Shown here piece by piece: positions 1 through 64,000 of a stretch of 64,000 bases of DNA. The notes below the pieces were generated by a model that saw only the letters and a program-made list of their open reading frames with translations, did no database searches and had not been told where the DNA came from. Every line of letters begins with the position of its first letter. The first letter of the stretch is position 1. This DNA comes from Halomonas salipaludis (GTDB lineage Bacteria; Pseudomonadota; Gammaproteobacteria; Pseudomonadales; Halomonadaceae): the NCBI RefSeq assembly GCF_002286975.1, contig NZ_NSKB01000004.1, positions 186,001 through 250,000 on the forward strand, read 5' to 3'. The position numbers and the translations under genes are program-made.

Positions 1-472
<472 letters not shown>

Positions 473-555
473 TCAGCAGTAAAGCGGTAGTGAGACATTT
501 CGACCCTCGGCGTAGCGTGACTAGAAGATGCGATGCGCAGCATCGCCCGGCGCGA

Positions 556-612
556 TCAGCGGCCGGCTAGTAGTCGTAGGGCTAGGCGTAGGCGAAGAAA
601 TGTCGTGTTCAT
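556..612 (-). CDS. leuL: leu operon leader peptide (attenuation)
   Basis: An 18-residue ORF, MNTTFLRLRLALRLLAGR, begins 5 bases after the probable -10 element of the leuA promoter. Six of its 18 codons are leucine (CTT followed by five CTA). CTA is a rare leucine codon in a genome this GC-rich, so ribosome stalling here would be very sensitive to charged tRNA-Leu(UAG). Followed after about 170 bases by an intrinsic terminator and then leuA, it fits the classical leader-peptide design. The start is nearly at the predicted transcript 5' end with no clear Shine-Dalgarno sequence, so translation may be leaderless or use a TSS further upstream. Confidence 0.82.
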   Translation of the reverse strand: MNTTFLRLRLALRLLAGR

Positions 613-616
613 GCGC

Positions 617-647
617 ATAGCAAATCAGTCTGCTGCCAAGGTGTCAA
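617..647 (-). promoter_or_regulatory. probable sigma-70 promoter of leuL-leuA
   Basis: On the minus strand a perfect -35 hexamer TTGACA (642-647) is followed by TTGCTAT, giving a -10 of TGCTAT (617-622) at 19-base spacing or TTGCTA at 18. It is the only good match in the gap between leuL and the emfourin-like gene. The long spacer and the closeness of the leader ATG leave the exact start site uncertain. Confidence 0.6.
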
Positions 648-671
648 GCCTCATCGCCATTGGTAGGCGAA

Positions 672-1019
672 TTATCCCCGGCTCAGGGGCTTATGGTCAC
701 GCCATAGACGCAGCAATGCCCCGGGCATTTGCTGCTCGTCGAGCTCCACGGACCATTGGCACCGCCCCTCGGCATCTTCGATGGCGAGATGAAAGCGGCG
801 TCGGTCGACGGCGTCGGTGGCCATCGGCGCTGCTGCGCAGCGCGCGGCCTCCGCCAACAATTGCCACAGCCGCTCGCGTTGGGCCTCACCAAGCCGATCG
901 CAGCATACCAAGCGCGGCTGCGCCAACCCGGGGAAGTGTGCAATACCGCCTTCGCGACGCAGGCTGAGGCGGCTGGAGATGCCCAGTGGCGGTGGTTGGC
1001 ACTCGGTACCGGCATTCAT
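672..1019 (-). CDS. emfourin-like protease inhibitor
   Basis: A 115-residue protein without signal peptide or membrane segment. Its N-terminal half carries the pattern LRREGGIAHFPGL, which resembles the REGG(F/I)A...PGL pattern I associate with emfourin, the protein inhibitor of protealysin-type M4 peptidases; an alpha-helical middle (LGEAQRERLWQLLAEAA) and a C-terminal beta region (FHLAIEDAEGRCQWSVELDE) also fit. The gene starts 25 bases downstream of an M4 metallopeptidase on the same strand, the arrangement known for protealysin and its inhibitor. The inferred role is stoichiometric inhibition of the neighbouring protease in the cytoplasm. Length and context support the call; sequence recognition is from memory of the family. 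Confidence 0.7.
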   Translation of the reverse strand: MNAGTECQPPPLGISSRLSLRREGGIAHFPGLAQPRLVCCDRLGEAQRERLWQLLAEAARCAAAPMATDAVDRRRFHLAIEDAEGRCQWSVELDEQQMPGALLRLWRDHKPLSRG

Positions 1020-1044
1020 TAGGTATCGCCTCGCTACGTCTTCG

Positions 1045-2091
1045 CTACCTCACTGCCACACCGACATCCCGCCAGGCATCACGGGTCGCCGTCCACTCGC
1101 GACTGCCCTGCCCGTAGCGCTGCCCGGCGTTGTCCAATGTCAATTCCGCGAAGGCCGTGAAATCACTCTCACGCCCGAGACGCTCATCCAGCAAGGTGGC
1201 ATACCACAACGGGCCAGCGACATCCCAGGCATGGCCGCCCAGCGCCATGGCCAGGCGATGGAAGGCACGATTGGGAATCCCGGAGTTGATATGCACGCCA
1301 CCGTTGTCATCCTCGGTCTCGACGAAATCACGCATATGCCCTGGCTGAGGGTCACGCCCCAGCAGCGGGTCATCATAGGCACTGCCAGGGTCGGCCATGG
1401 AGCGCAGGGCGCGCCCCGCCACACGCTCGGTGAACAGCCCAGCACCGATCAGCCAGTCGGCTTCCTCGACACGCTGCCCCAGCCGGTACTGCTTGACCAG
1501 GCTACCGAACACATCCGACAGCGACTCGTTGAGTGCGCCGGCCTGGTGGGCGTAGACCAGATCCGCCTCATGCTGGATCACACCATGGGTCAGCTCGTGG
1601 GCGATGATGTCCAAGGCGATGGTGAAGCGATTGAACAGCTCACCGTCGCCATCGCCAAAGACCATCTGGGTGCCGTCCCAGAAGGCGTTCTCGTAGTCGC
1701 GACCGAAATGTACCGTGGCCTGTAACGCCATCCCTCGATCGTCGATGGAGTGGCGCTGGTGCTTCTCCCAGAAATAGCGATAGGTCGCTCCAAGGCCGTG
1801 GTAGGCCTCGTCGATGGCCGCATCGCCACTCTCGGCTTCGTCGCCCTCGCGCCTCACCAGCCGCCCCGGCAGCTCTTGCCGCTGCCCGGCAGAATATATG
1901 TAGCGCACCACCTGGCCGCGCGCCGAACTCCCCTGCGGCAAGTGCGCCGCGCCCTCACGCGCCCGGAACTGCCGGTCGGCAAGCAACGTATGCCGGGCAC
2001 ACTCACGCAATCGCTGGCTACCACCGGAAGCAATTCGTTCAAGCAGATAAGGCGGCACGAACGGCCGCGAAACGTGCTGGATGTCGGTCAT
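1045..2091 (-). CDS. M4-family metallopeptidase, protealysin-like
   Basis: A 348-residue zinc endopeptidase. Zinc site HELTH at residues 165-169, third ligand E189 in NESLSDVFG, and the catalytic-His region HINSGIPNRAF near 267. The N-terminus is short and has no signal peptide; it contains PPYLLERIA at about 13-21, the PPY-type propeptide motif of protealysin/grimelysin proteases rather than the long thermolysin propeptide. Such enzymes mature by removing roughly 50 residues and stay mostly cytosolic. The emfourin-like inhibitor gene follows 25 bases later, so the two are probably co-transcribed. Start ATG 2091 has only a weak upstream GGGA. Confidence 0.9.
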   Translation of the reverse strand: MTDIQHVSRPFVPPYLLERIASGGSQRLRECARHTLLADRQFRAREGAAHLPQGSSARGQVVRYIYSAGQRQELPGRLVRREGDEAESGDAAIDEAYHGLGATYRYFWEKHQRHSIDDRGMALQATVHFGRDYENAFWDGTQMVFGDGDGELFNRFTIALDIIAHELTHGVIQHEADLVYAHQAGALNESLSDVFGSLVKQYRLGQRVEEADWLIGAGLFTERVAGRALRSMADPGSAYDDPLLGRDPQPGHMRDFVETEDDNGGVHINSGIPNRAFHRLAMALGGHAWDVAGPLWYATLLDERLGRESDFTAFAELTLDNAGQRYGQGSREWTATRDAWRDVGVAVR

Positions 2092-2187
2092 ACCTCACGT
2101 CCCAGTCGGTATATGACGGTGGCACATCGCTGGGTCAACCAGCGATGTCTCTTCCTCATGAGGCTCACATCCTTGACGAAGGTTCCG

Positions 2188-3018
2188 TCATCGATCCCGC
2201 TGCTGCAGCAGGGCTTCCATGCGCGTGAGCTGGTCGCGCAGCTCGCGCACGTCGCTACGCAGGCCGTGGAGCTCGGCGGCCTCGCCCTCACCACTCTCGA
2301 GCTCCATCAGGGTATTCTCCTTCTGCATCACATCGAGCACGATGCCGATCATCATGTTGAGAAAGATGAAGGCGTTGAGGAAGATGAACGACAGGAAGTA
2401 GATCCAGCTGTAGCCGTAATGCTCCATGGTCGGATAGAGCACTGCCGTGGCCCAGCTCTCGAAAGTCGCTACCTGGAACAGCGTCAGCATCGCCAGCGAG
2501 ATATTGCCCCATAAGCTCTCGTCGACGTCGTGGAACAGGAAACTGCCGATGGCGGCATAGATGTAGAAGATGATGAACATCAACAGCGCCACATAGCCCA
2601 TCCGCGGAATCGACTTGAACAGCGCCGAGACCAGCATGCGCAGCTCGGGGATCATCGACACCAGGCGCAGCACGCGGAAGATCCGCAGCAGACGTGCCAG
2701 CAGCACCATCTCCGAATCCTCCAGCGGGATCATGCTGGCAGTGACGATCAGGAAGTCGAAGATGTTCCAGCCTTTCTTGAAGAAGTCGCGCAGGCGCTTC
2801 TCCGCCGCCATGCGAATCAGTATCTCGACCAGGAAGAAGCCGGTCACCGCCATGTCGAAGACACGCATCACCTGCTCGAAGCGGCTGGTCTCTTCGTAGG
2901 TCTTGGCCCCCACCAGCAGCGCCGAGATGATGATGATGGCGATGACGCAGGTCTCGAAAATCTTGTTGCTGCGCAGACGCTCGAAGCGCGCCTGCCAGGT
3001 ATCGAAGGGTTGATTCAT
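2188..3018 (-). CDS. NaChBac-like voltage-gated sodium channel
   Basis: A 276-residue single-repeat six-helix ion channel of the inner membrane, expected to act as a homotetramer. S1 spans about residues 22-40. The S4 voltage sensor ARLLRIFRVLRLV has Arg at 109, 112, 115 and 118, every third residue. The pore helix and selectivity filter read TFESWA (185-190), matching the TLESWAS type of NaChBac and pointing to Na+ over K+. S6 is FIFLNAFIFLNMMIGIVLDV, followed by an acidic linker and a C-terminal coiled coil (LRSDVRELRDQLTRMEALL) that assembles the tetramer in this family. I chose ATG 3018 rather than the in-frame ATG at 3063 because the protein then starts at the usual distance from S1. Confidence 0.9.
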   Translation of the reverse strand: MNQPFDTWQARFERLRSNKIFETCVIAIIIISALLVGAKTYEETSRFEQVMRVFDMAVTGFFLVEILIRMAAEKRLRDFFKKGWNIFDFLIVTASMIPLEDSEMVLLARLLRIFRVLRLVSMIPELRMLVSALFKSIPRMGYVALLMFIIFYIYAAIGSFLFHDVDESLWGNISLAMLTLFQVATFESWATAVLYPTMEHYGYSWIYFLSFIFLNAFIFLNMMIGIVLDVMQKENTLMELESGEGEAAELHGLRSDVRELRDQLTRMEALLQQRDR

Positions 3019-3108
3019 GGGGTCACACCGGGGTCGCTCACTGACGCCGAAACGGCGCGCCATGGTAGCACATTCGTCGTTTCGCCACGTCAGCGAGCAG
3101 TCGCCCGG

Positions 3109-4830
3109 TCAGCCTCGGGTCACCTGGCTGGCCGGGCGTGCCACCACCAACGCCTCGGGTTTGCCGAGCCTCGCCAGTTGGGCGTCACGCAGCACCTCGC
3201 CGAGTTCGCTGCCGGGCTGCACCGGGCGCGGCGTGAGCTGCACCTGGCGCAGCGCGCCATGCCGGTCGAGACGCTGCACCCAGCCCAGTTCACCGCTGGC
3301 AAAGCGCGCCAGGCTGCCCACCGGGGTGATCCCGAAGCGGCGGATGTAGCGCTGCACCCACTCGCGGTCGAAGGCGCCAGGCTGACCCAGCAAGTGGCGA
3401 TAGATCTCGCTCGGGCTACGCGCCGGGCGATCCGCCCGCGGCCGCCCCATGGCGTCGGCCACATCGACCACTGCCGCCATGCGCGATAGCGACTCGAGCT
3501 GCTCGCCCCGGCGCCCGGCGGGATAGCCGCTGCCGTCGAGACGCTCATTGATGCCACTCACCACGGCGCTGCGAATTGCCGGCGACAGCCAACGACAAGC
3601 GTCGAGACGCGACTCGAGCAGCGCGACGTGCTGGTGCATCTCGCTGCGCTGGGCATCGTCCAGGGCGGTCGCACGGCGCAATACGTGACGCAGGGGTGAC
3701 GGCAGCAGTGCCTTGCCCAGGTCGTGGAGCATGGCGCTGGCCACCAGCGCCTTGCACACATCCCGAGGCAGCCCCTGAGCCACGGCCAGGTCGCCCAGCC
3801 TCACCGCCACGCCGATGCCGTGCTGAATCAGCAGCGGATCGTCGACCAGGCACACACTGGCAAACAGCAGCGCCTCGCGATCCTCCTCGAGCAGGCCCAG
3901 CAACGTATCGCTATGTCTAGAGAGCAGCCCGGCATCGACCTGCTGGCCCTCCATCAGCTGCAGCAGCTGGCGGTCCAGATAAGCGGCGACCTTGGCCAGC
4001 CGCCGCGCCATGGGCGTGGCGTAGTCGGCGCCGTGGTTGCGGGCAGGCACGGACGCCGGCGTATTCTCGTCAGCGGCGAACAGCGCCGAGGGCGACAGGT
4101 CACGATTGCCCTCCAACCCATTGCGCGCCCCTTCCCGCTCGATCTCACGCACGAAGTACCACAGCCGTCGCTCCAGCTCGGCGTTTACATCGGCAAACTC
4201 ACAGCCGAGGCGCACCTGCTGCTCGCCATCGGCTTGAATGTGTCGTACGAAAGCGCTGGTGGTGAGCTGCTGCCGGTTGGGAAAACGCAGCGTCAGTGCC
4301 TCGAGGTGCTGCCCAGACCGCAGGTGCACCGCGGCGCTCATTGGGACTTCGAGCAGGCAGCCCCCCAGCGATAGGTTACTCAGCTGGCCAGCCAATTCCA
4401 CGCGCTCCTGGCCATCGTCGAAGCCCAGCGTGGCGGCGACCGACATGCCCGGCCCCAGCTCGGCGCGAAATACCTCGCGGCGATGCATGACCCACAGCTG
4501 CTCGGGGTAATCGCAGCGGAATTGCAACCGCCCAGGGGCCTCTACCCAGCCCTGAAACACCAGCGGCGGCGTGGTCAGCATCGCCCCGCGGGCCTGGCCC
4601 ATCAACCGCAGCGGTTTGACACCGCCGATCTCATTGGCGATCTCGCGCACTGCGGTGATATCGACCAGCAGCGAGCTCCCCTCTTCCACCGCCATCAGCA
4701 GCGCCGGAATGGGCTCCCCGGGCGGCTCGCCAATGGCCAGCGAGGCACCGCCGGGCTCACTGAGCCCATCCAATAAGGCATTGATTTCACCAGTATTATC
4801 AACCACTACGTGGCTGTCGCTAGGCTCCAT
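3109..4830 (-). CDS. PilZ domain protein with HD-GYP-like C-terminal domain
   Basis: A 573-residue cytoplasmic protein. Residues 1-105 resemble the N-terminal domain of YcgR-type flagellar brake proteins. A PilZ domain follows, with the c-di-GMP motifs RREVFR (118-122 region) and NLSLGG (152-157). Residues about 330-500 form an HD-GYP-like domain with HD at 369-370, K373, MHQHV at 398-402 and LDGSGYP at 431-437. The usual HHE before the GYP segment is INE here (427-429), so metal ligands may be missing and activity is doubtful. The inferred role is a c-di-GMP receptor, possibly with residual phosphodiesterase activity, influencing motility or biofilm. The TIGR02647 gene is upstream on the same strand. 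Confidence 0.82.
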   Translation of the reverse strand: MEPSDSHVVVDNTGEINALLDGLSEPGGASLAIGEPPGEPIPALLMAVEEGSSLLVDITAVREIANEIGGVKPLRLMGQARGAMLTTPPLVFQGWVEAPGRLQFRCDYPEQLWVMHRREVFRAELGPGMSVAATLGFDDGQERVELAGQLSNLSLGGCLLEVPMSAAVHLRSGQHLEALTLRFPNRQQLTTSAFVRHIQADGEQQVRLGCEFADVNAELERRLWYFVREIEREGARNGLEGNRDLSPSALFAADENTPASVPARNHGADYATPMARRLAKVAAYLDRQLLQLMEGQQVDAGLLSRHSDTLLGLLEEDREALLFASVCLVDDPLLIQHGIGVAVRLGDLAVAQGLPRDVCKALVASAMLHDLGKALLPSPLRHVLRRATALDDAQRSEMHQHVALLESRLDACRWLSPAIRSAVVSGINERLDGSGYPAGRRGEQLESLSRMAAVVDVADAMGRPRADRPARSPSEIYRHLLGQPGAFDREWVQRYIRRFGITPVGSLARFASGELGWVQRLDRHGALRQVQLTPRPVQPGSELGEVLRDAQLARLGKPEALVVARPASQVTRG

Positions 4831-4871
4831 GCGGGCCCTCGTCTGTCATCCTGCGGATATCGCCAACGCTA

Positions 4872-4908
4872 CGGCGCCGGCCCGATACAGGGGTATCGGC
4901 CGGCGCCG
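4872..4908. other. long GC-rich hairpin between TIGR02647 gene and PilZ/HD-GYP gene
   Basis: An inverted repeat of 16 paired bases per arm (CGGCGCCGGC plus CGATAC, one bulged C) around a loop of 4 bases. No T-run follows on either strand, so it is not a standard intrinsic terminator. It could be an mRNA-stabilising or Rho-related processing element between the two co-oriented genes. Confidence 0.5.
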
Positions 4909-4940
4909 CGGTTACTTTAGGGTTACATATCGCACAGCTG

Positions 4941-5189
4941 TCAGCCTACCATGATCGGGCCATTGAGGATGGTCAGCAGATCCTGGGCGTGATGGGCTGC
5001 ATCGTGGCCCAGGGTGGTCAGATAGCCACCGTCCTCCTGGGTCACCAGCCCCTTCTCGTAGAGCCGCCGGGTGGCGGCGATGGCCTCGGCTTCTGCACTC
5101 GAGTGCACCTTGATGCCCTCTTGGGTGGTGGCCAGGTTGAACAGGCGTAGAATCTTCAGCTCTTCGAGCAGCTCGGCTGTGTAGGTCAT
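4941..5189 (-). CDS. TIGR02647-family small protein
   Basis: An 82-residue protein, MTYTAELLEELKILRLFNL..., with a winged-helix-like pattern: EAEAIAATRRLYEKGLVTQ followed by GYLTTLGHDAAHHAQDLLTIL. I recognise it as the short gammaproteobacterial family TIGR02647, whose function is not established; DNA binding is only a guess from the helix-turn-helix look. GAGG lies 5 bases before ATG 5189. It lies between serB and the PilZ/HD-GYP gene, all on the minus strand. Confidence 0.75.
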   Translation of the reverse strand: MTYTAELLEELKILRLFNLATTQEGIKVHSSAEAEAIAATRRLYEKGLVTQEDGGYLTTLGHDAAHHAQDLLTILNGPIMVG

Positions 5190-5239
5190 GGCGGCCTCGT
5201 ATTGTGTTTGTCGTGCAGACGTGCGCTGGGCGTTAACAC

Positions 5240-6469
5240 TTAGGAGTGTCCGTCTTCCAGGTCGATCTGTCGATAGCCGATCAGGTAGAGCACCGCATCC
5301 AGCCCCAGGGTCGAAATCGACTGGCGCGCCTGGCGGCGCACCAGCGGCTTGGCGCGAAAAGCGATCCCAAGCCCGGCGGCGGCGAGCATCTTGAGATCAT
5401 TGGCCCCATCGCCGACGGCAATGGTCTGCTCCATGGCCAGCCCCTCGCGGGCAGCGATCTCGCGCAGCAGCTCGACCTTGCGATCGGCATCCAGGATCGG
5501 CTCGCGCACCTCGCCGGTGACCTTGCCGTCCTCGATCACCAGCTGGTTGGCATGTACCTCATCGAAGCCCAGGCGCTGCTGCAGATGATCGGCAAAATAG
5601 GTAAAGCCGCCGGAGAGGATCGCGGTGCGGTAGCCGAGGCGTTTGAGCTGGGCCATCAGGCGCTCGACACCATCCATTAGCGGCAGCGATTCGGCGATCT
5701 CGGCCAGCACCGACTCGTCGAGCCCCTTGAGCTTGGCCATGCGCTGGCGGAAGCTCTGCTGGAAGTCGAGCTCACCACGCATGGCCCGCTCGGTGATCTC
5801 GGCAACCTCGTCGCCGACGCCGTGGCGACGGGCGAGTTCGTCAATCACCTCAGTCTGGATTAGCGTCGAGTCCATGTCGAAGCACACCAGGCGACGATGG
5901 CGGCGCCAGATCGAGTCCTCCTGAATGGCGATATCGACGCCGTGCATGGCGCCCAGCGCCAGTGCTTTCTCGCGCAGGGCGTCGAGGTCGACCTCCTCGC
6001 CGCGCAGCCAACACTCCACGCAGGCGCCCTGGATGCTGTGGTGGTCGCGGGGCACGCCGCCGTCCAGCGGCTCGCGGCCGGAGAGGCGGTGGATCAGCTC
6101 CACGGTGAGGCCGTGCTCGGCGGTGAGCGCCCCCACCTCGGCGAGGATTCCCGCCGGCAGGTGCGGCGCCAGCAACGTCAGGATCAGCCGTGGCTGGCTG
6201 GCCTCGCTGCTCCAGCGCTGATAGTCCTCGGCCGATACCTGGATGGCCTGGACATCAAGACCGAGCGCCGCACCGCTCTCGGCCAGCAGCGCCTCGAGAT
6301 CCTCGTCGCGCTCGATGCCGACCAGCGCCTCCAGCGACAGAATCCCGAAGGTCACGCTCTGGTTGATGTCGAGCAGCCGTGCGCCACCCTTGGCCAGCGC
6401 CTTGCCGAGGCCGGCCAGCTGGCCGGGACACGCCGTGCCGGTGGCGCGAATCAAGAGTCGTCGCGTCAT
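5240..6469 (-). CDS. serB: phosphoserine phosphatase
   Basis: A 409-residue enzyme that releases serine from phosphoserine, the last step of serine biosynthesis. The C-terminal half is a HAD hydrolase: nucleophile motif FDMDSTL (D198, D200), ILSGGFTYF motif II, and GDGANDLKM for motif IV. The first 180 residues form two ACT-like regulatory domains ([38 protein letters not shown]), longer than the E. coli protein and typical of pseudomonad-type SerB. ATG 6469 overlaps the parC stop (ATGA), so it is translationally coupled to parC. Confidence 0.97.
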
Positions 6470-8718
6470 GCCGAGACCTCCAGGGCATCGACCTTCTGGA
6501 AGCCGCGCGGCAACTTGCTGCCGCGCCGGCCACGTTCGCCGCGATAGTAGGCCAGGTCGTCGAGTTTGAGGGTCAGCTTGCGCTTGCCGGCATGAATCAC
6601 TAGCGCATCGCCCGCGCCGAGTACCACCAGGTCGCGTACGAACTCCTCGCGTCGCGCAGCGCGCAAGCCGGGAATGTCGATCATCTTGTTACCCTTGCCC
6701 TTGGCCATCTGCGGCAGGCTGTCGAGGTCGAACACCAGCAGCCGGCCTTCGTTGGACACCGCTGCCACCAGGCAGCCCTCGGTGGCCGGCAGCAGCTGCG
6801 GCGGCAGCACGTTGCAGCCCTTGGGCAGGCTGAGCACCGCCTTGCCGGCCTTGTTCTTGCCGGTGAGGTCCTCCAGGCAGGCAATGAACCCGTAGCCGCC
6901 GTCGGAGGCCAGCAGGTAGCGCGTGTCGGGCGGCGCCAGCATCAGCCCTGCCATATGCGCCCCGGCCACCACGTTGACCCGGCCGGTGACCGGTTCACCC
7001 TGGCTGCGGGCGCTGGGCAGATTGTGGGCGGCCAGGGTGTAGGCGCGCCCGGTATCGTCGAGCAGCACCAGCGGCTGATTGGTCTTGCCGCGGGCGGCCA
7101 GGGCGAAGCGATCGCCGGACTTGTAGGAGAGTCCCTCGGGATCGATCTCATGCCCCTTGGCACTGCGGATCCAGCCCTTCTCGGAGAGCACCACGGTGAT
7201 CGGGTCGGCGCCTAGCAGTTCGACTTCGGAGAGCGCCTTGGCGTCCTCGCGCTCAACCAGCGGCGCACGCCGCGCATCGCCGTGCTCGCGCCCCGCCTCG
7301 CGAATTTCCTCCTCGATCAGGTCGGTCAGGGCGGCATCGTTGCCGAGCAGCTCCTGCAGACGGTCGCGCTCGGCCAGCAGCTCATCCTGCTCGCCGCGGA
7401 TCTTGAACTCTTCGAGCTTGGCCAAGTGGCGCAGCCGCAGTTCGAGGATCGCCTCGGCCTGGCGATCGCTGAGCCCGAAGGCTTCCATCAGCGCCGGCTT
7501 GGGGGCGTCTTCCTCGCGGATGATACGGATCACCTCGTCGATATTGAGGTAGGCGACGAGCAGGCCCTCAAGGAGGTGCAGGCGATCCTCGACCTTGCCC
7601 AGGCGGTGCTCGAGGCGGCGACGCACCGTGCTACGCCGGAAGCGCAGCCACTCGCCAAGCAGCGCGGGCAGCGCCAGCACCCGCGGCCGGCCGTCGAGGC
7701 CGATCACGTTCATGTTGACGCGAATGTTCTTCTCGAGGTCGGTGGTGGCAAACAGGTGCGCCATCAACGACTCGATGTCGACCCGGTTGGAGCGCGGTTC
7801 GATCACCAGCCGGGTCGGCTCCTCGTGGGTCGACTCGTCGCGCAGGTCAGCGACCATCGGCAGTTTCTTGGCCTGCATCTGAGCGGCGATCTGCTCCAGC
7901 ACCTTGGAACCGCTGACCTGGTAGGGCAGTGCAGTGATCACGATGCTGCTCTCTTCCATCGCGTAGCGGGCGCGCAGCTTGACCGAGCCGCGGCCGCTCT
8001 CGTAGAGCTTGGCCAGGTCGTCGCGGGGGGTGATGATCTCCGCCGCTGAGGGGAAGTCCGGCGCCGGCAGATACTGCATCAGCTCAGCCGTGGTGGCCTC
8101 GGGATGGCGCAGCAGATGGCAGGTGGCCTCGACCACCTCATTGACGTTGTGCGGCGGTATATCGGTGGCCATGCCCACCGCGATGCCGGTACCGCCGTTG
8201 AGCAGTACATGAGGCAGGCGCGCGGGTAGCACCACCGGCTCGTTCATGGTGCCGTCGAAGTTGGGCGTCCAGTCGACGGTGCCCTGGCCGAGCTCGGCGA
8301 GCAGCACTTCGGCGAACTTCGACAGCCGCGCCTCGGTGTAGCGCATGGCGGCGAACGACTTGGGATCGTCGGGGCTACCCCAATTGCCCTGGCCGTCGAC
8401 CAGCGGATAGCGATAGCTGAACGACTGGGCCATCAGCACCATCGCTTCGTAGCAGGCGCTGTCGCCGTGCGGGTGGAACTTGCCGAGCACGTCGCCGACG
8501 GTACGCGCCGACTTCTTGTATTTGGCACTGGCGTTGAGCGAAAGCTCGCGCATGGCGTAGATGATGCGCCGCTGCACGGGTTTCATGCCGTCGCCGATAT
8601 GCGGCAAGGCGCGGTCGAGAATCACGTACATCGAGTAGTCGAGGTAGGCTTTCTCAGTGTATTCGCGCAGTGAGAGACGTTCGACGTCGCCCTCCGCCAC
8701 GTGGATATCCATGGTCAT
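6466..8718 (-). CDS. parC: DNA topoisomerase IV subunit A
   Basis: A 750-residue subunit that breaks and rejoins DNA to decatenate daughter chromosomes. Catalytic tyrosine Y127 is in AAMRYTEA. The quinolone-resistance region reads [13 protein letters not shown] with the wild-type Ser (S87) and Glu (E91). The C-terminal beta-pinwheel blades (for example [24 protein letters not shown]) follow from about residue 500. parE lies 244 bases upstream on the same strand and serB overlaps the stop. Confidence 0.98.
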
Positions 8719-8852
8719 TCGATAAGCCCCTGGTCAGGGTTCAAGAATCATCTTCTGCTCAACCCGCGGCTTTACCGGCGACAGCTCGTCGAGGAGGCGC
8801 TGTAAACCCATCCCTGGGCGCTACCTGCGCCATCCATGGCGCAGAACCTCCT

Positions 8853-8953
8853 CTTTGAGCTGTCCCCGGTGCCGCTAGCCTCGGTATCTTCCAGCTTACG
8901 GCTCCCAGCAAAGTCGGGACAGATTACCCTTTGAGCTGCCCCCGGCGCCGCTA
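8853..8953. repeat. two near-identical 25-bp direct repeats in the parE-parC spacer
   Basis: Copies at 8853-8877 and 8929-8953 begin CTTTGAGCTG and end GCCGCTA, differing at 2 of 25 bases and spaced 76 bp apart. They fill much of the 244-bp gap between parE and parC, which otherwise shows no gene. Their function is unknown. Confidence 0.55.
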
Positions 8954-8962
8954 AGTTTGGCG

Positions 8963-10855
<1,893 letters not shown>

Positions 10856-11512
10856 CTATGGGTGAAAGTCGTCGTCCAGGCGTGGTCGCGCCATGCCCCC
10901 GGGTGCCAGGCGGTGGCCCCCGTGGGCGAACAGCGCCGGCAAAAATTCGCCCAGGGCGCTGAAGCCGTGATCGCCCCCCGGCTGCAGGATCATCGCTGCA
11001 CCGCGGTAGGCGGCGGCCGCATCGCGTGGATCCAGGGTCTCGTCGGCCGTGCCCAGCAGCACCAGGTAGCGGCGCGGATCGAGCCGTGCCGGGGTCAGCT
11101 CGGCCAGCTCGTCGCGATGCGCGCCTTCGATGGTAAAGCGCTCGCCGGTGTACTCATTGACGAAGGCCTCGCCCAGCCAGCCCTCGACCAGCCCAGCCGG
11201 GCGCACCGCGGGATTGATCACCACCGCACGCAGGTCATGCCGCTCGGCCAGGCAGCTGGCCAGGAAACCGCCCATCGAACTGCCCACCAGCAGCGGCTGC
11301 GAGCCAAGCGTCGCGAGCTGCGACTCGGCCAGCGCCAAGGCCTGGTTGGGGCGATGCGGCAGCTGCGGCGTGGCACAGGGCAGCGGCCCGGCGTCGAGCG
11401 CATCACAGCCACTCGCCACCAGTCTCGCCTTGGGCGAGCCGCTGCCGCTGTTAAAGCCGTGCAGGTAGAGTACGCCTGTCGCCGCCGGTATGGCAGCGGC
11501 AGTCGTCAGCAT
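10856..11512 (-). CDS. yqiA: YqiA-family alpha/beta hydrolase (esterase)
   Basis: A 218-residue serine esterase-like protein of unknown physiological substrate. It starts VLYLHGFNSGSGSPKA after a short leader, has the nucleophile elbow GSSMGGF, an acid in LLGTADETLD and the histidine in GGDHGF. I set the start at ATG 11512 because CAGGAG lies 7 bases upstream; the longer frame begins at a TTG without a ribosome-binding site. The gene immediately precedes parE, the conserved neighbourhood for this family. Confidence 0.88.
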   Translation of the reverse strand: MLTTAAAIPAATGVLYLHGFNSGSGSPKARLVASGCDALDAGPLPCATPQLPHRPNQALALAESQLATLGSQPLLVGSSMGGFLASCLAERHDLRAVVINPAVRPAGLVEGWLGEAFVNEYTGERFTIEGAHRDELAELTPARLDPRRYLVLLGTADETLDPRDAAAAYRGAAMILQPGGDHGFSALGEFLPALFAHGGHRLAPGGMARPRLDDDFHP

Positions 11513-11540
11513 AGCGCAACTCCTGTACAAATCAACAGCA

Positions 11541-13244
11541 TCATGATTCCGCCTTGCGCTCCGCCGCCCACAGCGCCTCGATCAGCCCGCGGCTGGAGTC
11601 GTCCATGCGCTCGAGGCCCACATGGCTCGACAGGATCTGCTCGGTCTCGCCGGCGATCTGCTTGCCGAGTTCCACACCCCACTGGTCGAAGGGATTGATA
11701 CCCCAGATCGTCGCCTGGACGAAGACCTTATGCTCATAGAGGGCGATCAGCGCCCCCAGCGTCGCCGGCGACAGCCGCTCGAGCAGCAGGGTGGTCGACG
11801 GCTGGTTGCCGCGGTAACGCTTGTGGCTAGGTCGCGGGCCGTCCTCGTCGATGGCGTCGTCGCCCAGCATCAGCAGCCGCGACTGGGCGAAGCAGTTGGC
11901 CAGGGTCAGGCGGTGCTGAGCCTTGAGGTGGGCTCGGGTGGCGTCGTCCTCGACCCGATCGTAGCGGCGCATCGGTGCGATGAAGTCGCACTCCACCGGC
12001 TGGGTCCCCTGGTGCAACAGCTGGTAGAAGGCGTGCTGGGCGTTGGGCCCCAGCTGGCCCCACAGCACCGGGCAGGTGGAATAGGGCGTGACCTGGCCGT
12101 CGTTGGTTACCGACTTGCCGTTGGACTCCATCTCCAGCTGCTCGAGATAGGCGGCGAAGTACTCCAGGCGGCCGTCGTAGGGCAGGATCGAGTGGGCGCG
12201 GATATCCAGGAAATTGACGTTCCAGATTCCCGCCAACCCCAGCAACACCGGCAGGTTGTCCTCCAGCGGCGCCTCACGGAAATGCCGATCCATGGCGTGG
12301 GCGCCATCCAGCAGTGCGCGGAAATTGTCCATGCCCACCACCAGCGCGATGGGCAGGCCGATCGCCCCCCACAGCGAGTAGCGTCCGCCGACCCACTCCC
12401 AGAACTCCAGCTGGTTGGCCGCGGCGATGCCCCATTCGCTCATCTTGTCGGGGCTCGCCGAGACGCCGATGAAGTGCTGGCGCATCACCAGCGCGCGGTC
12501 GATCTCGGCCGCCGCGCCGTTGCCGGCGTCACTGCGGCTGCATACCAGCCGGGCGTAGAGCCAGTCGCGGGCAGTGCGCGCGTTGGACAGCGTATCGATG
12601 GTGGTAAACGACTTGGACGACAGCACGAACAGCGTGGTCTCGGGGTTGAGCCGCGACAGATAGTCGGCCAACTGGGAGCCGTCCATGGTCGAGGCGAAGT
12701 GCACCTGCACCTCGTGCACGCCCTCGGGGTGGTAGTCGGCCAGCGCGTGGGTGACCATCAGCGGCCCCAGATCGGAGCCACCCACGCCGAGATTGACCAC
12801 ATCGCTGATCGCCTTGCCGGTGGCGCCACGCCACTGGCCGGCATGCAGCTTGTCGACCATGCGCTGCATCTGCGCCAGGGTGGCGTGCACCGCCGGCACC
12901 AGGTCTTCGCCTTCGACCTCGAGTCGCGCACTCTCCGGCAGGCGCAGTGCGGTGTGCAGCGCCGGGCGATCCTCGGAGCGGTTGACGCGCTCGCCGTCGA
13001 GCAGCCGGGTAATCGCTTGGGGCACCTCAGCCTCGCGGGCCAGCGCCAGCAGCAGCGCAAAGGTCTCGTCGCTCCAGCGCTGCTTGGAAAGATCCAGCAT
13101 CAGCCCCGCGGCCTCGCGACTGAAGCGCGCAAAGCGCCCTTGAGTGGCAAACAGCTCGCGCAGATGCACGTCTCGCATCTGGCCGGCGTGGCGCTCCAGC
13201 GCCTGCCAGGCGCCGCTCTGATCGATGCGATCTTCCTGATTCAT
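11541..13244 (-). CDS. pgi: glucose-6-phosphate isomerase
   Basis: A 567-residue enzyme interconverting glucose-6-phosphate and fructose-6-phosphate. Family signatures visible are VVNLGVGGSDLGPLMV, FVLSSKSFTTIDT (sugar-phosphate binding), GGRYSLWGAIGLPIAL, and the C-terminal QWGVELGKQIA signature. Length is close to E. coli Pgi (549). The open frame extends further upstream, but ATG 13244 is preceded by AGGGAGAG at the proper distance and gives the standard N-terminus MNQEDRIDQSGAWQAL. Confidence 0.97.
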   Translation of the reverse strand: MNQEDRIDQSGAWQALERHAGQMRDVHLRELFATQGRFARFSREAAGLMLDLSKQRWSDETFALLLALAREAEVPQAITRLLDGERVNRSEDRPALHTALRLPESARLEVEGEDLVPAVHATLAQMQRMVDKLHAGQWRGATGKAISDVVNLGVGGSDLGPLMVTHALADYHPEGVHEVQVHFASTMDGSQLADYLSRLNPETTLFVLSSKSFTTIDTLSNARTARDWLYARLVCSRSDAGNGAAAEIDRALVMRQHFIGVSASPDKMSEWGIAAANQLEFWEWVGGRYSLWGAIGLPIALVVGMDNFRALLDGAHAMDRHFREAPLEDNLPVLLGLAGIWNVNFLDIRAHSILPYDGRLEYFAAYLEQLEMESNGKSVTNDGQVTPYSTCPVLWGQLGPNAQHAFYQLLHQGTQPVECDFIAPMRRYDRVEDDATRAHLKAQHRLTLANCFAQSRLLMLGDDAIDEDGPRPSHKRYRGNQPSTTLLLERLSPATLGALIALYEHKVFVQATIWGINPFDQWGVELGKQIAGETEQILSSHVGLERMDDSSRGLIEALWAAERKAES

Positions 13245-13349
13245 CGTCTCTCTCCCTGATCGGTGCCGCGCACGGCGCCGTGGATTCGTGCAGCCTGGCG
13301 TCGCGGCGCGTAAAATGCTCGAACCTTGGTCCGGACCCGCAGCAACGCC

Positions 13350-14090
13350 ATGAGTGATGCATCTTACCGTGACGCCATCTTTTCGACACCCCTGGATCGG
13401 CTGGCGCGCTTCTCCTTCGATGAACGGGTGGTAGCCTGCTTTCCCGACATGATCCGCCGCTCGGTGCCGGGCTACGGCCAGATCCTCGGCATGCTGGGCG
13501 TGATCGCCGAGCGCCACCTGCGCCACGGCGCCCACGTCTACGACCTGGGCTGCTCGCTGGGCGCAGTGGGTTTGGCCCTGGCCGGCCGTCTGCCCCCCGA
13601 AGCCTTCAGCCTGACCGGCGTCGACCTGTCGCCGGCCATGGTGGCCCGTGCCCGGGAGACGTTTGCCAGCGAGTCTCCCGAGCACTGCATCGAGGTCGTC
13701 GAGGGCGATATCCGCCACCTCGACTACCGGCCGTCAGGCATGGTGGTGCTCAACTTCACCTTGCAGTTCCTGCCCCCCACCGACCGCGATGCGGTGATCG
13801 CAGCACTATACTCGGCCCTCGAGCCCGGCGGCGTGCTGGTGCTATCCGAGAAGATCGTCGCCGAGGACGAGCAGGACAACGCCTGGCTGGTGGAGCGCTA
13901 TCACGACTTCAAGCGCGCCAACGGCTACAGCGACCTGGAGATCAGCCAGAAGCGCAATGCGCTGGAGAACGTGCTGGTGCCCGACACGCTGGCGGCCCAT
14001 CAGGCACGCCTGGCGCGTGCCGGCTTCGCGCGCAGCCAGGTGTGGTTCCAGTATCTCAATTTCGCCTCGCTGATCGCCTTCAAGCCGTGA
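13350..14090 (+). CDS. cmoA: carboxy-S-adenosyl-L-methionine synthase
   Basis: A 246-residue SAM-dependent enzyme that makes carboxy-SAM from SAM and prephenate for wobble uridine modification in tRNA. It shows the Rossmann motif VYDLGCSLGAVG and the family segments NFTLQFLPP and LVLSEKIVAEDE. Start ATG 13350 gives MSDASYRDAIF, matching E. coli CmoA length; the open frame reaches 13326 only through a TTG. It is divergent from pgi, with a phospholipase-D-like gene between it and cmoB. Confidence 0.96.
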   Translation: MSDASYRDAIFSTPLDRLARFSFDERVVACFPDMIRRSVPGYGQILGMLGVIAERHLRHGAHVYDLGCSLGAVGLALAGRLPPEAFSLTGVDLSPAMVARARETFASESPEHCIEVVEGDIRHLDYRPSGMVVLNFTLQFLPPTDRDAVIAALYSALEPGGVLVLSEKIVAEDEQDNAWLVERYHDFKRANGYSDLEISQKRNALENVLVPDTLAAHQARLARAGFARSQVWFQYLNFASLIAFKP

Positions 14091-14114
14091 GGAGCTGGCC
14101 ATGAGAGGGATGCC

Positions 14115-15518
14115 ATGAGCGCCTGGGCCTGGCTGGGCGCTGTCGCGCTGACGTTCTATCTGGCCACGGCCTGGTGGCACTCGCGCAAGCCGCTGCCCCC
14201 CGGCCTCGGCGTCGAGGCGCCATGGCGTGAACCGATCGCCCCACAGCTACTGCTCGACGAGACCTTTGTCGACGCCGACGGCCAGCGCCACTGCCGCCAG
14301 CAGATCTTCGACGAGATATTTCGCCTGATCGGCCAGGCCGAGACGCTGGTGGTGCTGGATATCTTCCAGTTCAACGACCCCGCCGATGACTGCCGCGACT
14401 GCCATCGGCGGGTATCGGTGGCGCTACGCGATGCCCTGCTGGCACGCAAGCGCCAGCGCCCCGAGGTCGAGATGGTGGTCATCACCGACCCCATCAACAG
14501 CGTCTACGGCGGGCGCGAGCTGAGTCACCACCGCCAGCTCGAAGCGGCCGGCATCCGCGTGGCGACGACCGACCTGACCATCGGCCGCGATCCCAACCCG
14601 AGTTGGACCGCGCTATGGCGACTCTGCTTGCGCTGGCTGCCCAACCCGCTGGGGCCCGGCAAGGTCGGCCTGCGCAGCTACCTGACGCTACTCAACCTCA
14701 ACGCCAACCACCGCAAGACGCTGGTGGTCGATGAGGGCGAGCACTGGACCGCCGTGGTCAGCTCGGCCAACGCCGACGACGACAGCAGCGACTACCGTGA
14801 CGTGGCGCTGCGCGTCTCCGGCGACGTGGCCCTCGATCTGCTCGCCTCAGAGCGCGAGATCGCCGCGCGCAGCGGCGTCACCATCGACCACGCCCAGCCG
14901 AGAGTCGCCGACACCAACGCAAGCGGCCGTAACCCGCGCCTACGGCTGCTCAGCGAAGGCGCCATCAAGCGCGCCCTGCTGGCGATCATCAGTGACGCCC
15001 GTGCCGGCGAGCGGCTCGATATCGAGGTGCTCTACCTCTCCCACCGCGGCGTGATCGCTGCGCTGGCCAGGGCCGTGGCGCGGGGTGTTGGGGTACGCGT
15101 ACTGCTCGACCCCAACCACCACGCTTTTGGCGTCTCGGGCAGCGGCATTCCCAATCGCCAGGCGGCCAGCGACCTACTGGCCGCCGGCATCCAGCTGCGC
15201 TGGAGCGACACCCACGGCGAGCAGGCCCATAGCAAAGTGCTGCTGCGCCACGCCGACGAGCGCCCCGCCCACCTGCTACTGGGCTCGGCCAACTACACCC
15301 GGCGCAGCCTCGACGACCTCAACTTCGAGGCCGATCTCGAACTGGTCGCCAATGCCGACGATCCGATAATCGCAGCGGCCCGCGACGCCTTCGAACGCCA
15401 CTGGCACAACACCGCCGCCGAGCACTACAGTCTCGGCGTCGAGGCATACCTCGACGCCTCACGGCGCCGCTACTGGCAGTATCGGCTGATGGAAGCCAGT
15501 GGCTGGTGCACCTTCTAG
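14115..15518 (+). CDS. phospholipase D-like protein with two HKD motifs
   Basis: A 467-residue protein with an N-terminal membrane anchor (residues 3-20, AWAWLGAVALTFYLATAWW). First HKD motif: H199-R-K201 with SSAN at 216-219; second: H372-S-K374 with GSANYT at 390-395. Both are intact, so it could be a phosphatidyltransferase or phospholipase acting at the membrane. Size is near cardiolipin synthase, but the long insert between motifs (about 170 residues) and the cysteines CRDCH near residue 93 are not typical, so I leave the substrate open. It lies between cmoA and cmoB, which are normally adjacent. AGAGGG precedes ATG 14115, and a five-codon ORF (ATG 14101) overlaps the start. Confidence 0.8.
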   Translation: MSAWAWLGAVALTFYLATAWWHSRKPLPPGLGVEAPWREPIAPQLLLDETFVDADGQRHCRQQIFDEIFRLIGQAETLVVLDIFQFNDPADDCRDCHRRVSVALRDALLARKRQRPEVEMVVITDPINSVYGGRELSHHRQLEAAGIRVATTDLTIGRDPNPSWTALWRLCLRWLPNPLGPGKVGLRSYLTLLNLNANHRKTLVVDEGEHWTAVVSSANADDDSSDYRDVALRVSGDVALDLLASEREIAARSGVTIDHAQPRVADTNASGRNPRLRLLSEGAIKRALLAIISDARAGERLDIEVLYLSHRGVIAALARAVARGVGVRVLLDPNHHAFGVSGSGIPNRQAASDLLAAGIQLRWSDTHGEQAHSKVLLRHADERPAHLLLGSANYTRRSLDDLNFEADLELVANADDPIIAAARDAFERHWHNTAAEHYSLGVEAYLDASRRRYWQYRLMEASGWCTF

Positions 15519-15543
15519 TCACGCGCAAGACAGCGAGAACCCC

Positions 15544-16530
15544 ATGCCCCACCCCCACCGCGAGCTCTACCACGCCTTCGTCGACCAGGGCCTGGATACC
15601 TGGCTGGCGCGCCTGCCCGAGCAGCTGGCGCGCGGCCTCGACCGCCAGCGCTACGGCGACCTGCCGGCCTGGGACAAGGCCGTCGCCAAGCTGCCGGTAC
15701 TGCCCGAGGCGCGCGAGGTGACGCTGGATGCCGATACCGTCAGCGTCGAGCTCGCTCTCAGCGACAGCCAGCGCCGCCAGTGCGAGAACCTGCTGCGCAA
15801 GCTGATGCCGTGGCGCAAGGGCCCCTATCGGCTGGGCGGCATTCACATCGATACCGAGTGGCGCTCGGACTGGAAATGGCAGCGCCTCGCCCCACACCTC
15901 GCCGACCTCCGCGGGCGCCGCGTGCTCGATGTCGGCGGCGGCAGCGGCTATCACGCCTGGCGCATGGCCGGCGCCGGCGCTGATTTCGTGCTGGTGATCG
16001 ACCCCTCGCCGCGCTTCTTCTACCAGTTCCAGGCGGTGCGTCACTTCGTCGGCGACGCCGACGGCGGGCGCACCCACTTCCTGCCGGTAGGCATCGAGGA
16101 GGTACCTGAGAGGCTGGCGTTCTTCGATACGCTGTTTTCGATGGGCGTGCTCTACCATCGCCCCGCACCGCTGGAGCATCTAGAGCAGTTGAAGGAGGCC
16201 CTGCGCCCCGGCGGCGAGCTGGTGCTGGAGACCCTGGTGGTGGAGGGCGACGCAACCACCGTGCTGCTGCCCGGCGAGCGCTACGCGGCGATGCCCAACG
16301 TCTACTTCTTGCCCTCTTCGGCGGCGCTGTGCCAGTGGCTCGAGCGCTGCGGCTTCAGCAACGTACGCGTGGTCGACGAAGCCGTCACCACCCTCGACGA
16401 GCAGCGCTCAACCGACTGGATGACCTTCCAGTCGCTGGCCGACTTCCTCGACCCCGACGACCCGACCCGCACCCGTGAGGGCTATCCTGCGCCGCGACGC
16501 GCAGTGGTAATCGCCAACCGGCCGGGCTAG
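15544..16530 (+). CDS. cmoB: tRNA U34 carboxymethyltransferase
   Basis: A 328-residue methyltransferase-fold enzyme that uses the carboxy-SAM made by CmoA to form 5-carboxymethoxyuridine at position 34 of tRNA. Family features: LPVLPEAREV, KLMPWRKGPYRLGGIHID, the SAM site VLDVGGGSGYHAWRM, and MGVLYHRPAPLEHL. Start ATG 15544 gives MPHPHRELYHAFV, aligned with the usual N-terminus; the frame is open further upstream only into the preceding gene. The methylating partner CmoM is also in this window (46943-47767). Confidence 0.96.
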   Translation: MPHPHRELYHAFVDQGLDTWLARLPEQLARGLDRQRYGDLPAWDKAVAKLPVLPEAREVTLDADTVSVELALSDSQRRQCENLLRKLMPWRKGPYRLGGIHIDTEWRSDWKWQRLAPHLADLRGRRVLDVGGGSGYHAWRMAGAGADFVLVIDPSPRFFYQFQAVRHFVGDADGGRTHFLPVGIEEVPERLAFFDTLFSMGVLYHRPAPLEHLEQLKEALRPGGELVLETLVVEGDATTVLLPGERYAAMPNVYFLPSSAALCQWLERCGFSNVRVVDEAVTTLDEQRSTDWMTFQSLADFLDPDDPTRTREGYPAPRRAVVIANRPG

Positions 16531-16565
16531 GCGTGTCACCGCGGGCTCACTCGCCGAGGGACGCC

Positions 16566-17327
16566 CTAGCGCTGGAAGTGAATATGCGGCCGCGCATGGT
16601 GGGGCGAGGTCTCCACATGGGCATCCACCGAGAAGACATCACGCAACAGGCGCTGGGTCAGCACCTCTTCAGGAGCACCGGAGGCCACGATCCGACCTGC
16701 CTGCATGACAAGCAGTCGATCACAATACATAGCGGCGTGGTTGAGGTCATGGAGCGCAATGATGCTGGTCATCGGCAGGCTGGAGACTAGCCGCAGTAGG
16801 TTGATCTGGTGCTGCACATCGAGATGGTTGGTCGGCTCATCGAGAATCAACTCTCTAGGGGATTGAGCCAGGGCCCGTGCCACATGGGTACGCTGTTTCT
16901 CCCCACCAGATAGGCTATGCCAGGCATCATCACGCTTTGCGCTCATCCCGGTACGCTCGAGAGCCTCGTTGACCGACCTATCGTCCTCGCGCGTCCAGCC
17001 CGATAGCATCGAACGGTGCGGGAAGCGGCCAAGCTTGACCACATCGATCACCTTGAGGCTGGCATTGGTCGTGGCGTGCTGTTCGATAAAGGCGACTCGC
17101 TGGGCAATGGCCCGGCGGCGAAAGGTCGAGAGTTCTTGCCCATCCAGCATGACCTGTCCGGCATGCGGTCGCTTCAGCCCGGCCAGCAGCCGTAGCAGCG
17201 AGGTTTTGCCACAGCCATTGGGGCCCAGCACCCCCAGTAGCTTACCCGGTTCGGCTTCGAAGGAGACACCATCGATCACCCTCTTGGTGCCGATTTTCCA
17301 GAATAGATTGTCGGCCTTGATACTCAT
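16566..17327 (-). CDS. Fec-type ABC transporter ATP-binding protein
   Basis: A 253-residue ATPase for a metal-chelate importer. Walker A GPNGCGKT (35-42), signature LSGGEKQR (138-145), Walker B LILDEPTNHLD. It resembles FecE/FepC-type subunits. Its ATG (17327) overlaps the permease stop. It is the last gene of a three-gene unit (binding protein, permease, ATPase). The substrate is probably a ferric siderophore or another chelate; no outer-membrane receptor is adjacent. Confidence 0.92.
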   Translation of the reverse strand: MSIKADNLFWKIGTKRVIDGVSFEAEPGKLLGVLGPNGCGKTSLLRLLAGLKRPHAGQVMLDGQELSTFRRRAIAQRVAFIEQHATTNASLKVIDVVKLGRFPHRSMLSGWTREDDRSVNEALERTGMSAKRDDAWHSLSGGEKQRTHVARALAQSPRELILDEPTNHLDVQHQINLLRLVSSLPMTSIIALHDLNHAAMYCDRLLVMQAGRIVASGAPEEVLTQRLLRDVFSVDAHVETSPHHARPHIHFQR

Positions 17328-18382
17328 GATGCGCGCTGTAACCGATAAAGAATGACAGAGAAGAACGGAACACCCACCAGCGCCGTGACCACGCCGATTG
17401 GCAGGGATTGCTGCGGAATCAGCACGCGAGAGGCAATATCTGCTACCACCATGAAGATCGCCCCCACGATGGCACAGGCAGGCAGCAGGACGGCGTGGCG
17501 TGGGCCGACCACGAAACGCGCCGCGTGGGGAACCACCAGGCCAACGAAGCCAATGGTGCCGACCATGCTGACGATGGTGGCGGTTATGACGGCCGTCAGC
17601 GCAAACAGGACGATCCGCGTTTGACCGACATTGACCCCCAAAGAAGCCGCGGCTTCGTCACCAAAGGCGAACGCATCCAGTACCCGTGCGTAGCACAGGC
17701 ACGCCACCAGCCCCAACCCAACCACGACCGAGACCAGGAAAAAATCAGGCCAGCGCACGCCACCGAAGCTGCCGAGCAGCCAGAACATCACGTCGCGCGC
17801 CTGCTGCGCATTGCCGGCAGTGGTGACGAAATAGGAGGTCACCGCGTTGAACAGCTGCGATGCCGCGACACCGGCCAATATCGTGCGGTCGGCCCCGCCG
17901 CGAGCACCGTTCGAGAGAAGCGCCACGAACAGGAAGGCGGCAAAGGCTCCCATGAACGCTCCCATCGACAGCGACACCGCGCCAGCGCCCAGCCCCAGCA
18001 TGACGATCAGTACGGCGCCGGTCGATGCCCCGGCGGAGATGCCCAGCACATAGGGCTCTGCCAGCGGATTGCGCAGCATCGATTGCATGATGGCGCCAGC
18101 CAGTGCCAGTCCAGCACCGCAGAAGGCAGCCACCAATGCCCGGCTCAAGCGGTAATCCCAGACGATGGCTTCGTGGATACGATTGAGTTCGAACGACGTC
18201 CAACCCAGCTTGTTGGTGATCACCGCATAGGTGGTGGACAGCGGGATCGGCATATCGCCGATCCCGACGCTAATGCCTACCACCAGCCCAATCGCCACCA
18301 ACGAGCCGAGCAGCAGCCCTGCCACCCACACTAGGCGTGGCAGGCGCTCAGCCGCTTGCGGCATGTCGATTGTGGCGCTCAT
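17324..18382 (-). CDS. FecCD-family ABC transporter permease
   Basis: A 352-residue inner-membrane permease with about ten helices. It contains the FecCD signatures MQSMLRNPLAEPYVLGISAG and GTIGFVGLVVPHAAR, the latter being the loop that contacts the ATPase. The open frame continues 183 bases upstream, but ATG 18382 overlaps the binding-protein stop (ATGA) and gives a normal N-terminus. It serves as an intact comparison for the damaged hmuU at 24634-25504. Confidence 0.93.
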   Translation of the reverse strand: MSATIDMPQAAERLPRLVWVAGLLLGSLVAIGLVVGISVGIGDMPIPLSTTYAVITNKLGWTSFELNRIHEAIVWDYRLSRALVAAFCGAGLALAGAIMQSMLRNPLAEPYVLGISAGASTGAVLIVMLGLGAGAVSLSMGAFMGAFAAFLFVALLSNGARGGADRTILAGVAASQLFNAVTSYFVTTAGNAQQARDVMFWLLGSFGGVRWPDFFLVSVVVGLGLVACLCYARVLDAFAFGDEAAASLGVNVGQTRIVLFALTAVITATIVSMVGTIGFVGLVVPHAARFVVGPRHAVLLPACAIVGAIFMVVADIASRVLIPQQSLPIGVVTALVGVPFFSVILYRLQRAS

Positions 18383-19398
18383 CTCAGACCAAGCACCTTC
18401 AGCTGTTCTGCCACCTCTTCGGCACCAAAGATCGTCCTCACCGTCGGATCCATGGCATGGCCGTCCATGACAACGATCGCCCCGTTCTTGACCGCTTTCA
18501 TTTCGCGGGTCGCGGGATCCGAGTTGAGAAACTCGATCTTGGCGTCTGAGTTGTCCAAATCCCAACGGTTACGGTCGACGCGGGCTACCACGATGACATC
18601 TGGGTCAGCCGCGATGATGCTTTCCCATCCAAGTGCTGGCCATTCAGCGTCAGAGTCAATGGCATTGGTGCCGCCCAACACGTCGGCGATAAAGCCGGAC
18701 GCGCCGTTCTTACCGCCAAGATAAGCATCCGCAGACGGCGACGGGCTGGAGAACCAGAAGACAAAGGAGAGCGGCTCGTCACCTTCGGGAGTCGCTGCCC
18801 GCAGTGCGGCTTCACGCTGCTCAAGATCCTCGATCAGTGCCTGCCCCCTATCGTTGACGTCGAAGATCTGAGCGATCTCATCGATCTCTTGATATAGGCC
18901 GTCCATGCTCCAGAGTTGGTCGCGACTGCCGTAGCCGAACTTATCCTTGGCCGCCCCCTCAGCAACGCAGGTGTTGGGGGACAAGTAGGTCGCCACCCCC
19001 ACGCTGTCGAAGTCCTCCCGTGTCGCCACTCTGCTGGATGGGCCTATCAGGCTAGGCAGAGCAGCCGTCACGAGATCCGGCTCTTTTGCCAGAATAGACT
19101 CGAAAGTAGGAAACTCGACTGTTAATACCTCCACCTTGGCATTGGCCTCAGCCAACTGCGGCAAGACTTGGTTCGGCCAGAAGGCGGTGCCCACCATCTG
19201 GTCTTCGAGGCCGAGCAGCAGCATGATCTCCGCACTGGCCTGACCTATGCCGACAGCCCGTTCGGGCGCCTTGTCGAAGGTGACGTCTACCCCGCAGTTG
19301 TTCAGCGTCAATGGGTATTGCGTGTCGCTCGCAAAGGCGGGGCTAATCGCCAGCCCCAGCACGGCGAAGATCCCCGTAAAGGTAACAAGACGTTTCAT
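18379..19398 (-). CDS. periplasmic metal-chelate binding protein of ABC importer
   Basis: A 339-residue FepB/BtuF-fold substrate-binding protein with an N-terminal signal peptide (MKRLVTFTGIFAVLGLAISPAFAS). The mature start, YPLTLNNCG..VTFDKAPERAVGI, is characteristic of iron-siderophore binding proteins of this subgroup. First gene of the ABC unit. A Fur-box-like site lies about 134 bases upstream (19532-19546), consistent with iron control. The cargo is unknown. Confidence 0.88.
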   Translation of the reverse strand: MKRLVTFTGIFAVLGLAISPAFASDTQYPLTLNNCGVDVTFDKAPERAVGIGQASAEIMLLLGLEDQMVGTAFWPNQVLPQLAEANAKVEVLTVEFPTFESILAKEPDLVTAALPSLIGPSSRVATREDFDSVGVATYLSPNTCVAEGAAKDKFGYGSRDQLWSMDGLYQEIDEIAQIFDVNDRGQALIEDLEQREAALRAATPEGDEPLSFVFWFSSPSPSADAYLGGKNGASGFIADVLGGTNAIDSDAEWPALGWESIIAADPDVIVVARVDRNRWDLDNSDAKIEFLNSDPATREMKAVKNGAIVVMDGHAMDPTVRTIFGAEEVAEQLKVLGLR

Positions 19399-19531
19399 CT
19401 AGCATCCATCTTTATGTCGTTGAGGTCTCTGGCTATGCGGCTGCCAGGTATAGAATTGCACAGCACCTCAGCGTTCGGTTGTCTCCACCAGGCACGCCAC
19501 GCTCAGGACTAGCCAGCAAGACAAAAGAGAC

Positions 19532-19546
19532 TGATACGCATTTGCG
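19532..19546 (-). promoter_or_regulatory. candidate Fur box upstream of the Fec-type ABC genes
   Basis: Minus-strand CGCAAATGCGTATCA matches the 7-1-7 Fur consensus TGATAAT-N-ATTATCA at 9 of 14 informative positions. It also contains the dyad ACGCA-TT-TGCGT. It sits in the AT-richer part of the gap before the binding-protein gene. Found by eye only. Confidence 0.4.
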
Positions 19547-19666
19547 TGCGAGCGCAATATAATCCCAAATCCTTCGCTACGCAATATGCTGCCACCACCC
19601 AACCGAACGGCCTCCCTTGCCGTGCGGCGGCCATCGGTACCGGAGTAGCGAAAGGTGGAAAACGAC

Positions 19667-20341
19667 TCAGCGGCGCAGAATCACCAGCCATCTGCCCAGA
19701 TTGAGGATGCTGGCCAATGAGGCCGCGACGTAGGTGAAGGCGCAGGCGGTCAGCACGTGGCGAGCGGCAGGCATGTCGTAAGGCGGGATATACTGCTTGA
19801 GTAGCGGCAGCGCGCGCTGGAAGCTGGCGTCGAACTCCACCGGCAAGGTGATCAGGTGCACCAGCGCCGCGGTGCCGAAACTGATCAGCGCCGCCAGCAC
19901 CACGATCAGCATGCCGCCGGGCAGGCGGGTGAGGATGAACAGGAAAGGTGCGGCCATCATCAGTACCGCACCGAGTTTCTCGGCCTGCTGGGCCACGCCC
20001 ACCAGCCGTGTGCGCGCCAGCAGTGGCGTATAGCCGCGGGCGTGCTGGATGGCATGCCCCACCTCATGGGCGGCCACCGTCACCGCGGTCAGCGAGCGCC
20101 CCTCATAGTGTTCCGGCGACAGCCGCACCCGCCGCGCGGCAGGGTCGTAGTGATCGCCATACTCGGTGACCTCCACCTCCACTCCCTCGATGCCCAGCCG
20201 ATCGAGCAGATGCCTGGCCAGCTCACCGCCACTGCCGGGATAATCGCTGCGCTGCCGGGCGTGGCGATTCAGCACCCATTTGGCCCAGTAGTTGGGCAGG
20301 ATGAACACAGCCGCCACCAGTACCAGTGCAATGATCAGCAT
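19667..20341 (-). CDS. membrane zinc metallopeptidase (YugP-like)
   Basis: A 224-residue predicted membrane protease of the YugP family. N-terminal helix (residues 1-18), zinc motif AAHEVGHAIQH with HEVGH at 92-96, then three further hydrophobic segments (about 120-165 and 195-215). Family length is about 225. Physiological substrates are not known to me. I set the start at ATG 20341, which begins directly with the membrane helix as in homologues; the longer frame would add 25 polar residues. It is not obviously part of either iron operon. Confidence 0.85.
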   Translation of the reverse strand: MLIIALVLVAAVFILPNYWAKWVLNRHARQRSDYPGSGGELARHLLDRLGIEGVEVEVTEYGDHYDPAARRVRLSPEHYEGRSLTAVTVAAHEVGHAIQHARGYTPLLARTRLVGVAQQAEKLGAVLMMAAPFLFILTRLPGGMLIVVLAALISFGTAALVHLITLPVEFDASFQRALPLLKQYIPPYDMPAARHVLTACAFTYVAASLASILNLGRWLVILRR

Positions 20342-20418
20342 AGCGCTATTACTCCTCTGTCCTCGATCGACACTCGAGGCTCGGCGGCCCCAGGCTTGAC
20401 GCGCGCCACAAAACAAAC

Positions 20419-20431
20419 AATAATTATTCGC
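20419..20431 (+). promoter_or_regulatory. candidate Fur box upstream of hemP
   Basis: AATAATTATTCGC in an AT-rich pocket matches GATAAT-N-ATTATC at 9 of 12 positions. It lies 28 bases before hemP, the first gene of the haem uptake operon, as expected for iron-repressed haem genes. Confidence 0.6.
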
Positions 20432-20458
20432 GTTTAAAAGACAGCCACATACCGGGCC

Positions 20459-20647
20459 ATGCTCATGACCTCACCGCCACCACACTCGCCAACCTCGGAC
20501 GCCGACCCCAGGCGCAGCGCTATGCGTCAGGGTCGCATCGCCAGCGAGCAACTGCTCGACACACGCGGCGTGCTGATCATCGAGCATCGCGGCCGCGAGT
20601 ACCAGCTGCGCGAGACGCGCAACGGCAAACTGATTCTGACCTCGTAA
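20459..20647 (+). CDS. hemP: hemin uptake protein HemP
   Basis: A 62-residue small protein. The C-terminal 40 residues carry the HemP/HmuP signature LLDTRGVLIIEHRGREYQL followed by RETRNGKLILTS. In several bacteria HemP/HmuP is needed for expression of the haem receptor. The start is uncertain: ATG 20459, 20465 or the internal ATG 20522, which would leave only the conserved core; none has a strong ribosome-binding site. It is first in the haem operon, 90 bases before the TonB receptor. Confidence 0.9.
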   Translation: MLMTSPPPHSPTSDADPRRSAMRQGRIASEQLLDTRGVLIIEHRGREYQLRETRNGKLILTS

Positions 20648-20737
20648 TTCGACCATACAACCGATACTGCCAGCCAGGTAGCTACTCGCCACCCAGCCAG
20701 CCGCCTCTCCTGATACACGCAAGGGAACCTCAGGAAC

Positions 20738-22717
20738 ATGAAGCGAACACTGAGCTGCAGCGGCGCCCTGGCGCTACTCTGTTTGTCACCAATGGCCAGC
20801 AGCGTTGCCAACGCAACCGGCCAGGACGAGCTGGCCCCGCTGGTGGTCACCGGCACCCGCACGCCCACCGACACCTTTCGTGCACCGCTGATCATCGACA
20901 CCCTCGATCGCCACGACCCAACGCTGTCGACCGCCATGCGTCTCGAGGATGCGCTGGGCAGCCAACCCGGGCTGAGCGTCGCCGGACAGGGGCGACGCAA
21001 CGGCCAGACCATCGGCATGCGCGGCTTCGACCGCAACGGCGTGCTGGTGCGTCTCGACGGCATACGCCAGGACATCGATACCGGCCACCTGGGTAATGTC
21101 TTCGTAGACCCGGGGCTGCTGCGCGAGGTTCAGATCGCCCGCGGCGCCCTCTCCAGCCTGTATGGCAGCAATGCCATGGGTGGCGTCATCAGTCTCGACA
21201 CGGTAGGCGCCGACGACTTGCTGCGTGCGGGGGAAACCCGCGGCGGGCGGCTGTCACTGCGCGGCGCTACGGCAAGCGACGAGCTGGGTGCCAGCCTAAG
21301 TCTGTTCGGCAAGGCCAATACGGCCCACGGCCCGGTCGACGGTCTGCTGGCCCTGGGGCGCAGCGAATCCGGCGACATTCGCCGGGCCGGCGGCCACACC
21401 GCGCCGGATGATGCCAACCTCAACAGCCTGCTGGCCAAGGGCAGCTGGCAGCTGGCTGACCACCATCGGCTGTTCGCCCAGTGGCAGAACTACCGCGAGG
21501 ATGCGCGTCAGCCCGGCAACCCCCAGTCCCTCGAACCCAGCGACGGCAGTCTGCGCGACCGCACGACGACCAGCGACAACCTGCAACTCGGCCATCGCTG
21601 GAGCCCGGCGGCGGCGACCCAGCTCGACAGCCGCCTCAGCCTGAGTCGACAGAACATCGACGAGCCTGACGCCCAGCGCACCCAGCAGCGCCTGGGCGTG
21701 CAGAGCGACGGCTACCACCGCCTCGAGCACGGCTGGCTGAGCCAGACCCTGGCCTTTGGCGCCGAAGCCACCACCGCCACCCAGCGCCCGGGCAAGCAGG
21801 CCAGCGGCTTCCCGCGGGCCGATATCGATACCGCGGCACTCTATGTCGACGACAGCCTGACAGTGGGCCGCTATCTCGACGACGGCGGTGCCGGACGCTT
21901 CGAGCTGGGCCTCGGCGCCCGCTACGACCACTATCGCGCCGAAGATGCCGAAGGGCGCGACAGCGATGAGGGCCGCCTTTCGCCGCGCCTGCGCCTGAGC
22001 TGGTCGCCCAGCGACACCCTGATGTTCTACAGCGGCTACGCCGAGGCCTTCCGCGCGCCGACACTCTCCGAGCTCTACGCTGACCAGCGTCACTTCGCCG
22101 GCTTCTGTGAGGGGCCGTTCTTCTGCGTCCCCGATAACTACTGGGTGCCCAACCCCGACCTCGGCCCCGAGACCAGCAAGACCTGGGAGAGCGGGCTCGC
22201 CTGGCGCGTCGGCGACTGGGGACTGCGCGCCAGCTACTTCGACACCCGAGCCGATGACTTCATCGATACCGAGGTCGACATCATGGCCGGCACCACCCGC
22301 GCCACCAACGTCAACCGCGCCCACCTGTGGGGGTTCGATGCGCGCCTGCAGTACCGCCCCGACGGCCTGCCCTTCGACGCCTTCGTCGCCCTCGCCGAGG
22401 TCAGCGGCCACGACCGCGACAGCGGTGAGGCGCTGGGCACGCTCACGCCGCTGGAGGCACTGGCCGGCGTCGACTACCAGCTCGCCGATGGCGACCTGAC
22501 GCTGGGCTGGCGCGGCCGCTTTGCCCGCGCCTACGACAAGGGCGACGAGCCGCAGCCCGGCTACGGCCTCCACGACCTGCAGTTGGCCTGGCAGTTCACG
22601 CCCGCCGTATCGACCTCGCTCAGCCTGCGCAACGTCGCCGACAAGACCTGGTACCGCCCCGACGGCAACCTCGGCGACGGGCGCAGCCTGCTCGCCAACC
22701 TGAGCCTGCAATGGTGA
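20738..22717 (+). CDS. TonB-dependent haem receptor
   Basis: A 659-residue outer-membrane receptor. Signal peptide of about 26 residues, then the TonB-box region PLVVTGTRT, a plug domain with GMRGFDRNGVLVRLDGIRQD and GALSSLYGSNAMGGVI, and a 22-strand barrel ending in aromatic W (LSLQW). The barrel contains GYAEAFRAPTLSELY and NPDLGPETS, the FRAP/NPNL-type motifs of haem receptors (HemR/PhuR/HasR class). Downstream hemS and hmuTUV confirm a haem role. An AGGA sits just ahead of ATG 20738. Confidence 0.93.
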   Translation: MKRTLSCSGALALLCLSPMASSVANATGQDELAPLVVTGTRTPTDTFRAPLIIDTLDRHDPTLSTAMRLEDALGSQPGLSVAGQGRRNGQTIGMRGFDRNGVLVRLDGIRQDIDTGHLGNVFVDPGLLREVQIARGALSSLYGSNAMGGVISLDTVGADDLLRAGETRGGRLSLRGATASDELGASLSLFGKANTAHGPVDGLLALGRSESGDIRRAGGHTAPDDANLNSLLAKGSWQLADHHRLFAQWQNYREDARQPGNPQSLEPSDGSLRDRTTTSDNLQLGHRWSPAAATQLDSRLSLSRQNIDEPDAQRTQQRLGVQSDGYHRLEHGWLSQTLAFGAEATTATQRPGKQASGFPRADIDTAALYVDDSLTVGRYLDDGGAGRFELGLGARYDHYRAEDAEGRDSDEGRLSPRLRLSWSPSDTLMFYSGYAEAFRAPTLSELYADQRHFAGFCEGPFFCVPDNYWVPNPDLGPETSKTWESGLAWRVGDWGLRASYFDTRADDFIDTEVDIMAGTTRATNVNRAHLWGFDARLQYRPDGLPFDAFVALAEVSGHDRDSGEALGTLTPLEALAGVDYQLADGDLTLGWRGRFARAYDKGDEPQPGYGLHDLQLAWQFTPAVSTSLSLRNVADKTWYRPDGNLGDGRSLLANLSLQW

Positions 22718-22733
22718 ACCACAGGAGATGCCC

Positions 22734-23774
22734 ATGAACACGCAACAGCACGCCATTCTCGAGGCCTTCGATGCCGCCCGCGCCGCTTCGCCACGGCTGC
22801 CGGCGATCAGCATCGCCGAGCGCCTGGCGATCAGCGAGGGCGAGCTGCAGGCGGCCCGGATAGGGCGCGATGTCACCACCATTACCCTGGCACCGGCGGA
22901 CCTCGCCGCCGAACTCTGCCGGCTCGGTCTGGTCAAGGCGCTGACCCGCTCTAGCGCCGCGGTGCTCGAGCAGCAGGGCTACTATCCACCGCTCACCAGC
23001 GCCGGCCTGCTGCTGGCCCCGGGTGGGCTCGACATGCGCCTGCACCTGCAGCGCTGGCACTGGGCCTGCCTGGTTCGCGACAGCCTGACCGATGCCAATG
23101 GCAGCACGTCACTGCGCCACAGCCTGCAGGTCTTCGACGGCCACGGCCGGGCACTGCACAAGGCCTTTTCGCTGAAAACCACGCCACCTGCTGCCTGGCA
23201 GCGGCTGGCGGCAAGCGGCAACGACAGCGAGCCGGTCTTCACCCGCCTGGCGCTGCCGGCACCGCGCCCCCTGCCCCAGGCTCCAGGGCTCGAGGAGGAC
23301 TGGGCGCGCCTGCGCGATGTCCACCAGTTCTTCGCCCTGCTGCGCCGCCATGGCCTGCAGCGCCACGAAGCCAATACCCTGATGGAGGGACGCTTCACCC
23401 GGCGCCTGACCCCAGACAGCGTGGCGCAGGTACTCGAGAGCGCCGCCGAGAGCGCCCTGCCAGTGATGCTGTTCGTCGCCAATCCCGGCGGCGTGCAGAT
23501 CCGCAGCGGCAGCATTCCTCAGCCCCAACGCCGGGGCGGCTGGCTCAACCTATTCGGCGACGACTTCACCCTCCACCTCGATGATGCACGCATCGCCCAG
23601 GTATGGCAGGTGCACAAGCCCAACCGCGATGGCGGTGTCACCAGCCTTGAAGCCTTCTCCAGCGACGGCGAGCTACTGCTGCAACTCTACGCCGAGCGCA
23701 GCGAAGGCAATGCCGAACGGCCGGCATGGCGCACGTTGCTGGCCCGCCAGGCCGATCTGGAGGTGGCCGCATGA
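22734..23774 (+). CDS. hemS: hemin-degrading/haem-handling factor, HemS/ChuS family
   Basis: A 346-residue cytoplasmic protein of two related halves (about 30-170 and 200-340), the layout of HemS/ChuS/PhuS. Typical pieces are GLVKALTRSSAAVLEQQG, RHSLQVFDGHGRALHKAF, VMLFVANPGGVQIRSG and GWLNLFGDDFTLHL. These proteins bind imported haem, and some degrade it. I chose ATG 22734 over 22728 because CAGGAG is then 7 bases away. The stop overlaps the hmuT start. Confidence 0.93.
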   Translation: MNTQQHAILEAFDAARAASPRLPAISIAERLAISEGELQAARIGRDVTTITLAPADLAAELCRLGLVKALTRSSAAVLEQQGYYPPLTSAGLLLAPGGLDMRLHLQRWHWACLVRDSLTDANGSTSLRHSLQVFDGHGRALHKAFSLKTTPPAAWQRLAASGNDSEPVFTRLALPAPRPLPQAPGLEEDWARLRDVHQFFALLRRHGLQRHEANTLMEGRFTRRLTPDSVAQVLESAAESALPVMLFVANPGGVQIRSGSIPQPQRRGGWLNLFGDDFTLHLDDARIAQVWQVHKPNRDGGVTSLEAFSSDGELLLQLYAERSEGNAERPAWRTLLARQADLEVAA

Positions 23775-24637
23775 GAGTCCTCCTGCTGGTGCTGCTGATC
23801 GGCTGGTCGCTGGGCACCCAGGCCCAGAGCCCGCGCACGGTGGTGATCGGTGGCGACGTCGCCGAAATCATCGCTGCCCTGGACGCCGAGGAGAGCCTGG
23901 TAGGACGCGACGACACCAGCCAGTACCCGCCGCATCTGAGCGCACTGCCATCGGTGGGCTACCTGCGCCAGCTCGCCGCCGAGGGGGTATTGTCGCTGCG
24001 CCCCGAGCGGCTGGTGGTGAGCGCCCAGGCTAGGCCGCGCGAGACGCTTCGCCAGCTCGAGGCCAGCGGTGTCGAGGTGATCACCATCAGCGCCGAGCAG
24101 CGCCTCGAGGAGATACCGCAAAAGGTGACCCGCATCGGCGAGAGCCTGGGCCGCGAGGCCGCCGCCGAGGCGCTCAATCGGTCGCTCGCCGCGCAACTGG
24201 CCGAGGTGGCAGAGCTGCCGCGTCTCGACCAGGGGCCGGCGATGTTTCTGCTTAGCCACACCGGCACCTCGCCGATGGCCGCCGGGCACGGTACCGCAGC
24301 CGATAGCGCCCTGCGCGCCGCCGGCATCGACAACGCCTTCGCCGCGATGCCGGGCTACAAGGTGGTCAGCGCCGAGGGCCTGATCGCCGAGGCGCCCAGC
24401 AGCGTGATCGTCACCCACACGGGCCTCGACGCCCTGGGCGGCAGCGAAGCACTCTGGCGCCTGCCCGGCCTGGCCATGACACCGGCCGGCACCTCACGCC
24501 GGCTGGTGGTGTGCGACGACCAGGCACTACTCGGCTTCGGACCGCGTACGCCAGAGGCCATCCTGGCCCTGCATCGCGCGCTCGCCTCCCAGCACTCCAC
24601 CGATGACGACGCACTGTGCCGAGCCCACGCCTCATGA
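23771..24637 (+). CDS. hmuT: periplasmic haem-binding protein
   Basis: A 288-residue haem ABC-transporter binding protein with a short signal peptide (MRVLLLVLLIGWSLGTQAQS). Family segments: VVIGGDVAEIIAALDAE, SVGYLRQLAAEGVLSLRPE, MFLLSHTGTSPMAAGHGTAAD and GIDNAFAAMPGYKVVSAEGL, all typical of HmuT/HutB. The ATG overlaps the hemS stop, and the stop overlaps the hmuU start, so the operon is translationally coupled. Confidence 0.93.
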   Translation: MRVLLLVLLIGWSLGTQAQSPRTVVIGGDVAEIIAALDAEESLVGRDDTSQYPPHLSALPSVGYLRQLAAEGVLSLRPERLVVSAQARPRETLRQLEASGVEVITISAEQRLEEIPQKVTRIGESLGREAAAEALNRSLAAQLAEVAELPRLDQGPAMFLLSHTGTSPMAAGHGTAADSALRAAGIDNAFAAMPGYKVVSAEGLIAEAPSSVIVTHTGLDALGGSEALWRLPGLAMTPAGTSRRLVVCDDQALLGFGPRTPEAILALHRALASQHSTDDDALCRAHAS

Positions 24638-25504
24638 GTCACAGCCTGCGTCTCCCCCTGCCTCGCCGCACAGGACGGCCAGCGACGGCCAGGCGCACCC
24701 TCGGTCTGCTGGGGCTGGCCGTCGCTATCGCCCTGCTGGCGAGTGCCATGAGCGGGCAGATCGGCCTCTCGCCGCGGGTGCTGCTGGGTACCTGGCCAAC
24801 ACCGCTGGAGTGGCAGATCTGGTGGCAGCTGCGACTGCCTCGGCTGCTGCTCGCCGCCCTGGTCGGCGCCATGCTGGCGGGCAGCGGCGCGGCGATGCAG
24901 GGGATGTTCCGCAACCCGCTGGCCGATCCGACGCTACTGGGCCTGGCCAGCGGTGCCGGCCTCGCCGTGGCGATCTGGATCGTGCTGTTCGACGCCGCCG
25001 GCCCCTGGGGACTCTACGGCCAGTTCGTCGCCGGTTTTCTCGGCGCGCTCGGCGTCTGCGTGCTGGTATTCGCACTGGGTGAGCGCCAGCGCGGCGACAA
25101 CATGCTGTTTACCCTGCTGCTGGCCGGATTGGCCATCAACACCCTGGCCGGTGCGCTGGGCGGGGTGCTGGCCTTCGTCGCCAGCGACGAGCAGCTGCGC
25201 CAGCTCAGCCTGTGGGGCATGGGTAGCCTATCCCACGCGCTGTGGAGCGCGGCGTTGGGCGCGCTACTGGGGATCCCCCCAGCGCTGCTGTGGCTGCTGC
25301 GCAGCGCACGAGACCTCGACCTGCTGCAGCTCGGCGAGCTCACCGCCCACGCCGCCGGCCTCGATGCTGGGCGGTGCGCTGCTGCTGATCGTCGCCGATG
25401 CCCTGGCCCGCAGCCTGGCCAGCCCCGCCGAGATTCCGGTCGGCTTGCTGACCAGCCTGCTCGGTGGCCCCTACTTTCTGTGGTTACTACTCAAGCGCTC
25501 CTGA
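24634..25504 (+). pseudogene. hmuU: haem ABC permease hmuU with internal deletion and frameshift
   Basis: FecCD-type inner-membrane permease of the haem transporter. The first frame reads normally to about 25370 (LGELTAHAAGLDA), including MQGMFRNPLADPTLLGLASG, then becomes nonsense. The remaining C-terminus continues in the next frame: GGALLLIVADALARSLASP to a stop at 25504. Compared with the intact permease at 17324-18382, about 53 residues are missing at the joint, including the GxIGFVGLVVPH coupling loop that contacts the ATPase. The joint reads CTCGATGCTGGGC, which fits a deletion of 3n+2 bases (about 160) between short repeats. Either a real loss-of-function mutation or an assembly error; without the loop the protein should not work. 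Confidence 0.88.
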
Positions 25505-25513
25505 GGTACCAGC

Positions 25514-26272
25514 ATGCTCGAACTTCGTTGCGCCGGCTTTACCTCCGTGCCTCGACTGACGCCTTTCAGCGACCGCCTGGAAGCCGGTGAGCTGCTGGCC
25601 ATCGTCGGCCCCAACGGCGCCGGCAAGAGCACCCTGCTGAGCCTGCTTTCCGGATTTCGTCGTGCCGAGCGCGGCTGCGTGCGTCTCGACGGCCGGCCGC
25701 TGGCCGACTGGTCGCCCGCCAGGCTGGCGCGGCGCCGCGCGCTGGTGGCACAGGGTATCTCGCTGGGCTTCGACTGGCCGTTGCAGGATCTGGTCGCACT
25801 CGGCAGCGATGCCGACCCAGGCGCCGTACAGCGCGCCCTGGCAGCCCTTGACCTGCTGCCACTCGCCGAGCGCGGCGTGCTGTCGCTCTCCGGCGGCGAG
25901 CGCCAGCGGGCGATGATCGCCCGGGCGCTCTGCCAGTTGGGGAGCCTCGAGCCAACGACCCAGGACGCTGGAGTGCTACTGCTCGACGAGCCCACCAGCG
26001 CCCTCGACATAGGCCAGCAGCAGCGCCTGATGCGACTGCTAAGAGGCCTCGCCGAGACCCGCCATATGGCGATCTGCTGTGTGCTTCACGACCTCAACCT
26101 GGCCGCACGTTTCGCCCACCGCGTCTGGCTGCTGCAGCATGGCGAGCGCATTGCCAGCGGAACGCCCGGCGAGGTACTGCGCGCCCGGCGGCTGGAAGCG
26201 ATATTCGATGCCCAGCTCGACCAGCTCCACAGCACGCATTTCACCACACCGGTACTGGCGCTGCGCCTATAG
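25514..26272 (+). CDS. hmuV: haem ABC transporter ATP-binding protein
   Basis: A 252-residue ATPase. Walker A GPNGAGKST (32-40), signature LSGGERQRAMIARAL, Walker B VLLLDEPTSALD, H-loop CVLHDLNLAARF. It matches HmuV-type haem importer ATPases and ends the haem operon. It starts 9 bases after the hmuU remnant and appears intact although its permease partner is broken. Its last bases overlap the convergent App1-like gene by 6. Confidence 0.94.
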   Translation: MLELRCAGFTSVPRLTPFSDRLEAGELLAIVGPNGAGKSTLLSLLSGFRRAERGCVRLDGRPLADWSPARLARRRALVAQGISLGFDWPLQDLVALGSDADPGAVQRALAALDLLPLAERGVLSLSGGERQRAMIARALCQLGSLEPTTQDAGVLLLDEPTSALDIGQQQRLMRLLRGLAETRHMAICCVLHDLNLAARFAHRVWLLQHGERIASGTPGEVLRARRLEAIFDAQLDQLHSTHFTTPVLALRL

Positions 26273-27343
26273 CGCAGCGTCGCGGGAGGCTTCACGCACT
26301 GCCACCAGGTCGGCCTGGGAGATCAGGCCATGCTGGTGGGCGTGGACGGCGATGGTGGCGCTGTCGGCGGCCAGCACCAGCTGGCAGTCGCTGTCGGCGA
26401 TCTCGTCACGCAGCCGCTGGATGGCCCGCTCGCGGTCGGGTTTGCGGTCGACGCGACGGATATAGATCGCCTTCACCCGGCCGGGGTACTGCTTGACGAT
26501 GCGCGTATAGACTTCGGGGTCGTGCTGGCCACTGTCGCCGATCAGCACGCAGGGCATGTCCTCCATCAGCGTTAGCATGCGGGTAATCAGGTCGTGCTTG
26601 TGGTCCTCGGCGCGGCGCGGCCAGGGCCGCCGCCAGCTGATGCCCCACTCGCGCAGGAACAGGATCGGCCCCACCGGAATGCGATTGAGCTGAAAGAACG
26701 CCTCGAGCATCTCGTAGATGCACCAGGGGCCACGCGACACGTAGAGGATGGGCCGCTTGGCGCCGCCGCCGGCGCCGCGATGGAGTGCCTGATAGAGGCT
26801 GGCCACGCCGGGGAAGGCGGTACGCCGCTCGGCCTGCTGAACGAACAGCCGATGCAGCATGCGCAGCTTGTCGGCCACGCCGGTATACATCACGGTGTCG
26901 TCGATATCGCTGATCACCAGCAGGTCGGTATCCGGCGGCGGGATATAGACGCCGGTGCGGCAGTGGACCTGCTCACCGGCGTGGCTGACGCTAAGGTCGG
27001 CCACGTGCCACGACAGGCCCTGGGGCAGTGGCGACTTGAGCGGTAGATGAACATCGAAGTAACCATCGCGGTCGGTGGTCACCGTCAAGCGATTGGCGCC
27101 CAGTCTGATCTCCACTTCGGCGCCGGCCATGCCACGCCGCTCGATGCGGCGCACGATATCGGCGACGTCACGCAGCATGCCGTGGTGGGGAATCATCCGG
27201 CTCAGCGCCGACTGGCGAAACACCCGCCCCATCAGGAAGGCCTCGCGCTGCGAGCCGTAACCACGATAGGGATGCACCACTACCCCGCCACGACCGCGGT
27301 CGCGTTTCATCGGCTTGGCGAGGAGATGCAGCAGGCGGCGCAC
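26267..27343 (-). CDS. App1-like phosphatase domain protein (DUF2183)
   Basis: A protein of up to 358 residues. The catalytic region has the HAD-like motif ISDIDDTV (D146, D148), the SRGPW segment and GDSGQHDPEVY, which together match the App1/DUF2183 phosphatidate-phosphatase domain of yeast App1. Residues 75-135 form a beta-rich module (VEIRLGANRLTVTTDRDG). No signal peptide is seen. The bacterial substrate is unknown; phosphatidate is an inference from the yeast enzyme. The start is unclear: GTG 27343 or ATG 27310, neither with a good ribosome-binding site. Confidence 0.82.
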   Translation of the reverse strand: MRRLLHLLAKPMKRDRGRGGVVVHPYRGYGSQREAFLMGRVFRQSALSRMIPHHGMLRDVADIVRRIERRGMAGAEVEIRLGANRLTVTTDRDGYFDVHLPLKSPLPQGLSWHVADLSVSHAGEQVHCRTGVYIPPPDTDLLVISDIDDTVMYTGVADKLRMLHRLFVQQAERRTAFPGVASLYQALHRGAGGGAKRPILYVSRGPWCIYEMLEAFFQLNRIPVGPILFLREWGISWRRPWPRRAEDHKHDLITRMLTLMEDMPCVLIGDSGQHDPEVYTRIVKQYPGRVKAIYIRRVDRKPDRERAIQRLRDEIADSDCQLVLAADSATIAVHAHQHGLISQADLVAVREASRDAAL

Positions 27344-27397
27344 GACGTGTGGCGATGGTGACTGGCTCAGGAGACCTCCTTATCCCAGTACGCAGGA

Positions 27398-27428
27398 CTC
27401 CGCCAGGCAGCCCAGCTGCCCGGCGGAG
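27398..27428. terminator. GC-rich hairpin downstream of cysN
   Basis: Stem CTCCGCC-A-GGCAG paired with CTGCC-C-GGCGGAG (12 pairs, one mismatch) and a 5-base loop, lying 48 bases after the cysN stop. No T-run follows, so intrinsic termination is uncertain. Confidence 0.45.
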
Positions 27429-27475
27429 AGACGTCGCACCAGTGTGCGGCAACCAGTGCCGAGGTCAAGCGCCGA

Positions 27476-28921
27476 TCAGCGGCCCAGCAGGTCGCGCACG
27501 TCCTTGGCTTCCCAGTGTGGGAAATGCTTGCGGATCAGTGCATTCAACTCAACCTCGAAGGCCGGCCAGTCGACTTGGCCGGCTCCTTGCGCCCCGCCCT
27601 CAACGGCGCCGCGGATCATTCCCGCACCGACGGTGACATTGTTCAGGCGGTCGATGACGATAAAGCTGCCGGTCCCCGGGCTGTTACGGTAGTCGTCCAC
27701 CGGTACCGCGCTGGTCAGCTCCAGCTGGCAGCGCGCAATCGCGTTGAGCTCGAGCCGCTCGGCGGCGCGGTGCTCGAGGGTGTTGACGTCGATCTGGTAG
27801 TCGATGGAACTCACCGAACCTGACAGGTCGCGGGTCGCCAGCTTGAGATCATAGAGCTTGCCCGGAGCAAGGGCGTCTTCGTGCATCCACACGATATCCG
27901 CCTCGAAGGCGTTGGAGCGCGGCACCTCGGCGTCCTCGGCAACGATCCAGTCGCCGCGGGAGATATCGATTTCGTCTGCCAGAGTCACGGTGATCGCCTG
28001 GCCGGGATAGGCCGCCTCGAGATCGCCATCGAAGGTGACGATACGCTCGACCGCGCTGACCTTGCCCGAAGGCAGCGCCTTGACCCGCTGCCCGGGGCGC
28101 AGGATGCCGGCGGCCAGGGTGCCGCAGTAGCCGCGGAAGTCGAGGTTGGGGCGATTGACGTACTGCACCGGGAAGCGCAGATCGCTGAGGTTCTGGTCGT
28201 GGGTGATCTCGACGCTTTCCAGCAGCTCGAGCATGGCCGGCCCCGCGTTGCCACTTGCATCGCGGTACCAGGGCATGCGCTCGCTGCGGTTGACGACGTT
28301 GTCGCCCTCCAGCGCCGACATCGGCACGAAGCGAATGTCCGGCGCCTTCAGATTGGTGGCGAAGGCGCGATAGTCGGCGACGATCTCATTGAAGCGCGCC
28401 TCGGAGAACTCGACCAGGTCCATCTTGTTGACCGCGATCACCAGGTGCTGGATGCCCAGCAGGTCGGCGATGAAGCTGTGCCGGCGGGTCTGGGTCTGCA
28501 CGCCGTAGCGGGCGTCGATCAGGATCACCGCCAGACTCGCCGTGGAGGCGCCGGTGGCCATGTTGCGGGTGTACTGCTCATGGCCCGGGGTGTCGGCGAT
28601 GATGAACTTGCGCTTATCGGTGGAGAAGAAGCGGTAGGCGACATCGATGGTGATGCCCTGCTCGCGCTCCGACTGCAGGCCATCGACCAGCAGCGCCAGA
28701 TCCACGGCGTCACCGGTGGTGCCGCTGGTCTTGGAGGCCTGGGTGATCGCCGCCAGCTGGTCCTCGTAGATCATCTTGGAGTCGTGAAGCAGCCGCCCGA
28801 TCAGGGTCGACTTGCCGTCGTCGACGCTGCCGCAGGTGATAAAGCGCAGCAGGTCCTTGTTCTCGTGTTCCTTGAGGTAGGACTCGATGTCGTCGGCGAT
28901 CAAGGGCGAAGAGTGAGACAT
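27476..28921 (-). CDS. cysN: sulfate adenylyltransferase subunit 1 (GTPase)
   Basis: A 481-residue GTPase subunit of ATP sulfurylase, driving adenylylsulfate formation in assimilatory sulfate reduction. GTPase motifs: [15 protein letters not shown] (P-loop), [17 protein letters not shown] (G3), NKMDLV (G4). There is no C-terminal APS-kinase (CysC) fusion. Start ATG 28921 has AGGA about 7 bases upstream. It is normally joined to cysD; here a 125-base gap holding a REP pair separates them. Confidence 0.97.
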
Positions 28922-28966
28922 AATCAATCCTGAAGAAATGGATATAGGTAAGGTGATTCGAGCGGA

Positions 28967-29036
28967 CTATCGCGGCTGAAGCCGCTCCCACAACACCGGG
29001 TTATTTGCCCTGTAGGAGCGACGTCAGTCGCGATCA
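28967..29036. repeat. REP pair (inverted REP palindromes) between cysD and cysN
   Basis: Two copies of a REP-type sequence in inverted order: 28968-28992 reads TATCGCGGCTGAAGCCGCTC and onward, while 29011-29035 reads TGTAGGAGCGACGTCAGTCG and onward, with about 18 bases between. Each copy is an imperfect palindrome and the two can fold together. This resembles pseudomonad/halomonad REPIN units (core GTAGGAGCGRCTTCAGYCGCGA). It may stabilise the upstream cysD message or attenuate cysN. Confidence 0.8.
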
Positions 29037-29046
29037 GCGGTGTCTA

Positions 29047-29958
29047 CTAGAAGTACCCCTCACGCTTCTTCTTCTCCATGGAGCCGGCCTGGTCGTGGTC
29101 GATGGCCCGGCCGCTGCGTTCGCTGGTCTTGGTCAGCAGCATCTCCTGGATGATCTCGGGCAGGGTCGCGGCATGCGACTCCACCGCGCCGGTGAGCGGG
29201 TAGCAGCCCAGGGTGCGGAAGCGCACCCACTTCTCCTCGGGTACCTCGCCTTCCTCCAGCGGCAGGCGCTCGTCGTCGACCATGACCTGCATGCCGTCGC
29301 GCTCGACGATCGGCCGCGGCGCGGCGTAGTAGAGCGGCACGATGGGGATCTGCTCAAGGTAGATGTACTGCCAGATGTCCAGCTCGGTCCAGTTGGAGAG
29401 CGGGAAGACGCGGATCGATTCGCCCTTGTTGACCTTGGCGTTGTAGATGCTCCACAGCTCGGGACGCTGGTTCTTGGGGTCCCAGCGGTGGTACTTGTCG
29501 CGGAACGAGTAGACCCGCTCCTTGGCGCGGCTGGCCTCCTCGTCGCGGCGCGCGCCGCCGAAGGCGGCATCGAAGCCGTGCTCGGTGAGCGCCTGCTTGA
29601 GCGCCTGGGTCTTCATCACGTCGGTGTACTTGGCGCTGCCGTGGTCGAAGGGGTTGATGTTGGCCGCGCGCCCCTCCTCGTTGGTATGCACGATCAGCTC
29701 CATGCCCGCCTCCGCCGCCATGCGGTTGCGGAAGGCGATCATCTCCTTGAACTTCCAGGTGGTGTCGATATGCATCAAGGGAAACGGCGGCGTGCCCGGG
29801 TAGAAGGCCTTGCGCGCCAGGTGCAGCATCACCGAGGAGTCCTTGCCGATGGAGTACATCATCACCGGGTTGCGGAACTCGGCGGCCACCTCACGGATGA
29901 TGTGGATCGATTCCGCCTCGAGCTGCTTGAGGTGGGTTTGACGTTCAGGGGACAGCAT
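29047..29958 (-). CDS. cysD: sulfate adenylyltransferase subunit 2
   Basis: A 303-residue subunit of ATP sulfurylase. Signatures: [21 protein letters not shown] (PP-loop SxGKDS), [28 protein letters not shown] and [15 protein letters not shown]. The open frame begins upstream, but ATG 29958 ([14 protein letters not shown]) matches the family N-terminus. The AT-rich leader upstream is described separately. Confidence 0.97.
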
Positions 29959-30048
29959 CGACTGGCAACCTCTTGGACCGGGGCGCCGCACGATGGCGAC
30001 ACCGAAGAAACAGCGTGCCGCTGAGGCGGCAGGATGCGGCTAGGGTAC

Positions 30049-30118
30049 CGAGGGGTCGATCATAACGTCAAAGAATTAAGAAATATCTTTTTATCGCCAA
30101 ATGGAATAACGCATGGAG
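30049..30118 (-). promoter_or_regulatory. AT-rich upstream region of cysD, possible CysB-responsive promoter
   Basis: This stretch of the 170-base gap between cpdA and cysD is strongly AT-rich in a GC-rich neighbourhood. Minus-strand elements include TTATTCC, GATAAAAAGATATTTCTTAA and TTGACG. CysB sites are AT-rich and poorly conserved, so this is an inference from position and composition; I cannot assign exact -35/-10 boxes. Confidence 0.35.
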
Positions 30119-30128
30119 GAATATAAGC

Positions 30129-30869
30129 TCAGAGCGTCACCCGCTCCACCCAGGTCGACAGGCCGTCGTGGGCGAGCTCGACGACACGATAGCCGGGCCG
30201 TGAGGCCTGATCGATGCTGAACGTCTCGGCACCGGGCAGGAACTGATCGGCCGTCGCCGGCGCACCGTAGACCGCCACCTCGCCGGCGTTCTCCAGCAGT
30301 TCATGACGCCCAGCAAAGGCCTGATGGATATGCCCGCAGAGGACCGCGCGAAGATGGGCATGGGGCGTCACCGCCGTCCAGAAGGCGTCACGGTCGTGCA
30401 GGCCGATGGCGTCCATCCAATCGGCCCCCACCGCCAGCGGCGGATGGTGCATCGCAATCAGGGTCGGCCGGGAATCTGCGGCCAGTTGCTCGTCCAACCA
30501 CTGGCAGCAGGCCTCGCCTATCTCGCCGTGGGGCTCCCCCACTACCTGGGTATTCAGCAGCAGCAGCCGCCAGTCGCCGAGATCGACCTGGTCGTGGAGC
30601 GCCCGGGCATCGGCCATGTCCGCCAGGTGGTCATGGTTGCCGGGCAGCCAGTACCACGGGCAGTCGAGTTCGGCGAACACCTCCAGCGCGTGGCGATAGG
30701 ACGCCGGCGTGCCGTCCTGACTGACATCGCCGCTGACCAACACGACATCGGGCCGCCGGCGCCGCGCGTGCTCTACCACCGCCTGCAGTTGGCGTAGCGG
30801 GAAGCCGGCACGGGAGGGCGCCAGCGGGTCGGCGAGGAGATGGCAATCGGTGATCTGGATCAGCCGCAT
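30129..30869 (-). CDS. cpdA: 3',5'-cyclic AMP phosphodiesterase CpdA
   Basis: A 246-residue calcineurin-like metallophosphoesterase. Metal motifs in order: ITDCHL, SGDVSQDG, LPGNHDH, AMHHPP, CGHIHQ. Class III cAMP phosphodiesterase, controlling cAMP level. I chose ATG 30869 because AAGGA lies 9 bases upstream; the earlier ATG at 30878 directly abuts that sequence. It is third in nudF-yqiB-cpdA, the order found in E. coli upstream of yqiA-parE. Confidence 0.93.
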   Translation of the reverse strand: MRLIQITDCHLLADPLAPSRAGFPLRQLQAVVEHARRRRPDVVLVSGDVSQDGTPASYRHALEVFAELDCPWYWLPGNHDHLADMADARALHDQVDLGDWRLLLLNTQVVGEPHGEIGEACCQWLDEQLAADSRPTLIAMHHPPLAVGADWMDAIGLHDRDAFWTAVTPHAHLRAVLCGHIHQAFAGRHELLENAGEVAVYGAPATADQFLPGAETFSIDQASRPGYRVVELAHDGLSTWVERVTL

Positions 30870-30901
30870 CCGCAGCATTCCTTACTCTTGTAGTGGGTGG
30901 C

Positions 30902-31348
30902 TCAGCGGGCGATAGGCAGGTCGAGGGAGTGCCCGTGGGCCAGGCCATGCTCCAGCCATTCGCCGAGGAAGCGGTTGAGCTGCAGCTTCTCGTCGGGCTG
31001 ATGCATGCGCGCATTGGGGTAGCGATAGCGGCCGCGGAAGTGGCGCTGGCGCTGAAAATCGGTCACTTCGGCCATGCGCACGTCGTGGTAGAGATGCACC
31101 TGCATGCGCGGCGGATCGATGAAGGCATCCAGTACCCCGCTCTGGGAGACGCGCAGGATAGTCGTATAGGGCGCACATTCGAGCACCTCGAGCCACAGCG
31201 AACCGAAGCGCGTATCGCGTCCGCGCAGGGCGATCTCGCGCACCTCGCCGGCGTCGAGTTCGCCCAGCAGCCGGGTCAGGCGCAGGTAGTTGGCTGTGCA
31301 CTCCCCTTGCAGGGTCTTGAGATCGGTGACGTAGGCGGCTCTGGCCAC
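30902..31348 (-). CDS. yqiB: YqiB-family protein (DUF1249)
   Basis: A 148-residue protein of unknown function. Conserved family pieces are NYLRLTRLL, LEVLECAPYTTILRVSQ, MQVHLYHDVRMAEV and the C-terminal NARMHQPDEKLQLNRFLGEWL. The start is GTG 31348: a perfect AAGGAGGT lies 6 bases upstream, while the longer ATG frame overlaps nudF. It starts 4 bases after the nudF stop and is followed by cpdA. Confidence 0.9.
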   Translation of the reverse strand: MARAAYVTDLKTLQGECTANYLRLTRLLGELDAGEVREIALRGRDTRFGSLWLEVLECAPYTTILRVSQSGVLDAFIDPPRMQVHLYHDVRMAEVTDFQRQRHFRGRYRYPNARMHQPDEKLQLNRFLGEWLEHGLAHGHSLDLPIAR

Positions 31349-31352
31349 AGGC

Positions 31353-32015
31353 TTACCTCCTTGCACGCAGTGAGGCCCGCTCGCGCGACAGCCAGTGGAA
31401 GGCAATCAGGCACATGGCATTGTCGAGTCGGCCGGCCTCGAGGAGTTCCCAGGCCTTGAGAAACGGCAGCACATGAACCTGGATATCCTCATGCTCCTCG
31501 TCCAGGCCGTGGACGCCGCCCACCCCGCGGCTGTCGACCAGCCCGCAGTAGAGCGTTACCCGCTCGCTGCAGGCGCCGGGGCTGGGGTAGTAGGTGTGCA
31601 GCTCGATCAGCTCGTCGATCTCGCAGCCAGCCTCCTCGATGGCCTCGCGCCGCGCCACTTCGGCAGGGTCCTCGCCGGTCTCGATCAGGCCGGCCACCGG
31701 CTCCAGCTTCCAGGGGCTCAGCGGATCGTCCAGCGCGCCGGCACGAATCTGCTCGACCAGTACCACCGTATCGCAACCAGGGTCGTAGAGCAGCACCCCC
31801 ACCGCGTCGCGACGCACGTGAACCTCGCGAACGACCGCGTCGCTCCAGCCACCCTGAAACAGGCGATGGCGCAGGGTGCGCCGCTCCAGGCGGAAGAAGC
31901 CCTGGAACAGGCACTCGTCTTGCTGGCGCTCGACGTCCGCGGCAGCGAAACGCGGCGTGGCGACGCTTACGCGATCGGCGGCGCCATCGTGAGGCGCTGT
32001 GGGCGAATCTGACAT
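31353..32015 (-). CDS. nudF: ADP-ribose pyrophosphatase
   Basis: A 220-residue Nudix hydrolase that splits ADP-ribose. The Nudix box GLIETGEDPAEVARREAIEEAG is complete, preceded by VLVEQIRAGAL and followed by YYPSPGACSER, all NudF-type. GGAGG stands 4 bases before ATG 32015. First gene of nudF-yqiB-cpdA. Confidence 0.95.
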   Translation of the reverse strand: MSDSPTAPHDGAADRVSVATPRFAAADVERQQDECLFQGFFRLERRTLRHRLFQGGWSDAVVREVHVRRDAVGVLLYDPGCDTVVLVEQIRAGALDDPLSPWKLEPVAGLIETGEDPAEVARREAIEEAGCEIDELIELHTYYPSPGACSERVTLYCGLVDSRGVGGVHGLDEEHEDIQVHVLPFLKAWELLEAGRLDNAMCLIAFHWLSRERASLRARR

Positions 32016-32093
32016 CGTGCCTCCGGCTCGAGTGAATGAGCCATTATCACGACCTCGCCCCCCGCTGCCAACCGCCCGTGGCGCTGGCGCTTG

Positions 32094-32735
32094 TCAAGTC
32101 AGCCGCGACAGCAGCGTCCTGGCCTCGACTCTGAGCGCCTCGTCGGAGGCCTCGCGGTCGGCCCGCGCCTCGCCCTCGACGGCCCGCTGGGCGTGTTCGC
32201 GGGCCTCGTCGAGGCGTCCCTCCTCGTGCAGGAAAGCGGCATAGTAGAAGTTCACATCGATGCCGTCGGGGCGAATCTCCAGCGCACGCTGGAACATCTG
32301 CTCGGCGGTATTGCTGTTACCGAAGCCCAGCGGCCGCCCCGGCGCGCGATCGTAGAGCGCGCCCAGGGTCACGTAGGCCGAGCCGTTACCGCCCTGGGGG
32401 TCGAGCTCCACCGCCCGCTCCAGCGCATCGCGAGCGCTGCGCGCACTGCCCAGCGCGCCGAGCCCACTGCGCTCGCGGGCGTAGGAGGCCAGGATGATGC
32501 CCTGCCACACCAGCACCTCGGCCTGGTTGGCATGACGCCCGGCCAGCGCCTCGGCCTGGTCAGCAAGCCGCGACAGCGCGTCGCGGCGCTCGCTGCCACG
32601 CAGCTCGGTGGTGGCACTCTCCCACTCGCTCTTGAGCGACTCGACCTCGCTCTGATAGGCCAGCAGTGGCCCGCTCGACAGGGCCATCAGGCCCGCCAGC
32701 GCGGCAGCGGCCCACCACGGGGAACGACGGATCAT
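32094..32735 (-). CDS. periplasmic TPR-repeat protein
   Basis: A 213-residue protein with a signal peptide (MIRRSPWWAAAALAGLMALSSGPLLAYQ) and two to three TPR-like helical pairs from about residue 55 (HANQAEVLVWQGIILASYA; ARDALERAVELDPQGG; NTAEQMFQRALEIRPDG). Probably a periplasmic scaffold of unknown partner. The start is ATG 32735 with AAGGAG 8 bases upstream; the open frame extends over 800 bases further across greB but is a shadow there. Confidence 0.8.
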   Translation of the reverse strand: MIRRSPWWAAAALAGLMALSSGPLLAYQSEVESLKSEWESATTELRGSERRDALSRLADQAEALAGRHANQAEVLVWQGIILASYARERSGLGALGSARSARDALERAVELDPQGGNGSAYVTLGALYDRAPGRPLGFGNSNTAEQMFQRALEIRPDGIDVNFYYAAFLHEEGRLDEAREHAQRAVEGEARADREASDEALRVEARTLLSRLT

Positions 32736-32921
32736 GGCGAATACTCCTTGCACGTTGTTATTGAACTGGGTCACCCAAATAATGTAACGAACGTTTGAAT
32801 TAACGCCTAGGCAGACTTCCGTCGCATATCCGCCTGACTGCCCAGCCTTCAAGGACTGCCGACGACTTGGCCACTTGGGCCGGCTTGCGTATGGTAGCGA
32901 CAAGCCGCAGGAGGAGAGCCG

Positions 32922-33464
32922 ATGAAAGGCCGCAACATGACCCGCTGGCGCGATCCCGCCAAGGATCCGCGCCAGGAACCCAAGAGCAACCTGATCACCG
33001 CCGAGGGCTTCGCCCGGCTGAAGGGCATCCATGAGCACCTGTCGCGGGTCAAGCGGCCGCAGCTCTCGACCAAGGTCGGCGAGGCGGCGGCACTCGGCGA
33101 CCGCAGCGAGAACGCCGACTACACCTACAACAAGAAGGAGCTCAACCGCGTCATTGCGCGCATCCGCTACCTCGGCAAGCGCCTCGATGAGCTGCAGGTA
33201 GTCGATCGGCTGCCCGCCGATACCGGTCGGGTCTACTTCGGCGCCTTCGTTACCCTCGAGGACGAAGAGGGCGAGGAGCTTGGTATCCGCATCGTCGGCC
33301 ACGACGAGACCGACACCGGCAAGCACTGGATCAGCGTCGATGCCCCGCTGGCCAAGGCACTGCTCGGCAAGGCGCTGGACGACGAGGTCACGGTAGCCGC
33401 GCCGGGCGGCGAGACGACCTATATCATCACCGATATCGCTTACCGCGACCCGAGCGCAAAATAG
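32922..33464 (+). CDS. greB: transcription elongation factor GreB
   Basis: A 180-residue cleavage factor that rescues backtracked RNA polymerase. The N-terminal coiled coil has the acidic tip GDRSENADYTYNKKE typical of Gre factors (Asp/Glu pair), and the C-terminal FKBP-like domain has FGAFVTLEDEEGEE and IVGHDETD. GreB rather than GreA from length, basic N-terminus and LNRVIARIRYL. GGAGGAG precedes ATG 32922. A miniature element begins 10 bases after the stop. Confidence 0.94.
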   Translation: MKGRNMTRWRDPAKDPRQEPKSNLITAEGFARLKGIHEHLSRVKRPQLSTKVGEAAALGDRSENADYTYNKKELNRVIARIRYLGKRLDELQVVDRLPADTGRVYFGAFVTLEDEEGEELGIRIVGHDETDTGKHWISVDAPLAKALLGKALDDEVTVAAPGGETTYIITDIAYRDPSAK

Positions 33465-33474
33465 CCGCGTATCA

Positions 33475-33653
33475 GGTTTTGTACGAAAAGTCGGCGAGCG
33501 ATGGCCAGGGCTAGGCCCGTTCCCGACGGGCCAACGCACTCCCCACATCCATGTGGGTCACAAAGCAAAAATCGACGAAAACGGACCGGACTCGCGCACG
33601 AGCCGATTTTTAACGCCGTATGGGCGAGCGCAGACAGTTTTCGTACAGAACCT
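33475..33653. mobile_element. 179-bp MITE-like element with 16-bp terminal inverted repeats
   Basis: The ends are AGGTTTTGTACGAAAA (33475-33490) and its inverted partner (33638-33653, reading AGGTTCTGTACGAAAA on the minus strand), 15 of 16 identical. Inside are small dyads: GGCCCGT/ACGGGCC, CCCACAT/ATGTGGG and AAAAATCG/CGATTTTT. No ORF and no clear target duplication. The element fills the gap between greB and a convergent membrane-protein gene, and its right end supplies two bases of that gene's TAG stop. It resembles a non-autonomous derivative of an insertion sequence; the parent family is not identified. Confidence 0.75.
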
Positions 33654-34044
33654 AGGGTTTGGCCATCAGGTCTCCACGCCAGGCCCGCCAGAAGGTCACG
33701 CCCTGCAGCACCGCGAACAGCGCCTCGAACAGCGCCGGCAGCCATAGAAGGCCGGTGGCGAACAGGAAGAACAGTGCGAAAAGGCCACGAAACAGGATCG
33801 ACAGCAGCGCCACCAGTCGATTGTGCAGCGGTGCCAGGGCGGCCGGCAGGTAGAGCAGTCCAACCACGATCATGGCCAGGCCGGCGTAGCGTACCCAGGT
33901 CAGCGGGTACGGCAGGTCGGCGCCCATCACGCCCAGCAGGCTGACCGGCCAGAGCCACAGCCACAGGCCCAGCAGCACATTGAGGGCGATCCCCACCGTC
34001 ATCACCCGCCGATAGGTCGCGAACACATCGTTTGAGGTCTGCAT
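33652..34044 (-). CDS. small four-helix membrane protein, paralogue of 39935-40312
   Basis: A 130-residue inner-membrane protein with four predicted helices (about 18-40, 50-70, 78-98, 100-120). The segment LLYLPAALAPLHNRLVAL and the end LFEALFAVLQGVTF closely resemble LFYLPAAFDPFHYRAIAV and LIDLFFGVTQGVLL in the protein at 39935-40312, so the two are paralogues. Function unknown. Each sits beside a dihaem cytochrome gene, suggesting a shared role such as membrane partner or electron/quinone interface (inference). The stop TAG lies on the edge of the MITE-like element, so the C-terminus may have been altered by the insertion. Confidence 0.75.
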   Translation of the reverse strand: MQTSNDVFATYRRVMTVGIALNVLLGLWLWLWPVSLLGVMGADLPYPLTWVRYAGLAMIVVGLLYLPAALAPLHNRLVALLSILFRGLFALFFLFATGLLWLPALFEALFAVLQGVTFWRAWRGDLMAKP

Positions 34045-34067
34045 ATCAGTGCTCCCGGGCCGGTTGT

Positions 34068-35618
34068 CTAAAAGGTCAGTAGGTAATCGAGCAGATCCGA
34101 GCGCTCCTGCGCCGTCAGCTCGGTACCATAGGCATGCCCCTGGCGGCCGTTGCCGGGCTGGCTGGTATCGAAGCAGAAGCCTTCCGTCAGGGGCTCGCCA
34201 GGCGTGCAGTCGGGTGCCATGAAACCGCCCTTCTCCTCGTCCAGCACATCCAGCCCGCGCACGAAGGCCTGCGGACGTTCTGCCGGCGGCAGCAGCAGAT
34301 CGTGCAGGGTCGGCACGGCGCCGTTGTGCAGATAGGGCGCGCGCAGCCAGAGGCCGTCGAGGGGCAAGTTGGCGTAGCCGTCGGTCTTACGGAAATGCCG
34401 GAAGCGGTAGCGCTCATCGTCCTCGAACAGGGTCAGCTGATAGCGCTGCAGGGTCTCGGTGTAGCTGTCGAGCCGAGCCGGATCGACGCCCAGCTGCTCG
34501 TTGGGCACCACCTGGCCGAGGCGCCCCCCTTCGAAGACGTAGCGCTCGCCCTGCTGGTAGCCGTGACAGTCGGCGCAGTGGCGCATGTAGAGCGGCTTGC
34601 CGGCGGCCACCGCGTCGGGATCGGGGCGATAGGGGCTGGGCGGTGGGGCGAGGTCCAGCAGCCAGTCGGCGACCCGCTCGATACCCGCGTGGTCGACGCT
34701 CTCCTCGGTCACCCCGGCGCCGATGGCGGCGCTCAGGTTGCGCTCCTGCAGCGAGGCGTTGTTGCCATCCCAGTGCAGATCCATGCCCTGCCGGGGGCGC
34801 TGGTGGAAGATCGCCGGGAAGTCGCTGGTGCCGATCCGCTCCGCCTCGGCCAGTTCATCCATATCCATGTCGAACTGCAGCAGCTTGTAGGGATTGAAGG
34901 TATCCACGCGCCCCGGCCCCCAGGGCGGCTGCTCAGCCAGCAGTGGCGCAAGCGTCGCGCGGGTCTCCAGCAGCCCCTCACGCACCCGGGGCAGCACCGC
35001 ATAGCGCCATACCTGCCGCTCGATCATGCCCAGCGACTGGCCCTGCTCGTCCATGGCCGCCAGCACGCTATCCGGGGCCAGCCGCGGGTCATCGGCGATC
35101 TCCAGCAGAAAGCCGATAAAGGCATAGAGGTCCAGGTTGTTGGACGGCATGCCGGCGATCTGTCGCGGTGTGGCATCCGGCGACTCGCGGACCGTCCCCA
35201 CGTGGCACAGCGCACAGTTGAACCAGGCGATCTCCACCCCGCGCACCTCGCGGGTCCCGACGCCGATGGGCAAGTCCCCACGGCTCGCCTCGTCGCCCGG
35301 CACGTAGAGAAAGCCGAACGCCTCATAGTGCTGGCCGTCGAAGACGTCCGGGAACAGGTCCGGCAGCACCCGCCACAGTCGCACCGGCAGCCCGCTGACC
35401 TCGCTGCCGATGGAGCCATGCCGAAAGTGGGTCTCCGGGTCGGCGTAGTGACGCAGCGACTCGCCGCTATAGCGCCACAGGGTCGGCACGCCAACCGCCA
35501 GAGCCAGCAGGCCGGCCAACACCACGGCCAGGACGAGCAGGGCCAGCGGCAGACGCCGCCAGCACCGGCGGCGGGCCTCCTGTTGTACGGCGGTGACGGG
35601 TGGCTCCTGTGATCTCAT
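34068..35618 (-). CDS. membrane-anchored dihaem c-type cytochrome, RoxA/OdsA-like
   Basis: A 516-residue protein with an N-terminal anchor (residues 22-47) and two haem c sites, CALCH (135-139) and CADCH (348-352). Shared with its paralogue at 40334-41803 are WRVLPDLFP, WGPGRVDTFNPYK, LHWDGNNASL and HNGAVPTL (431-438). The HNG(S/A)VPTL motif and layout are those of the MauG/BCCP-related family that includes rubber oxygenase RoxA and, as I recall, the oleate oxygenase/diol synthase pair OdsA-OdsB of Pseudomonas aeruginosa. A periplasmic dioxygenase or peroxidase acting on unsaturated lipids is the inference. It lies 7 bases from the Old Yellow Enzyme gene, in one operon. Confidence 0.8.
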   Translation of the reverse strand: MRSQEPPVTAVQQEARRRCWRRLPLALLVLAVVLAGLLALAVGVPTLWRYSGESLRHYADPETHFRHGSIGSEVSGLPVRLWRVLPDLFPDVFDGQHYEAFGFLYVPGDEASRGDLPIGVGTREVRGVEIAWFNCALCHVGTVRESPDATPRQIAGMPSNNLDLYAFIGFLLEIADDPRLAPDSVLAAMDEQGQSLGMIERQVWRYAVLPRVREGLLETRATLAPLLAEQPPWGPGRVDTFNPYKLLQFDMDMDELAEAERIGTSDFPAIFHQRPRQGMDLHWDGNNASLQERNLSAAIGAGVTEESVDHAGIERVADWLLDLAPPPSPYRPDPDAVAAGKPLYMRHCADCHGYQQGERYVFEGGRLGQVVPNEQLGVDPARLDSYTETLQRYQLTLFEDDERYRFRHFRKTDGYANLPLDGLWLRAPYLHNGAVPTLHDLLLPPAERPQAFVRGLDVLDEEKGGFMAPDCTPGEPLTEGFCFDTSQPGNGRQGHAYGTELTAQERSDLLDYLLTF

Positions 35619-35625
35619 GGCAGCC

Positions 35626-36981
35626 TCACGGATTCTGCGCTGGCGGCACCGGGGGCAGGCGCAGCTCGGGTCGGGTGTCGTAGATGCTCATCAGGGTCGC
35701 GATCATGCGCTCGTGGTCGCCGTCGAAGCGCGACAGCTCGTAGCAGCCCAGCGGGTTCTTGGGCGCGTTGAGCAAACACTTGTTGCAGAAGGTACAGGGA
35801 CGTGTCGGCGCGTCCTGCCCGGCCTGCCACTGCTTGAGTAGGTCGGGATTGGCGATCAGCGCGCGGGCGCTGGAGACCGCGTCGCAGGCCCCGCTGGCGA
35901 TAGCCTCGCGCACCAGAGAGGCGCGCTGATAGCCACCGGTGCTGATCACCGGAATGCCCACCGCCTGGCGGACGGCGCGCGCCTCGTCCAGGCTCACCCC
36001 CTCTACGGCGTGGCCGCGCTGGTGACGGGACCACAGCCAGCGAAAGATCCAGCGCAGCGACCTGTAGCGGAACAATAGGTAGTTGCGAAAGGTGTTGGTG
36101 CCGGCGGAGAGCATAGCATCGTAGGTGCTGGCGATGGTCTCGAAGGCAAAGTCCCCCGGCGGGTTCAGGGGGTGGGGGAACAGGCTGCCGACCGACACGT
36201 GCAGAGCATCGGCCCCCGCCGTCTCGGCCCAGCGACACACCTGCAGGCTCTCCGCCAGGGTATTGCCCTTGCGCTCCCAGGGCAGGATGTCGTTGTGGTC
36301 CACGGCACTGATCTTGACCTGCAGGTGGAAGTCCGGCCCCACCCGCTGGCGAATGGCGCGGATCACCTCCAGCAGAAAGCGTGCGCGGTTGGCCAGCGAG
36401 CCGCCGTAGCGGTCGCGCCGGTCATTGATGGCGGAACTCAGAAACTGGGTGAACATGTAGCCGTTGGCGGCGTGCAGCTCCACTCCGTCGAGCCCGGCCT
36501 CACGGGCCCGCCAGGCCCCGTCGGCGAAGGCCTGGACGGTGCGTTCGATCTCGTGGCCGCTCATGGCCCGGCACAGGAAGCCGTGCAGGGGCTCCTGGTG
36601 GTCGGTTGAGCTGAGCGACCGGCGATGCTGGTTGTGAACCCCGGGGAGATCCATCTGCCGCCCGGAGTGACTGAGCTGCAGGATGTACTTGCAGTCGAAG
36701 CGGTGCACCGCCTCGCCGAGGCGCTGCCATAGCGGGATGAAGTCGTCGCGGTGAATGGTGGCATAGCCGGCGATGATGCGCCCCTCCATCTGCACCGGCA
36801 CGAAGGAGGAGATGATCGCGCCCACTCCCCCACGGGCGAACTGACACTCCCAGTTGATGCGCGTCTGGGTCAGGCTGCCGTCCTCGTTGTCGAAGCGCCC
36901 GGAAATGTTCGAGCGGAACAGGCGATTCTTGACCGCCAGGTTGCGCCACGCCAGCGGCGAGAAGATCACATCCTCGCTCAT
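35626..36981 (-). CDS. NADH:flavin oxidoreductase, Old Yellow Enzyme family
   Basis: A 451-residue FMN enzyme of the OYE/2,4-dienoyl reductase group. Barrel signatures: LQLSHSGRQ, GVELHAANGYMFTQFLSS (H170/N173 substrate pair), DRRDRYGGSLANRARF, and VISTGGYQ near the phosphate site. A C-terminal cysteine cluster C396, C399, C402 and C413 (CTFCNKC then GC) could bind an iron-sulfur cluster. OYEs reduce alpha,beta-unsaturated carbonyls, including 12-oxophytodienoate in plants. Its ATG overlaps the stop of the P450-like gene (ATGA), so it belongs to the peroxidase operon. An insert at about 300-325 (RYRSLRWIFRWLWSRHQR) is basic and aromatic and may touch the membrane. Confidence 0.88.
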   Translation of the reverse strand: MSEDVIFSPLAWRNLAVKNRLFRSNISGRFDNEDGSLTQTRINWECQFARGGVGAIISSFVPVQMEGRIIAGYATIHRDDFIPLWQRLGEAVHRFDCKYILQLSHSGRQMDLPGVHNQHRRSLSSTDHQEPLHGFLCRAMSGHEIERTVQAFADGAWRAREAGLDGVELHAANGYMFTQFLSSAINDRRDRYGGSLANRARFLLEVIRAIRQRVGPDFHLQVKISAVDHNDILPWERKGNTLAESLQVCRWAETAGADALHVSVGSLFPHPLNPPGDFAFETIASTYDAMLSAGTNTFRNYLLFRYRSLRWIFRWLWSRHQRGHAVEGVSLDEARAVRQAVGIPVISTGGYQRASLVREAIASGACDAVSSARALIANPDLLKQWQAGQDAPTRPCTFCNKCLLNAPKNPLGCYELSRFDGDHERMIATLMSIYDTRPELRLPPVPPAQNP

Positions 36982-37886
36982 CGCCCGCCCTCCCCTGAGC
37001 GGATTGCCACGGCCCGCGCCCAGGTATCGGCCAGCAGCGCCAGGATGAAACGTCGGGCCGGGCAGCGCGCCCAGCTATCGCTCATAAAGGCCAGCCCCGG
37101 GTCGCCGCTGCTGCGAACGCCCTCGGCGAGCCGCAGCAGTACCAGATCGCCGGGCACCAAGCGACGCGGGGAACACGGTGTCGACAGCGGCGCCAGCACC
37201 TGGCGCAGCAGCGTTTCCGGCACGCTGAGGCAGCGCCCCAGCACCGCCGCCTCGGGCAGCGCTGCGGCGCCCGGCGTGCCGGCCAGGGCACGCATCGCCT
37301 CCAGCGCCCCTACCAGATTGTGCACCGCCACGCTGGTGGCATGCAGGGTCATGGCGTCCCCCTCGGCTCGCTCTTGCAGCAGTTGGCGGTCGCGACGCAG
37401 TTGGCCGCTTAAGCGCTGAAGAAGGGCGCGTAACGCCTGGGTGCGCGGATAGTCATTGAGCCGACGGGCCGCGGCAAAACTCGCCTCGTCGGCCCGGTAG
37501 TCGTCGCGAAACCGCCGTCCCAGCAGCCCCTGGGCGGCAGGCCCCAGCGCCTCGATGTCGGCCTGGCCGGCGACCCCCTCCAGCAGGGTCTTGAAGGCCG
37601 GATCCTGGCGCCAGCTCGCTGCCTCGGCGCCCTCGTCCAGGCGCCGCCCCAGCTCGGCGTGGTGCGACTCGCGCCCCTCGGCCTCGCGGCCCAGCAGGGC
37701 CGGCAGCGGCTCACCATCGAAGACGAAAGCGCCGCGCAGGCGCGCCAGACGTAGGCGGTTGATCACCCCGCCGCTGGGAGCCAGGGAGCGGTCGAGGCGT
37801 GAGTCGCCGTCGAGCAGGCGAATCTCCCGAGGATCGCTGACCTCCAGAACACTGATCAGACCGGGCACATGTCGTCGTCTAGCCAT
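36978..37886 (-). CDS. unknown protein with P450-like C-terminal features
   Basis: A 302-residue protein I do not recognise securely. The C-terminal third resembles a cytochrome P450: LAGTPGAAALP, then PETLLR (E224, R228; a K-helix-like motif with one extra residue), VPGDLVLLRL, DPGLAFMSDSW and a candidate haem-thiolate Cys C275 in WARCPARRFILALLADTW. The N-terminus has VSDPREIRLL and VFDGEPLPALLGRE, also P450-like in order. But it is far shorter than a P450 (400 or more) and the Glu-to-Cys distance is only 51 residues. It starts 36 bases after the alpha-DOX-like gene and overlaps the OYE gene. If real, it would parallel the peroxidase/P450 pairing of fungal Ppo enzymes. Otherwise it is simply an uncharacterised partner. 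Confidence 0.5.
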   Translation of the reverse strand: MARRRHVPGLISVLEVSDPREIRLLDGDSRLDRSLAPSGGVINRLRLARLRGAFVFDGEPLPALLGREAEGRESHHAELGRRLDEGAEAASWRQDPAFKTLLEGVAGQADIEALGPAAQGLLGRRFRDDYRADEASFAAARRLNDYPRTQALRALLQRLSGQLRRDRQLLQERAEGDAMTLHATSVAVHNLVGALEAMRALAGTPGAAALPEAAVLGRCLSVPETLLRQVLAPLSTPCSPRRLVPGDLVLLRLAEGVRSSGDPGLAFMSDSWARCPARRFILALLADTWARAVAIRSGEGGR

Positions 37887-37922
37887 GCCAGCCCCCTGTC
37901 CGCTATGCGAGATCTATCCGTA

Positions 37923-39731
37923 TTAACCACGGTTCCACGGGAAGAAGGCATTGCGCACGCCCTCCAGCCGCGGCGCCAGGTCGGGAAAGTGACGGCCGAT
38001 GACCGACGCCATGCCGTTGTCGTCGATCCACTCCATGCCTGCTTGGGTGTAGACCTCGGGGGTGTAGTCGTCGGTGAAGAAGCGGTCGCTCTTGAGGCGT
38101 CGCGAGGCCATCAGGATGAAGATCCGGAAGGCGGTATCGCTGAAGGCAAAGCCGGGTGGCGGGGTCTCGGCCAGGCAGCCGATCAGCAGGTCGACCTCCT
38201 CGACGTCGCCGTAGACCGCCTCCAGTTCGCGCTGCCACTCGGGGTTATCGGTCAGCTCGGCAAAGCTCGCGGGGGCCGGCATGTCGATCAAGCGGCGGAA
38301 GCGGCAGTAGCGCGGCACCCCGCGCTCGCGGTCACGCAGTACATCCACCGTGGCCAGGTCGATCATGCGGTGATGGGGCGCCTGCTTCTCGTGCTGCTGC
38401 AGGTGGCTCGGGAAATTGTGCAACACCAGGGCACCGGGGTGGCTGGTGCCCAGCGAGTAGAGCGCATCGCTCAGCGAGACTTCAGCATACAGCGCCTGGG
38501 TCAGGGAGCCGGCCACCTCGGTGAGGCCGCACTCCTTGATCAGGCTGTCGTCGTCCAGACGGCGGAAGCTGAAATCGTCGGGAATCAGCGGGTGCATGCG
38601 GTAGACCGCGCTGAACTCCTCGGTAATGGCGTAGGGTGCGGCGTGGTGATCCACCGGCGAGCCAACGATGCCGCTGAACAGTTCGCTGTCGCTGACACGC
38701 CCGCGGCTGCGGTAGAAGTGCTCGTCGAGCACGCCCCACCAGTTGGATCGCATGCCCAGGCGCAGCTCCGGGGTATCGAGCAGCGCCGGGGTCCACTCGA
38801 CGGTATGGATCTTGGCGATCAGCGCCGCATTCACCAGCCGGGCCTTCTGGAACAGCCACTCGCCGTCGCGATCGGGATGCTCGATGCGCAGCCGGTCGAC
38901 GATGGCGTTGTGCTCCATGGCGAACAGAGTGTGCATCAGCGATAGTCCTATCCACCAGTTGCCGTTGGTACCCGCCAGCTCGATGCCGTGCTCATCCAGC
39001 GGCAGGTGGCCATCGGGCTTGAGGTAGAGCTTGCCATTGGGCAGCAGTTCGCCGCTGTTGGGGTCGCTGCGCACCAGGCGCTGGCGGCGCAGATTGCTGC
39101 CGTAGATCTGCGAGGCGTCCCACCACTGGGTCTCGGTATTGAGGAAGGTGTCGGGATGGCCTTCATCGGCGGATGAGCGGGTGTTATCGCGGCGGCTGCG
39201 CAGCACCGTCATCTGTTCCCAGGGCCAGTCATCGTCCTCGTCCAGGGGCACCTGGTAGCGCTCGGCCTCGGTGTCGTTGCTGCCATGGCTGAACCAGTCG
39301 TGGACCATGAACTGCAGCCAGGCCGGCACCAGGACGTTGAGAGTCGTCGCCGGCACGAAGGGGTCGCGGGTCATCAGGCGCCGGCTGACCACCCGGGGAC
39401 TGGGTGTCATCAGCCTATCGCCGGTCTCGCCGAAGGTCTCGGCAGGCGGCACGTTGCGCCCGAAGCGGGTATACGCCTTGCCCATGGCCGGCGCCGCCAG
39501 ATCGTTGTAGCTGCCGTCGGCGGTACGGAATTGATGGACGTCGATCTCTTCCCGCTCGGGGTCTTGCGGGCGTTCACGCTCGGTGGAGTAGAGATTATGC
39601 CAGCGCAGGTTGCGGCGCAGGGCGACGAGATTGAGAACGGCGACGGGAAAGGGAAATCGATACCACTGGCGGCGGCGATTGATGCGCCGGAACATCCTAC
39701 CGAGCAAACCGCTTCCACGCTGACCGAACAT
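37923..39731 (-). CDS. haem peroxidase of the alpha-dioxygenase/cyclooxygenase superfamily
   Basis: A 602-residue animal-type haem peroxidase closest in motif to plant and bacterial alpha-DOX/PIOX. Distal His H144 in WLQFMVHDWFSH; WWDASQIYGSN; GLSLMHTLFAMEHNAI; ALIAKIHTVEWTPALL; and the active-site segment EEFSAVYRMHPLIPD with Tyr377 three residues before proximal His380, the YR(M/W)H spacing of the radical tyrosine in alpha-DOX and COX. These enzymes add O2 to fatty acids (2-hydroperoxides for alpha-DOX). There is no signal peptide; the basic hydrophobic N-terminus (residues 15-45) may bind membrane. It is first gene of a five-gene operon (peroxidase, P450-like, OYE, dihaem cytochrome, membrane protein). 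Confidence 0.88.
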   Translation of the reverse strand: MFGQRGSGLLGRMFRRINRRRQWYRFPFPVAVLNLVALRRNLRWHNLYSTERERPQDPEREEIDVHQFRTADGSYNDLAAPAMGKAYTRFGRNVPPAETFGETGDRLMTPSPRVVSRRLMTRDPFVPATTLNVLVPAWLQFMVHDWFSHGSNDTEAERYQVPLDEDDDWPWEQMTVLRSRRDNTRSSADEGHPDTFLNTETQWWDASQIYGSNLRRQRLVRSDPNSGELLPNGKLYLKPDGHLPLDEHGIELAGTNGNWWIGLSLMHTLFAMEHNAIVDRLRIEHPDRDGEWLFQKARLVNAALIAKIHTVEWTPALLDTPELRLGMRSNWWGVLDEHFYRSRGRVSDSELFSGIVGSPVDHHAAPYAITEEFSAVYRMHPLIPDDFSFRRLDDDSLIKECGLTEVAGSLTQALYAEVSLSDALYSLGTSHPGALVLHNFPSHLQQHEKQAPHHRMIDLATVDVLRDRERGVPRYCRFRRLIDMPAPASFAELTDNPEWQRELEAVYGDVEEVDLLIGCLAETPPPGFAFSDTAFRIFILMASRRLKSDRFFTDDYTPEVYTQAGMEWIDDNGMASVIGRHFPDLAPRLEGVRNAFFPWNRG

Positions 39732-39934
39732 GGCACGCCTCCCCTGAACAATGCCGCCGTTGCCAACCCAACGAGTCGATGCTGCTCAACAGCCTCGAGC
39801 TCCCCTAAGCCCAGAGGCTCCGACACCGCGGGTACAGCGTGACCTAACCGAACTTGACTACTAACCTCTAGCACAGGGTTTGACTTCCCACCAGCAAGGG
39901 AACGGGAACAAGCCTGGCCGGGGGGCAGCGGATA
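39732..39934. promoter_or_regulatory. divergent control region of the oxylipin-like locus
   Basis: This 203-base gap lies between the start codons of the two divergent operons, so it must hold both promoters. Two direct TTGACT hexamers occur at 39854-39859 and 39880-39885 (26 bp apart) in the AT-richest part. They could be -35 elements or an activator site; I see no convincing -10 match. No regulator gene is adjacent. Confidence 0.4.
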
Positions 39935-40312
39935 ATGGGCAGCTATGCAGCGGGATTTCGCGTCATGGTACTGCTGGGGGTGGTGGCCAACCTCCTCTTC
40001 GCCCTGCCTGCGGTCTTTGCCCCCAACGCGGTAATCAGCCTGGTCGGGGGCGCCCCGGTTGCCGAGCCGGTGTGGCCCGCCTTCGCCGCCTGGCTGCTTA
40101 TCCTGCTCAGCCTGTTCTACCTGCCGGCGGCATTCGATCCTTTTCACTACCGGGCCATCGCCGTGCTCACCGTCCTGGCGCGTTTCGCCGGGGTGGTGTT
40201 CTTCACCCTGCTGCATCCGCAGTTTCCGCTGTTCGCCCTGATCGATCTGTTCTTCGGCGTGACCCAGGGCGTCCTGTTGCTGCTACTTCGCCGCGCCGAA
40301 AAGACGGCATAA
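39935..40312 (+). CDS. small four-helix membrane protein, paralogue of 33652-34044
   Basis: A 125-residue hydrophobic protein with four predicted helices (about 10-32, 44-64, 70-92, 95-117). It shares the LxYLPAA..PxHxR segment between helices 2 and 3 and the C-terminal L(F/I)(E/D)LFFGVTQGV pattern with the protein at 33652-34044. Function unknown. It is first gene of the rightward operon and is followed 21 bases later by a dihaem cytochrome, mirroring the order at the other end of the locus. Confidence 0.75.
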   Translation: MGSYAAGFRVMVLLGVVANLLFALPAVFAPNAVISLVGGAPVAEPVWPAFAAWLLILLSLFYLPAAFDPFHYRAIAVLTVLARFAGVVFFTLLHPQFPLFALIDLFFGVTQGVLLLLLRRAEKTA

Positions 40313-40333
40313 CGTACTCGAGGAGAGACCGCC

Positions 40334-41803
40334 ATGGCACCCACACACCAAGAGAATTCCAAGTCTTCGCGGCGCTGGTGGGTATGGCTGCTCCTGCTGC
40401 TGATGGCCGGCGGAGCGATTGCCGTCGTTGGCTGGTACCAGCTGTTCCGCGAGGAGCCGCAGCGCTTCGATAGCGTCGAGGCGTATTATCTCTACGGCTC
40501 CATCGGCGCCGAGCAGGAAGAGGGCATTCCCTACTGGATCTGGCGCGTGCTGCCGGAGGTCTTCCCCCAGCACCTGCCCGGGGAAGAGGGCTATGCCAGT
40601 CTGGGCATGCTCTGGGAGGAGGACGAGGCGACGCCGGCCGGCTTCTCCAAGAAGACCATCGGCTTCCCACGTATCGCCATCAACTGCGCGGCCTGCCACA
40701 CCGCCAGCTATCGCACCTCAGAAGACGCCGAACGCCAGATCGTACCCACCGGCCCCCACCAGACCTTCGATCCCCAGGCCTACCTGACCTTCCTGGGGAA
40801 TGCCGCCAATGACCCGGACTTCACCGCCGCCACCCTCCTGCCGGCCATCGAGGCGGAGATCGACCTCTCCTGGCTCGACCGCCTGCTCTACCGCTTTCTG
40901 ATCATTCCGCGAACCCGTGACGGGCTACAGGAGCAGGCCGCCCGCTTCACCTGGACCGACGAGCGCCCGCGCTGGGGGCCGGGGCGCATCGACCCCTTCA
41001 ATCCGGTCAAGTTTCACCCCGACCTGCTGGCACTCGACCCCGCCGAGGACGATACCATCGGCAACTCGGACATCATGCCGCTGTGGGCGATGGACGAGCA
41101 GCAGGGCTTCGCCCTGCACTGGGACGGCCTCAACGACTCCCTGACCGAGGTAGTGCTGAGCGGTGCCATCGGCGACGGTGCACGCCCGGATTCGCTGCCC
41201 GTGGACGACCTCGCCGACCTGGAAGCGTATCTGCTGACCAAGCGTCCGCCACCTTACCCCTTTCTCGACGATCTCGACGCCGAGCTGGCTGCCGAGGGCG
41301 AAGCGCTGTTCCAGCAGACCTGCGCCGGCTGCCACGGCCTGGAGGGCGCGCGCATCGGCACGGTGATCCCCCAACCGGAAGTCGGCACCGACCCCCACCG
41401 CCTGGCGATGTGGACCGCCGAGGCCGCCGAGCGCTACAACGCCTACGCCGAGGAGTACCCCTGGGACTTCAACGCCTTCGTCAAGACCGATGGCTACGTG
41501 GCCAAGCCGTTGACCGGCATCTGGCTGCGCGCGCCCTACCTGCACAACGGCTCGGTGCCTACCCTGGAAGATCTGCTACAGCCCGCCGGGCAGCGCCCCG
41601 AGCGCTTCTACCGCGGCTACGACGTCTATCATCCTGAGCGCCTGGGCTTCATTCACGACGGCGAGTCTGCCGAACGTCATGGCTTCCTGTATGACACCAC
41701 CGAGCCGGGCAACAGCAACCAGGGGCACGACGGCGCCGCCTTCGGCACCCAGCTCGACGACGATGACAAAGCGGCGTTAATCGAATACCTCAAAACGCTA
41801 TAA
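40334..41803 (+). CDS. membrane-anchored dihaem c-type cytochrome, RoxA/OdsA-like
   Basis: A 489-residue protein with a single N-terminal anchor (residues 15-35) and two haem c motifs, CAACH (118-122) and CAGCH (330-334). It shares YGSIGAE, WRVLPEVFP, WGPGRIDPFNP, LHWDGLNDSL and HNGSVPTL (404-411) with the paralogue at 34068-35618. The family contains RoxA and BCCP/MauG relatives; a periplasmic oxidation of unsaturated lipid is the inferred role. It lies within the operon membrane protein, cytochrome, PEGA-like protein, patatin. Confidence 0.8.
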   Translation: MAPTHQENSKSSRRWWVWLLLLLMAGGAIAVVGWYQLFREEPQRFDSVEAYYLYGSIGAEQEEGIPYWIWRVLPEVFPQHLPGEEGYASLGMLWEEDEATPAGFSKKTIGFPRIAINCAACHTASYRTSEDAERQIVPTGPHQTFDPQAYLTFLGNAANDPDFTAATLLPAIEAEIDLSWLDRLLYRFLIIPRTRDGLQEQAARFTWTDERPRWGPGRIDPFNPVKFHPDLLALDPAEDDTIGNSDIMPLWAMDEQQGFALHWDGLNDSLTEVVLSGAIGDGARPDSLPVDDLADLEAYLLTKRPPPYPFLDDLDAELAAEGEALFQQTCAGCHGLEGARIGTVIPQPEVGTDPHRLAMWTAEAAERYNAYAEEYPWDFNAFVKTDGYVAKPLTGIWLRAPYLHNGSVPTLEDLLQPAGQRPERFYRGYDVYHPERLGFIHDGESAERHGFLYDTTEPGNSNQGHDGAAFGTQLDDDDKAALIEYLKTL

Positions 41804-41821
41804 GGCGCTAGGAGTCTCACC

Positions 41822-42049
41822 ATGGCCGAATACCTGAAGGTGGTTTTTCCCGAGCGCCGCGAGGTCTGGATCGACGGTGAACCTGCCGCCTGGACCCAGT
41901 CGGTGTGCCAGGTCGATGCCGGCTGGTACACGCTGACGCTGGCCCCGCCCCAGGACTTCGCGCCCGAGTGCCAACGGGTGGAGATCGTCGATACCCTGCC
42001 CTCGGCGCCGCTGGTCGTCGAATTCACCCTCAAGGAGCCGGGCCAGTGA
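41822..42049 (+). CDS. small beta-rich protein, PEGA-like
   Basis: A 75-residue protein with no signal peptide. The pattern REVWIDGEPAAWTQSVCQVDAGWYTLTLAPPQDFAP resembles a single PEGA-type beta module (VWIDG...V..G.YTL.L). Two cysteines (C29, C50) could pair. It is co-transcribed with the dihaem cytochrome (18 bases apart), and its stop overlaps the GTG start of the patatin gene. Function unknown; perhaps a small accessory subunit. Confidence 0.65.
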   Translation: MAEYLKVVFPERREVWIDGEPAAWTQSVCQVDAGWYTLTLAPPQDFAPECQRVEIVDTLPSAPLVVEFTLKEPGQ

Positions 42050-43458
42050 GCTCTCTCGCCGGGCGCTTGATCGGCCCACTCGCGGCGCTGGCAGTGCTCG
42101 CCGGCTGCGCCACCTTCCCCGAGGCCCAGCCCCTGGAGCGTGTCGATACCGGCAGCGGCTACCGCTATGCCAACCTCGAAGGTGCCGAAAACAGCGAGGA
42201 GCTGTTCGTGATCCTCAGCTTTTCCGGCGGGGGCACGCGGGCCGCTGCCCTCGCCTACGGCGTGCTGGAGAAGCTACGTGACAGCTGGGTCGAGATGGAC
42301 GGGGAGTCGCGCAACCTGCTGGATGAGGTGGACGTCATCTCGTCGGTATCCGGTGGCAGCTTCACCGCGGCCTACTACGGGCTGCAGCGTGACGCCATCT
42401 TCGAGGAGGGTGGCAGGTTCCAGCGCCAGTTCCTCTATCGCGACGTCGAGTCGGACCTCAAGCGCCGGCTGCTCAGCCCCTTCAACTGGGCGCGGCTGGC
42501 CTCGCCGACCTACGGTCGCATCGAACTCGCCGAGGAGGTCTACCAGCAGCTGCTGTTCGACCGGGCCAGCTTCGCCGACCTGGCGGATGGCGGCCGCAAG
42601 CCCTTCCTGCTGATCAACGCCACCGACATGGACAAGGGCTCCCAGTTCACCTTCGTACAGTCGCAGCTGGACCCGATGTGCGTCGATCTCGACAGCATCC
42701 CGCTGTCGCGTGCCGTGGCGGCCTCCTCCAACTTTCCCATCGCCTTCACGCCGCTGACCCTCAACAGCTACCCCGGACGCTGCGGCTACCAGGAGCCGCC
42801 CTGGGTGGCCAATGCCCTGGAGGGCCTGAATACCAACCCGCGGCGCTACTACCGCGCCCGCCACTGGCAGCGCTACCAGGAGCCCGAGCGCGACTACGTG
42901 CACCTGCTCGACGGCGGTGTCTCGGATAATATCGGCCTGCGCCCGGCCCTCGATGCCCTGCGCGCCCCTACCCTGCAGGAGGTGGAGTGGAGCGTGCTGA
43001 ACAAGATGAACCGGGAACTCGTCGACAAGCTGGTGGTGATCGTGGTCGACGCCAAGTCGGAAAACCTCGCCGCAGACGTCGACACCTCGCCCCGCTCTCC
43101 CGGCCCCAGGCAGGTGATCAACACCATCTCCACCACGCCGCTGGCCAACTACTCCTTCGATACGGTCGAGCTGCTCAGGGAGGCACTGCGCGACCGCGCG
43201 GACGCCCAGCGGCTATCCCTGGACGCCGGCACCGGGATGCACCAGATCGATCTCTACTACATCTACGTCGGTTTCGATCAGTTGACCGACGACGCCGAGC
43301 GCGAGCGCTTCCAGGGCATTCCCACCCGCTTCCGGCTCCCCGACGAGGAGGTCGATGCGCTGCGCCATGTTGGCGCCGAGCTGCTCGAGCAGTCGCCCTG
43401 TTTCCAGCAGCTGGTGGGCCAGCGCGACGGATCGACTGGGCGCCTGTGCAGCCACTGA
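42046..43458 (+). CDS. patatin-like phospholipase lipoprotein
   Basis: A 470-residue acyl hydrolase. From GTG 42046 the protein has a lipoprotein signal ending LAVLAGC (Cys21), so it should be anchored in the envelope; AAGGAG lies 8 bases before this GTG, which overlaps the preceding stop. Patatin motifs: oxyanion GGGTR (61-65), nucleophile Ser102 in SSVSGGS, catalytic Asp289 in LLDGGVSDN. Patatins release fatty acids from membrane lipids, so this enzyme could feed the neighbouring oxygenases. The frame is open upstream to 41905 but only as overlap. Confidence 0.9.
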   Translation: MSSLAGRLIGPLAALAVLAGCATFPEAQPLERVDTGSGYRYANLEGAENSEELFVILSFSGGGTRAAALAYGVLEKLRDSWVEMDGESRNLLDEVDVISSVSGGSFTAAYYGLQRDAIFEEGGRFQRQFLYRDVESDLKRRLLSPFNWARLASPTYGRIELAEEVYQQLLFDRASFADLADGGRKPFLLINATDMDKGSQFTFVQSQLDPMCVDLDSIPLSRAVAASSNFPIAFTPLTLNSYPGRCGYQEPPWVANALEGLNTNPRRYYRARHWQRYQEPERDYVHLLDGGVSDNIGLRPALDALRAPTLQEVEWSVLNKMNRELVDKLVVIVVDAKSENLAADVDTSPRSPGPRQVINTISTTPLANYSFDTVELLREALRDRADAQRLSLDAGTGMHQIDLYYIYVGFDQLTDDAERERFQGIPTRFRLPDEEVDALRHVGAELLEQSPCFQQLVGQRDGSTGRLCSH

Positions 43459-43470
43459 CGGCGCAGCCGA

Positions 43471-44877
43471 TCAATCCTGCGGCTCGCTCAATCGCAGCAC
43501 ATTGTCGGCCTGGGAGCGGTGCAGGCAGACCTCCACCAGCAGGGTGCGATGGGGCTGGAACAGTGACCTCAGCTGGTCGACGTCCAGGCAGAGGTCCTCG
43601 ATGTCCTCGTCGGCCAGGGTGCGAAACCCCACCGGGGTGTAGCGCGCGTTCTGCTCGTCCTCATCCAGCATCGGCTCGGCGGTGATCGACATGCCCAGCC
43701 GGGTGTTGGCTCGCTCGACGGCCTCACACAGTCGATTCGTATCGATATACAGGCTACGCAGCGAGGTGTCGGCCCGGTAATTGTGCACCTTGCGAATCGC
43801 CGCCTCGTGGATGGTGCGCGCCAGCGCCCCGCCATCGGGACGGTTGGGATCGTAGAACTCGATCAGGTAGTCCGCGACCGGCATCTCGAACTGGTCGCGC
43901 ACACGCACCACCGTGTTCTGGAAGCCCGGTTTGCCGCGCCGCTCTCCCGGCTGGCGTGTCAGTGCCTGGTTGGTGGCGTCGCACTCATCACAGAAGGCGT
44001 CGAACCCATCGTCGTCGATGGTCAGGGCGCGCTCGATCAGCGCCAGGGTCTCCTGCTGGCCTTGGCTCAGTCGACTTTCAGCGGCGTCGAGCTTGATCGC
44101 CGAGTGGTCCAGCCCGTCGAGGATCCGAAAGGCGCAGCGCCCACTGGCTTGGCGATAGTCGACCATCTCCGGCACGGTGACCCGGCCGCTGTCGCGCAGC
44201 TCCTCGCGAAAGACGATATTCACATGCGCACAGTCGAGGTTGGCCGTGGCCAGCCGTACGGTGCCGTCGCCCCCCTCCTCGTTGGCCAGCGCGCGGATGC
44301 CGCCGTAGCCGGTGTTGCCACACAGTACGCTGCACAGCACCCGTCCAGGGCCATACATACCCGCTCCCGCGACGAAGCGATCCTGCATGGCCAGCTCCCA
44401 GCTGTAGGGGCTGGCCAGCTCCAGGCCGCGCAGGATATTGGCCCCGGTCTCCATCACCGCCTGCCCCGACTGGCGGCTGAAGAAGCCGTTGGTGATACGC
44501 CCCAGCATCGAGCGGCCCACGTGGGCCAGCGGTGAGCCGAAGTTGGCCGGCGCGAGCATCACCAGATGCTTGACCGGCGCGGCATCGGGGGCGAAGTGAC
44601 GCACCAGCCAGTCGCGAATCACCAGGCCGCCCGTGGAGTGTACGATGAGGTCGACGCTAGCGGCGTCGCGCGGCAGCCCCTGCAGCGTCCAGGCACGATC
44701 CAGGGCTGCCTGCAGGTCATCGAAGCGCAGGGCATCGTCCTTGGAGAGGTAGTCGCCGATGGCAATGCGCTGAACGCGCCCCGCTCCCAGCCGCTTGCGC
44801 AGGTGCCCGACCAGCCTCTCGAATGATTTACCTTCGTCGTTCCAGCCGTGCAGCAGCACCAGGGGACGATCGCTCAT
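43471..44877 (-). CDS. alpha/beta hydrolase, lipase-like, with extra C-terminal domain
   Basis: A 468-residue protein without signal peptide. The N-terminal 280 residues form an alpha/beta hydrolase: LVLLHGWNDEG at the start, nucleophile Ser81 in VHSTGGL, PANFGSPLAHVGRS, and a late His in GLDHSAI. The C-terminal part (about 300-468; VRVRDQFEMPVADYLIEFYDP) is beta-rich and may bind substrate or a partner. A lipase/phospholipase activity is likely but the substrate is unknown. It converges on the patatin gene (12 bases between stops). GGAGG is 7 bases before ATG 44877. Confidence 0.78.
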   Translation of the reverse strand: MSDRPLVLLHGWNDEGKSFERLVGHLRKRLGAGRVQRIAIGDYLSKDDALRFDDLQAALDRAWTLQGLPRDAASVDLIVHSTGGLVIRDWLVRHFAPDAAPVKHLVMLAPANFGSPLAHVGRSMLGRITNGFFSRQSGQAVMETGANILRGLELASPYSWELAMQDRFVAGAGMYGPGRVLCSVLCGNTGYGGIRALANEEGGDGTVRLATANLDCAHVNIVFREELRDSGRVTVPEMVDYRQASGRCAFRILDGLDHSAIKLDAAESRLSQGQQETLALIERALTIDDDGFDAFCDECDATNQALTRQPGERRGKPGFQNTVVRVRDQFEMPVADYLIEFYDPNRPDGGALARTIHEAAIRKVHNYRADTSLRSLYIDTNRLCEAVERANTRLGMSITAEPMLDEDEQNARYTPVGFRTLADEDIEDLCLDVDQLRSLFQPHRTLLVEVCLHRSQADNVLRLSEPQD

Positions 44878-45033
44878 GACACAGCCTCCCACTCGTTTTG
44901 TTGTTATCTGACCCCGGCAACCCGCCTACCGGCGCTCTCTTCATCTCAGGGTAGCCGCCAACACTCGCTTGAGCCTGGCGAGCCAGTGGCGTCCAGCGCT
45001 TCATCGAGGTAACGCCCCGAGATGCACCAGTGG

Positions 45034-45879
45034 CTATTCAGCCCGCGGGTCGCCGGGCAGGTAGTGACCAGTGACCAAGCGATAAGCGTCAGAGGTTCGA
45101 TCGCCGGGGATGCCGTCGGCCTTGAGGAAGATGCCCGGGAAGCTGGTCAGCCAGTGCTGCAGGCGCTGGGCCTTCTCGGTCTCTACATCACGACGGCTGC
45201 GGCGCATGCGATGGCGCGACACCAGGGGGCGCTGGCTGCCGTTATCGCCAGCGGGCTTGGCGGCCACCTGCGCATAGAGCGTCGCCGCCGGCTGGTCGGC
45301 CAGGTCAGTCTCTCCGCGCTCGACCAGTCGTCGCAGCACCACCGCCGCACCGCACTGGCGCGACACGGCGCTGTCGGACCAGCGGCCATCGGCCACATAG
45401 CGGCCGCTGGTGTAGTGCGTCGAGAAGCTCCACAGGTAGGGCGAAAGCACATGCGGGTGGTACATCCGGTAGCCCCAGCCGTTATAGCGCTCCAGCTGGT
45501 AGAGGGTACCGGCCAGGCTCCAGTCGGTATCGCCGTCCAGGCGCTTGAGGGCCATGGCATCGGCGGCGCTCACCTCCCAGTCGAAAGGCGGGCTACCGTG
45601 TTTCGGCCGGCCCGCGGGCACCTGAACGGTGCGCGCGCTGAGCGGATCACCGTTGTGCAGGTGGCAGCGGAAACTGCTGCCGGATTCCATGCTGTGCACC
45701 AGTGCCACGAAGTGCCAGGGCACGCCGCGGCGCTCGGTCACCGCCCGGTAGCGGTCGCGATGGGCGAGCAGCCGCTCGACGCTCTGCTCCACCGCAGCCT
45801 GGCGCTTGGCAAGGATCTCACAGCTCTCGAATAGCCGCTGGTACTCGCGGCGCAGGGAGTCGGTCAGTCGGATCGCCAT
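45034..45879 (-). CDS. lysozyme-like peptidoglycan hydrolase (predicted)
   Basis: A 281-residue protein. Residues 50-200 look like a lysozyme-type fold: WHFVALVHSMESGSSF with candidate catalytic Glu65, HLHNGDPL, TVQVPAGRP, WSLAGTLYQLERYNGWGYR. The C-terminus FPGIFLKADGIPGDRTSDAY resembles a peptidoglycan-binding module. No signal peptide; such genes occur beside secreted effectors or phage-type export, but none is present here. AGGAGG is 5 bases before ATG 45879. It faces the same way as the lipase-like gene, 156 bases upstream of it; the gap holds no gene. Confidence 0.6.
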   Translation of the reverse strand: MAIRLTDSLRREYQRLFESCEILAKRQAAVEQSVERLLAHRDRYRAVTERRGVPWHFVALVHSMESGSSFRCHLHNGDPLSARTVQVPAGRPKHGSPPFDWEVSAADAMALKRLDGDTDWSLAGTLYQLERYNGWGYRMYHPHVLSPYLWSFSTHYTSGRYVADGRWSDSAVSRQCGAAVVLRRLVERGETDLADQPAATLYAQVAAKPAGDNGSQRPLVSRHRMRRSRRDVETEKAQRLQHWLTSFPGIFLKADGIPGDRTSDAYRLVTGHYLPGDPRAE

Positions 45880-45953
45880 GGGAGCCTCCTGGGTTTCCTG
45901 ATCAGCGTAGACCAGGAACGCCAGCCGGGCTCCGACGTCCCTCGCTGCGCTTT

Positions 45954-46946
45954 CTAGCCTTTTCTGGCCCGATAAACCCGAAAGCGTCGATCATCGGCGA
46001 GGATCTCGAAACCGCCGAAGGCCCGCTCGAGGAGCGCCGGATAGGGCAGGAAGGCGTTGGCCACCAGCGTCAGGCTGCCGCCCGCCGTGAGGCGCGCCGG
46101 GGCCTCGCCGATCAGTCGCGCCGCCGGTCCGTAATCGATGTCACGCTCCTGGTGAAACGGCGGGTTGCTGACGATTGCATCGAAACAGACCTCTGCCGGC
46201 AGCGCCGCGTAGACGTCGCTGCCGATGACCTCACCGATCTGCTGGTTGGCGGCCAGGGTGCGCCGCGCGGCCTCCACCGCGAAGGCGCTGATATCCACCG
46301 CGCACACCGCGGCGCCGCGGCTTGCCAGCCAGGCGCTGAGGATGCCGTCGCCACAGCCCACGTCGAGCACCCGCTGCCCGGCCCAATCCGGCTGCCGTTC
46401 GAGGACCTCGAGCAGCAGCCGGGTGCCGTCGTCGAGCTTGCCGTGGCCAAACACCCCGGGGTGGCTGACCAGGGTGAGCCCCGCCGCCTCGAAGCGCTGC
46501 CAGGCGAGCTCGGGGTCCAGCGAGACCGCCCCCAGGCGGGTCTCGAACAGGGTGCAGCGCCGCGCACTGTCGCGCTTGCGGCAGCCCAAGCCCAGCGCCG
46601 CCAGCACCTTGAGGGCACGCTTCACGCCGCCATTGTTCTCGCCCACCACCTGCAGCGGCGTGCCCGCCGGCAGCTGCTGGCACAGCGCCAGCAGCCACCA
46701 CTCGCCAAGCGCATGGCTCTTGGGCCAGAACAGCACCGCGCCCGGCGGCTCGCCCCAGGCGTCGAAGGGGCCGCAGGCCGAGCGCCCCTGCGCTCGCCAG
46801 GCGGCCAGCACGCCGTGGTCGGCGGAGAGCAGCCGGCCGCTGCCGCTCTCCAGCCAGGCGTCACGCGGCGGCGCTACCCACAGCCAGTCGCGGTAGTCGT
46901 GATCCTGGCGTGCCAGCAGCTGGCAGACGGGGGTCTCGGCGGTCAT
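45954..46946 (-). CDS. rsmC: 16S rRNA m2G1207 methyltransferase
   Basis: A 330-residue enzyme with two methyltransferase-fold halves. The N-terminal inactive half is followed by the active half with VLDVGCGDGILSAWLA (SAM site) and the N6/N2-guanine motif FDAIVSNPPFHQ. HPGVFGHGKLDDGTRLLLE is diagnostic of RsmC/RlmG. It methylates G1207 of 16S rRNA. ATG 46946 overlaps the cmoM stop, so it is coupled to cmoM. Confidence 0.94.
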   Translation of the reverse strand: MTAETPVCQLLARQDHDYRDWLWVAPPRDAWLESGSGRLLSADHGVLAAWRAQGRSACGPFDAWGEPPGAVLFWPKSHALGEWWLLALCQQLPAGTPLQVVGENNGGVKRALKVLAALGLGCRKRDSARRCTLFETRLGAVSLDPELAWQRFEAAGLTLVSHPGVFGHGKLDDGTRLLLEVLERQPDWAGQRVLDVGCGDGILSAWLASRGAAVCAVDISAFAVEAARRTLAANQQIGEVIGSDVYAALPAEVCFDAIVSNPPFHQERDIDYGPAARLIGEAPARLTAGGSLTLVANAFLPYPALLERAFGGFEILADDRRFRVYRARKG

Positions 46947-47767
46947 GCAGTGGGCTCCTCGGGCTTGCGCAGGGTATAGAGCAGATAGCGCCCCAGACGC
47001 CAGTAGGCGTCATCACGGCAGTGGCGCAGCTCCAGGGCGGTGAGCTTGGCCAGCGTCTCGGGGTCGGGGTCGCGCTGGCGCAGATAATCGTGGAAAACGC
47101 GAATTCCGGCGCTGCCTTCGACGTCGAGGCCGCACTCCCCCGCCCACTCGACCACCTCGGCGTGGGCGATGGGCGAGATCGGCGTCAGCCGCTGGCGCTG
47201 GCCGGTGCCAGCCAGGCGGTCGGCCAGCGCTTTGTCGAGATTGCCCTTGACGATATTCGACAGCCGCAGCGCGTCGCGGTTGAACACCATCAGGCTCAGC
47301 TGGCCACCCGGCGCCAGCAGCCCGCTCAGCGTATGCAGCGCCTGGCGCGGGTCGCCCAGCCACTCGAGCACCGCGTGGCAGACGATCAACGGCCAGGGCC
47401 CCGGGGCCTGCTCAGGCAGCGCCTGCAGCGGCAGCGCCAAGAACCGCGGGGCCGGGGCGAGTGCTTCCTCGCCCAGCACCCGGCGCGCCTCATCGAGCAT
47501 CTCGGCGGCGGGCTCGCTGAGGGTCACGGCATGGCCGCGGCGCGCAAACCAGGCGCCCATCTGGCCGAGGCCGGCGCCGACGTCGAGCAGCGGCTGCTGA
47601 TGCAGGTCAAGCAGCTCGGGCAGCAGATGGTCGAGCAGCGTCAGGCGCAGTTCGCCACGCGGGTGGCCGTAGAGACTGGACGCGAACTTCTCGGCCAGGC
47701 CGTCGAAGTGGCGGTCGCCGTGGGCGGAGAGCGGCGCAGGCGAGGCGCCGGTGGGTCGAGAGGCCAT
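46943..47767 (-). CDS. cmoM: tRNA 5-carboxymethoxyuridine methyltransferase
   Basis: A 274-residue methyltransferase. It has a CmoM-like core: FDGLAEKFASSLYGHPRGELR, LLDVGAGLGQMGAWFARRGH (SAM site), CHAVLEWLGDPRQAL, LSLMVFNRDALRLSN, GIRVFHDYLR and CRDDAYWRLGRY, matching E. coli CmoM (SmtA) at the same places. It converts cmo5U34 to the methyl ester mcmo5U34, the step after CmoA and CmoB, which are also in this window 30 kb away. Upstream of and overlapping rsmC. Confidence 0.93.
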   Translation of the reverse strand: MASRPTGASPAPLSAHGDRHFDGLAEKFASSLYGHPRGELRLTLLDHLLPELLDLHQQPLLDVGAGLGQMGAWFARRGHAVTLSEPAAEMLDEARRVLGEEALAPAPRFLALPLQALPEQAPGPWPLIVCHAVLEWLGDPRQALHTLSGLLAPGGQLSLMVFNRDALRLSNIVKGNLDKALADRLAGTGQRQRLTPISPIAHAEVVEWAGECGLDVEGSAGIRVFHDYLRQRDPDPETLAKLTALELRHCRDDAYWRLGRYLLYTLRKPEEPTA

Positions 47768-47800
47768 CAGCAGTCCGGGCCGGGAAGTGGAAAGGCCATT

Positions 47801-49336
47801 CTAGCCGGCCGCCGGGGTTTGTTCATCCGCGCCCGGCGGCCAGGGCCGCGGTAGGCGTTCGCCCCAGCCCGCCTCAGCTTCGAGCTGGGCGGCCAGCTGC
47901 AGCAGGCGGCGGTCGTCGCCCATCGCACCCAGCACCTGCACACCGATGGGTAGGCCACCGGGGGTAACGTGTAGCGGCAGCGACATCGCCGGCTGGCCGG
48001 TGAGGTTGGCCAGTTGGGTATAGGGCGTGTGGCGCAGGGCGTCGCGGGCCAGGCGCTTGAGCATGCCAAGCTCGAGCGCCAGCCGCGGCAACCCCGGCAG
48101 TGCCAACAGCGACATCAACCGCTCGCGGGCCGGCGAGGGGTAGAGCTCACCGAGACGCGGCGCCGTTCCCGCGGCCACCGGCATCAGCAGCATGTCGAAG
48201 CGCTGGTGGAAGGCCCCCATATCCCGGGCCACGCGGTTCCAGTGGCGCTTGCCGAGCACATAGTCGCGAGCCTTGAGCTGACGCCCCAGGCGGCCCACGG
48301 CACGAGTCGCCGGCTCGATGTCGAGCCTGCTTACCGCCACGCCGGTCTCGGCGGCGATCCAGGCCAGATCCGCCGCCAGATGGCCGAGATAGAGCGTCAG
48401 GTAGCTGTCGGCCAGCGCCTCGCCGTCCACCGGCGGATCGCACCACTCGACGTGATGCCCCAGTGCCGCGAGGCGCCGAGCGGTGTCCTCGACGGCCAGC
48501 CTGGCCTGGGGGTCGAGCTCAGTGCCCAGCGAGCGGCCCAGCGGCTCACCCAGCGACACGGCGATACGCAGGCGCGCTGGCGCTCGCCGGATGGCGTCGA
48601 GAAAGCCGTCTTCATGGCCAAGCGGCAGCGGCGCACCGCTGTCCATGCCATTGATATGATCGAGCAGTGCGGCGCTGTCACGCACGCTGCGGGTCACGGC
48701 GTGCTCGACCACCGCGCCCTCCCACACCTCGGCGTACATCGGCCCCAGCGGCACCCGCCCGCGCGACGGTTTGAAGCCGAACAGCCCGCAGTAGCTGGCC
48801 GGAATACGGATCGAGCCACCGCCGTCGCCGGCCATGGCCAGCGGCACCAAGCCGGCAGCCACCGCGGCGGCGGCCCCGCCACTGGAGCCGCCCGGCGAGC
48901 GGCTGGGGTCCCAGGGATTGCGCGGATGGGCGAAGGCCCTGGGCTCGGTGATGCCCATCAGGCCCAGCTCCGGGGTCGCGGTCTGGCCAAGAATGGCGAA
49001 CCCCATCTGGCGCAGCCGGCTAACCAGGGTCGAGTCCTCGGTGGCACGCCAATCGCGCAGCGCGGCGCTGCCGCAGGCCATGGGCTCGCCCTCGATGGCC
49101 ATCAACAGATCCTTGGTAAGCAGCGGTACCCCGGCAAACGGCGCCTCGGCGGGGACTCGCGCGAGCTCTTCACGGGCTTTGTCGAAGCGCGTGCGCACCA
49201 CCGCAGCGAGGCTGGGGTTGGCAGCCTCGATCAGCGTGCATGCGGCCGCCATCACCTCTTCACGACTCACTTCGCCGCGGCGAATCAGCGCACTCAGGCC
49301 GCTGGCGTCATGGCATTGGTAGTCATCCAGCTGCAT
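47801..49336 (-). CDS. amidase-signature family hydrolase
   Basis: A 511-residue amidase. The Ser-Ser-Lys triad is visible: K75 (PLLTKDLLM), Ser151 in [16 protein letters not shown], and nucleophile Ser175 in [12 protein letters not shown]. No GatB/GatC neighbour and no GatA-specific features, so a catabolic or detoxifying amide hydrolase is more likely than Glu-tRNA amidotransferase. Substrate unknown. Divergent from the PAS-GGDEF-EAL gene. Confidence 0.9.
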
Positions 49337-49500
49337 GGTCTCCCCAAGCTCGGTCGTAATAACTCAACATGGCATGAATCCTGCCCCGCTAGGCAATTCC
49401 TTCATCCGCCGGCCGCAATGTTCTATCATGCGGGCCCTGGAAACATCATAATTACATTAGATACCACTATAATTACTTACGCTTGGATTAGGACACACAC

Positions 49501-51576
49501 TTGGGCCATCCTGCCGCCTTGCCCGACTCGCTTGCCATCCTGCTCGATATCCCCGGGCTTGCCATCTCCATCGCCGACGGCGAGCGGAGCGAATGCCCGC
49601 TATTGTTCGTCAATCGCGAATTCGAGCGTCTGACCGGCTATCGCTACGCGGAGGTCATCGGCCGCTCGTACTGCATGCTACAAAGTCACAGCACCGACCC
49701 AGCGGCGGTTGCCACGATCCGCCGCGCGCTGGACGCGAACCAGCCGGTGACGGTAACCCTGGAGAACCGCCATCGGGACGGCACGCCGTTCTGGAACGAG
49801 CTCAGCCTGGCGCCGCTGTTCAGTCAGAGTGGCCGCCGCTACCTGGTCGGCATCCAGCGCGACGTTACCCAGCGCGAGCACACCCATCAGCGCATGAAGC
49901 TCGCCGATGCGGTATTTCGCAACACCCATGACGGCATCCTGGTCACCGATGCCGATAAGCGCATCATCGATACCAATCCCGCGTTCAGCGAGCTCACCGG
50001 CTACCGCCAGGACGAAGTGCTCGGCAAGAAGCCCAATCTACTGTCGTCGGGCAAGCATGACTCCGGCTTCTATCAGAGCATGTTCGCCGCCGTGGCAGAG
50101 CGCGGCTACTGGACCGGCGATATCTGGAACACCCGCAAGGATGGCAGCCAGCTGATCGAAAACACCACGATTTCAGCGATCCGCAACGACAGCGGCGAGA
50201 TCGTCAACTACATCGGGGTATTTCGCGACATCACCCAGCGCCGGCTGAATCAGGCCCGCCTCGAGCGCATGGCCAGCTACGACCCACTCACCGGCCTGTT
50301 CAACCGCGAGCACTTCAATACCCTGCTCGAGCGTCAACTGGCCAGTCTGGAGTTTACCCAGAGCGGCCTCGCGGTGCTGTTTCTCGACCTCGACGATTTC
50401 AAGCCGATCAACGACAGCTTCGGCCACGCCAGCGGCGATGAGCTGCTCATAGAGATCAGCCGACGGCTCAAGCGGCTGATGCGCGCCAACGACCTCACTG
50501 CGCGCTTCGGTGGCGACGAGTTCGTGATCGCGCTGTCCGGGCTCGGCACCCAGGCCAAGGCCGGCAAGGTCGCCGACAAGGTGCTTGCCGACCTCACCCA
50601 GCCTTTCGCACTCGACAACGGCCAGCGCGTCGAGATCTCGGCCTCGATCGGCATTGCCTTCACCAGCGACCACCAGGTCAGCTGCAGCGCCCTGCTCGAC
50701 GCCGCCGATACGGCCATGTACGGCGCCAAGCAGCTGGGCAAGAACCGCATCTCCTTTGCCGACGCCGTCGGCGGCGCAGACGCCACCCAGGACGCCTTCT
50801 CGCGGGTCAAGGCGGCCTTCGAAGACGCCGAGATCGCGCTCCACTTCCAGCCAATCCTCGACCTGCGGGCCCATGAAATCGTTGGCTTCGAGGCCCTGGC
50901 ACGCTGGCACCACCCCATTAAGGGCGTACTCGGCCCGGAGCACTTCATCGATGTGATCACCCAGTCGTCGCTGAGCCTGCCGTTCGGTCGCTGGCTGGTC
51001 GATCAGGCCGGCCGCGTGGCACGCCGCTTCCGCGATGCCGGTCACCGGGTGATGATCGCCATCAACCTGTCCCAAGACCAGATCGAGACCGGTGCTTTCA
51101 TCGAGGCGCTGTCGGCGACCCGTGCCAAGTACGCTCTCGACGAGCCGTTTCTGGTCGCCGAGGTGCTCGAGGCCACCCAGTTCCACGACCTGGAACTGGC
51201 CGCAAGCCTGCTGCAGGAGGCACGCGAGCTGGGCGCCAAGATTGCCCTCGACGACTTCGGCACCGGCATCTCGTCGATCACCTACGCCAGCCAACTACCG
51301 CTGACCACCATCAAGATCGACCGCATGGCCACCCGCCATGTAGAGGTCCGCCAGGACCGCCAGCAATTCATCAGCGGCATCATCCACATGGGCCACGCCA
51401 TGCAGCGCAGCGTGCTGGCCGAGGGCATCGAGACGCAGACCCAGCTCGACACCCTGAGCGCCATGGGCTGCGACCTCGGCCAGGGCTTTCATATCGGCAA
51501 CCCCGTGGACGAGACAACCATGTTCCGACGCTACCTCAGCGATGACACCCCGCCCGAATATCCGCTGAAACACTGA
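49501..51576 (+). CDS. PAS-PAS-GGDEF-EAL cyclic-di-GMP signalling protein
   Basis: A 691-residue cytoplasmic protein: PAS 1 (about 15-115, FVNREFERLTGYRY), PAS 2 (about 135-240, NPAFSELTGYRQDEVLGK), GGDEF domain with RFGGDEF (335-341) and an intact I-site RAND five residues before it, and EAL domain with EAL at 464-466 and DDFGTG near 584. Both catalytic signatures are complete, so it could make and degrade c-di-GMP, with PAS domains sensing oxygen, redox or a ligand. The start is TTG 49501, supported by AGGA 7 bases upstream; the first in-frame ATG lies inside PAS 1. A TATAAT occurs at 49468-49473. Confidence 0.92.
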   Translation: MGHPAALPDSLAILLDIPGLAISIADGERSECPLLFVNREFERLTGYRYAEVIGRSYCMLQSHSTDPAAVATIRRALDANQPVTVTLENRHRDGTPFWNELSLAPLFSQSGRRYLVGIQRDVTQREHTHQRMKLADAVFRNTHDGILVTDADKRIIDTNPAFSELTGYRQDEVLGKKPNLLSSGKHDSGFYQSMFAAVAERGYWTGDIWNTRKDGSQLIENTTISAIRNDSGEIVNYIGVFRDITQRRLNQARLERMASYDPLTGLFNREHFNTLLERQLASLEFTQSGLAVLFLDLDDFKPINDSFGHASGDELLIEISRRLKRLMRANDLTARFGGDEFVIALSGLGTQAKAGKVADKVLADLTQPFALDNGQRVEISASIGIAFTSDHQVSCSALLDAADTAMYGAKQLGKNRISFADAVGGADATQDAFSRVKAAFEDAEIALHFQPILDLRAHEIVGFEALARWHHPIKGVLGPEHFIDVITQSSLSLPFGRWLVDQAGRVARRFRDAGHRVMIAINLSQDQIETGAFIEALSATRAKYALDEPFLVAEVLEATQFHDLELAASLLQEARELGAKIALDDFGTGISSITYASQLPLTTIKIDRMATRHVEVRQDRQQFISGIIHMGHAMQRSVLAEGIETQTQLDTLSAMGCDLGQGFHIGNPVDETTMFRRYLSDDTPPEYPLKH

Positions 51577-51586
51577 ACCCAATGGG

Positions 51587-51615
51587 TTTATCTCGGCGCA
51601 TCAGAGGCTTATAAT
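51587..51615 (+). promoter_or_regulatory. tRNA-Arg promoter
   Basis: A perfect TATAAT (51610-51615) with TTTATC (51587-51592) 17 bases upstream, ending 11 bases before the tRNA. Placement fits a tRNA promoter with a very short leader; the -35 is weak. Confidence 0.6.
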
Positions 51616-51626
51616 ACCGTCCTCAC

Positions 51627-51703
51627 GCCCCCTTAGCTCAGCTGGATAGAGCGTCCCCCTCCTAAGGGGAAGGTCTCAGGTTCGAATCCTGAAGGGGGCG
51701 CCA
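51627..51703 (+). tRNA. tRNA-Arg, anticodon CCT
   Basis: A 77-base tRNA with encoded CCA. Acceptor GCCCCCT pairs with AGGGGGC; D-arm GCTC-AGCTGGATA-GAGC; anticodon stem TCCCC/GGGGA with loop CTCCTAA, anticodon CCT; T-arm TCAGG-TTCGAAT-CCTGA. Reads AGG codons. It is followed directly by AT-rich DNA, and tRNA 3' ends of this kind are common integration sites. Confidence 0.96.
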
Positions 51704-51848
51704 TTTAGAGTTTGTGTTGCCACTGTTGGTGCATATCTTCCCACGATGAAGCCCCATTCTTCCATAACACTTTCCCCTGGCCACCCAATTCATCGTCGCT
51801 TGCCCATTTAAAAATATTATTAGTGTACTGCATATAAAGGATCATATA

Positions 51849-52760
51849 GTGAAGAAAGGAAAGAAAGCCATTGATGCCCCGCCGAAAAACATAGAAGAAT
51901 TAAGAGCCTTATCCATAGCCATCGCTCGCGGACAGAGTAAGCTTCATTTAGGAGCGAAGGCTCAACAAGCGCTTTCGCAACTAGTGGATTTACAGGGTGA
52001 TCAATCACTACTTTCTATTTCGACACTGGCCACACAGCTTGATGTTAACCCATCAACTATTTCAAGGTTATCAAGAGCACTCGGATATCAGCGATTTGGT
52101 GAGTTACAACGTGTATTGCTAAGCCCTAGTGCCGACTCATCTCATAGTTTCTATCGACATCAAGCAGAGATTGCTTTAGATGCTGACAAGGACAATTTTC
52201 TTTTAAATTCATACGCATTGAGCAATGAGCACCACTACAACATTGAACTCGCACAGCGTCAAATTCGTACTGGAGACATTGAAAATTTTACAAGAACAGT
52301 TATGCAGGCGCGCCATGTCCGCCTCCACGCCATACGACAGTTCCACTCCTTTACTAGCTTTTTGAATTACGGCTTAGGCATGATTCGTGCTGATGTCAGC
52401 TTGCTATGTGATGCCAGCTTTAACGTGGCAGAAAGTCTGGCCACTATGACGGAGGACGATGTCCTTATAGCAGCGAGCTGCCAGCCTTATTCAAAGCACG
52501 TGGCTGAAGTATGCAAAGTGGCCAGAAGCAACAACATAAAGACCATCACATTCACAGACCACACGAGCTCACCGCTCGTTACATATTCGGACTTTGCAAT
52601 ACTGGTACCCCACGAATCGAGATTCATTTCCAATAGCATAGTGGCGTACATGGCGATGGCTGAATGTCTGATCAACGCCTGCGCAACAACGTCGGGAACC
52701 ACTGCCGAACACGAGCTTTCAAAGCGTGACAGACTCATCAGTGAATTAAATATAGAGTAA
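51849..52760 (+). CDS. RpiR/MurR-family transcriptional regulator
   Basis: A 303-residue regulator: N-terminal helix-turn-helix (about 50-90, STLATQLDVNPSTISRLSRALGYQRFGEL) and a C-terminal SIS-type sugar-phosphate-binding domain (about 140-270, TRTVMQARHVRLHAI..., EDDVLIAASCQPYSKHVAEV). Start GTG 51849 with AAGGA 7-8 bases upstream. Codons and base composition are much more AT-rich than the flanking genes, which suggests horizontal acquisition next to tRNA-Arg. No sugar-metabolism gene is beside it, so its target and ligand are unknown. The 204 bases after it hold no gene I can support. Confidence 0.85.
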   Translation: MKKGKKAIDAPPKNIEELRALSIAIARGQSKLHLGAKAQQALSQLVDLQGDQSLLSISTLATQLDVNPSTISRLSRALGYQRFGELQRVLLSPSADSSHSFYRHQAEIALDADKDNFLLNSYALSNEHHYNIELAQRQIRTGDIENFTRTVMQARHVRLHAIRQFHSFTSFLNYGLGMIRADVSLLCDASFNVAESLATMTEDDVLIAASCQPYSKHVAEVCKVARSNNIKTITFTDHTSSPLVTYSDFAILVPHESRFISNSIVAYMAMAECLINACATTSGTTAEHELSKRDRLISELNIE

Positions 52761-52964
52761 AATAAAAACAATCTCTTATCTATAATCTTAGAGCCTAGCA
52801 CAGCAGCACGGGCCGCCTGGCTATTTCCTTCTGGGTGTATGTTCAACAGCACGCATGTTTAACATCAAAGCAAGACCCAAACAAGGTTAAATGACACGAT
52901 ATTTAATTACAGGCTATCTATCTCACTTGATACCAAAGTCACATATTGTACATGCGCGAACTCA

Positions 52965-53882
52965 TTACTCCATGAGAGATGATGATATCCAACCCAATAC
53001 TTTTTCCTTTGGGAAATAGACCTGGGTCCACTCATTGATATTCCCCAAAACATATAACTCATCCCCATACTCCGCACTACTAACGACATCATGCTCGGTA
53101 GAGTTGCCTGACCTTATGTTAGCCTGCGCACTAGAGACTTGGCGCATCTCTAGCCCTTCTAAGCTCGGCTCGATATTTCCCGCGGCAATGCTATTACCAT
53201 TCTGCAAAGCCGTTGCGAACCAGAAGACGGCCCAGGCATGGTTCTGCTCAACGCCCCGCCCCTGAGCATATAAAGCCCCAAGATTATTCTGCGCATAGGC
53301 ATCACCGGCTCTCGCGGCACGTTCGTACCACTCGAAAGCTCTGCTATAATCCTGCTCTACGCCACGCCCATTTTCGTACATGCTGCCCACATTGTTCTGA
53401 GCGTTCGTGACACCTTGTTGCGCAGCGGCCTCGAACCACACCGCCGCTTGCCCGTCATCCTGCGCAACGCCGCGCCCCTCTAGATATAAGAGCCCCAGTT
53501 GGAATTGGGCCGCTTCACTGCCCTGCTCGGCGGCACGCCGATACCACAGTGCGGCCTCTTCGACGAAAGAAGTGTCATCTCCTTGTCTACGCATATGCAA
53601 CTCAGCCAAGCTAAGCTGCGCTGGCATGTACCCTTGGTCGGCCGCCAATCTATACCACTTCTTCGCCTCCTCTTCGCTGGCCGCCACTCCATCGCCATTC
53701 TCATGCATCATCGCTAGGCTGTGTTGCGCTCGGGTATCTCCCTGCTCGGCTAACTGCCGCCACTCATGGATAGCGGAGGCATAGTTGCCCCTCCTATACT
53801 CCATGACCCCTTTCTCATAATCTGCCAACACCTGAGTGGCGTACAAGCCAATCACCACACTTAAGATCAGAGTCAACTTCAT
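52965..53882 (-). CDS. Sel1-repeat protein with C-terminal SH3-like domain
   Basis: A 305-residue secreted protein. Signal peptide MKLTLILSVVIGLYATQVLA from ATG 53882 (an in-frame ATG at 53894 is also possible). About five Sel1 repeats follow (AEQGDTRAQHSLAMMHENGDG; EQGSEAAQFQLGLLYLEGRG; QQGVTNAQNNVGSMYENGRG and others). The C-terminal 60 residues (SSAQANIRSGNSTEHDVV...GWISSSL) form a bacterial SH3-like module that may bind the cell wall. A periplasmic protein-interaction scaffold is likely; its partner is unknown. It is in the AT-rich insert, next to a small lipoprotein gene transcribed the same way. Confidence 0.83.
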   Translation of the reverse strand: MKLTLILSVVIGLYATQVLADYEKGVMEYRRGNYASAIHEWRQLAEQGDTRAQHSLAMMHENGDGVAASEEEAKKWYRLAADQGYMPAQLSLAELHMRRQGDDTSFVEEAALWYRRAAEQGSEAAQFQLGLLYLEGRGVAQDDGQAAVWFEAAAQQGVTNAQNNVGSMYENGRGVEQDYSRAFEWYERAARAGDAYAQNNLGALYAQGRGVEQNHAWAVFWFATALQNGNSIAAGNIEPSLEGLEMRQVSSAQANIRSGNSTEHDVVSSAEYGDELYVLGNINEWTQVYFPKEKVLGWISSSLME

Positions 53883-53977
53883 GGAGTCCCTCATTACTCC
53901 CTTTTGGAGTGGCTTCATCATAGCAGCCCCACCGACCATCAGTGTACATTTGGTATGGGAGTCAATCACCAGCTCGC

Positions 53978-54358
53978 CTATTCCCCCAGCTCTTCATGCC
54001 TGTCCTCCGATTCATCACTTTCCATAGCACCAGGCGATACAGGAGACATGTCATTGCTTGCGACAAGAAGATCAAAGCGCTGATGCGTTAGCACACATAG
54101 CACACCGGCATCCGTCTTGAAAATGGCGTGATTGGTGTCACAGTACAGGGCAGCGGTATTCAGTGTCCGATAAGCACTAATAGCATTATCCATGTCGACG
54201 AAACGTGCCAAAAAAAGCTCCCCTTCAGGGCATTCCAAGGCTTGCTCATCGCTGCTGGCTATACATATCTCAGATTGATCCACGTCAGGGTTGCCATCCT
54301 CTGGAAGACAGCCTGTCAGCAACAGAGGCGCCATGAAGAATATAGAGATACGTTTCAT
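53978..54358 (-). CDS. small hypothetical lipoprotein
   Basis: A 126-residue protein with a lipoprotein signal (MKRISIFFMAPLLLTGC). The mature part has four further cysteines (for example ICIASSDEQALECPE and LYCDTN), suggesting disulfides, and an acidic tail (SDESEDRHEELGE). No family recognised. ATG 54358 gives the best signal peptide; ATG 54370 is in frame and nearer the AGGGGG, but abuts it. It probably shares an operon with the Sel1 protein. Confidence 0.65.
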   Translation of the reverse strand: MKRISIFFMAPLLLTGCLPEDGNPDVDQSEICIASSDEQALECPEGELFLARFVDMDNAISAYRTLNTAALYCDTNHAIFKTDAGVLCVLTHQRFDLLVASNDMSPVSPGAMESDESEDRHEELGE

Positions 54359-54428
54359 GTCAATGATCATTCCCCCTGATTGCTATTGCAGCGGTCGCTG
54401 AATTTAGCTTCCATCAAGCCTCTGATGG

Positions 54429-55238
54429 TTATTCGTTAATTTCTATCTCGACGCGTCGATTGGGCTGCAAGCACTGCTTGAGCAGAGGCGTCGCACTCTG
54501 CCCTGGACACGTCACTATCGGGTCACGCTCCCCGTGACCGCGGCTATTGATCGTCGACGCCGGCACTCCCTGTGCCACCAGATACGCTTTCACCGCGGCG
54601 GCACGACGCTCGGACAGTACCTGATTGTAGGTGACCTCCCCCAGCCGATCGGTATGACCTTCGATCAGCAGACTGGGGCTCACGAAGTCGCGCGCCAGAA
54701 TGCTCACTAACTCATTCAGGCCACGCCGGCCTTCCAGACGCAATTCGCTACTGTCAAAGGCGAACAGGATGTCCGACGAGAGCGTCACTTCATGCGCCCT
54801 CTCATCGGCATCCGACGCGTCCACCTCAACCGGAAAAATGAAATCCGCGCACTCGGGACGATGCCAATGTGTCTCGCTCATCCGCATGTCTCGGTCGAAC
54901 AACAGCTTGTACTGGCAGGTGATGTACTCGTTGCCCTCGCCGGTATAGAAATTGAACGCGTAGTCCCACTCCCGAACCGCGAAGAATCCTTCATTGAAGT
55001 GCGGGTCGCCCAGCAACCGCCTGACCTGCTCCTTGCTTTGCCCCTCCGAGATACGATGAATGGCCTCGGGGGCGATGAAATCCCCCGTGTCGAGGTAAGA
55101 ACTGTCGAGATCGGGGAAACTCACCTCCCCCTCCTCGCCCAGGCTCCCGGGAGAGGCGCAACCTTGCATCCCCACAGCCAGCATGCCGACAAGACCAAGG
55201 CCAAGAGGCAGCCTGCGAAACATTGCGTTGTTGAACAT
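54429..55238 (-). CDS. OmpA-family lipoprotein, TpgA-like partner of the trimeric autotransporter
   Basis: A 269-residue protein. Lipoprotein signal ending GMQGC (Cys27); a SmpA/BamE-like module at about 60-120 (ISEGQSKEQVRRLLGDPHFNEGFFAVREWDYAF); and a C-terminal OmpA peptidoglycan-binding domain (about 150-269; LLIEGHTDRLGEVTYNQVLSERRAAAV, SRGHGERDPI). This combination is what I recall for TpgA, which links the Acinetobacter adhesin AtaA to peptidoglycan. It starts 16 bases after the stop of the trimeric autotransporter gene, in one operon. ATG 55238 with AAAGGGG 6-7 bases upstream; the open frame upstream is overlap. Confidence 0.85.
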   Translation of the reverse strand: MFNNAMFRRLPLGLGLVGMLAVGMQGCASPGSLGEEGEVSFPDLDSSYLDTGDFIAPEAIHRISEGQSKEQVRRLLGDPHFNEGFFAVREWDYAFNFYTGEGNEYITCQYKLLFDRDMRMSETHWHRPECADFIFPVEVDASDADERAHEVTLSSDILFAFDSSELRLEGRRGLNELVSILARDFVSPSLLIEGHTDRLGEVTYNQVLSERRAAAVKAYLVAQGVPASTINSRGHGERDPIVTCPGQSATPLLKQCLQPNRRVEIEINE

Positions 55239-55254
55239 CCTATGCCCCTTTGCT

Positions 55255-58200
55255 TTACCAGTGGAAGCCCGCACCGACCCCTGCACCGAAGTTGCCTTGA
55301 GAGTCGCCGGAGACATTGAGCTTCGCCGCCCAACGACCGTTGTCGGAAAGCCGCGATGCGCCGACGGAGACCGCCGACTCACCGTTGTAGGTACCGGCCC
55401 CCACCGCCAGCATGCTCTTGCCAGGCTTGTACGCTTGGGGGACGGAGGCCATGGCCATGGCACTTGCGGTGCCGGCATTGGCCTGATCTTCCACATCGTC
55501 GATCCGACTATGCACGCCACCAATTTGCTGCTCGAAGCGCTGGCTGAGCTCACGCATCTGGCCCAGATTCACCGCATCGCTATCCTCGACACCGGCTGAA
55601 ATATTGCGCAGCCGTGTCGAGGTGCCTTCCTCACCAAAGGTGACCGAGCTGTAGTCCACGTTGCCGTCGCCGTCGCGGTCGTAGTTCACCGAACCGGCTT
55701 GCACCGATTCCAGCTGCCGTACGTTGACCGCATCGGTGGCTTCGGTACCGCCGGCCACATTGGTGATTTGCCGCTCGCTGCCTTCACTGCCCACCGACAC
55801 CGCGCCCTGGGTCGAGGCGACCGACTCGCCGGAGAAGGCTTCTTCCTGGCCATCCATGCCTTCACGCTGGGCTACCGAGCCAGCCCCCAGCGCTACACCG
55901 CCTTCACTCTCCGCCCGAGCGCCGTCACCTGCCGCGACGCTGTGGTCCCCCGCCGCCACGCTCTCGGGCCCCATTGCCACGCTTTCGTCACCCTCCGCCT
56001 GAGCCGCAGCCGCCTCGGAGTTGGCGGTAAAGTACTTGCTGCCGCCCTCCTCGATGTTGCTGACCTGGTTCTGCACCTCCCATAGCTGGCTGCCATTGAC
56101 TGCATCGCTGCTCTCTTCCGACACCTCGCCGGCCGCCACGTTGGTGATGGTCGTACCCTCATCGCCTTCCAGCGTGATGGAGTCGTAATTCACGCTGCCA
56201 TCATCATTGACGTCGTACTTCACCGCTTGGTCGTTCAATTCCTCGAAGCTATCGCCGAGATTCGCTACGTCGCCCTCGACGTTGGTCACCCGGTTATCGA
56301 GCTCGGTGACATCGCCCTCCACCTCACCGACCCGCCCCTCGATACTTTCCACGGCCTGGTTGGTGGCGTGCAGCTGCGAGCCGTTGATCGCATCGGTGCT
56401 ATCGGCACTCACGCGACCGGCCGCGACATTGGTGATGGTACGCTCGGCACCATTGGCTCCCACGCTCACGGTAGCCACAGGCTCAGCACCCGCGAACTGA
56501 TACGTTTGACCGGCGATGTCGATACTCGCCGTACCGACCGCCTCACTCGTTTGCGCCCCCTCACCCAAGGCGACGCTGCCTTGGTGATCAGCCTGGGCAT
56601 CGCGCCCCAGTGCCAGCGCATCCGCCGCCGTCGCCGTCGCCTCGTAGCCCACTGCCGTGGCACCCGGCGCCTGTGCAAAGGCGTCGCTCTCGGCCAAGCC
56701 ATTCTCGTTGGTGCGCGCATAGCGAATACCGCGCCCATTCTCGTTGACGTAGGTCTCGCTGGTATCGCCGGCAATCTCAATAAGCAAATCGCCCGTTTCT
56801 TCGATCGCCTGATGCGTGGTGTAAAGCTGCGAACCATTGATGGCATCGGTGCTGTCTTCTTCGATACGTCCCGCCGCCACATTGGTGATGGTACGTTCCT
56901 GGTCTTCATCACCCACGCTGACGGTGCCCACCGGATCGCTGCCAGCAAATTCATAGGTCACGTCATTGATGGTGGTCCCGGAGGTGCCCACCGGGGCCGA
57001 GGTCACGGCGTTGCCGCCCAGCGCCACGCTACTGGGGTCACTTGCTACCGCTCCGGCCCCCAGCGCAATGGACTGTTCGCCGGTGGCCTCGGACTCGGTG
57101 CCCATGGCAATCGCATCGGGCAAGGAGACATAGGCTTGCTGGCCGATCGCCGTTCCCCCCGGGGCCGTGGCCTCGACCAATGCCCCATCCCCCATGCCGA
57201 TGCCGCGATCGGCGTTGACGATGGTATCGGGACCGACGGCGATGGACTCCTCCCCCACTGCCAACGAATCATTGCTGCCATCCTCATCGGCAGAGTTGGC
57301 GTGGAAGTAGAGGGTGCCAGTCTGCGTCACCGAGGAGATCGCTCCCTGCAACTGGCGAATGGTCACCGCATCCTGATTCTGCGTGCCATCCGCGACGTTG
57401 GTGATCTGACGATACGCCTCGCCATCACGCCCGACGGAGACAGCGCCAAGCAGTTCCTGATCGTTGGTGTTGTAGGTAATGGTCGCCGACCCTGCATCAA
57501 TCACGCCGTCGGTGGGCGCCGTCTCACGATCAACGATGGACTCAGCCCCCAACGCTGCACCACCGACAATATTCGCTTGCGCCTCTCGCCCGAGGGCCAC
57601 GGCATCTTCTTGTGTAGCGCTGGCACCGACGCCAGCGGCCATGGCGTTGACACCGGAGGCACCGTCATTGTCGTAGTTGTCGCCAATCACTCCACCGTCA
57701 TTGACGCTGTAATAGCGCGTGGTGCTCTCATCGATGGATTGGTCGAGTTGCCCCAGGTTGACGGCGTGGTCGTCTTCGGTGCCGTCGGCCAGACCGACGA
57801 TCTGTTGGCCTCCCATGTCGATACCGCCGCCGTCGATCACCGGACCGCCGTCGTTGATGGTCACGCTGTCCAGTGCCAAGTCGTCGTTCAGCGCGATCTG
57901 CAGTTCGTCGTCGTCAGTCACCTCGGTGCTGAGGTTGGCATTGCTGCCCACGATATTGAACGTCTCGCCCAGGCGACGCTCGGTCTCGCCAGAGTCACCG
58001 CCGAAGGTCAGCGGGGTGTCGGCAATCTCCTCAGTCAGGTTGGTGACCTGGCCGAGGTTGACCGCGTCGCCTTCCTCGATCGCATCGCCAACGTTGGTGA
58101 TGCGGTTGTCGCTCATGTCGATTGTGGTGTTCTCGGCGATGGTGAAGCTATCGCCGCCGAAGACAGTATCGCCTTCGGTGATGTTGAACACTTCGTCGCC

Positions 58201-60348
58201 CTCGTGGGTGACGCTGAGATCGCCTTCCAGCAGTGTGTCGCCTTCCACCGTGAGATTTTCGCTGATCTCGACGTTGCTGAATTCGACGTCATCGGCGGTG
58301 GCCACGCTGATCTCCTGGCCGTCGCTGGTGATCTCGATATTCTGGCCATCCAGGAAGGTGACCGTATCTCCGGGCGCCACATTGGTCGACGCATCGGCAT
58401 TGGTCTGTACGTCCCAGCCCTGGCTGGCTACGTCGCCGACTTCGTTGAGCTGCCCCAGGTTGACCGCATGGTCGTCTTCTGTGCCGTCGGCCAGGCCAAC
58501 GATCTGAGTATTGCTCATATCGATGCCGCCACCGTCGATCACCGGCCCGCCGTCGTTGATGGTTACGCTGTCCAGTGCCAAGTCGTCGTTCAGCGCGATC
58601 TGCAGTTCGTCGTCGTCGGTCACTTCGGTGCTGAGGTTGGCGTTGCTGCCAACGATATTGAGGCTTTCGCCCAGGCGACGCTGGGTCTCGCCAGAGTCGC
58701 CGCCGAAGGTCAACGGGGTGTCGGCAAGACCTTGCAGCTGGGCCACGTTGACGGCATCGCTGTCCTCGGTACCGGCCGCCACACCGGTGATCTGGCGATA
58801 CTCGCCAGCGTCCGCATCCCCGACACTGATCGCCGAGCGGGTCGAGGTCGTCGACAGGATAGCGGTGTCATCGGCGCCCTCGGGAACATAGCCGGCAATG
58901 CCGGACGCCGTGCTCGCAACCGAGCCGGAACCCAAGGCGACACCCCCTTCTTCCGTCACGTCCGCGTCATTGCCGAGTATGAAGGCATCGGCGACATCGA
59001 CATCGTTATCGTTACCGATAAGGCGGCTGCCGGTGGCGGTCTCCGCTAACACGTTGCGGTTGCCGAAGGCACCGGCCTCATCGGCATCGATGGTATTGTC
59101 GTTACCCAGCGCATAAGAACCGCTACCGGTTATGATATTCGGATCACCGACAGCCCCTGAGTGGTCACCACTGACCTCGTTTTGATAACCGATACTGATA
59201 CTTTGCTCGCCGGAGGCGATCGCCCCCGTGCCTACAGCTAATGAATCTACCCCAGACGCCTGACTTTCCAGGCCCATGGCAAAGCCGTTAATACCGGTTG
59301 CCGCCGCTTGATGGCCGATTGCCACCGAGTCAGCACTCTGCGAGTTGGCTAAAAAGCCAATTGCCGTAGAACGCTCACCGACAGAAGACGCCTGATCGCC
59401 AATGGCAGTGGCACTCAGTTCGGCTTGAGTATCGTTGCCAATCGCCACGGCGCGACTAGCCGCGGCATCCGCTAGTGTACCGATCGCGACAGATTGCTCA
59501 CCGGCAGCACCGGCCTCGCGCCCAAAGGCAATGGCGTCTTGTTCACTCGCTACGGCCTGTGTACCGAAAGCAAGTGAATCAGTACCACTGGCCTGTGTAT
59601 TGTCTTCGGAGTAGTCCCTTTGAGAGTCCGCAGAGCCAATGGCAATGGCACGTTGCCCGGAGGCAAGAGACGACTGCCCCATTGCCACGGCGCCATCGCC
59701 AATGGCTGCCGATACATTACCAAAGGCAATGGCGTTTCTGCCGGTAGAGGCTGACTCCCGCCCTATCGCCATGGCTGCCCAGCCGATAGCAACCCCGCGG
59801 TTGCCCAGCACGACGTTATTATTGCTGCCAGCGTACGAATAGGCACCAATGACCGTTGACGCACCTTGGTTGGTTGCGGGAGCTTCAGCAATCGAGTTAG
59901 CACCGATGACAACAGACCCGGGAGATGTCGCTTGAGCATCTGTACCAATAGCCACCGCCCCAGGAACAGTTAACCCACCTGAGTAGTCAATTGGCACGCT
60001 ACCGTCCAACACAAAGGGGTTTGCCCAGTAAAGCGTTGTCAACCCGTCGTCACTTGCCTCTGTTCCGTCGCCCACCTGCAAGCCATCACCGCTACCCTCC
60101 AACACCGCACTCTGGGCAGCAAAGCTGGGCGCTGATAGTGTCCCCCCCCCTGTAGCCATGAAGGTCACAAGTGTTATAGAAAACAGTGGCCGTGCACTAA
60201 CCGGGGGCCGCTGTATGGCTTGAGCACTTGTGCTGCGTTCAGCGAGCCCCTGCTGTGTAGCGGCTTTACCACGTCGGCAGGCTACTTCCGGCGCCACTAT
60301 TGACCGTCCCAGCGCACGGTTCCATACGATGCGATAGACCTTATTCAT
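55255..60348 (-). CDS. trimeric autotransporter adhesin (YadA/AtaA-like)
   Basis: A 1697-residue type Vc adhesin. The N-terminus MNKVYRIVWNRALGRSIVAPE is the extended signal peptide region (ESPR) of large autotransporters. Residues about 110-480 are YadA-head repeats (AIGxxAxAxGxxSVAIG pattern). Then alternating neck/stalk modules follow (DAVNVAQLQGL, AVNLGQL, ITNVAAGR..STDAINGSQL). The C-terminal 70 residues (SMLAVGAGTYNGESAVSVGAS to GAGFHW) are the YadA membrane anchor ending in aromatic W. It forms fibres for adhesion, autoagglutination or biofilm. The TpgA-like lipoprotein follows in the operon. An almost repeated 234-residue unit is noted separately. Confidence 0.95.
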   Translation of the reverse strand: MNKVYRIVWNRALGRSIVAPEVACRRGKAATQQGLAERSTSAQAIQRPPVSARPLFSITLVTFMATGGGTLSAPSFAAQSAVLEGSGDGLQVGDGTEASDDGLTTLYWANPFVLDGSVPIDYSGGLTVPGAVAIGTDAQATSPGSVVIGANSIAEAPATNQGASTVIGAYSYAGSNNNVVLGNRGVAIGWAAMAIGRESASTGRNAIAFGNVSAAIGDGAVAMGQSSLASGQRAIAIGSADSQRDYSEDNTQASGTDSLAFGTQAVASEQDAIAFGREAGAAGEQSVAIGTLADAAASRAVAIGNDTQAELSATAIGDQASSVGERSTAIGFLANSQSADSVAIGHQAAATGINGFAMGLESQASGVDSLAVGTGAIASGEQSISIGYQNEVSGDHSGAVGDPNIITGSGSYALGNDNTIDADEAGAFGNRNVLAETATGSRLIGNDNDVDVADAFILGNDADVTEEGGVALGSGSVASTASGIAGYVPEGADDTAILSTTSTRSAISVGDADAGEYRQITGVAAGTEDSDAVNVAQLQGLADTPLTFGGDSGETQRRLGESLNIVGSNANLSTEVTDDDELQIALNDDLALDSVTINDGGPVIDGGGIDMSNTQIVGLADGTEDDHAVNLGQLNEVGDVASQGWDVQTNADASTNVAPGDTVTFLDGQNIEITSDGQEISVATADDVEFSNVEISENLTVEGDTLLEGDLSVTHEGDEVFNITEGDTVFGGDSFTIAENTTIDMSDNRITNVGDAIEEGDAVNLGQVTNLTEEIADTPLTFGGDSGETERRLGETFNIVGSNANLSTEVTDDDELQIALNDDLALDSVTINDGGPVIDGGGIDMGGQQIVGLADGTEDDHAVNLGQLDQSIDESTTRYYSVNDGGVIGDNYDNDGASGVNAMAAGVGASATQEDAVALGREAQANIVGGAALGAESIVDRETAPTDGVIDAGSATITYNTNDQELLGAVSVGRDGEAYRQITNVADGTQNQDAVTIRQLQGAISSVTQTGTLYFHANSADEDGSNDSLAVGEESIAVGPDTIVNADRGIGMGDGALVEATAPGGTAIGQQAYVSLPDAIAMGTESEATGEQSIALGAGAVASDPSSVALGGNAVTSAPVGTSGTTINDVTYEFAGSDPVGTVSVGDEDQERTITNVAAGRIEEDSTDAINGSQLYTTHQAIEETGDLLIEIAGDTSETYVNENGRGIRYARTNENGLAESDAFAQAPGATAVGYEATATAADALALGRDAQADHQGSVALGEGAQTSEAVGTASIDIAGQTYQFAGAEPVATVSVGANGAERTITNVAAGRVSADSTDAINGSQLHATNQAVESIEGRVGEVEGDVTELDNRVTNVEGDVANLGDSFEELNDQAVKYDVNDDGSVNYDSITLEGDEGTTITNVAAGEVSEESSDAVNGSQLWEVQNQVSNIEEGGSKYFTANSEAAAAQAEGDESVAMGPESVAAGDHSVAAGDGARAESEGGVALGAGSVAQREGMDGQEEAFSGESVASTQGAVSVGSEGSERQITNVAGGTEATDAVNVRQLESVQAGSVNYDRDGDGNVDYSSVTFGEEGTSTRLRNISAGVEDSDAVNLGQMRELSQRFEQQIGGVHSRIDDVEDQANAGTASAMAMASVPQAYKPGKSMLAVGAGTYNGESAVSVGASRLSDNGRWAAKLNVSGDSQGNFGAGVGAGFHW
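57745..58727. repeat. two ~281-bp direct repeats inside the trimeric autotransporter gene
   Basis: Copies at 57745-58025 and 58447-58727 are offset by 702 bp (234 codons), so they preserve frame. By eye about 30 of 281 bases differ (roughly 89% identity). The encoded unit runs from AVNLGQL back through NDGGPVIDGGGIDM to TPLTFGGDSGET. Such repeats allow the fibre to lengthen or shorten by recombination in 234-residue steps. Confidence 0.85.
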
Positions 60349-60574
60349 GAGCGCCCCTCAACTTCCCGCTTATTATTCCCAGCACGCGGCATTCAACGCC
60401 ATACTATTGACGGTTAATGCGCGCCCTAGCATTGCATCGCCTAGCAGTATGAGGCGATACATCATTTTTCATTAGTTACTCGTGAAGTGAGTATTAGCGG
60501 TTAAGTACAGGGGCCGCAAACAACTTGATCGTTAGTGCAAAGTTTTAAGAGTCAATCAGCCACACTAATCCAGT

Positions 60575-60602
60575 CCAGCGCTGGCGGTCAGGTCAGCGCT
60601 GG
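60575..60602. terminator. hairpin downstream of the giant adhesin gene
   Basis: Perfect 9-bp stem CCAGCGCTG/CAGCGCTGG with a 10-base loop, 22 bases after the stop of the adhesin at 60624. No T-run follows on the minus strand, so termination is not certain. The remaining 60349-60574 upstream of the trimeric adhesin is AT-rich and should hold its promoter; I see no gene there. Confidence 0.5.
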
Positions 60603-60623
60603 TTGGATAGCTTATTTATTTCC

Positions 60624-63600
60624 TTACTGATCCACAGTAATGGCTGACTCAACCCTGAGTTCAGCGCCCTCAGTAGCACTATGGTAGACGCTGAATTCGC
60701 GTCCATCTTCAGTAACGGTACCGTTTTCGGACCAGCCACTGCCCAGCTCGACACTGTCACCTTCATCACCGTAGATGAACAGTTCGTTGTCATCGTCGGT
60801 CATATCGACTACGTCGTCGATGGTCAGGTCGCTCAGAGTATGATCCTGGCCTTCCGGCATCAGATCGAGGATCTCGATATTATCGAGGTTGGCGTAGTCG
60901 TCACGGTCTAGATCCTGGCCATAGCGCAGTTGGACGATGTCTTCACCGTCGAGCCCATCCAGTGGATCACCGCTGTAGAGCAGGGTGTCGTCGCCTTGGG
61001 AGGGCGTCACCGGGCTGATGTTCAGCGGCAGGTCTTGCGGCTCGGTGAAGTCTGTTTCGTCAGCGTCAATGTTGTCATCGAAATCATTCGATTCAACGGT
61101 CTTGGCGCGTACTGAGACACCGTCGTCGTCCAGGGCGTTAGCGGCCTGCAGCACATGAACCTGGTTGATCATGTCGGACGGCACCCCGGCGAGCGTATAA
61201 GTACCGCCATCCGCCGCATCATACTCCCAGTTGTCCTCGAAGCCGGGCGCTAGCTCCAGTGCGCCGTCTTCTCCGGTCGGCAAGTAAAATGCCGCGTGTT
61301 CACCGAGCCCGGTGAACTCGAAGGTGGCCGTCTCGCTGCCTGAGTAGTCTTTCATATCAGCGTTAAGGTTCAGCCGCACAGGCTCGACTTCGTTGCCAAA
61401 GCTGGAGTTGGGCGCGATCTCGATACCATCGGCCACGCCCTCCACGATCAGATTAAACTCACTCGAGGTAGCCTCAGGTTCGATGCCCGGCTCCCCGGAA
61501 AGCACCGTGAACTGGATGCCCTCGATCTTCCCGGACTCATAGCGCGGCGGCACGATGCCGATGTACCCCGGCAACTCACCCTCTTCGGTGACCGGGACCG
61601 ACCAGGTGTTGGTACCGTCACCATCGGATCCTGAGTTATTAGCGGACTGTACATTCTCGGCATTATCGCCGTAGACCACGGTGTAGCCGTTGGGCACGCC
61701 CTCGAAAAACGCCGATTGCACCACTTCGGAGTCGTCGCTCAACTGCAAGTTGCTGACTTCGACCTCAATCGGCGCATCGCGGTCCTCGCCATCCCGCTCC
61801 AGCCCCATCGCATCTTCCACGCCGAACTCGACGAAACCGCTGTTGACCGGCTCAACACCGAAGCTCTCGGAGACGATAGTGGATTCGACGTTCTCGGCCC
61901 CTTGCTCGCGGCCGAATACGGCAACACTCACCTCCACACTTCCGGAAGCGTACTGCGCCGGGCGATAGCTCAACCCCTCCAGGCTAGCACCGCCCTCAGC
62001 GTCCAGTGTCACACCCTCGATGGCAAAGTAGGTCTCTCCCTCGATGGTCACTTCCGTCGCGGTGATCGGTTCTCCGTTCCAGAGCAGTTCGCCCGACTCG
62101 TCCATGCCACTGTCGTCGACGCGGACGTATACCGTATCCGAGGGCTCCTCGTTGTCATCCAGCAGCTGAGCAAAGGCGCCATCTGCTGGATTGCTCAGCG
62201 TAATGCCGAGATCCAGCTCACTCTCCTCGTCCTGAGACTCGCTGGCGTCGCTGGGCATATCCAACGCAACACCAAAGGGATCGGTCACCGGCGTTACCTC
62301 TGGCTCGACCCTTGCCGTTTCCACCTCCTCGATGCCACTGGCCGCGTAGGTGGTCAAGGTGGCATCGAAGCCGAAACCATCCAGGCTATTGTCGTTGCCA
62401 TTCTCCGGCGCCCTCACCTGGATCTGGTTCAGCAGATCCTGAAGCGCATCGTTGTCACCCGAGCCAGCGGCATAATACACCGTCTCACCGTCTACCTGGG
62501 TTTCGGTCATGCCGATGATCTCTGTGCCCTCGGGCACATCGGTCAGCGTGATCGAGAAGCCCCCTTCATCGGATTCGTCAAGCTCGCCGGTCAACAGGTT
62601 AGCAAGCGATTGGGCTTCATCCTCGGTCATCACCGCGTCTTCATCATCACGCACCTCCCAGGTGCTGATATTGGCTGGCTGGGAGTCATCCGCGTCGCTG
62701 TCATCGAAATCGCTGTCGATTTCTAGAGTCCAATCCACACTGGCCGATTCAACATCCGGTGCCGGTGCGCCATCGCTGGTGTAATCGCGGGTAAAGGCCG
62801 TGATGCTGATGTCGCCCTCGAAACCATCCTGGAAGCGAGTCGCATCGCCCTCGACCTGAAACGTCAGGGTCTGCTCGAGCGGTCCGGCGAACGCCTGGTC
62901 AACGTTCAACCGCCACTGACCGGTGGTCAGGTCATTGTTCGCCGATCCCGGGGTTTGGCCGATGAACTCGGCGCCCGCCACGCTCACCCCCAGCGGCACG
63001 CCGTCGATAACGATATACTCCAGTCGCTCGCTGCCATCGTGGTCGGGTTCATCGTTGGCGTCCGGGTCGGGCGCCTTGTTCAGCTCGACGACCACGTCGA
63101 AATCACCGTTCTCATTCACGGTAATCGACTCGGCATCCGTGTCGCCATCGATGCTGAGCAGTGTTATCTCCACCGGGTCGGTCACCGCGTCGATGCTAAC
63201 GTCGTAGGTATCCTCGATGGTCTCGGTGACAGGCTCCACCTCACCTTCATAACCGCTCCACGGGGCGACCTCGATATCGTATTCAATCGCAAAGCCGAGC
63301 TCGTCACCGGCGAAGTTGGGAGCCCCCTTCAGGTAGATATTGTCGAGGGCATCGCCGGTAATCTCCAGCCAGCCATCCTCAAGCGTGATACCGTCGGCGC
63401 CATTAGCCGCCGCCTCGGCTAGGGTCGGCGCAGTGTCGCCGGTGCCCAGGTAAAGCTCGAACTCATCCTCATTGATGTCGCCGGCATTGATGCGCACGGC
63501 GGCAAGCGTTTCGTTCTTCTCCTCAGGGCTGCCAACCAGGGTAAAGTCCAACTGCTGGAAGGCGTCCTCCTGAGCCGTCACGCTGGTGCTGATGGTCGCC

Positions 63601-64000
63601 GTGGCCACCGGCGTGACATCGAGCCGTACGTCGGTGTGCTCATGCGTCGCCGAGTTGCCGTCATCCTCGGTAGTGATCGGTGCGACCTGAAAGCTCACTT
63701 CGCCACTGAAGTGCTCAGGGAGGGTCAATTCAATCTGTGCCAGCGTGTCCGCCAGGGCATCTCGGATCTGCTCCAGCGACTGGCCCTCTGCGATATCCTG
63801 GCTGATCATCCACTGGCGTTCTTCGCCCGTCCCGCCAAGCGATGAGACCCCACTGCCCTGCAGGGAGAACTCAGCGTCCAGCCCCTCCAGGCGCAGGGTA
63901 AGGCGCTCAGAGCCATCGACATCGTCCATCTCTAGGCTTTGTGCGCCGATCAATTGATCCAGCGTCACTCCATCGCCCTCAGAGACTTCAGCTTCCTCGA
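60624..64000 (-). CDS. giant repetitive surface adhesin, C-terminal part (cut by window edge)
   Basis: At least 1124 residues; the frame stays open through position 64000, so the GTG at 63968 is internal and the true start is outside. The protein is very acidic, with repeated Ig/cadherin-like beta modules (for example LDVTPVATATI, ITLLSIDGDTDAESITVNENGDF, GVALDMPSDASESQDEESELDLG). The end, LDNIEILDLMPEGQDHTLSDL...NELFIYGDEGDSVEL...ITVDQ, resembles the C-termini of large type I-secreted adhesins of the LapA/BapA class. No RTX nonapeptides are seen in this part. Extracellular attachment or biofilm is the likely role; it neighbours the trimeric adhesin operon on the same strand. Confidence 0.82.
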   Translation of the reverse strand, partial: EEAEVSEGDGVTLDQLIGAQSLEMDDVDGSERLTLRLEGLDAEFSLQGSGVSSLGGTGEERQWMISQDIAEGQSLEQIRDALADTLAQIELTLPEHFSGEVSFQVAPITTEDDGNSATHEHTDVRLDVTPVATATISTSVTAQEDAFQQLDFTLVGSPEEKNETLAAVRINAGDINEDEFELYLGTGDTAPTLAEAAANGADGITLEDGWLEITGDALDNIYLKGAPNFAGDELGFAIEYDIEVAPWSGYEGEVEPVTETIEDTYDVSIDAVTDPVEITLLSIDGDTDAESITVNENGDFDVVVELNKAPDPDANDEPDHDGSERLEYIVIDGVPLGVSVAGAEFIGQTPGSANNDLTTGQWRLNVDQAFAGPLEQTLTFQVEGDATRFQDGFEGDISITAFTRDYTSDGAPAPDVESASVDWTLEIDSDFDDSDADDSQPANISTWEVRDDEDAVMTEDEAQSLANLLTGELDESDEGGFSITLTDVPEGTEIIGMTETQVDGETVYYAAGSGDNDALQDLLNQIQVRAPENGNDNSLDGFGFDATLTTYAASGIEEVETARVEPEVTPVTDPFGVALDMPSDASESQDEESELDLGITLSNPADGAFAQLLDDNEEPSDTVYVRVDDSGMDESGELLWNGEPITATEVTIEGETYFAIEGVTLDAEGGASLEGLSYRPAQYASGSVEVSVAVFGREQGAENVESTIVSESFGVEPVNSGFVEFGVEDAMGLERDGEDRDAPIEVEVSNLQLSDDSEVVQSAFFEGVPNGYTVVYGDNAENVQSANNSGSDGDGTNTWSVPVTEEGELPGYIGIVPPRYESGKIEGIQFTVLSGEPGIEPEATSSEFNLIVEGVADGIEIAPNSSFGNEVEPVRLNLNADMKDYSGSETATFEFTGLGEHAAFYLPTGEDGALELAPGFEDNWEYDAADGGTYTLAGVPSDMINQVHVLQAANALDDDGVSVRAKTVESNDFDDNIDADETDFTEPQDLPLNISPVTPSQGDDTLLYSGDPLDGLDGEDIVQLRYGQDLDRDDYANLDNIEILDLMPEGQDHTLSDLTIDDVVDMTDDDNELFIYGDEGDSVELGSGWSENGTVTEDGREFSVYHSATEGAELRVESAITVDQ

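Follow-up and report, generated by a model that had tools for sequence, protein, structure and literature searches.

A conserved operon of an alpha-dioxygenase and a small P450-fold protein in Halomonas salipaludis as a candidate bacterial fatty-acid oxygenation module

The 64,000-nucleotide stretch of Halomonas salipaludis DNA analyzed here (the window; contig NZ_NSKB01000004.1, positions 186,001 to 250,000) carries two divergent operons, for which a preliminary description had suggested an oxylipin system of lipid release, oxygenation, and reduction. The locus thus raises the question of which of these genes belong together and what chemistry they would perform. All the genes named earlier are present as two divergent operons (Table 1), which are separated by a gap of 203 nt. 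In the leftward operon, the genes for the peroxidase, the P450-like protein, the old yellow enzyme (OYE), dihaem cytochrome 1, and the small membrane protein are spaced by 36, -4 (ATGA), 7, and 23 nt, while those for the membrane protein, dihaem cytochrome 2, the 75-aa ORF, and the patatin in the rightward operon are spaced by 21, 18, and -4 (GTGA) nt. The Pfam scores amount to 367 bits for An_peroxidase, 202 for Oxidored_FMN, 52 and 65 for RoxA-like_Cyt-c, and 60 for Patatin. The promoter search returned zero sigma-70-like sites, with 1.4 expected by shuffling, a difference too small to be informative. A mobile island was rejected, as the GC content of 65-69% at 32-44 kb compares with 64-72% at the neighboring 26-32 and 44-50 kb.

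Table 1. Genes of the divergent operons and the adjoining hydrolase-like gene, in window coordinates.
Feature	Position	Strand	Length	Remarks
PEROX, fatty-acid alpha-dioxygenase (animal haem peroxidase superfamily)	37923..39731	-	602 aa	PF03098 An_peroxidase
Small P450-fold haem-thiolate-like protein	36978..37886	-	302 aa	Predicted structure; alpha-DOX partner
Old yellow enzyme (OYE), four conserved cluster-type Cys	35626..36981	-	451 aa	PF00724 Oxidored_FMN
RoxA-like dihaem cytochrome 1, N-terminal membrane anchor	34068..35618	-	516 aa	PF21419; NCBIfam NF040606
Small membrane protein 1	33652..34044	-	130 aa	TM-like stretches; beside dihaem 1 in related loci
Small membrane protein 2, paralogue of 1	39935..40312	+	125 aa	Four TM-like stretches
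RoxA-like dihaem cytochrome 2, N-terminal membrane anchor	40334..41803	+	489 aa	Foldseek match RoxA 4b2n
75-aa ORF, earlier labeled 'PEGA-like'; accessory	41822..42049	+	75 aa	Kept at 5 of the best 80 of 226 DOX loci
Patatin-like lipoprotein, lineage-specific accessory	42046..43458	+	470 aa	GTG start; PF01734
Alpha/beta hydrolase-like protein, convergent with patatin; possible accessory	43471..44892	-		Weak sub-cut-off PF02089 and DUF7379 matches

The peroxidase matches PF03098 (E 2e-109), and its best solved relatives are the alpha-dioxygenases (alpha-DOX) of rice (4kvj) and Arabidopsis (4hhr), with similarity over the full length (residues 15-600, E 1.7e-111). The six catalytic residues compared with the rice enzyme and named in PMC8720084, comprising the catalytic Tyr, two haem His, and the carboxylate/alpha-carbon residues, are all present: Y379, H157, H382, H311, T316, and R559 of rice alpha-DOX correspond to Y377, H144, H380, H309, T314, and R545 of the window protein. 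Full-length alignment and these six residues together uphold the earlier alpha-DOX assignment, and Y377, H380, and R545 are kept in 81/81 aligned sequences. An identity as linoleate DOX or COX (PGHS) was rejected, since only alpha-DOX aligns over the full length, the best stretches with COX chains covering about 75-110 residues (best E 1.9e-14). Alpha-DOX enzymes oxygenate at C2, and they yield hydroperoxides and do not remove them. Unlike the plant and cyanobacterial enzymes (rice 4kvj, Arabidopsis 4hhr, CalDOX, and LepDOX), the Halomonas DOX shares a conserved operon with genes for P450-like, OYE, and dihaem proteins. For the cyanobacterial alpha-DOXs, PMC8720084 gives C10-C14 fatty acids, among them capric and myristic acid, as substrates; it knew of one prior functional study of an alpha-dioxygenase outside plants, and the words operon, neighbor, and P450 are absent from its main text.

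Gene neighborhoods were counted at the best 80 of 226 alpha-DOX loci, i.e., those whose DOX is closest to that of the window. The DOX, P450-like, OYE, and dihaem genes are collinear at 28 of these loci in Alpha- and Gammaproteobacteria, accompanied by a small membrane protein at 26 of the 28, and one apparent in-frame OYE-DOX fusion was found. The arrangement is more than chance because different bacterial families share this order of genes and, judged from sequence, the left operon is a conserved system. The P450-like partner occurs at 41 of the best 80 of 226 loci (38 by tblastn and three cyanobacterial ones by HMM). Of 101 family genomes, 6 contain a full-length DOX, and these 6 are also the ones with the P450-like gene and the dihaem pair. 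In the reverse test, 4/4 strong P450-like matches among 398 phylum genomes, the window's own included, adjoin an alpha-DOX; only 5-6 candidates per genome were scored in the class- and phylum-genome searches. Next to a more distant DOX (genome G242) lie both dihaem paralogues and a P450 of full length. The two dihaem queries cross-match, as do the two membrane-protein queries, and gene starts at related loci are start codons of our choice. Apart from the operon genes, DOX is neighbored by an FAD_binding_4 flavoprotein at 9/9 Bradyrhizobium loci and at one locus from Chloroflexota (G323 has a look-alike), and by a LuxR-type regulator at 10 actinobacterial loci of the best 80 of 226.

The association is not obligatory. 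There is no P450-like neighbor at 39 of the best 80 of 226 DOX loci, some of them with short flanks, and among 369 class genomes, four others with a close DOX (46-55% identity) gave no P450-like match, one being cut by a contig end; DOX can therefore work without this partner. One further locus (L054) ends with its contig inside the P450-like gene, and several others have short flanks. Distances of the P450-like and dihaem proteins are uncorrelated (Spearman 0.04 over 14 non-Halomonas loci, from a quick tree), and the parts therefore need not be inherited as one block.

The P450-like protein has no Pfam match, even up to E 5. Despite this, the fold of its AF2 model (pLDDT 93.1) bears out the P450-type partner proposed earlier: P450s account for 50/50 matches listed by Foldseek against the PDB (best E 4.4e-6, TMq 0.64; TMq range 0.36-0.64), a few titles (TylHI, GfsF, and OleP) being ones that we take to be P450s. 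Cys275, the predicted haem ligand, is kept in 31/31 complete sequences, and three divergent cyanobacterial relatives retain the loop FTF[GS]xGxxER[AG]C, which in our understanding resembles the usual P450 Cys loop. The protein is, nevertheless, far from any known P450. The ExxR of the K helix is missing, residue 215 never being Glu in 32 sequences; R218, three positions later, is Arg in 23/32, and R228 is invariant. The acid-alcohol pair, found in the I helix of O2-activating monooxygenases, is missing as well, with no conserved acid in H182-A-T-x-x-A-x-x-N190, and the long helix bearing this stretch would be the I helix by its length and place. On these two absences and the lack of a Pfam match, a standard P450 monooxygenase was rejected; hhalign of the P450-like alignment against the G242 P450 likewise gave no meaningful match (probability 1.2). 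Asn190 is near-invariant (30/32), and an Asn is located at the haem in PGIS, plant AOS, 8R-LDS, and 10R-EAS, although it can be dispensable (PMC13049297).

Fungal DOX-CYP fusions and COX/PGIS/TXS pairs likewise combine a COX-superfamily dioxygenase with a P450-fold partner; however, the dioxygenase there is a linoleate DOX or COX, whereas an alpha-DOX, separate genes, and an expected C2 oxygenation distinguish the Halomonas operon (PMC13049297). Unlike the partner in those settings, the Halomonas protein is also 56-109 aa shorter than the 50 P450 chains listed (358-411 residues). We tentatively propose, as a possibility that falls somewhat short of probable, that bacterial alpha-dioxygenases, from cyanobacteria to proteobacteria, are associated with a new family of minimal haem-thiolate enzymes for hydroperoxides, of which the small P450-fold protein is the founding member. 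In that case, the operon would be the bacterial equivalent, in free-standing form, of the fungal DOX-CYP fusions and of the pairing of COX with prostacyclin synthase, and an Fe-S OYE together with a periplasmic RoxA-like arm would lengthen it into an oxylipin route starting at the alpha carbon. It is unlikely that the protein has instead no enzymatic role and serves alpha-DOX as a structural or chaperone subunit without haem, a reading of this single part that is compatible with the others. The absence of ExxR and the acid-alcohol pair would suit such a subunit, as would the reported fusion of a fungal 10R-DOX to a partner without a haem-thiolate ligand (PMC13049297), but the retention of Cys275 in every complete sequence and of the Cys-loop form in the divergent cyanobacterial relatives argues against it.

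The closest solved chain to the OYE is 2,4-dienoyl-CoA reductase (E. coli FadH, 1ps9), with which it has in common the FMN barrel and the location of a Cys cluster motif; two of the Cys align with each other, while the third Cys of the OYE is offset by one. At 451 aa versus 671, the OYE lacks the C-terminal FAD/NAD(P)H half, as the match stops at residue 405/451, corresponding to 343/671 of FadH, the missing part of which we take to be its FAD/NADPH half. H170, N173, and Y192, presumably the catalytic His/Asn and Tyr, are kept in 29/29 sequences, as are C396, C399, C402, and C413, with the cluster-type spacing C-x2-C-x2-C-x10-C; from this sequence pattern, the OYE probably carries an Fe-S cluster. 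OPR chains appear further down the list of solved relatives and alpha-DOX chemistry takes place at C2, and the jasmonate/OPR analogy drawn earlier was therefore abandoned.

The two dihaem proteins are paralogues (41% identical) with CxxCH motifs at 135 and 348 in dihaem 1, which has a TM-like stretch at 19-50, and at 118 and 330 in dihaem 2; because of their N-terminal anchors and c-type haem motifs, they should be periplasmic. RoxA (4b2n, E 8.5e-9) is the sole PDB match at E <= 0.001 for the dihaem 2 model, MauG being reached only without significance. Along with the fold and the two CxxCH motifs, the distal His641 and bridging Trp302 of RoxA are shared, pairing with H465 and W263 of dihaem 2 in the profile alignment, whereas Phe317, essential in RoxA, meets a non-Phe residue (local alignment, low score). 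A true RoxA rubber oxygenase was rejected, given this missing counterpart and scores of 36-68 bits against NCBIfam RoxA/RoxB/RoxC cut-offs of 900-1000. A MauG- or CcP-type enzyme was also rejected since the fold search favors RoxA, although both proteins exceed the cut-off of 150 of the NCBIfam di-heme-cytochrome C peroxidase model (150.3 and 178.9 bits). The oleate diol synthase PA2077/PA2078 of Pseudomonas aeruginosa is likewise a pair of paralogous periplasmic RoxA-group dihaem proteins, with haem motifs separated by 245 and 235 residues versus 212-213 in the Halomonas pair, compared by description only, and the passages of PMC4496055 that describe it mention no haem peroxidase, P450, or OYE. 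Oxygenation of unsaturated lipids by the Halomonas dihaem proteins is possible. The small membrane proteins are 28% identical and have no Pfam match; the first contains three TM-like stretches, of which one could accommodate two helices.

These assignments bear on what the system as a whole may do. It could serve the catabolic alpha-oxidation of acids on which beta-oxidation cannot begin, such as beta-methyl-branched isoprenoid acids from phytol or carotenoid breakdown. The isoprenoid would be cut or oxidized outside by the RoxA-like proteins, conjugated C=C would be reduced by the OYE, and the loss of one carbon through DOX would take the chain beyond the methyl branch. The nearness of the dihaem 2 model to a polyisoprene oxygenase and of the OYE to an enzyme of unsaturated-chain degradation is in keeping with this role, which we nevertheless consider doubtful: no Phe is aligned with F317 of RoxA, no further gene was recognized as recurring with the operon by neighbor clustering, as distinct from a family search for beta-oxidation or CoA-ligase genes, and the cyanobacterial alpha-DOXs use C10-C14 fatty acids (PMC8720084). 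Lipid-peroxide defense or membrane-lipid repair is given a low probability too; here, DOX and the P450-like protein would handle damaged fatty acids, the OYE would remove reactive enals, and the dihaem proteins would reduce periplasmic peroxides like cytochrome c peroxidases. OYEs commonly reduce reactive enones, and the peroxidase-model scores of both dihaem proteins fit such a role; however, alpha-DOX itself generates hydroperoxides and the structure search gives RoxA, not MauG.

At the right end, the patatin matches PF01734 (E 3.9e-16), and a lipobox LAGC and SxSGG/DGG motifs, as we understand their definitions, are seen by eye in its translation. Co-conservation, proposed earlier as a check on the full gene set, is borne out for the four-gene core but not for the lipid-release end: the patatin and the 75-aa ORF are present at 5 of the best 80 of 226 DOX loci, all in closely related Halomonadaceae, and the patatin was not found at 23/28 core loci, its absence at L049, L052, L056, and L065 being read from less than 5 kb on that side, so that the gene may lie further off. 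Lipid release was consequently dropped as a step of the system, and so was the 'PEGA-like' label of the 75-aa ORF, which matched no Pfam model at E 0.01. The alpha/beta hydrolase-like gene adjoins 7 of the best 80 of 226 DOX loci, 2/7 without patatin. The pathway as first proposed, in which fatty acids released from the membrane by the patatin are oxygenated by DOX and the dihaem proteins and then turned into a reduced oxylipin signal by the P450-like protein and OYE, is improbable, for although its genes all lie within two closely spaced divergent operons in the window and the sole operon-less member of the genus (n=5) also lacks the patatin and the hydrolase, the patatin is confined to few loci and the proteins are predicted on two sides of the membrane.

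With slightly better than even confidence, we favor a module, conserved among bacteria, in which an alpha-dioxygenase would form the center of fatty-acid oxygenation and be followed by P450-like, OYE, and dihaem steps. The operon would represent a tandem of DOX and a hydroperoxide-processing P450 at the alpha carbon, the steps after DOX, the product, and the role being inferred. First, as family chemistry and the residues present suggest, a Tyr radical would take the C2 hydrogen from a free fatty acid, and the addition of O2 at C2 would give the 2-hydroperoxy acid. AOS, PGIS, and the fungal DOX-CYP partners process their peroxides without O2 activation, and the P450-fold partner, binding haem via Cys275, may process the 2-hydroperoxide in the same manner to a 2-oxo acid, a 2-hydroxy acid, or CO2 and a one-carbon-shorter aldehyde. 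The OYE may then reduce a conjugated C=C in the product or substrate and, lacking the NAD(P)H half, would draw electrons from a separate donor. The membrane-anchored RoxA-like proteins, each with a small membrane protein, would act periplasmically in C=C oxygenation or electron exchange, and the patatin would supply substrate in one lineage at most. A single linear route is not retained, as the dihaem proteins are predicted to be periplasmic and DOX, the P450-like protein, and the OYE have no TM-like segment by hydropathy; a substrate common to the cytosolic and the periplasmic proteins would be hypothetical. The co-conserved core, the alpha-DOX, and the P450-type partner thus survive from the earlier oxylipin reading, while lipid release, the jasmonate analogy, and the linear route do not.

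No publication with this gene set was present among the matches listed, and none of those matches, by title or abstract start, treats alpha-DOX and RoxA-like proteins together, two groups which this gene set ties to each other. The small P450-like partner, overlooked by Pfam, is a natural lead for hydroperoxide chemistry; a literature search for minimal P450s was fruitless. Carried by Halomonas, Ectothiorhodospira, Labrys, and Rhizobium strains, and in a two-gene form by Bradyrhizobium, the operon offers a defined gene set for asking what the physiological role of alpha-dioxygenase is in bacteria.

The gene set proposed in the preliminary description is present in the window as two divergent operons, collected in the table, the patatin gene beginning with a GTG codon; the 'PEGA-like' label proposed there for the 75-aa open reading frame (ORF) is without Pfam support. 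An alpha/beta hydrolase-like gene lies beyond patatin and adjoins the dihaem 2 gene in two loci without any patatin found. Further along, a lower-GC stretch encodes a trimeric autotransporter adhesin (YadA head, stalk and anchor), beside which lie an OmpA/BamE-like protein and a 1114-aa ORF with no match in a Pfam search.

Features of the window and of related alpha-dioxygenase (DOX) loci (L, locus handles; G, genome handles)
Feature	Location	Strand	Gap from preceding gene (nt)
Leftward operon	from 39731	-	
DOX/peroxidase	37923-39731	-	
P450-like protein	36978-37886	-	36
OYE	35626-36981	-	-4
Dihaem 1	34068-35618	-	7
Small membrane protein 1	33652-34044	-	23
Rightward operon	from 39935	+	
Small membrane protein 2	39935-40312	+	
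Dihaem 2	40334-41803	+	21
75-aa ORF	41822-42049	+	18
Patatin (GTG start at 42046)	42046-43458	+	-4
Hydrolase	43471-44892	-	12 (from patatin stop)
Adhesin	55255-60348		
1114-aa ORF	60624-63968		
OYE-DOX frame	L087:2431-5595		
Flavoprotein	L034:10423-11844		
Flavoprotein	L094:8223-9635		
LuxR-type regulator	L084:12944-15640		
G242 locus	L038:7211-16993		
G343 locus	L036:1-7885		

By its sequence, the window peroxidase is an alpha-dioxygenase. The rice and Arabidopsis alpha-dioxygenases were its best solved relatives in a PDB sequence search (residues 15-600, E 1.7e-111), in which COX chains matched short stretches only. Residues H144, H309, T314, Y377, H380 and R545 align with rice H157, H311, T316, Y379, H382 and R559, which PMC8720084 describes as haem ligands, the radical tyrosine, and residues positioning the carboxylate or the alpha-carbon. 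Y377, H380 and R545 are invariant across 81 sequences, whereas H309 is kept in 99% of them and H144 in 98%. Given these catalytic residues and this kinship, the chemistry would be expected at C2, and an unsaturated acid would not be required.

Conservation of the operon was assessed in the best 80 of 226 loci from a genome-collection scan with the DOX alignment, to which the locus counts below refer unless otherwise stated, with neighbours called by tblastn (E 1e-4) and an HMM as a supplement for the P450-like gene. The closest named peroxidase relatives are from Halomonadaceae (Halomonas, Billgrantia, Franzmannia; 95-96% identity). The P450-like gene was found at 38 loci by tblastn and at three more by HMM (41/80), OYE at 34 (in L071 and L099 through short pieces) and dihaem genes at 31, with small membrane proteins 1 and 2, whose queries cross-match, at 24 and 21. 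Counting against the module, many DOX loci are without any partner gene. The proposed co-conservation holds for DOX, P450-like, OYE and dihaem genes, in that order at 28/80 loci, but not for the proposed lipid-release end, which is local rather than general to the module (patatin and the 75-aa ORF 5/80 each). The hydrolase is at 7/80. Hosts of the four-gene order comprise Halomonadaceae, Ectothiorhodospira, Rhodovibrio, Ensifer, Rhizobium, Labrys, Rhodospira, Rhodobacterales, Neoroseomonas, Sphingomonas and two MAGs (one binned as Anaerolineae); a small membrane protein accompanies it in 26 of the 28 loci, none being seen in L067 and L075, and L064 has a 454-nt gap before the dihaem gene. The divergent membrane-protein/dihaem 2 pair occurs at 15/80 loci (14 Halomonadaceae and L054). 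In a quick tree, the 29 operon-bearing DOX sequences, the window's included, form one set with L054 (SH-aLRT 100). Distance correlations between parts over 14 non-Halomonas loci, however, weigh against inheritance as a single block: the highest is 0.57 (OYE-dihaem) and the lowest 0.04 (dihaem-P450-like).

Smaller combinations also occur. DOX and P450-like are the only operon genes present in nine Bradyrhizobium loci, and OYE adjoins DOX in five Acidobacteria loci (L083, L087, L089, L099, L102); in the acidobacterial MAG locus L087, OYE and alpha-DOX share one 1054-aa open frame followed by dihaem pieces; this frame may reflect a natural fusion or an error in the MAG. A FAD_binding_4-type flavoprotein (family tested on L094 only) adjoins alpha-DOX in 9/9 Bradyrhizobium loci and, judged by eye, in G323, and is perhaps another type of DOX partner. 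Near alpha-DOX in ten actinobacterial loci there is a large ATPase regulator of LuxR type, its family having been tested on L084 alone.

Genome surveys served as independent checks. Among 101 family genomes, full-length DOX occurs in six, and a high-scoring P450-like match and the dihaem pair occur in the same six; the chance of two sets of six coinciding is 1 in 1.3e9 if genomes were independent, a figure that overstates the case because the six represent two genera only. The remaining matches were of low score or incomplete, namely two P450-like ones (22 and 20 bits), long distant DOX relatives in three genomes and partial dihaem matches in three. In the window's genus, patatin and hydrolase are present in 4/5 genomes, the fifth lacking both and the operon. 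A scan of 398 phylum genomes with the P450-like profile yielded four strong matches, the window's own included, and one weak (23 bits); all four strong matches adjoin alpha-DOX and three also adjoin OYE. In 369 class genomes, this profile found the window's genome only, and close DOX genes occur in four others, one cut by a contig end. Of seven DOX loci counted there (G000, G323, G062, G343, G300, G242, G354), two besides the window, G242 and G343, have a RoxA-like match nearby, with an expectation within 10 kb of 0.0036 for six loci (about 0.004 scaled to seven), given 35 RoxA-like matches above 40 bits listed (counted by eye) and taking genomes to average 3.2 Mb. The G242 locus encodes a 994-aa lipoprotein-like haem peroxidase, a full-length P450 and a 165-aa protein of no stated family, and further on the two dihaem paralogues together with a carboxypeptidase-regulatory-like protein and one that matches PorP/SprF. 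At G343, the alpha-DOX has a long extension at its N-terminus that looks TPR-like by eye, and close to this gene are a RoxA-like C-terminus, a cytochrome c protein of 984 aa and a GMC oxidoreductase.

The P450-like protein gave no match in Pfam (E up to 5), NCBIfam (E up to 0.1) or, by sequence, the PDB (E up to 10). With its predicted model (pLDDT 93.1, from a 32-sequence alignment), Foldseek listed the best 50 of 953 PDB matches with E no higher than 10 (165 with E no higher than 0.001); these 50 are all P450s, led by 6b11_B (E 4.4e-6, TMq 0.64). C275 and W272 are kept in 31/31 complete sequences, R228 and H182 in 32/32 and N190 in 30/32, and neither ExxR nor an acid-alcohol pair is conserved across the 32. 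Three cyanobacterial relatives (HMM; 29, 27 and 25 bits) adjoin their DOX genes, in three of five cyanobacterial loci, and have loops such as FTFGTGTPERAC, which resemble the usual P450 cysteine loop. According to PMC13049297, an Asn lies close to the haem iron in PGIS, plant AOS, 8R-LDS and 10R-EAS, but can be dispensable. These observations suggest a peroxide-handling P450 fold with putative haem binding.

The nearest solved chain to OYE is E. coli 2,4-dienoyl-CoA reductase (FadH; E 4.5e-36). H170, N173, Y192 and cysteines 396, 399, 402 and 413 occur in 29/29 OYE sequences; C396 and C399 align with FadH cysteines, whereas the third is shifted by one. Since the protein stops about where the second half of FadH would begin, an outside electron donor is likely.

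Both dihaem proteins contain two CxxCH motifs and one N-terminal TM-like segment. A less likely rival reading, lipid-peroxide defence, in which they would reduce peroxides like cytochrome c peroxidases, is favoured by both reaching the cut-off of the NCBIfam 'di-heme-cytochrome C peroxidase' model, dihaem 1 barely (150.3 vs 150). Foldseek matched dihaem 2 (AF2 model, pLDDT 82.8) to a single PDB structure within E 0.001, the rubber oxygenase RoxA (E 8.5e-9); MauG came next at E 0.14. In a profile alignment, RoxA H641 and W302 correspond to H465 and W263, while F317 aligns with a non-Phe residue; PMC4496055 describes F317 as essential and W302 as a bridge between the haems.

The gene set was not described, by title or abstract start, among the matches listed in a literature search whose coverage mostly leaves out subscription papers. 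DOX oxygenation as the first step is supported by the conserved residues and the known family chemistry; the P450-like protein may then process the hydroperoxide, OYE may carry out a reduction, and the dihaem proteins may act in the periplasm, although no single product follows from these parts. The evidence best fits a module that has alpha-DOX and the small P450-like protein at its core and that, in proteobacteria, is expanded to take in an OYE of Fe-S type and a RoxA-like dihaem/membrane-protein pair.
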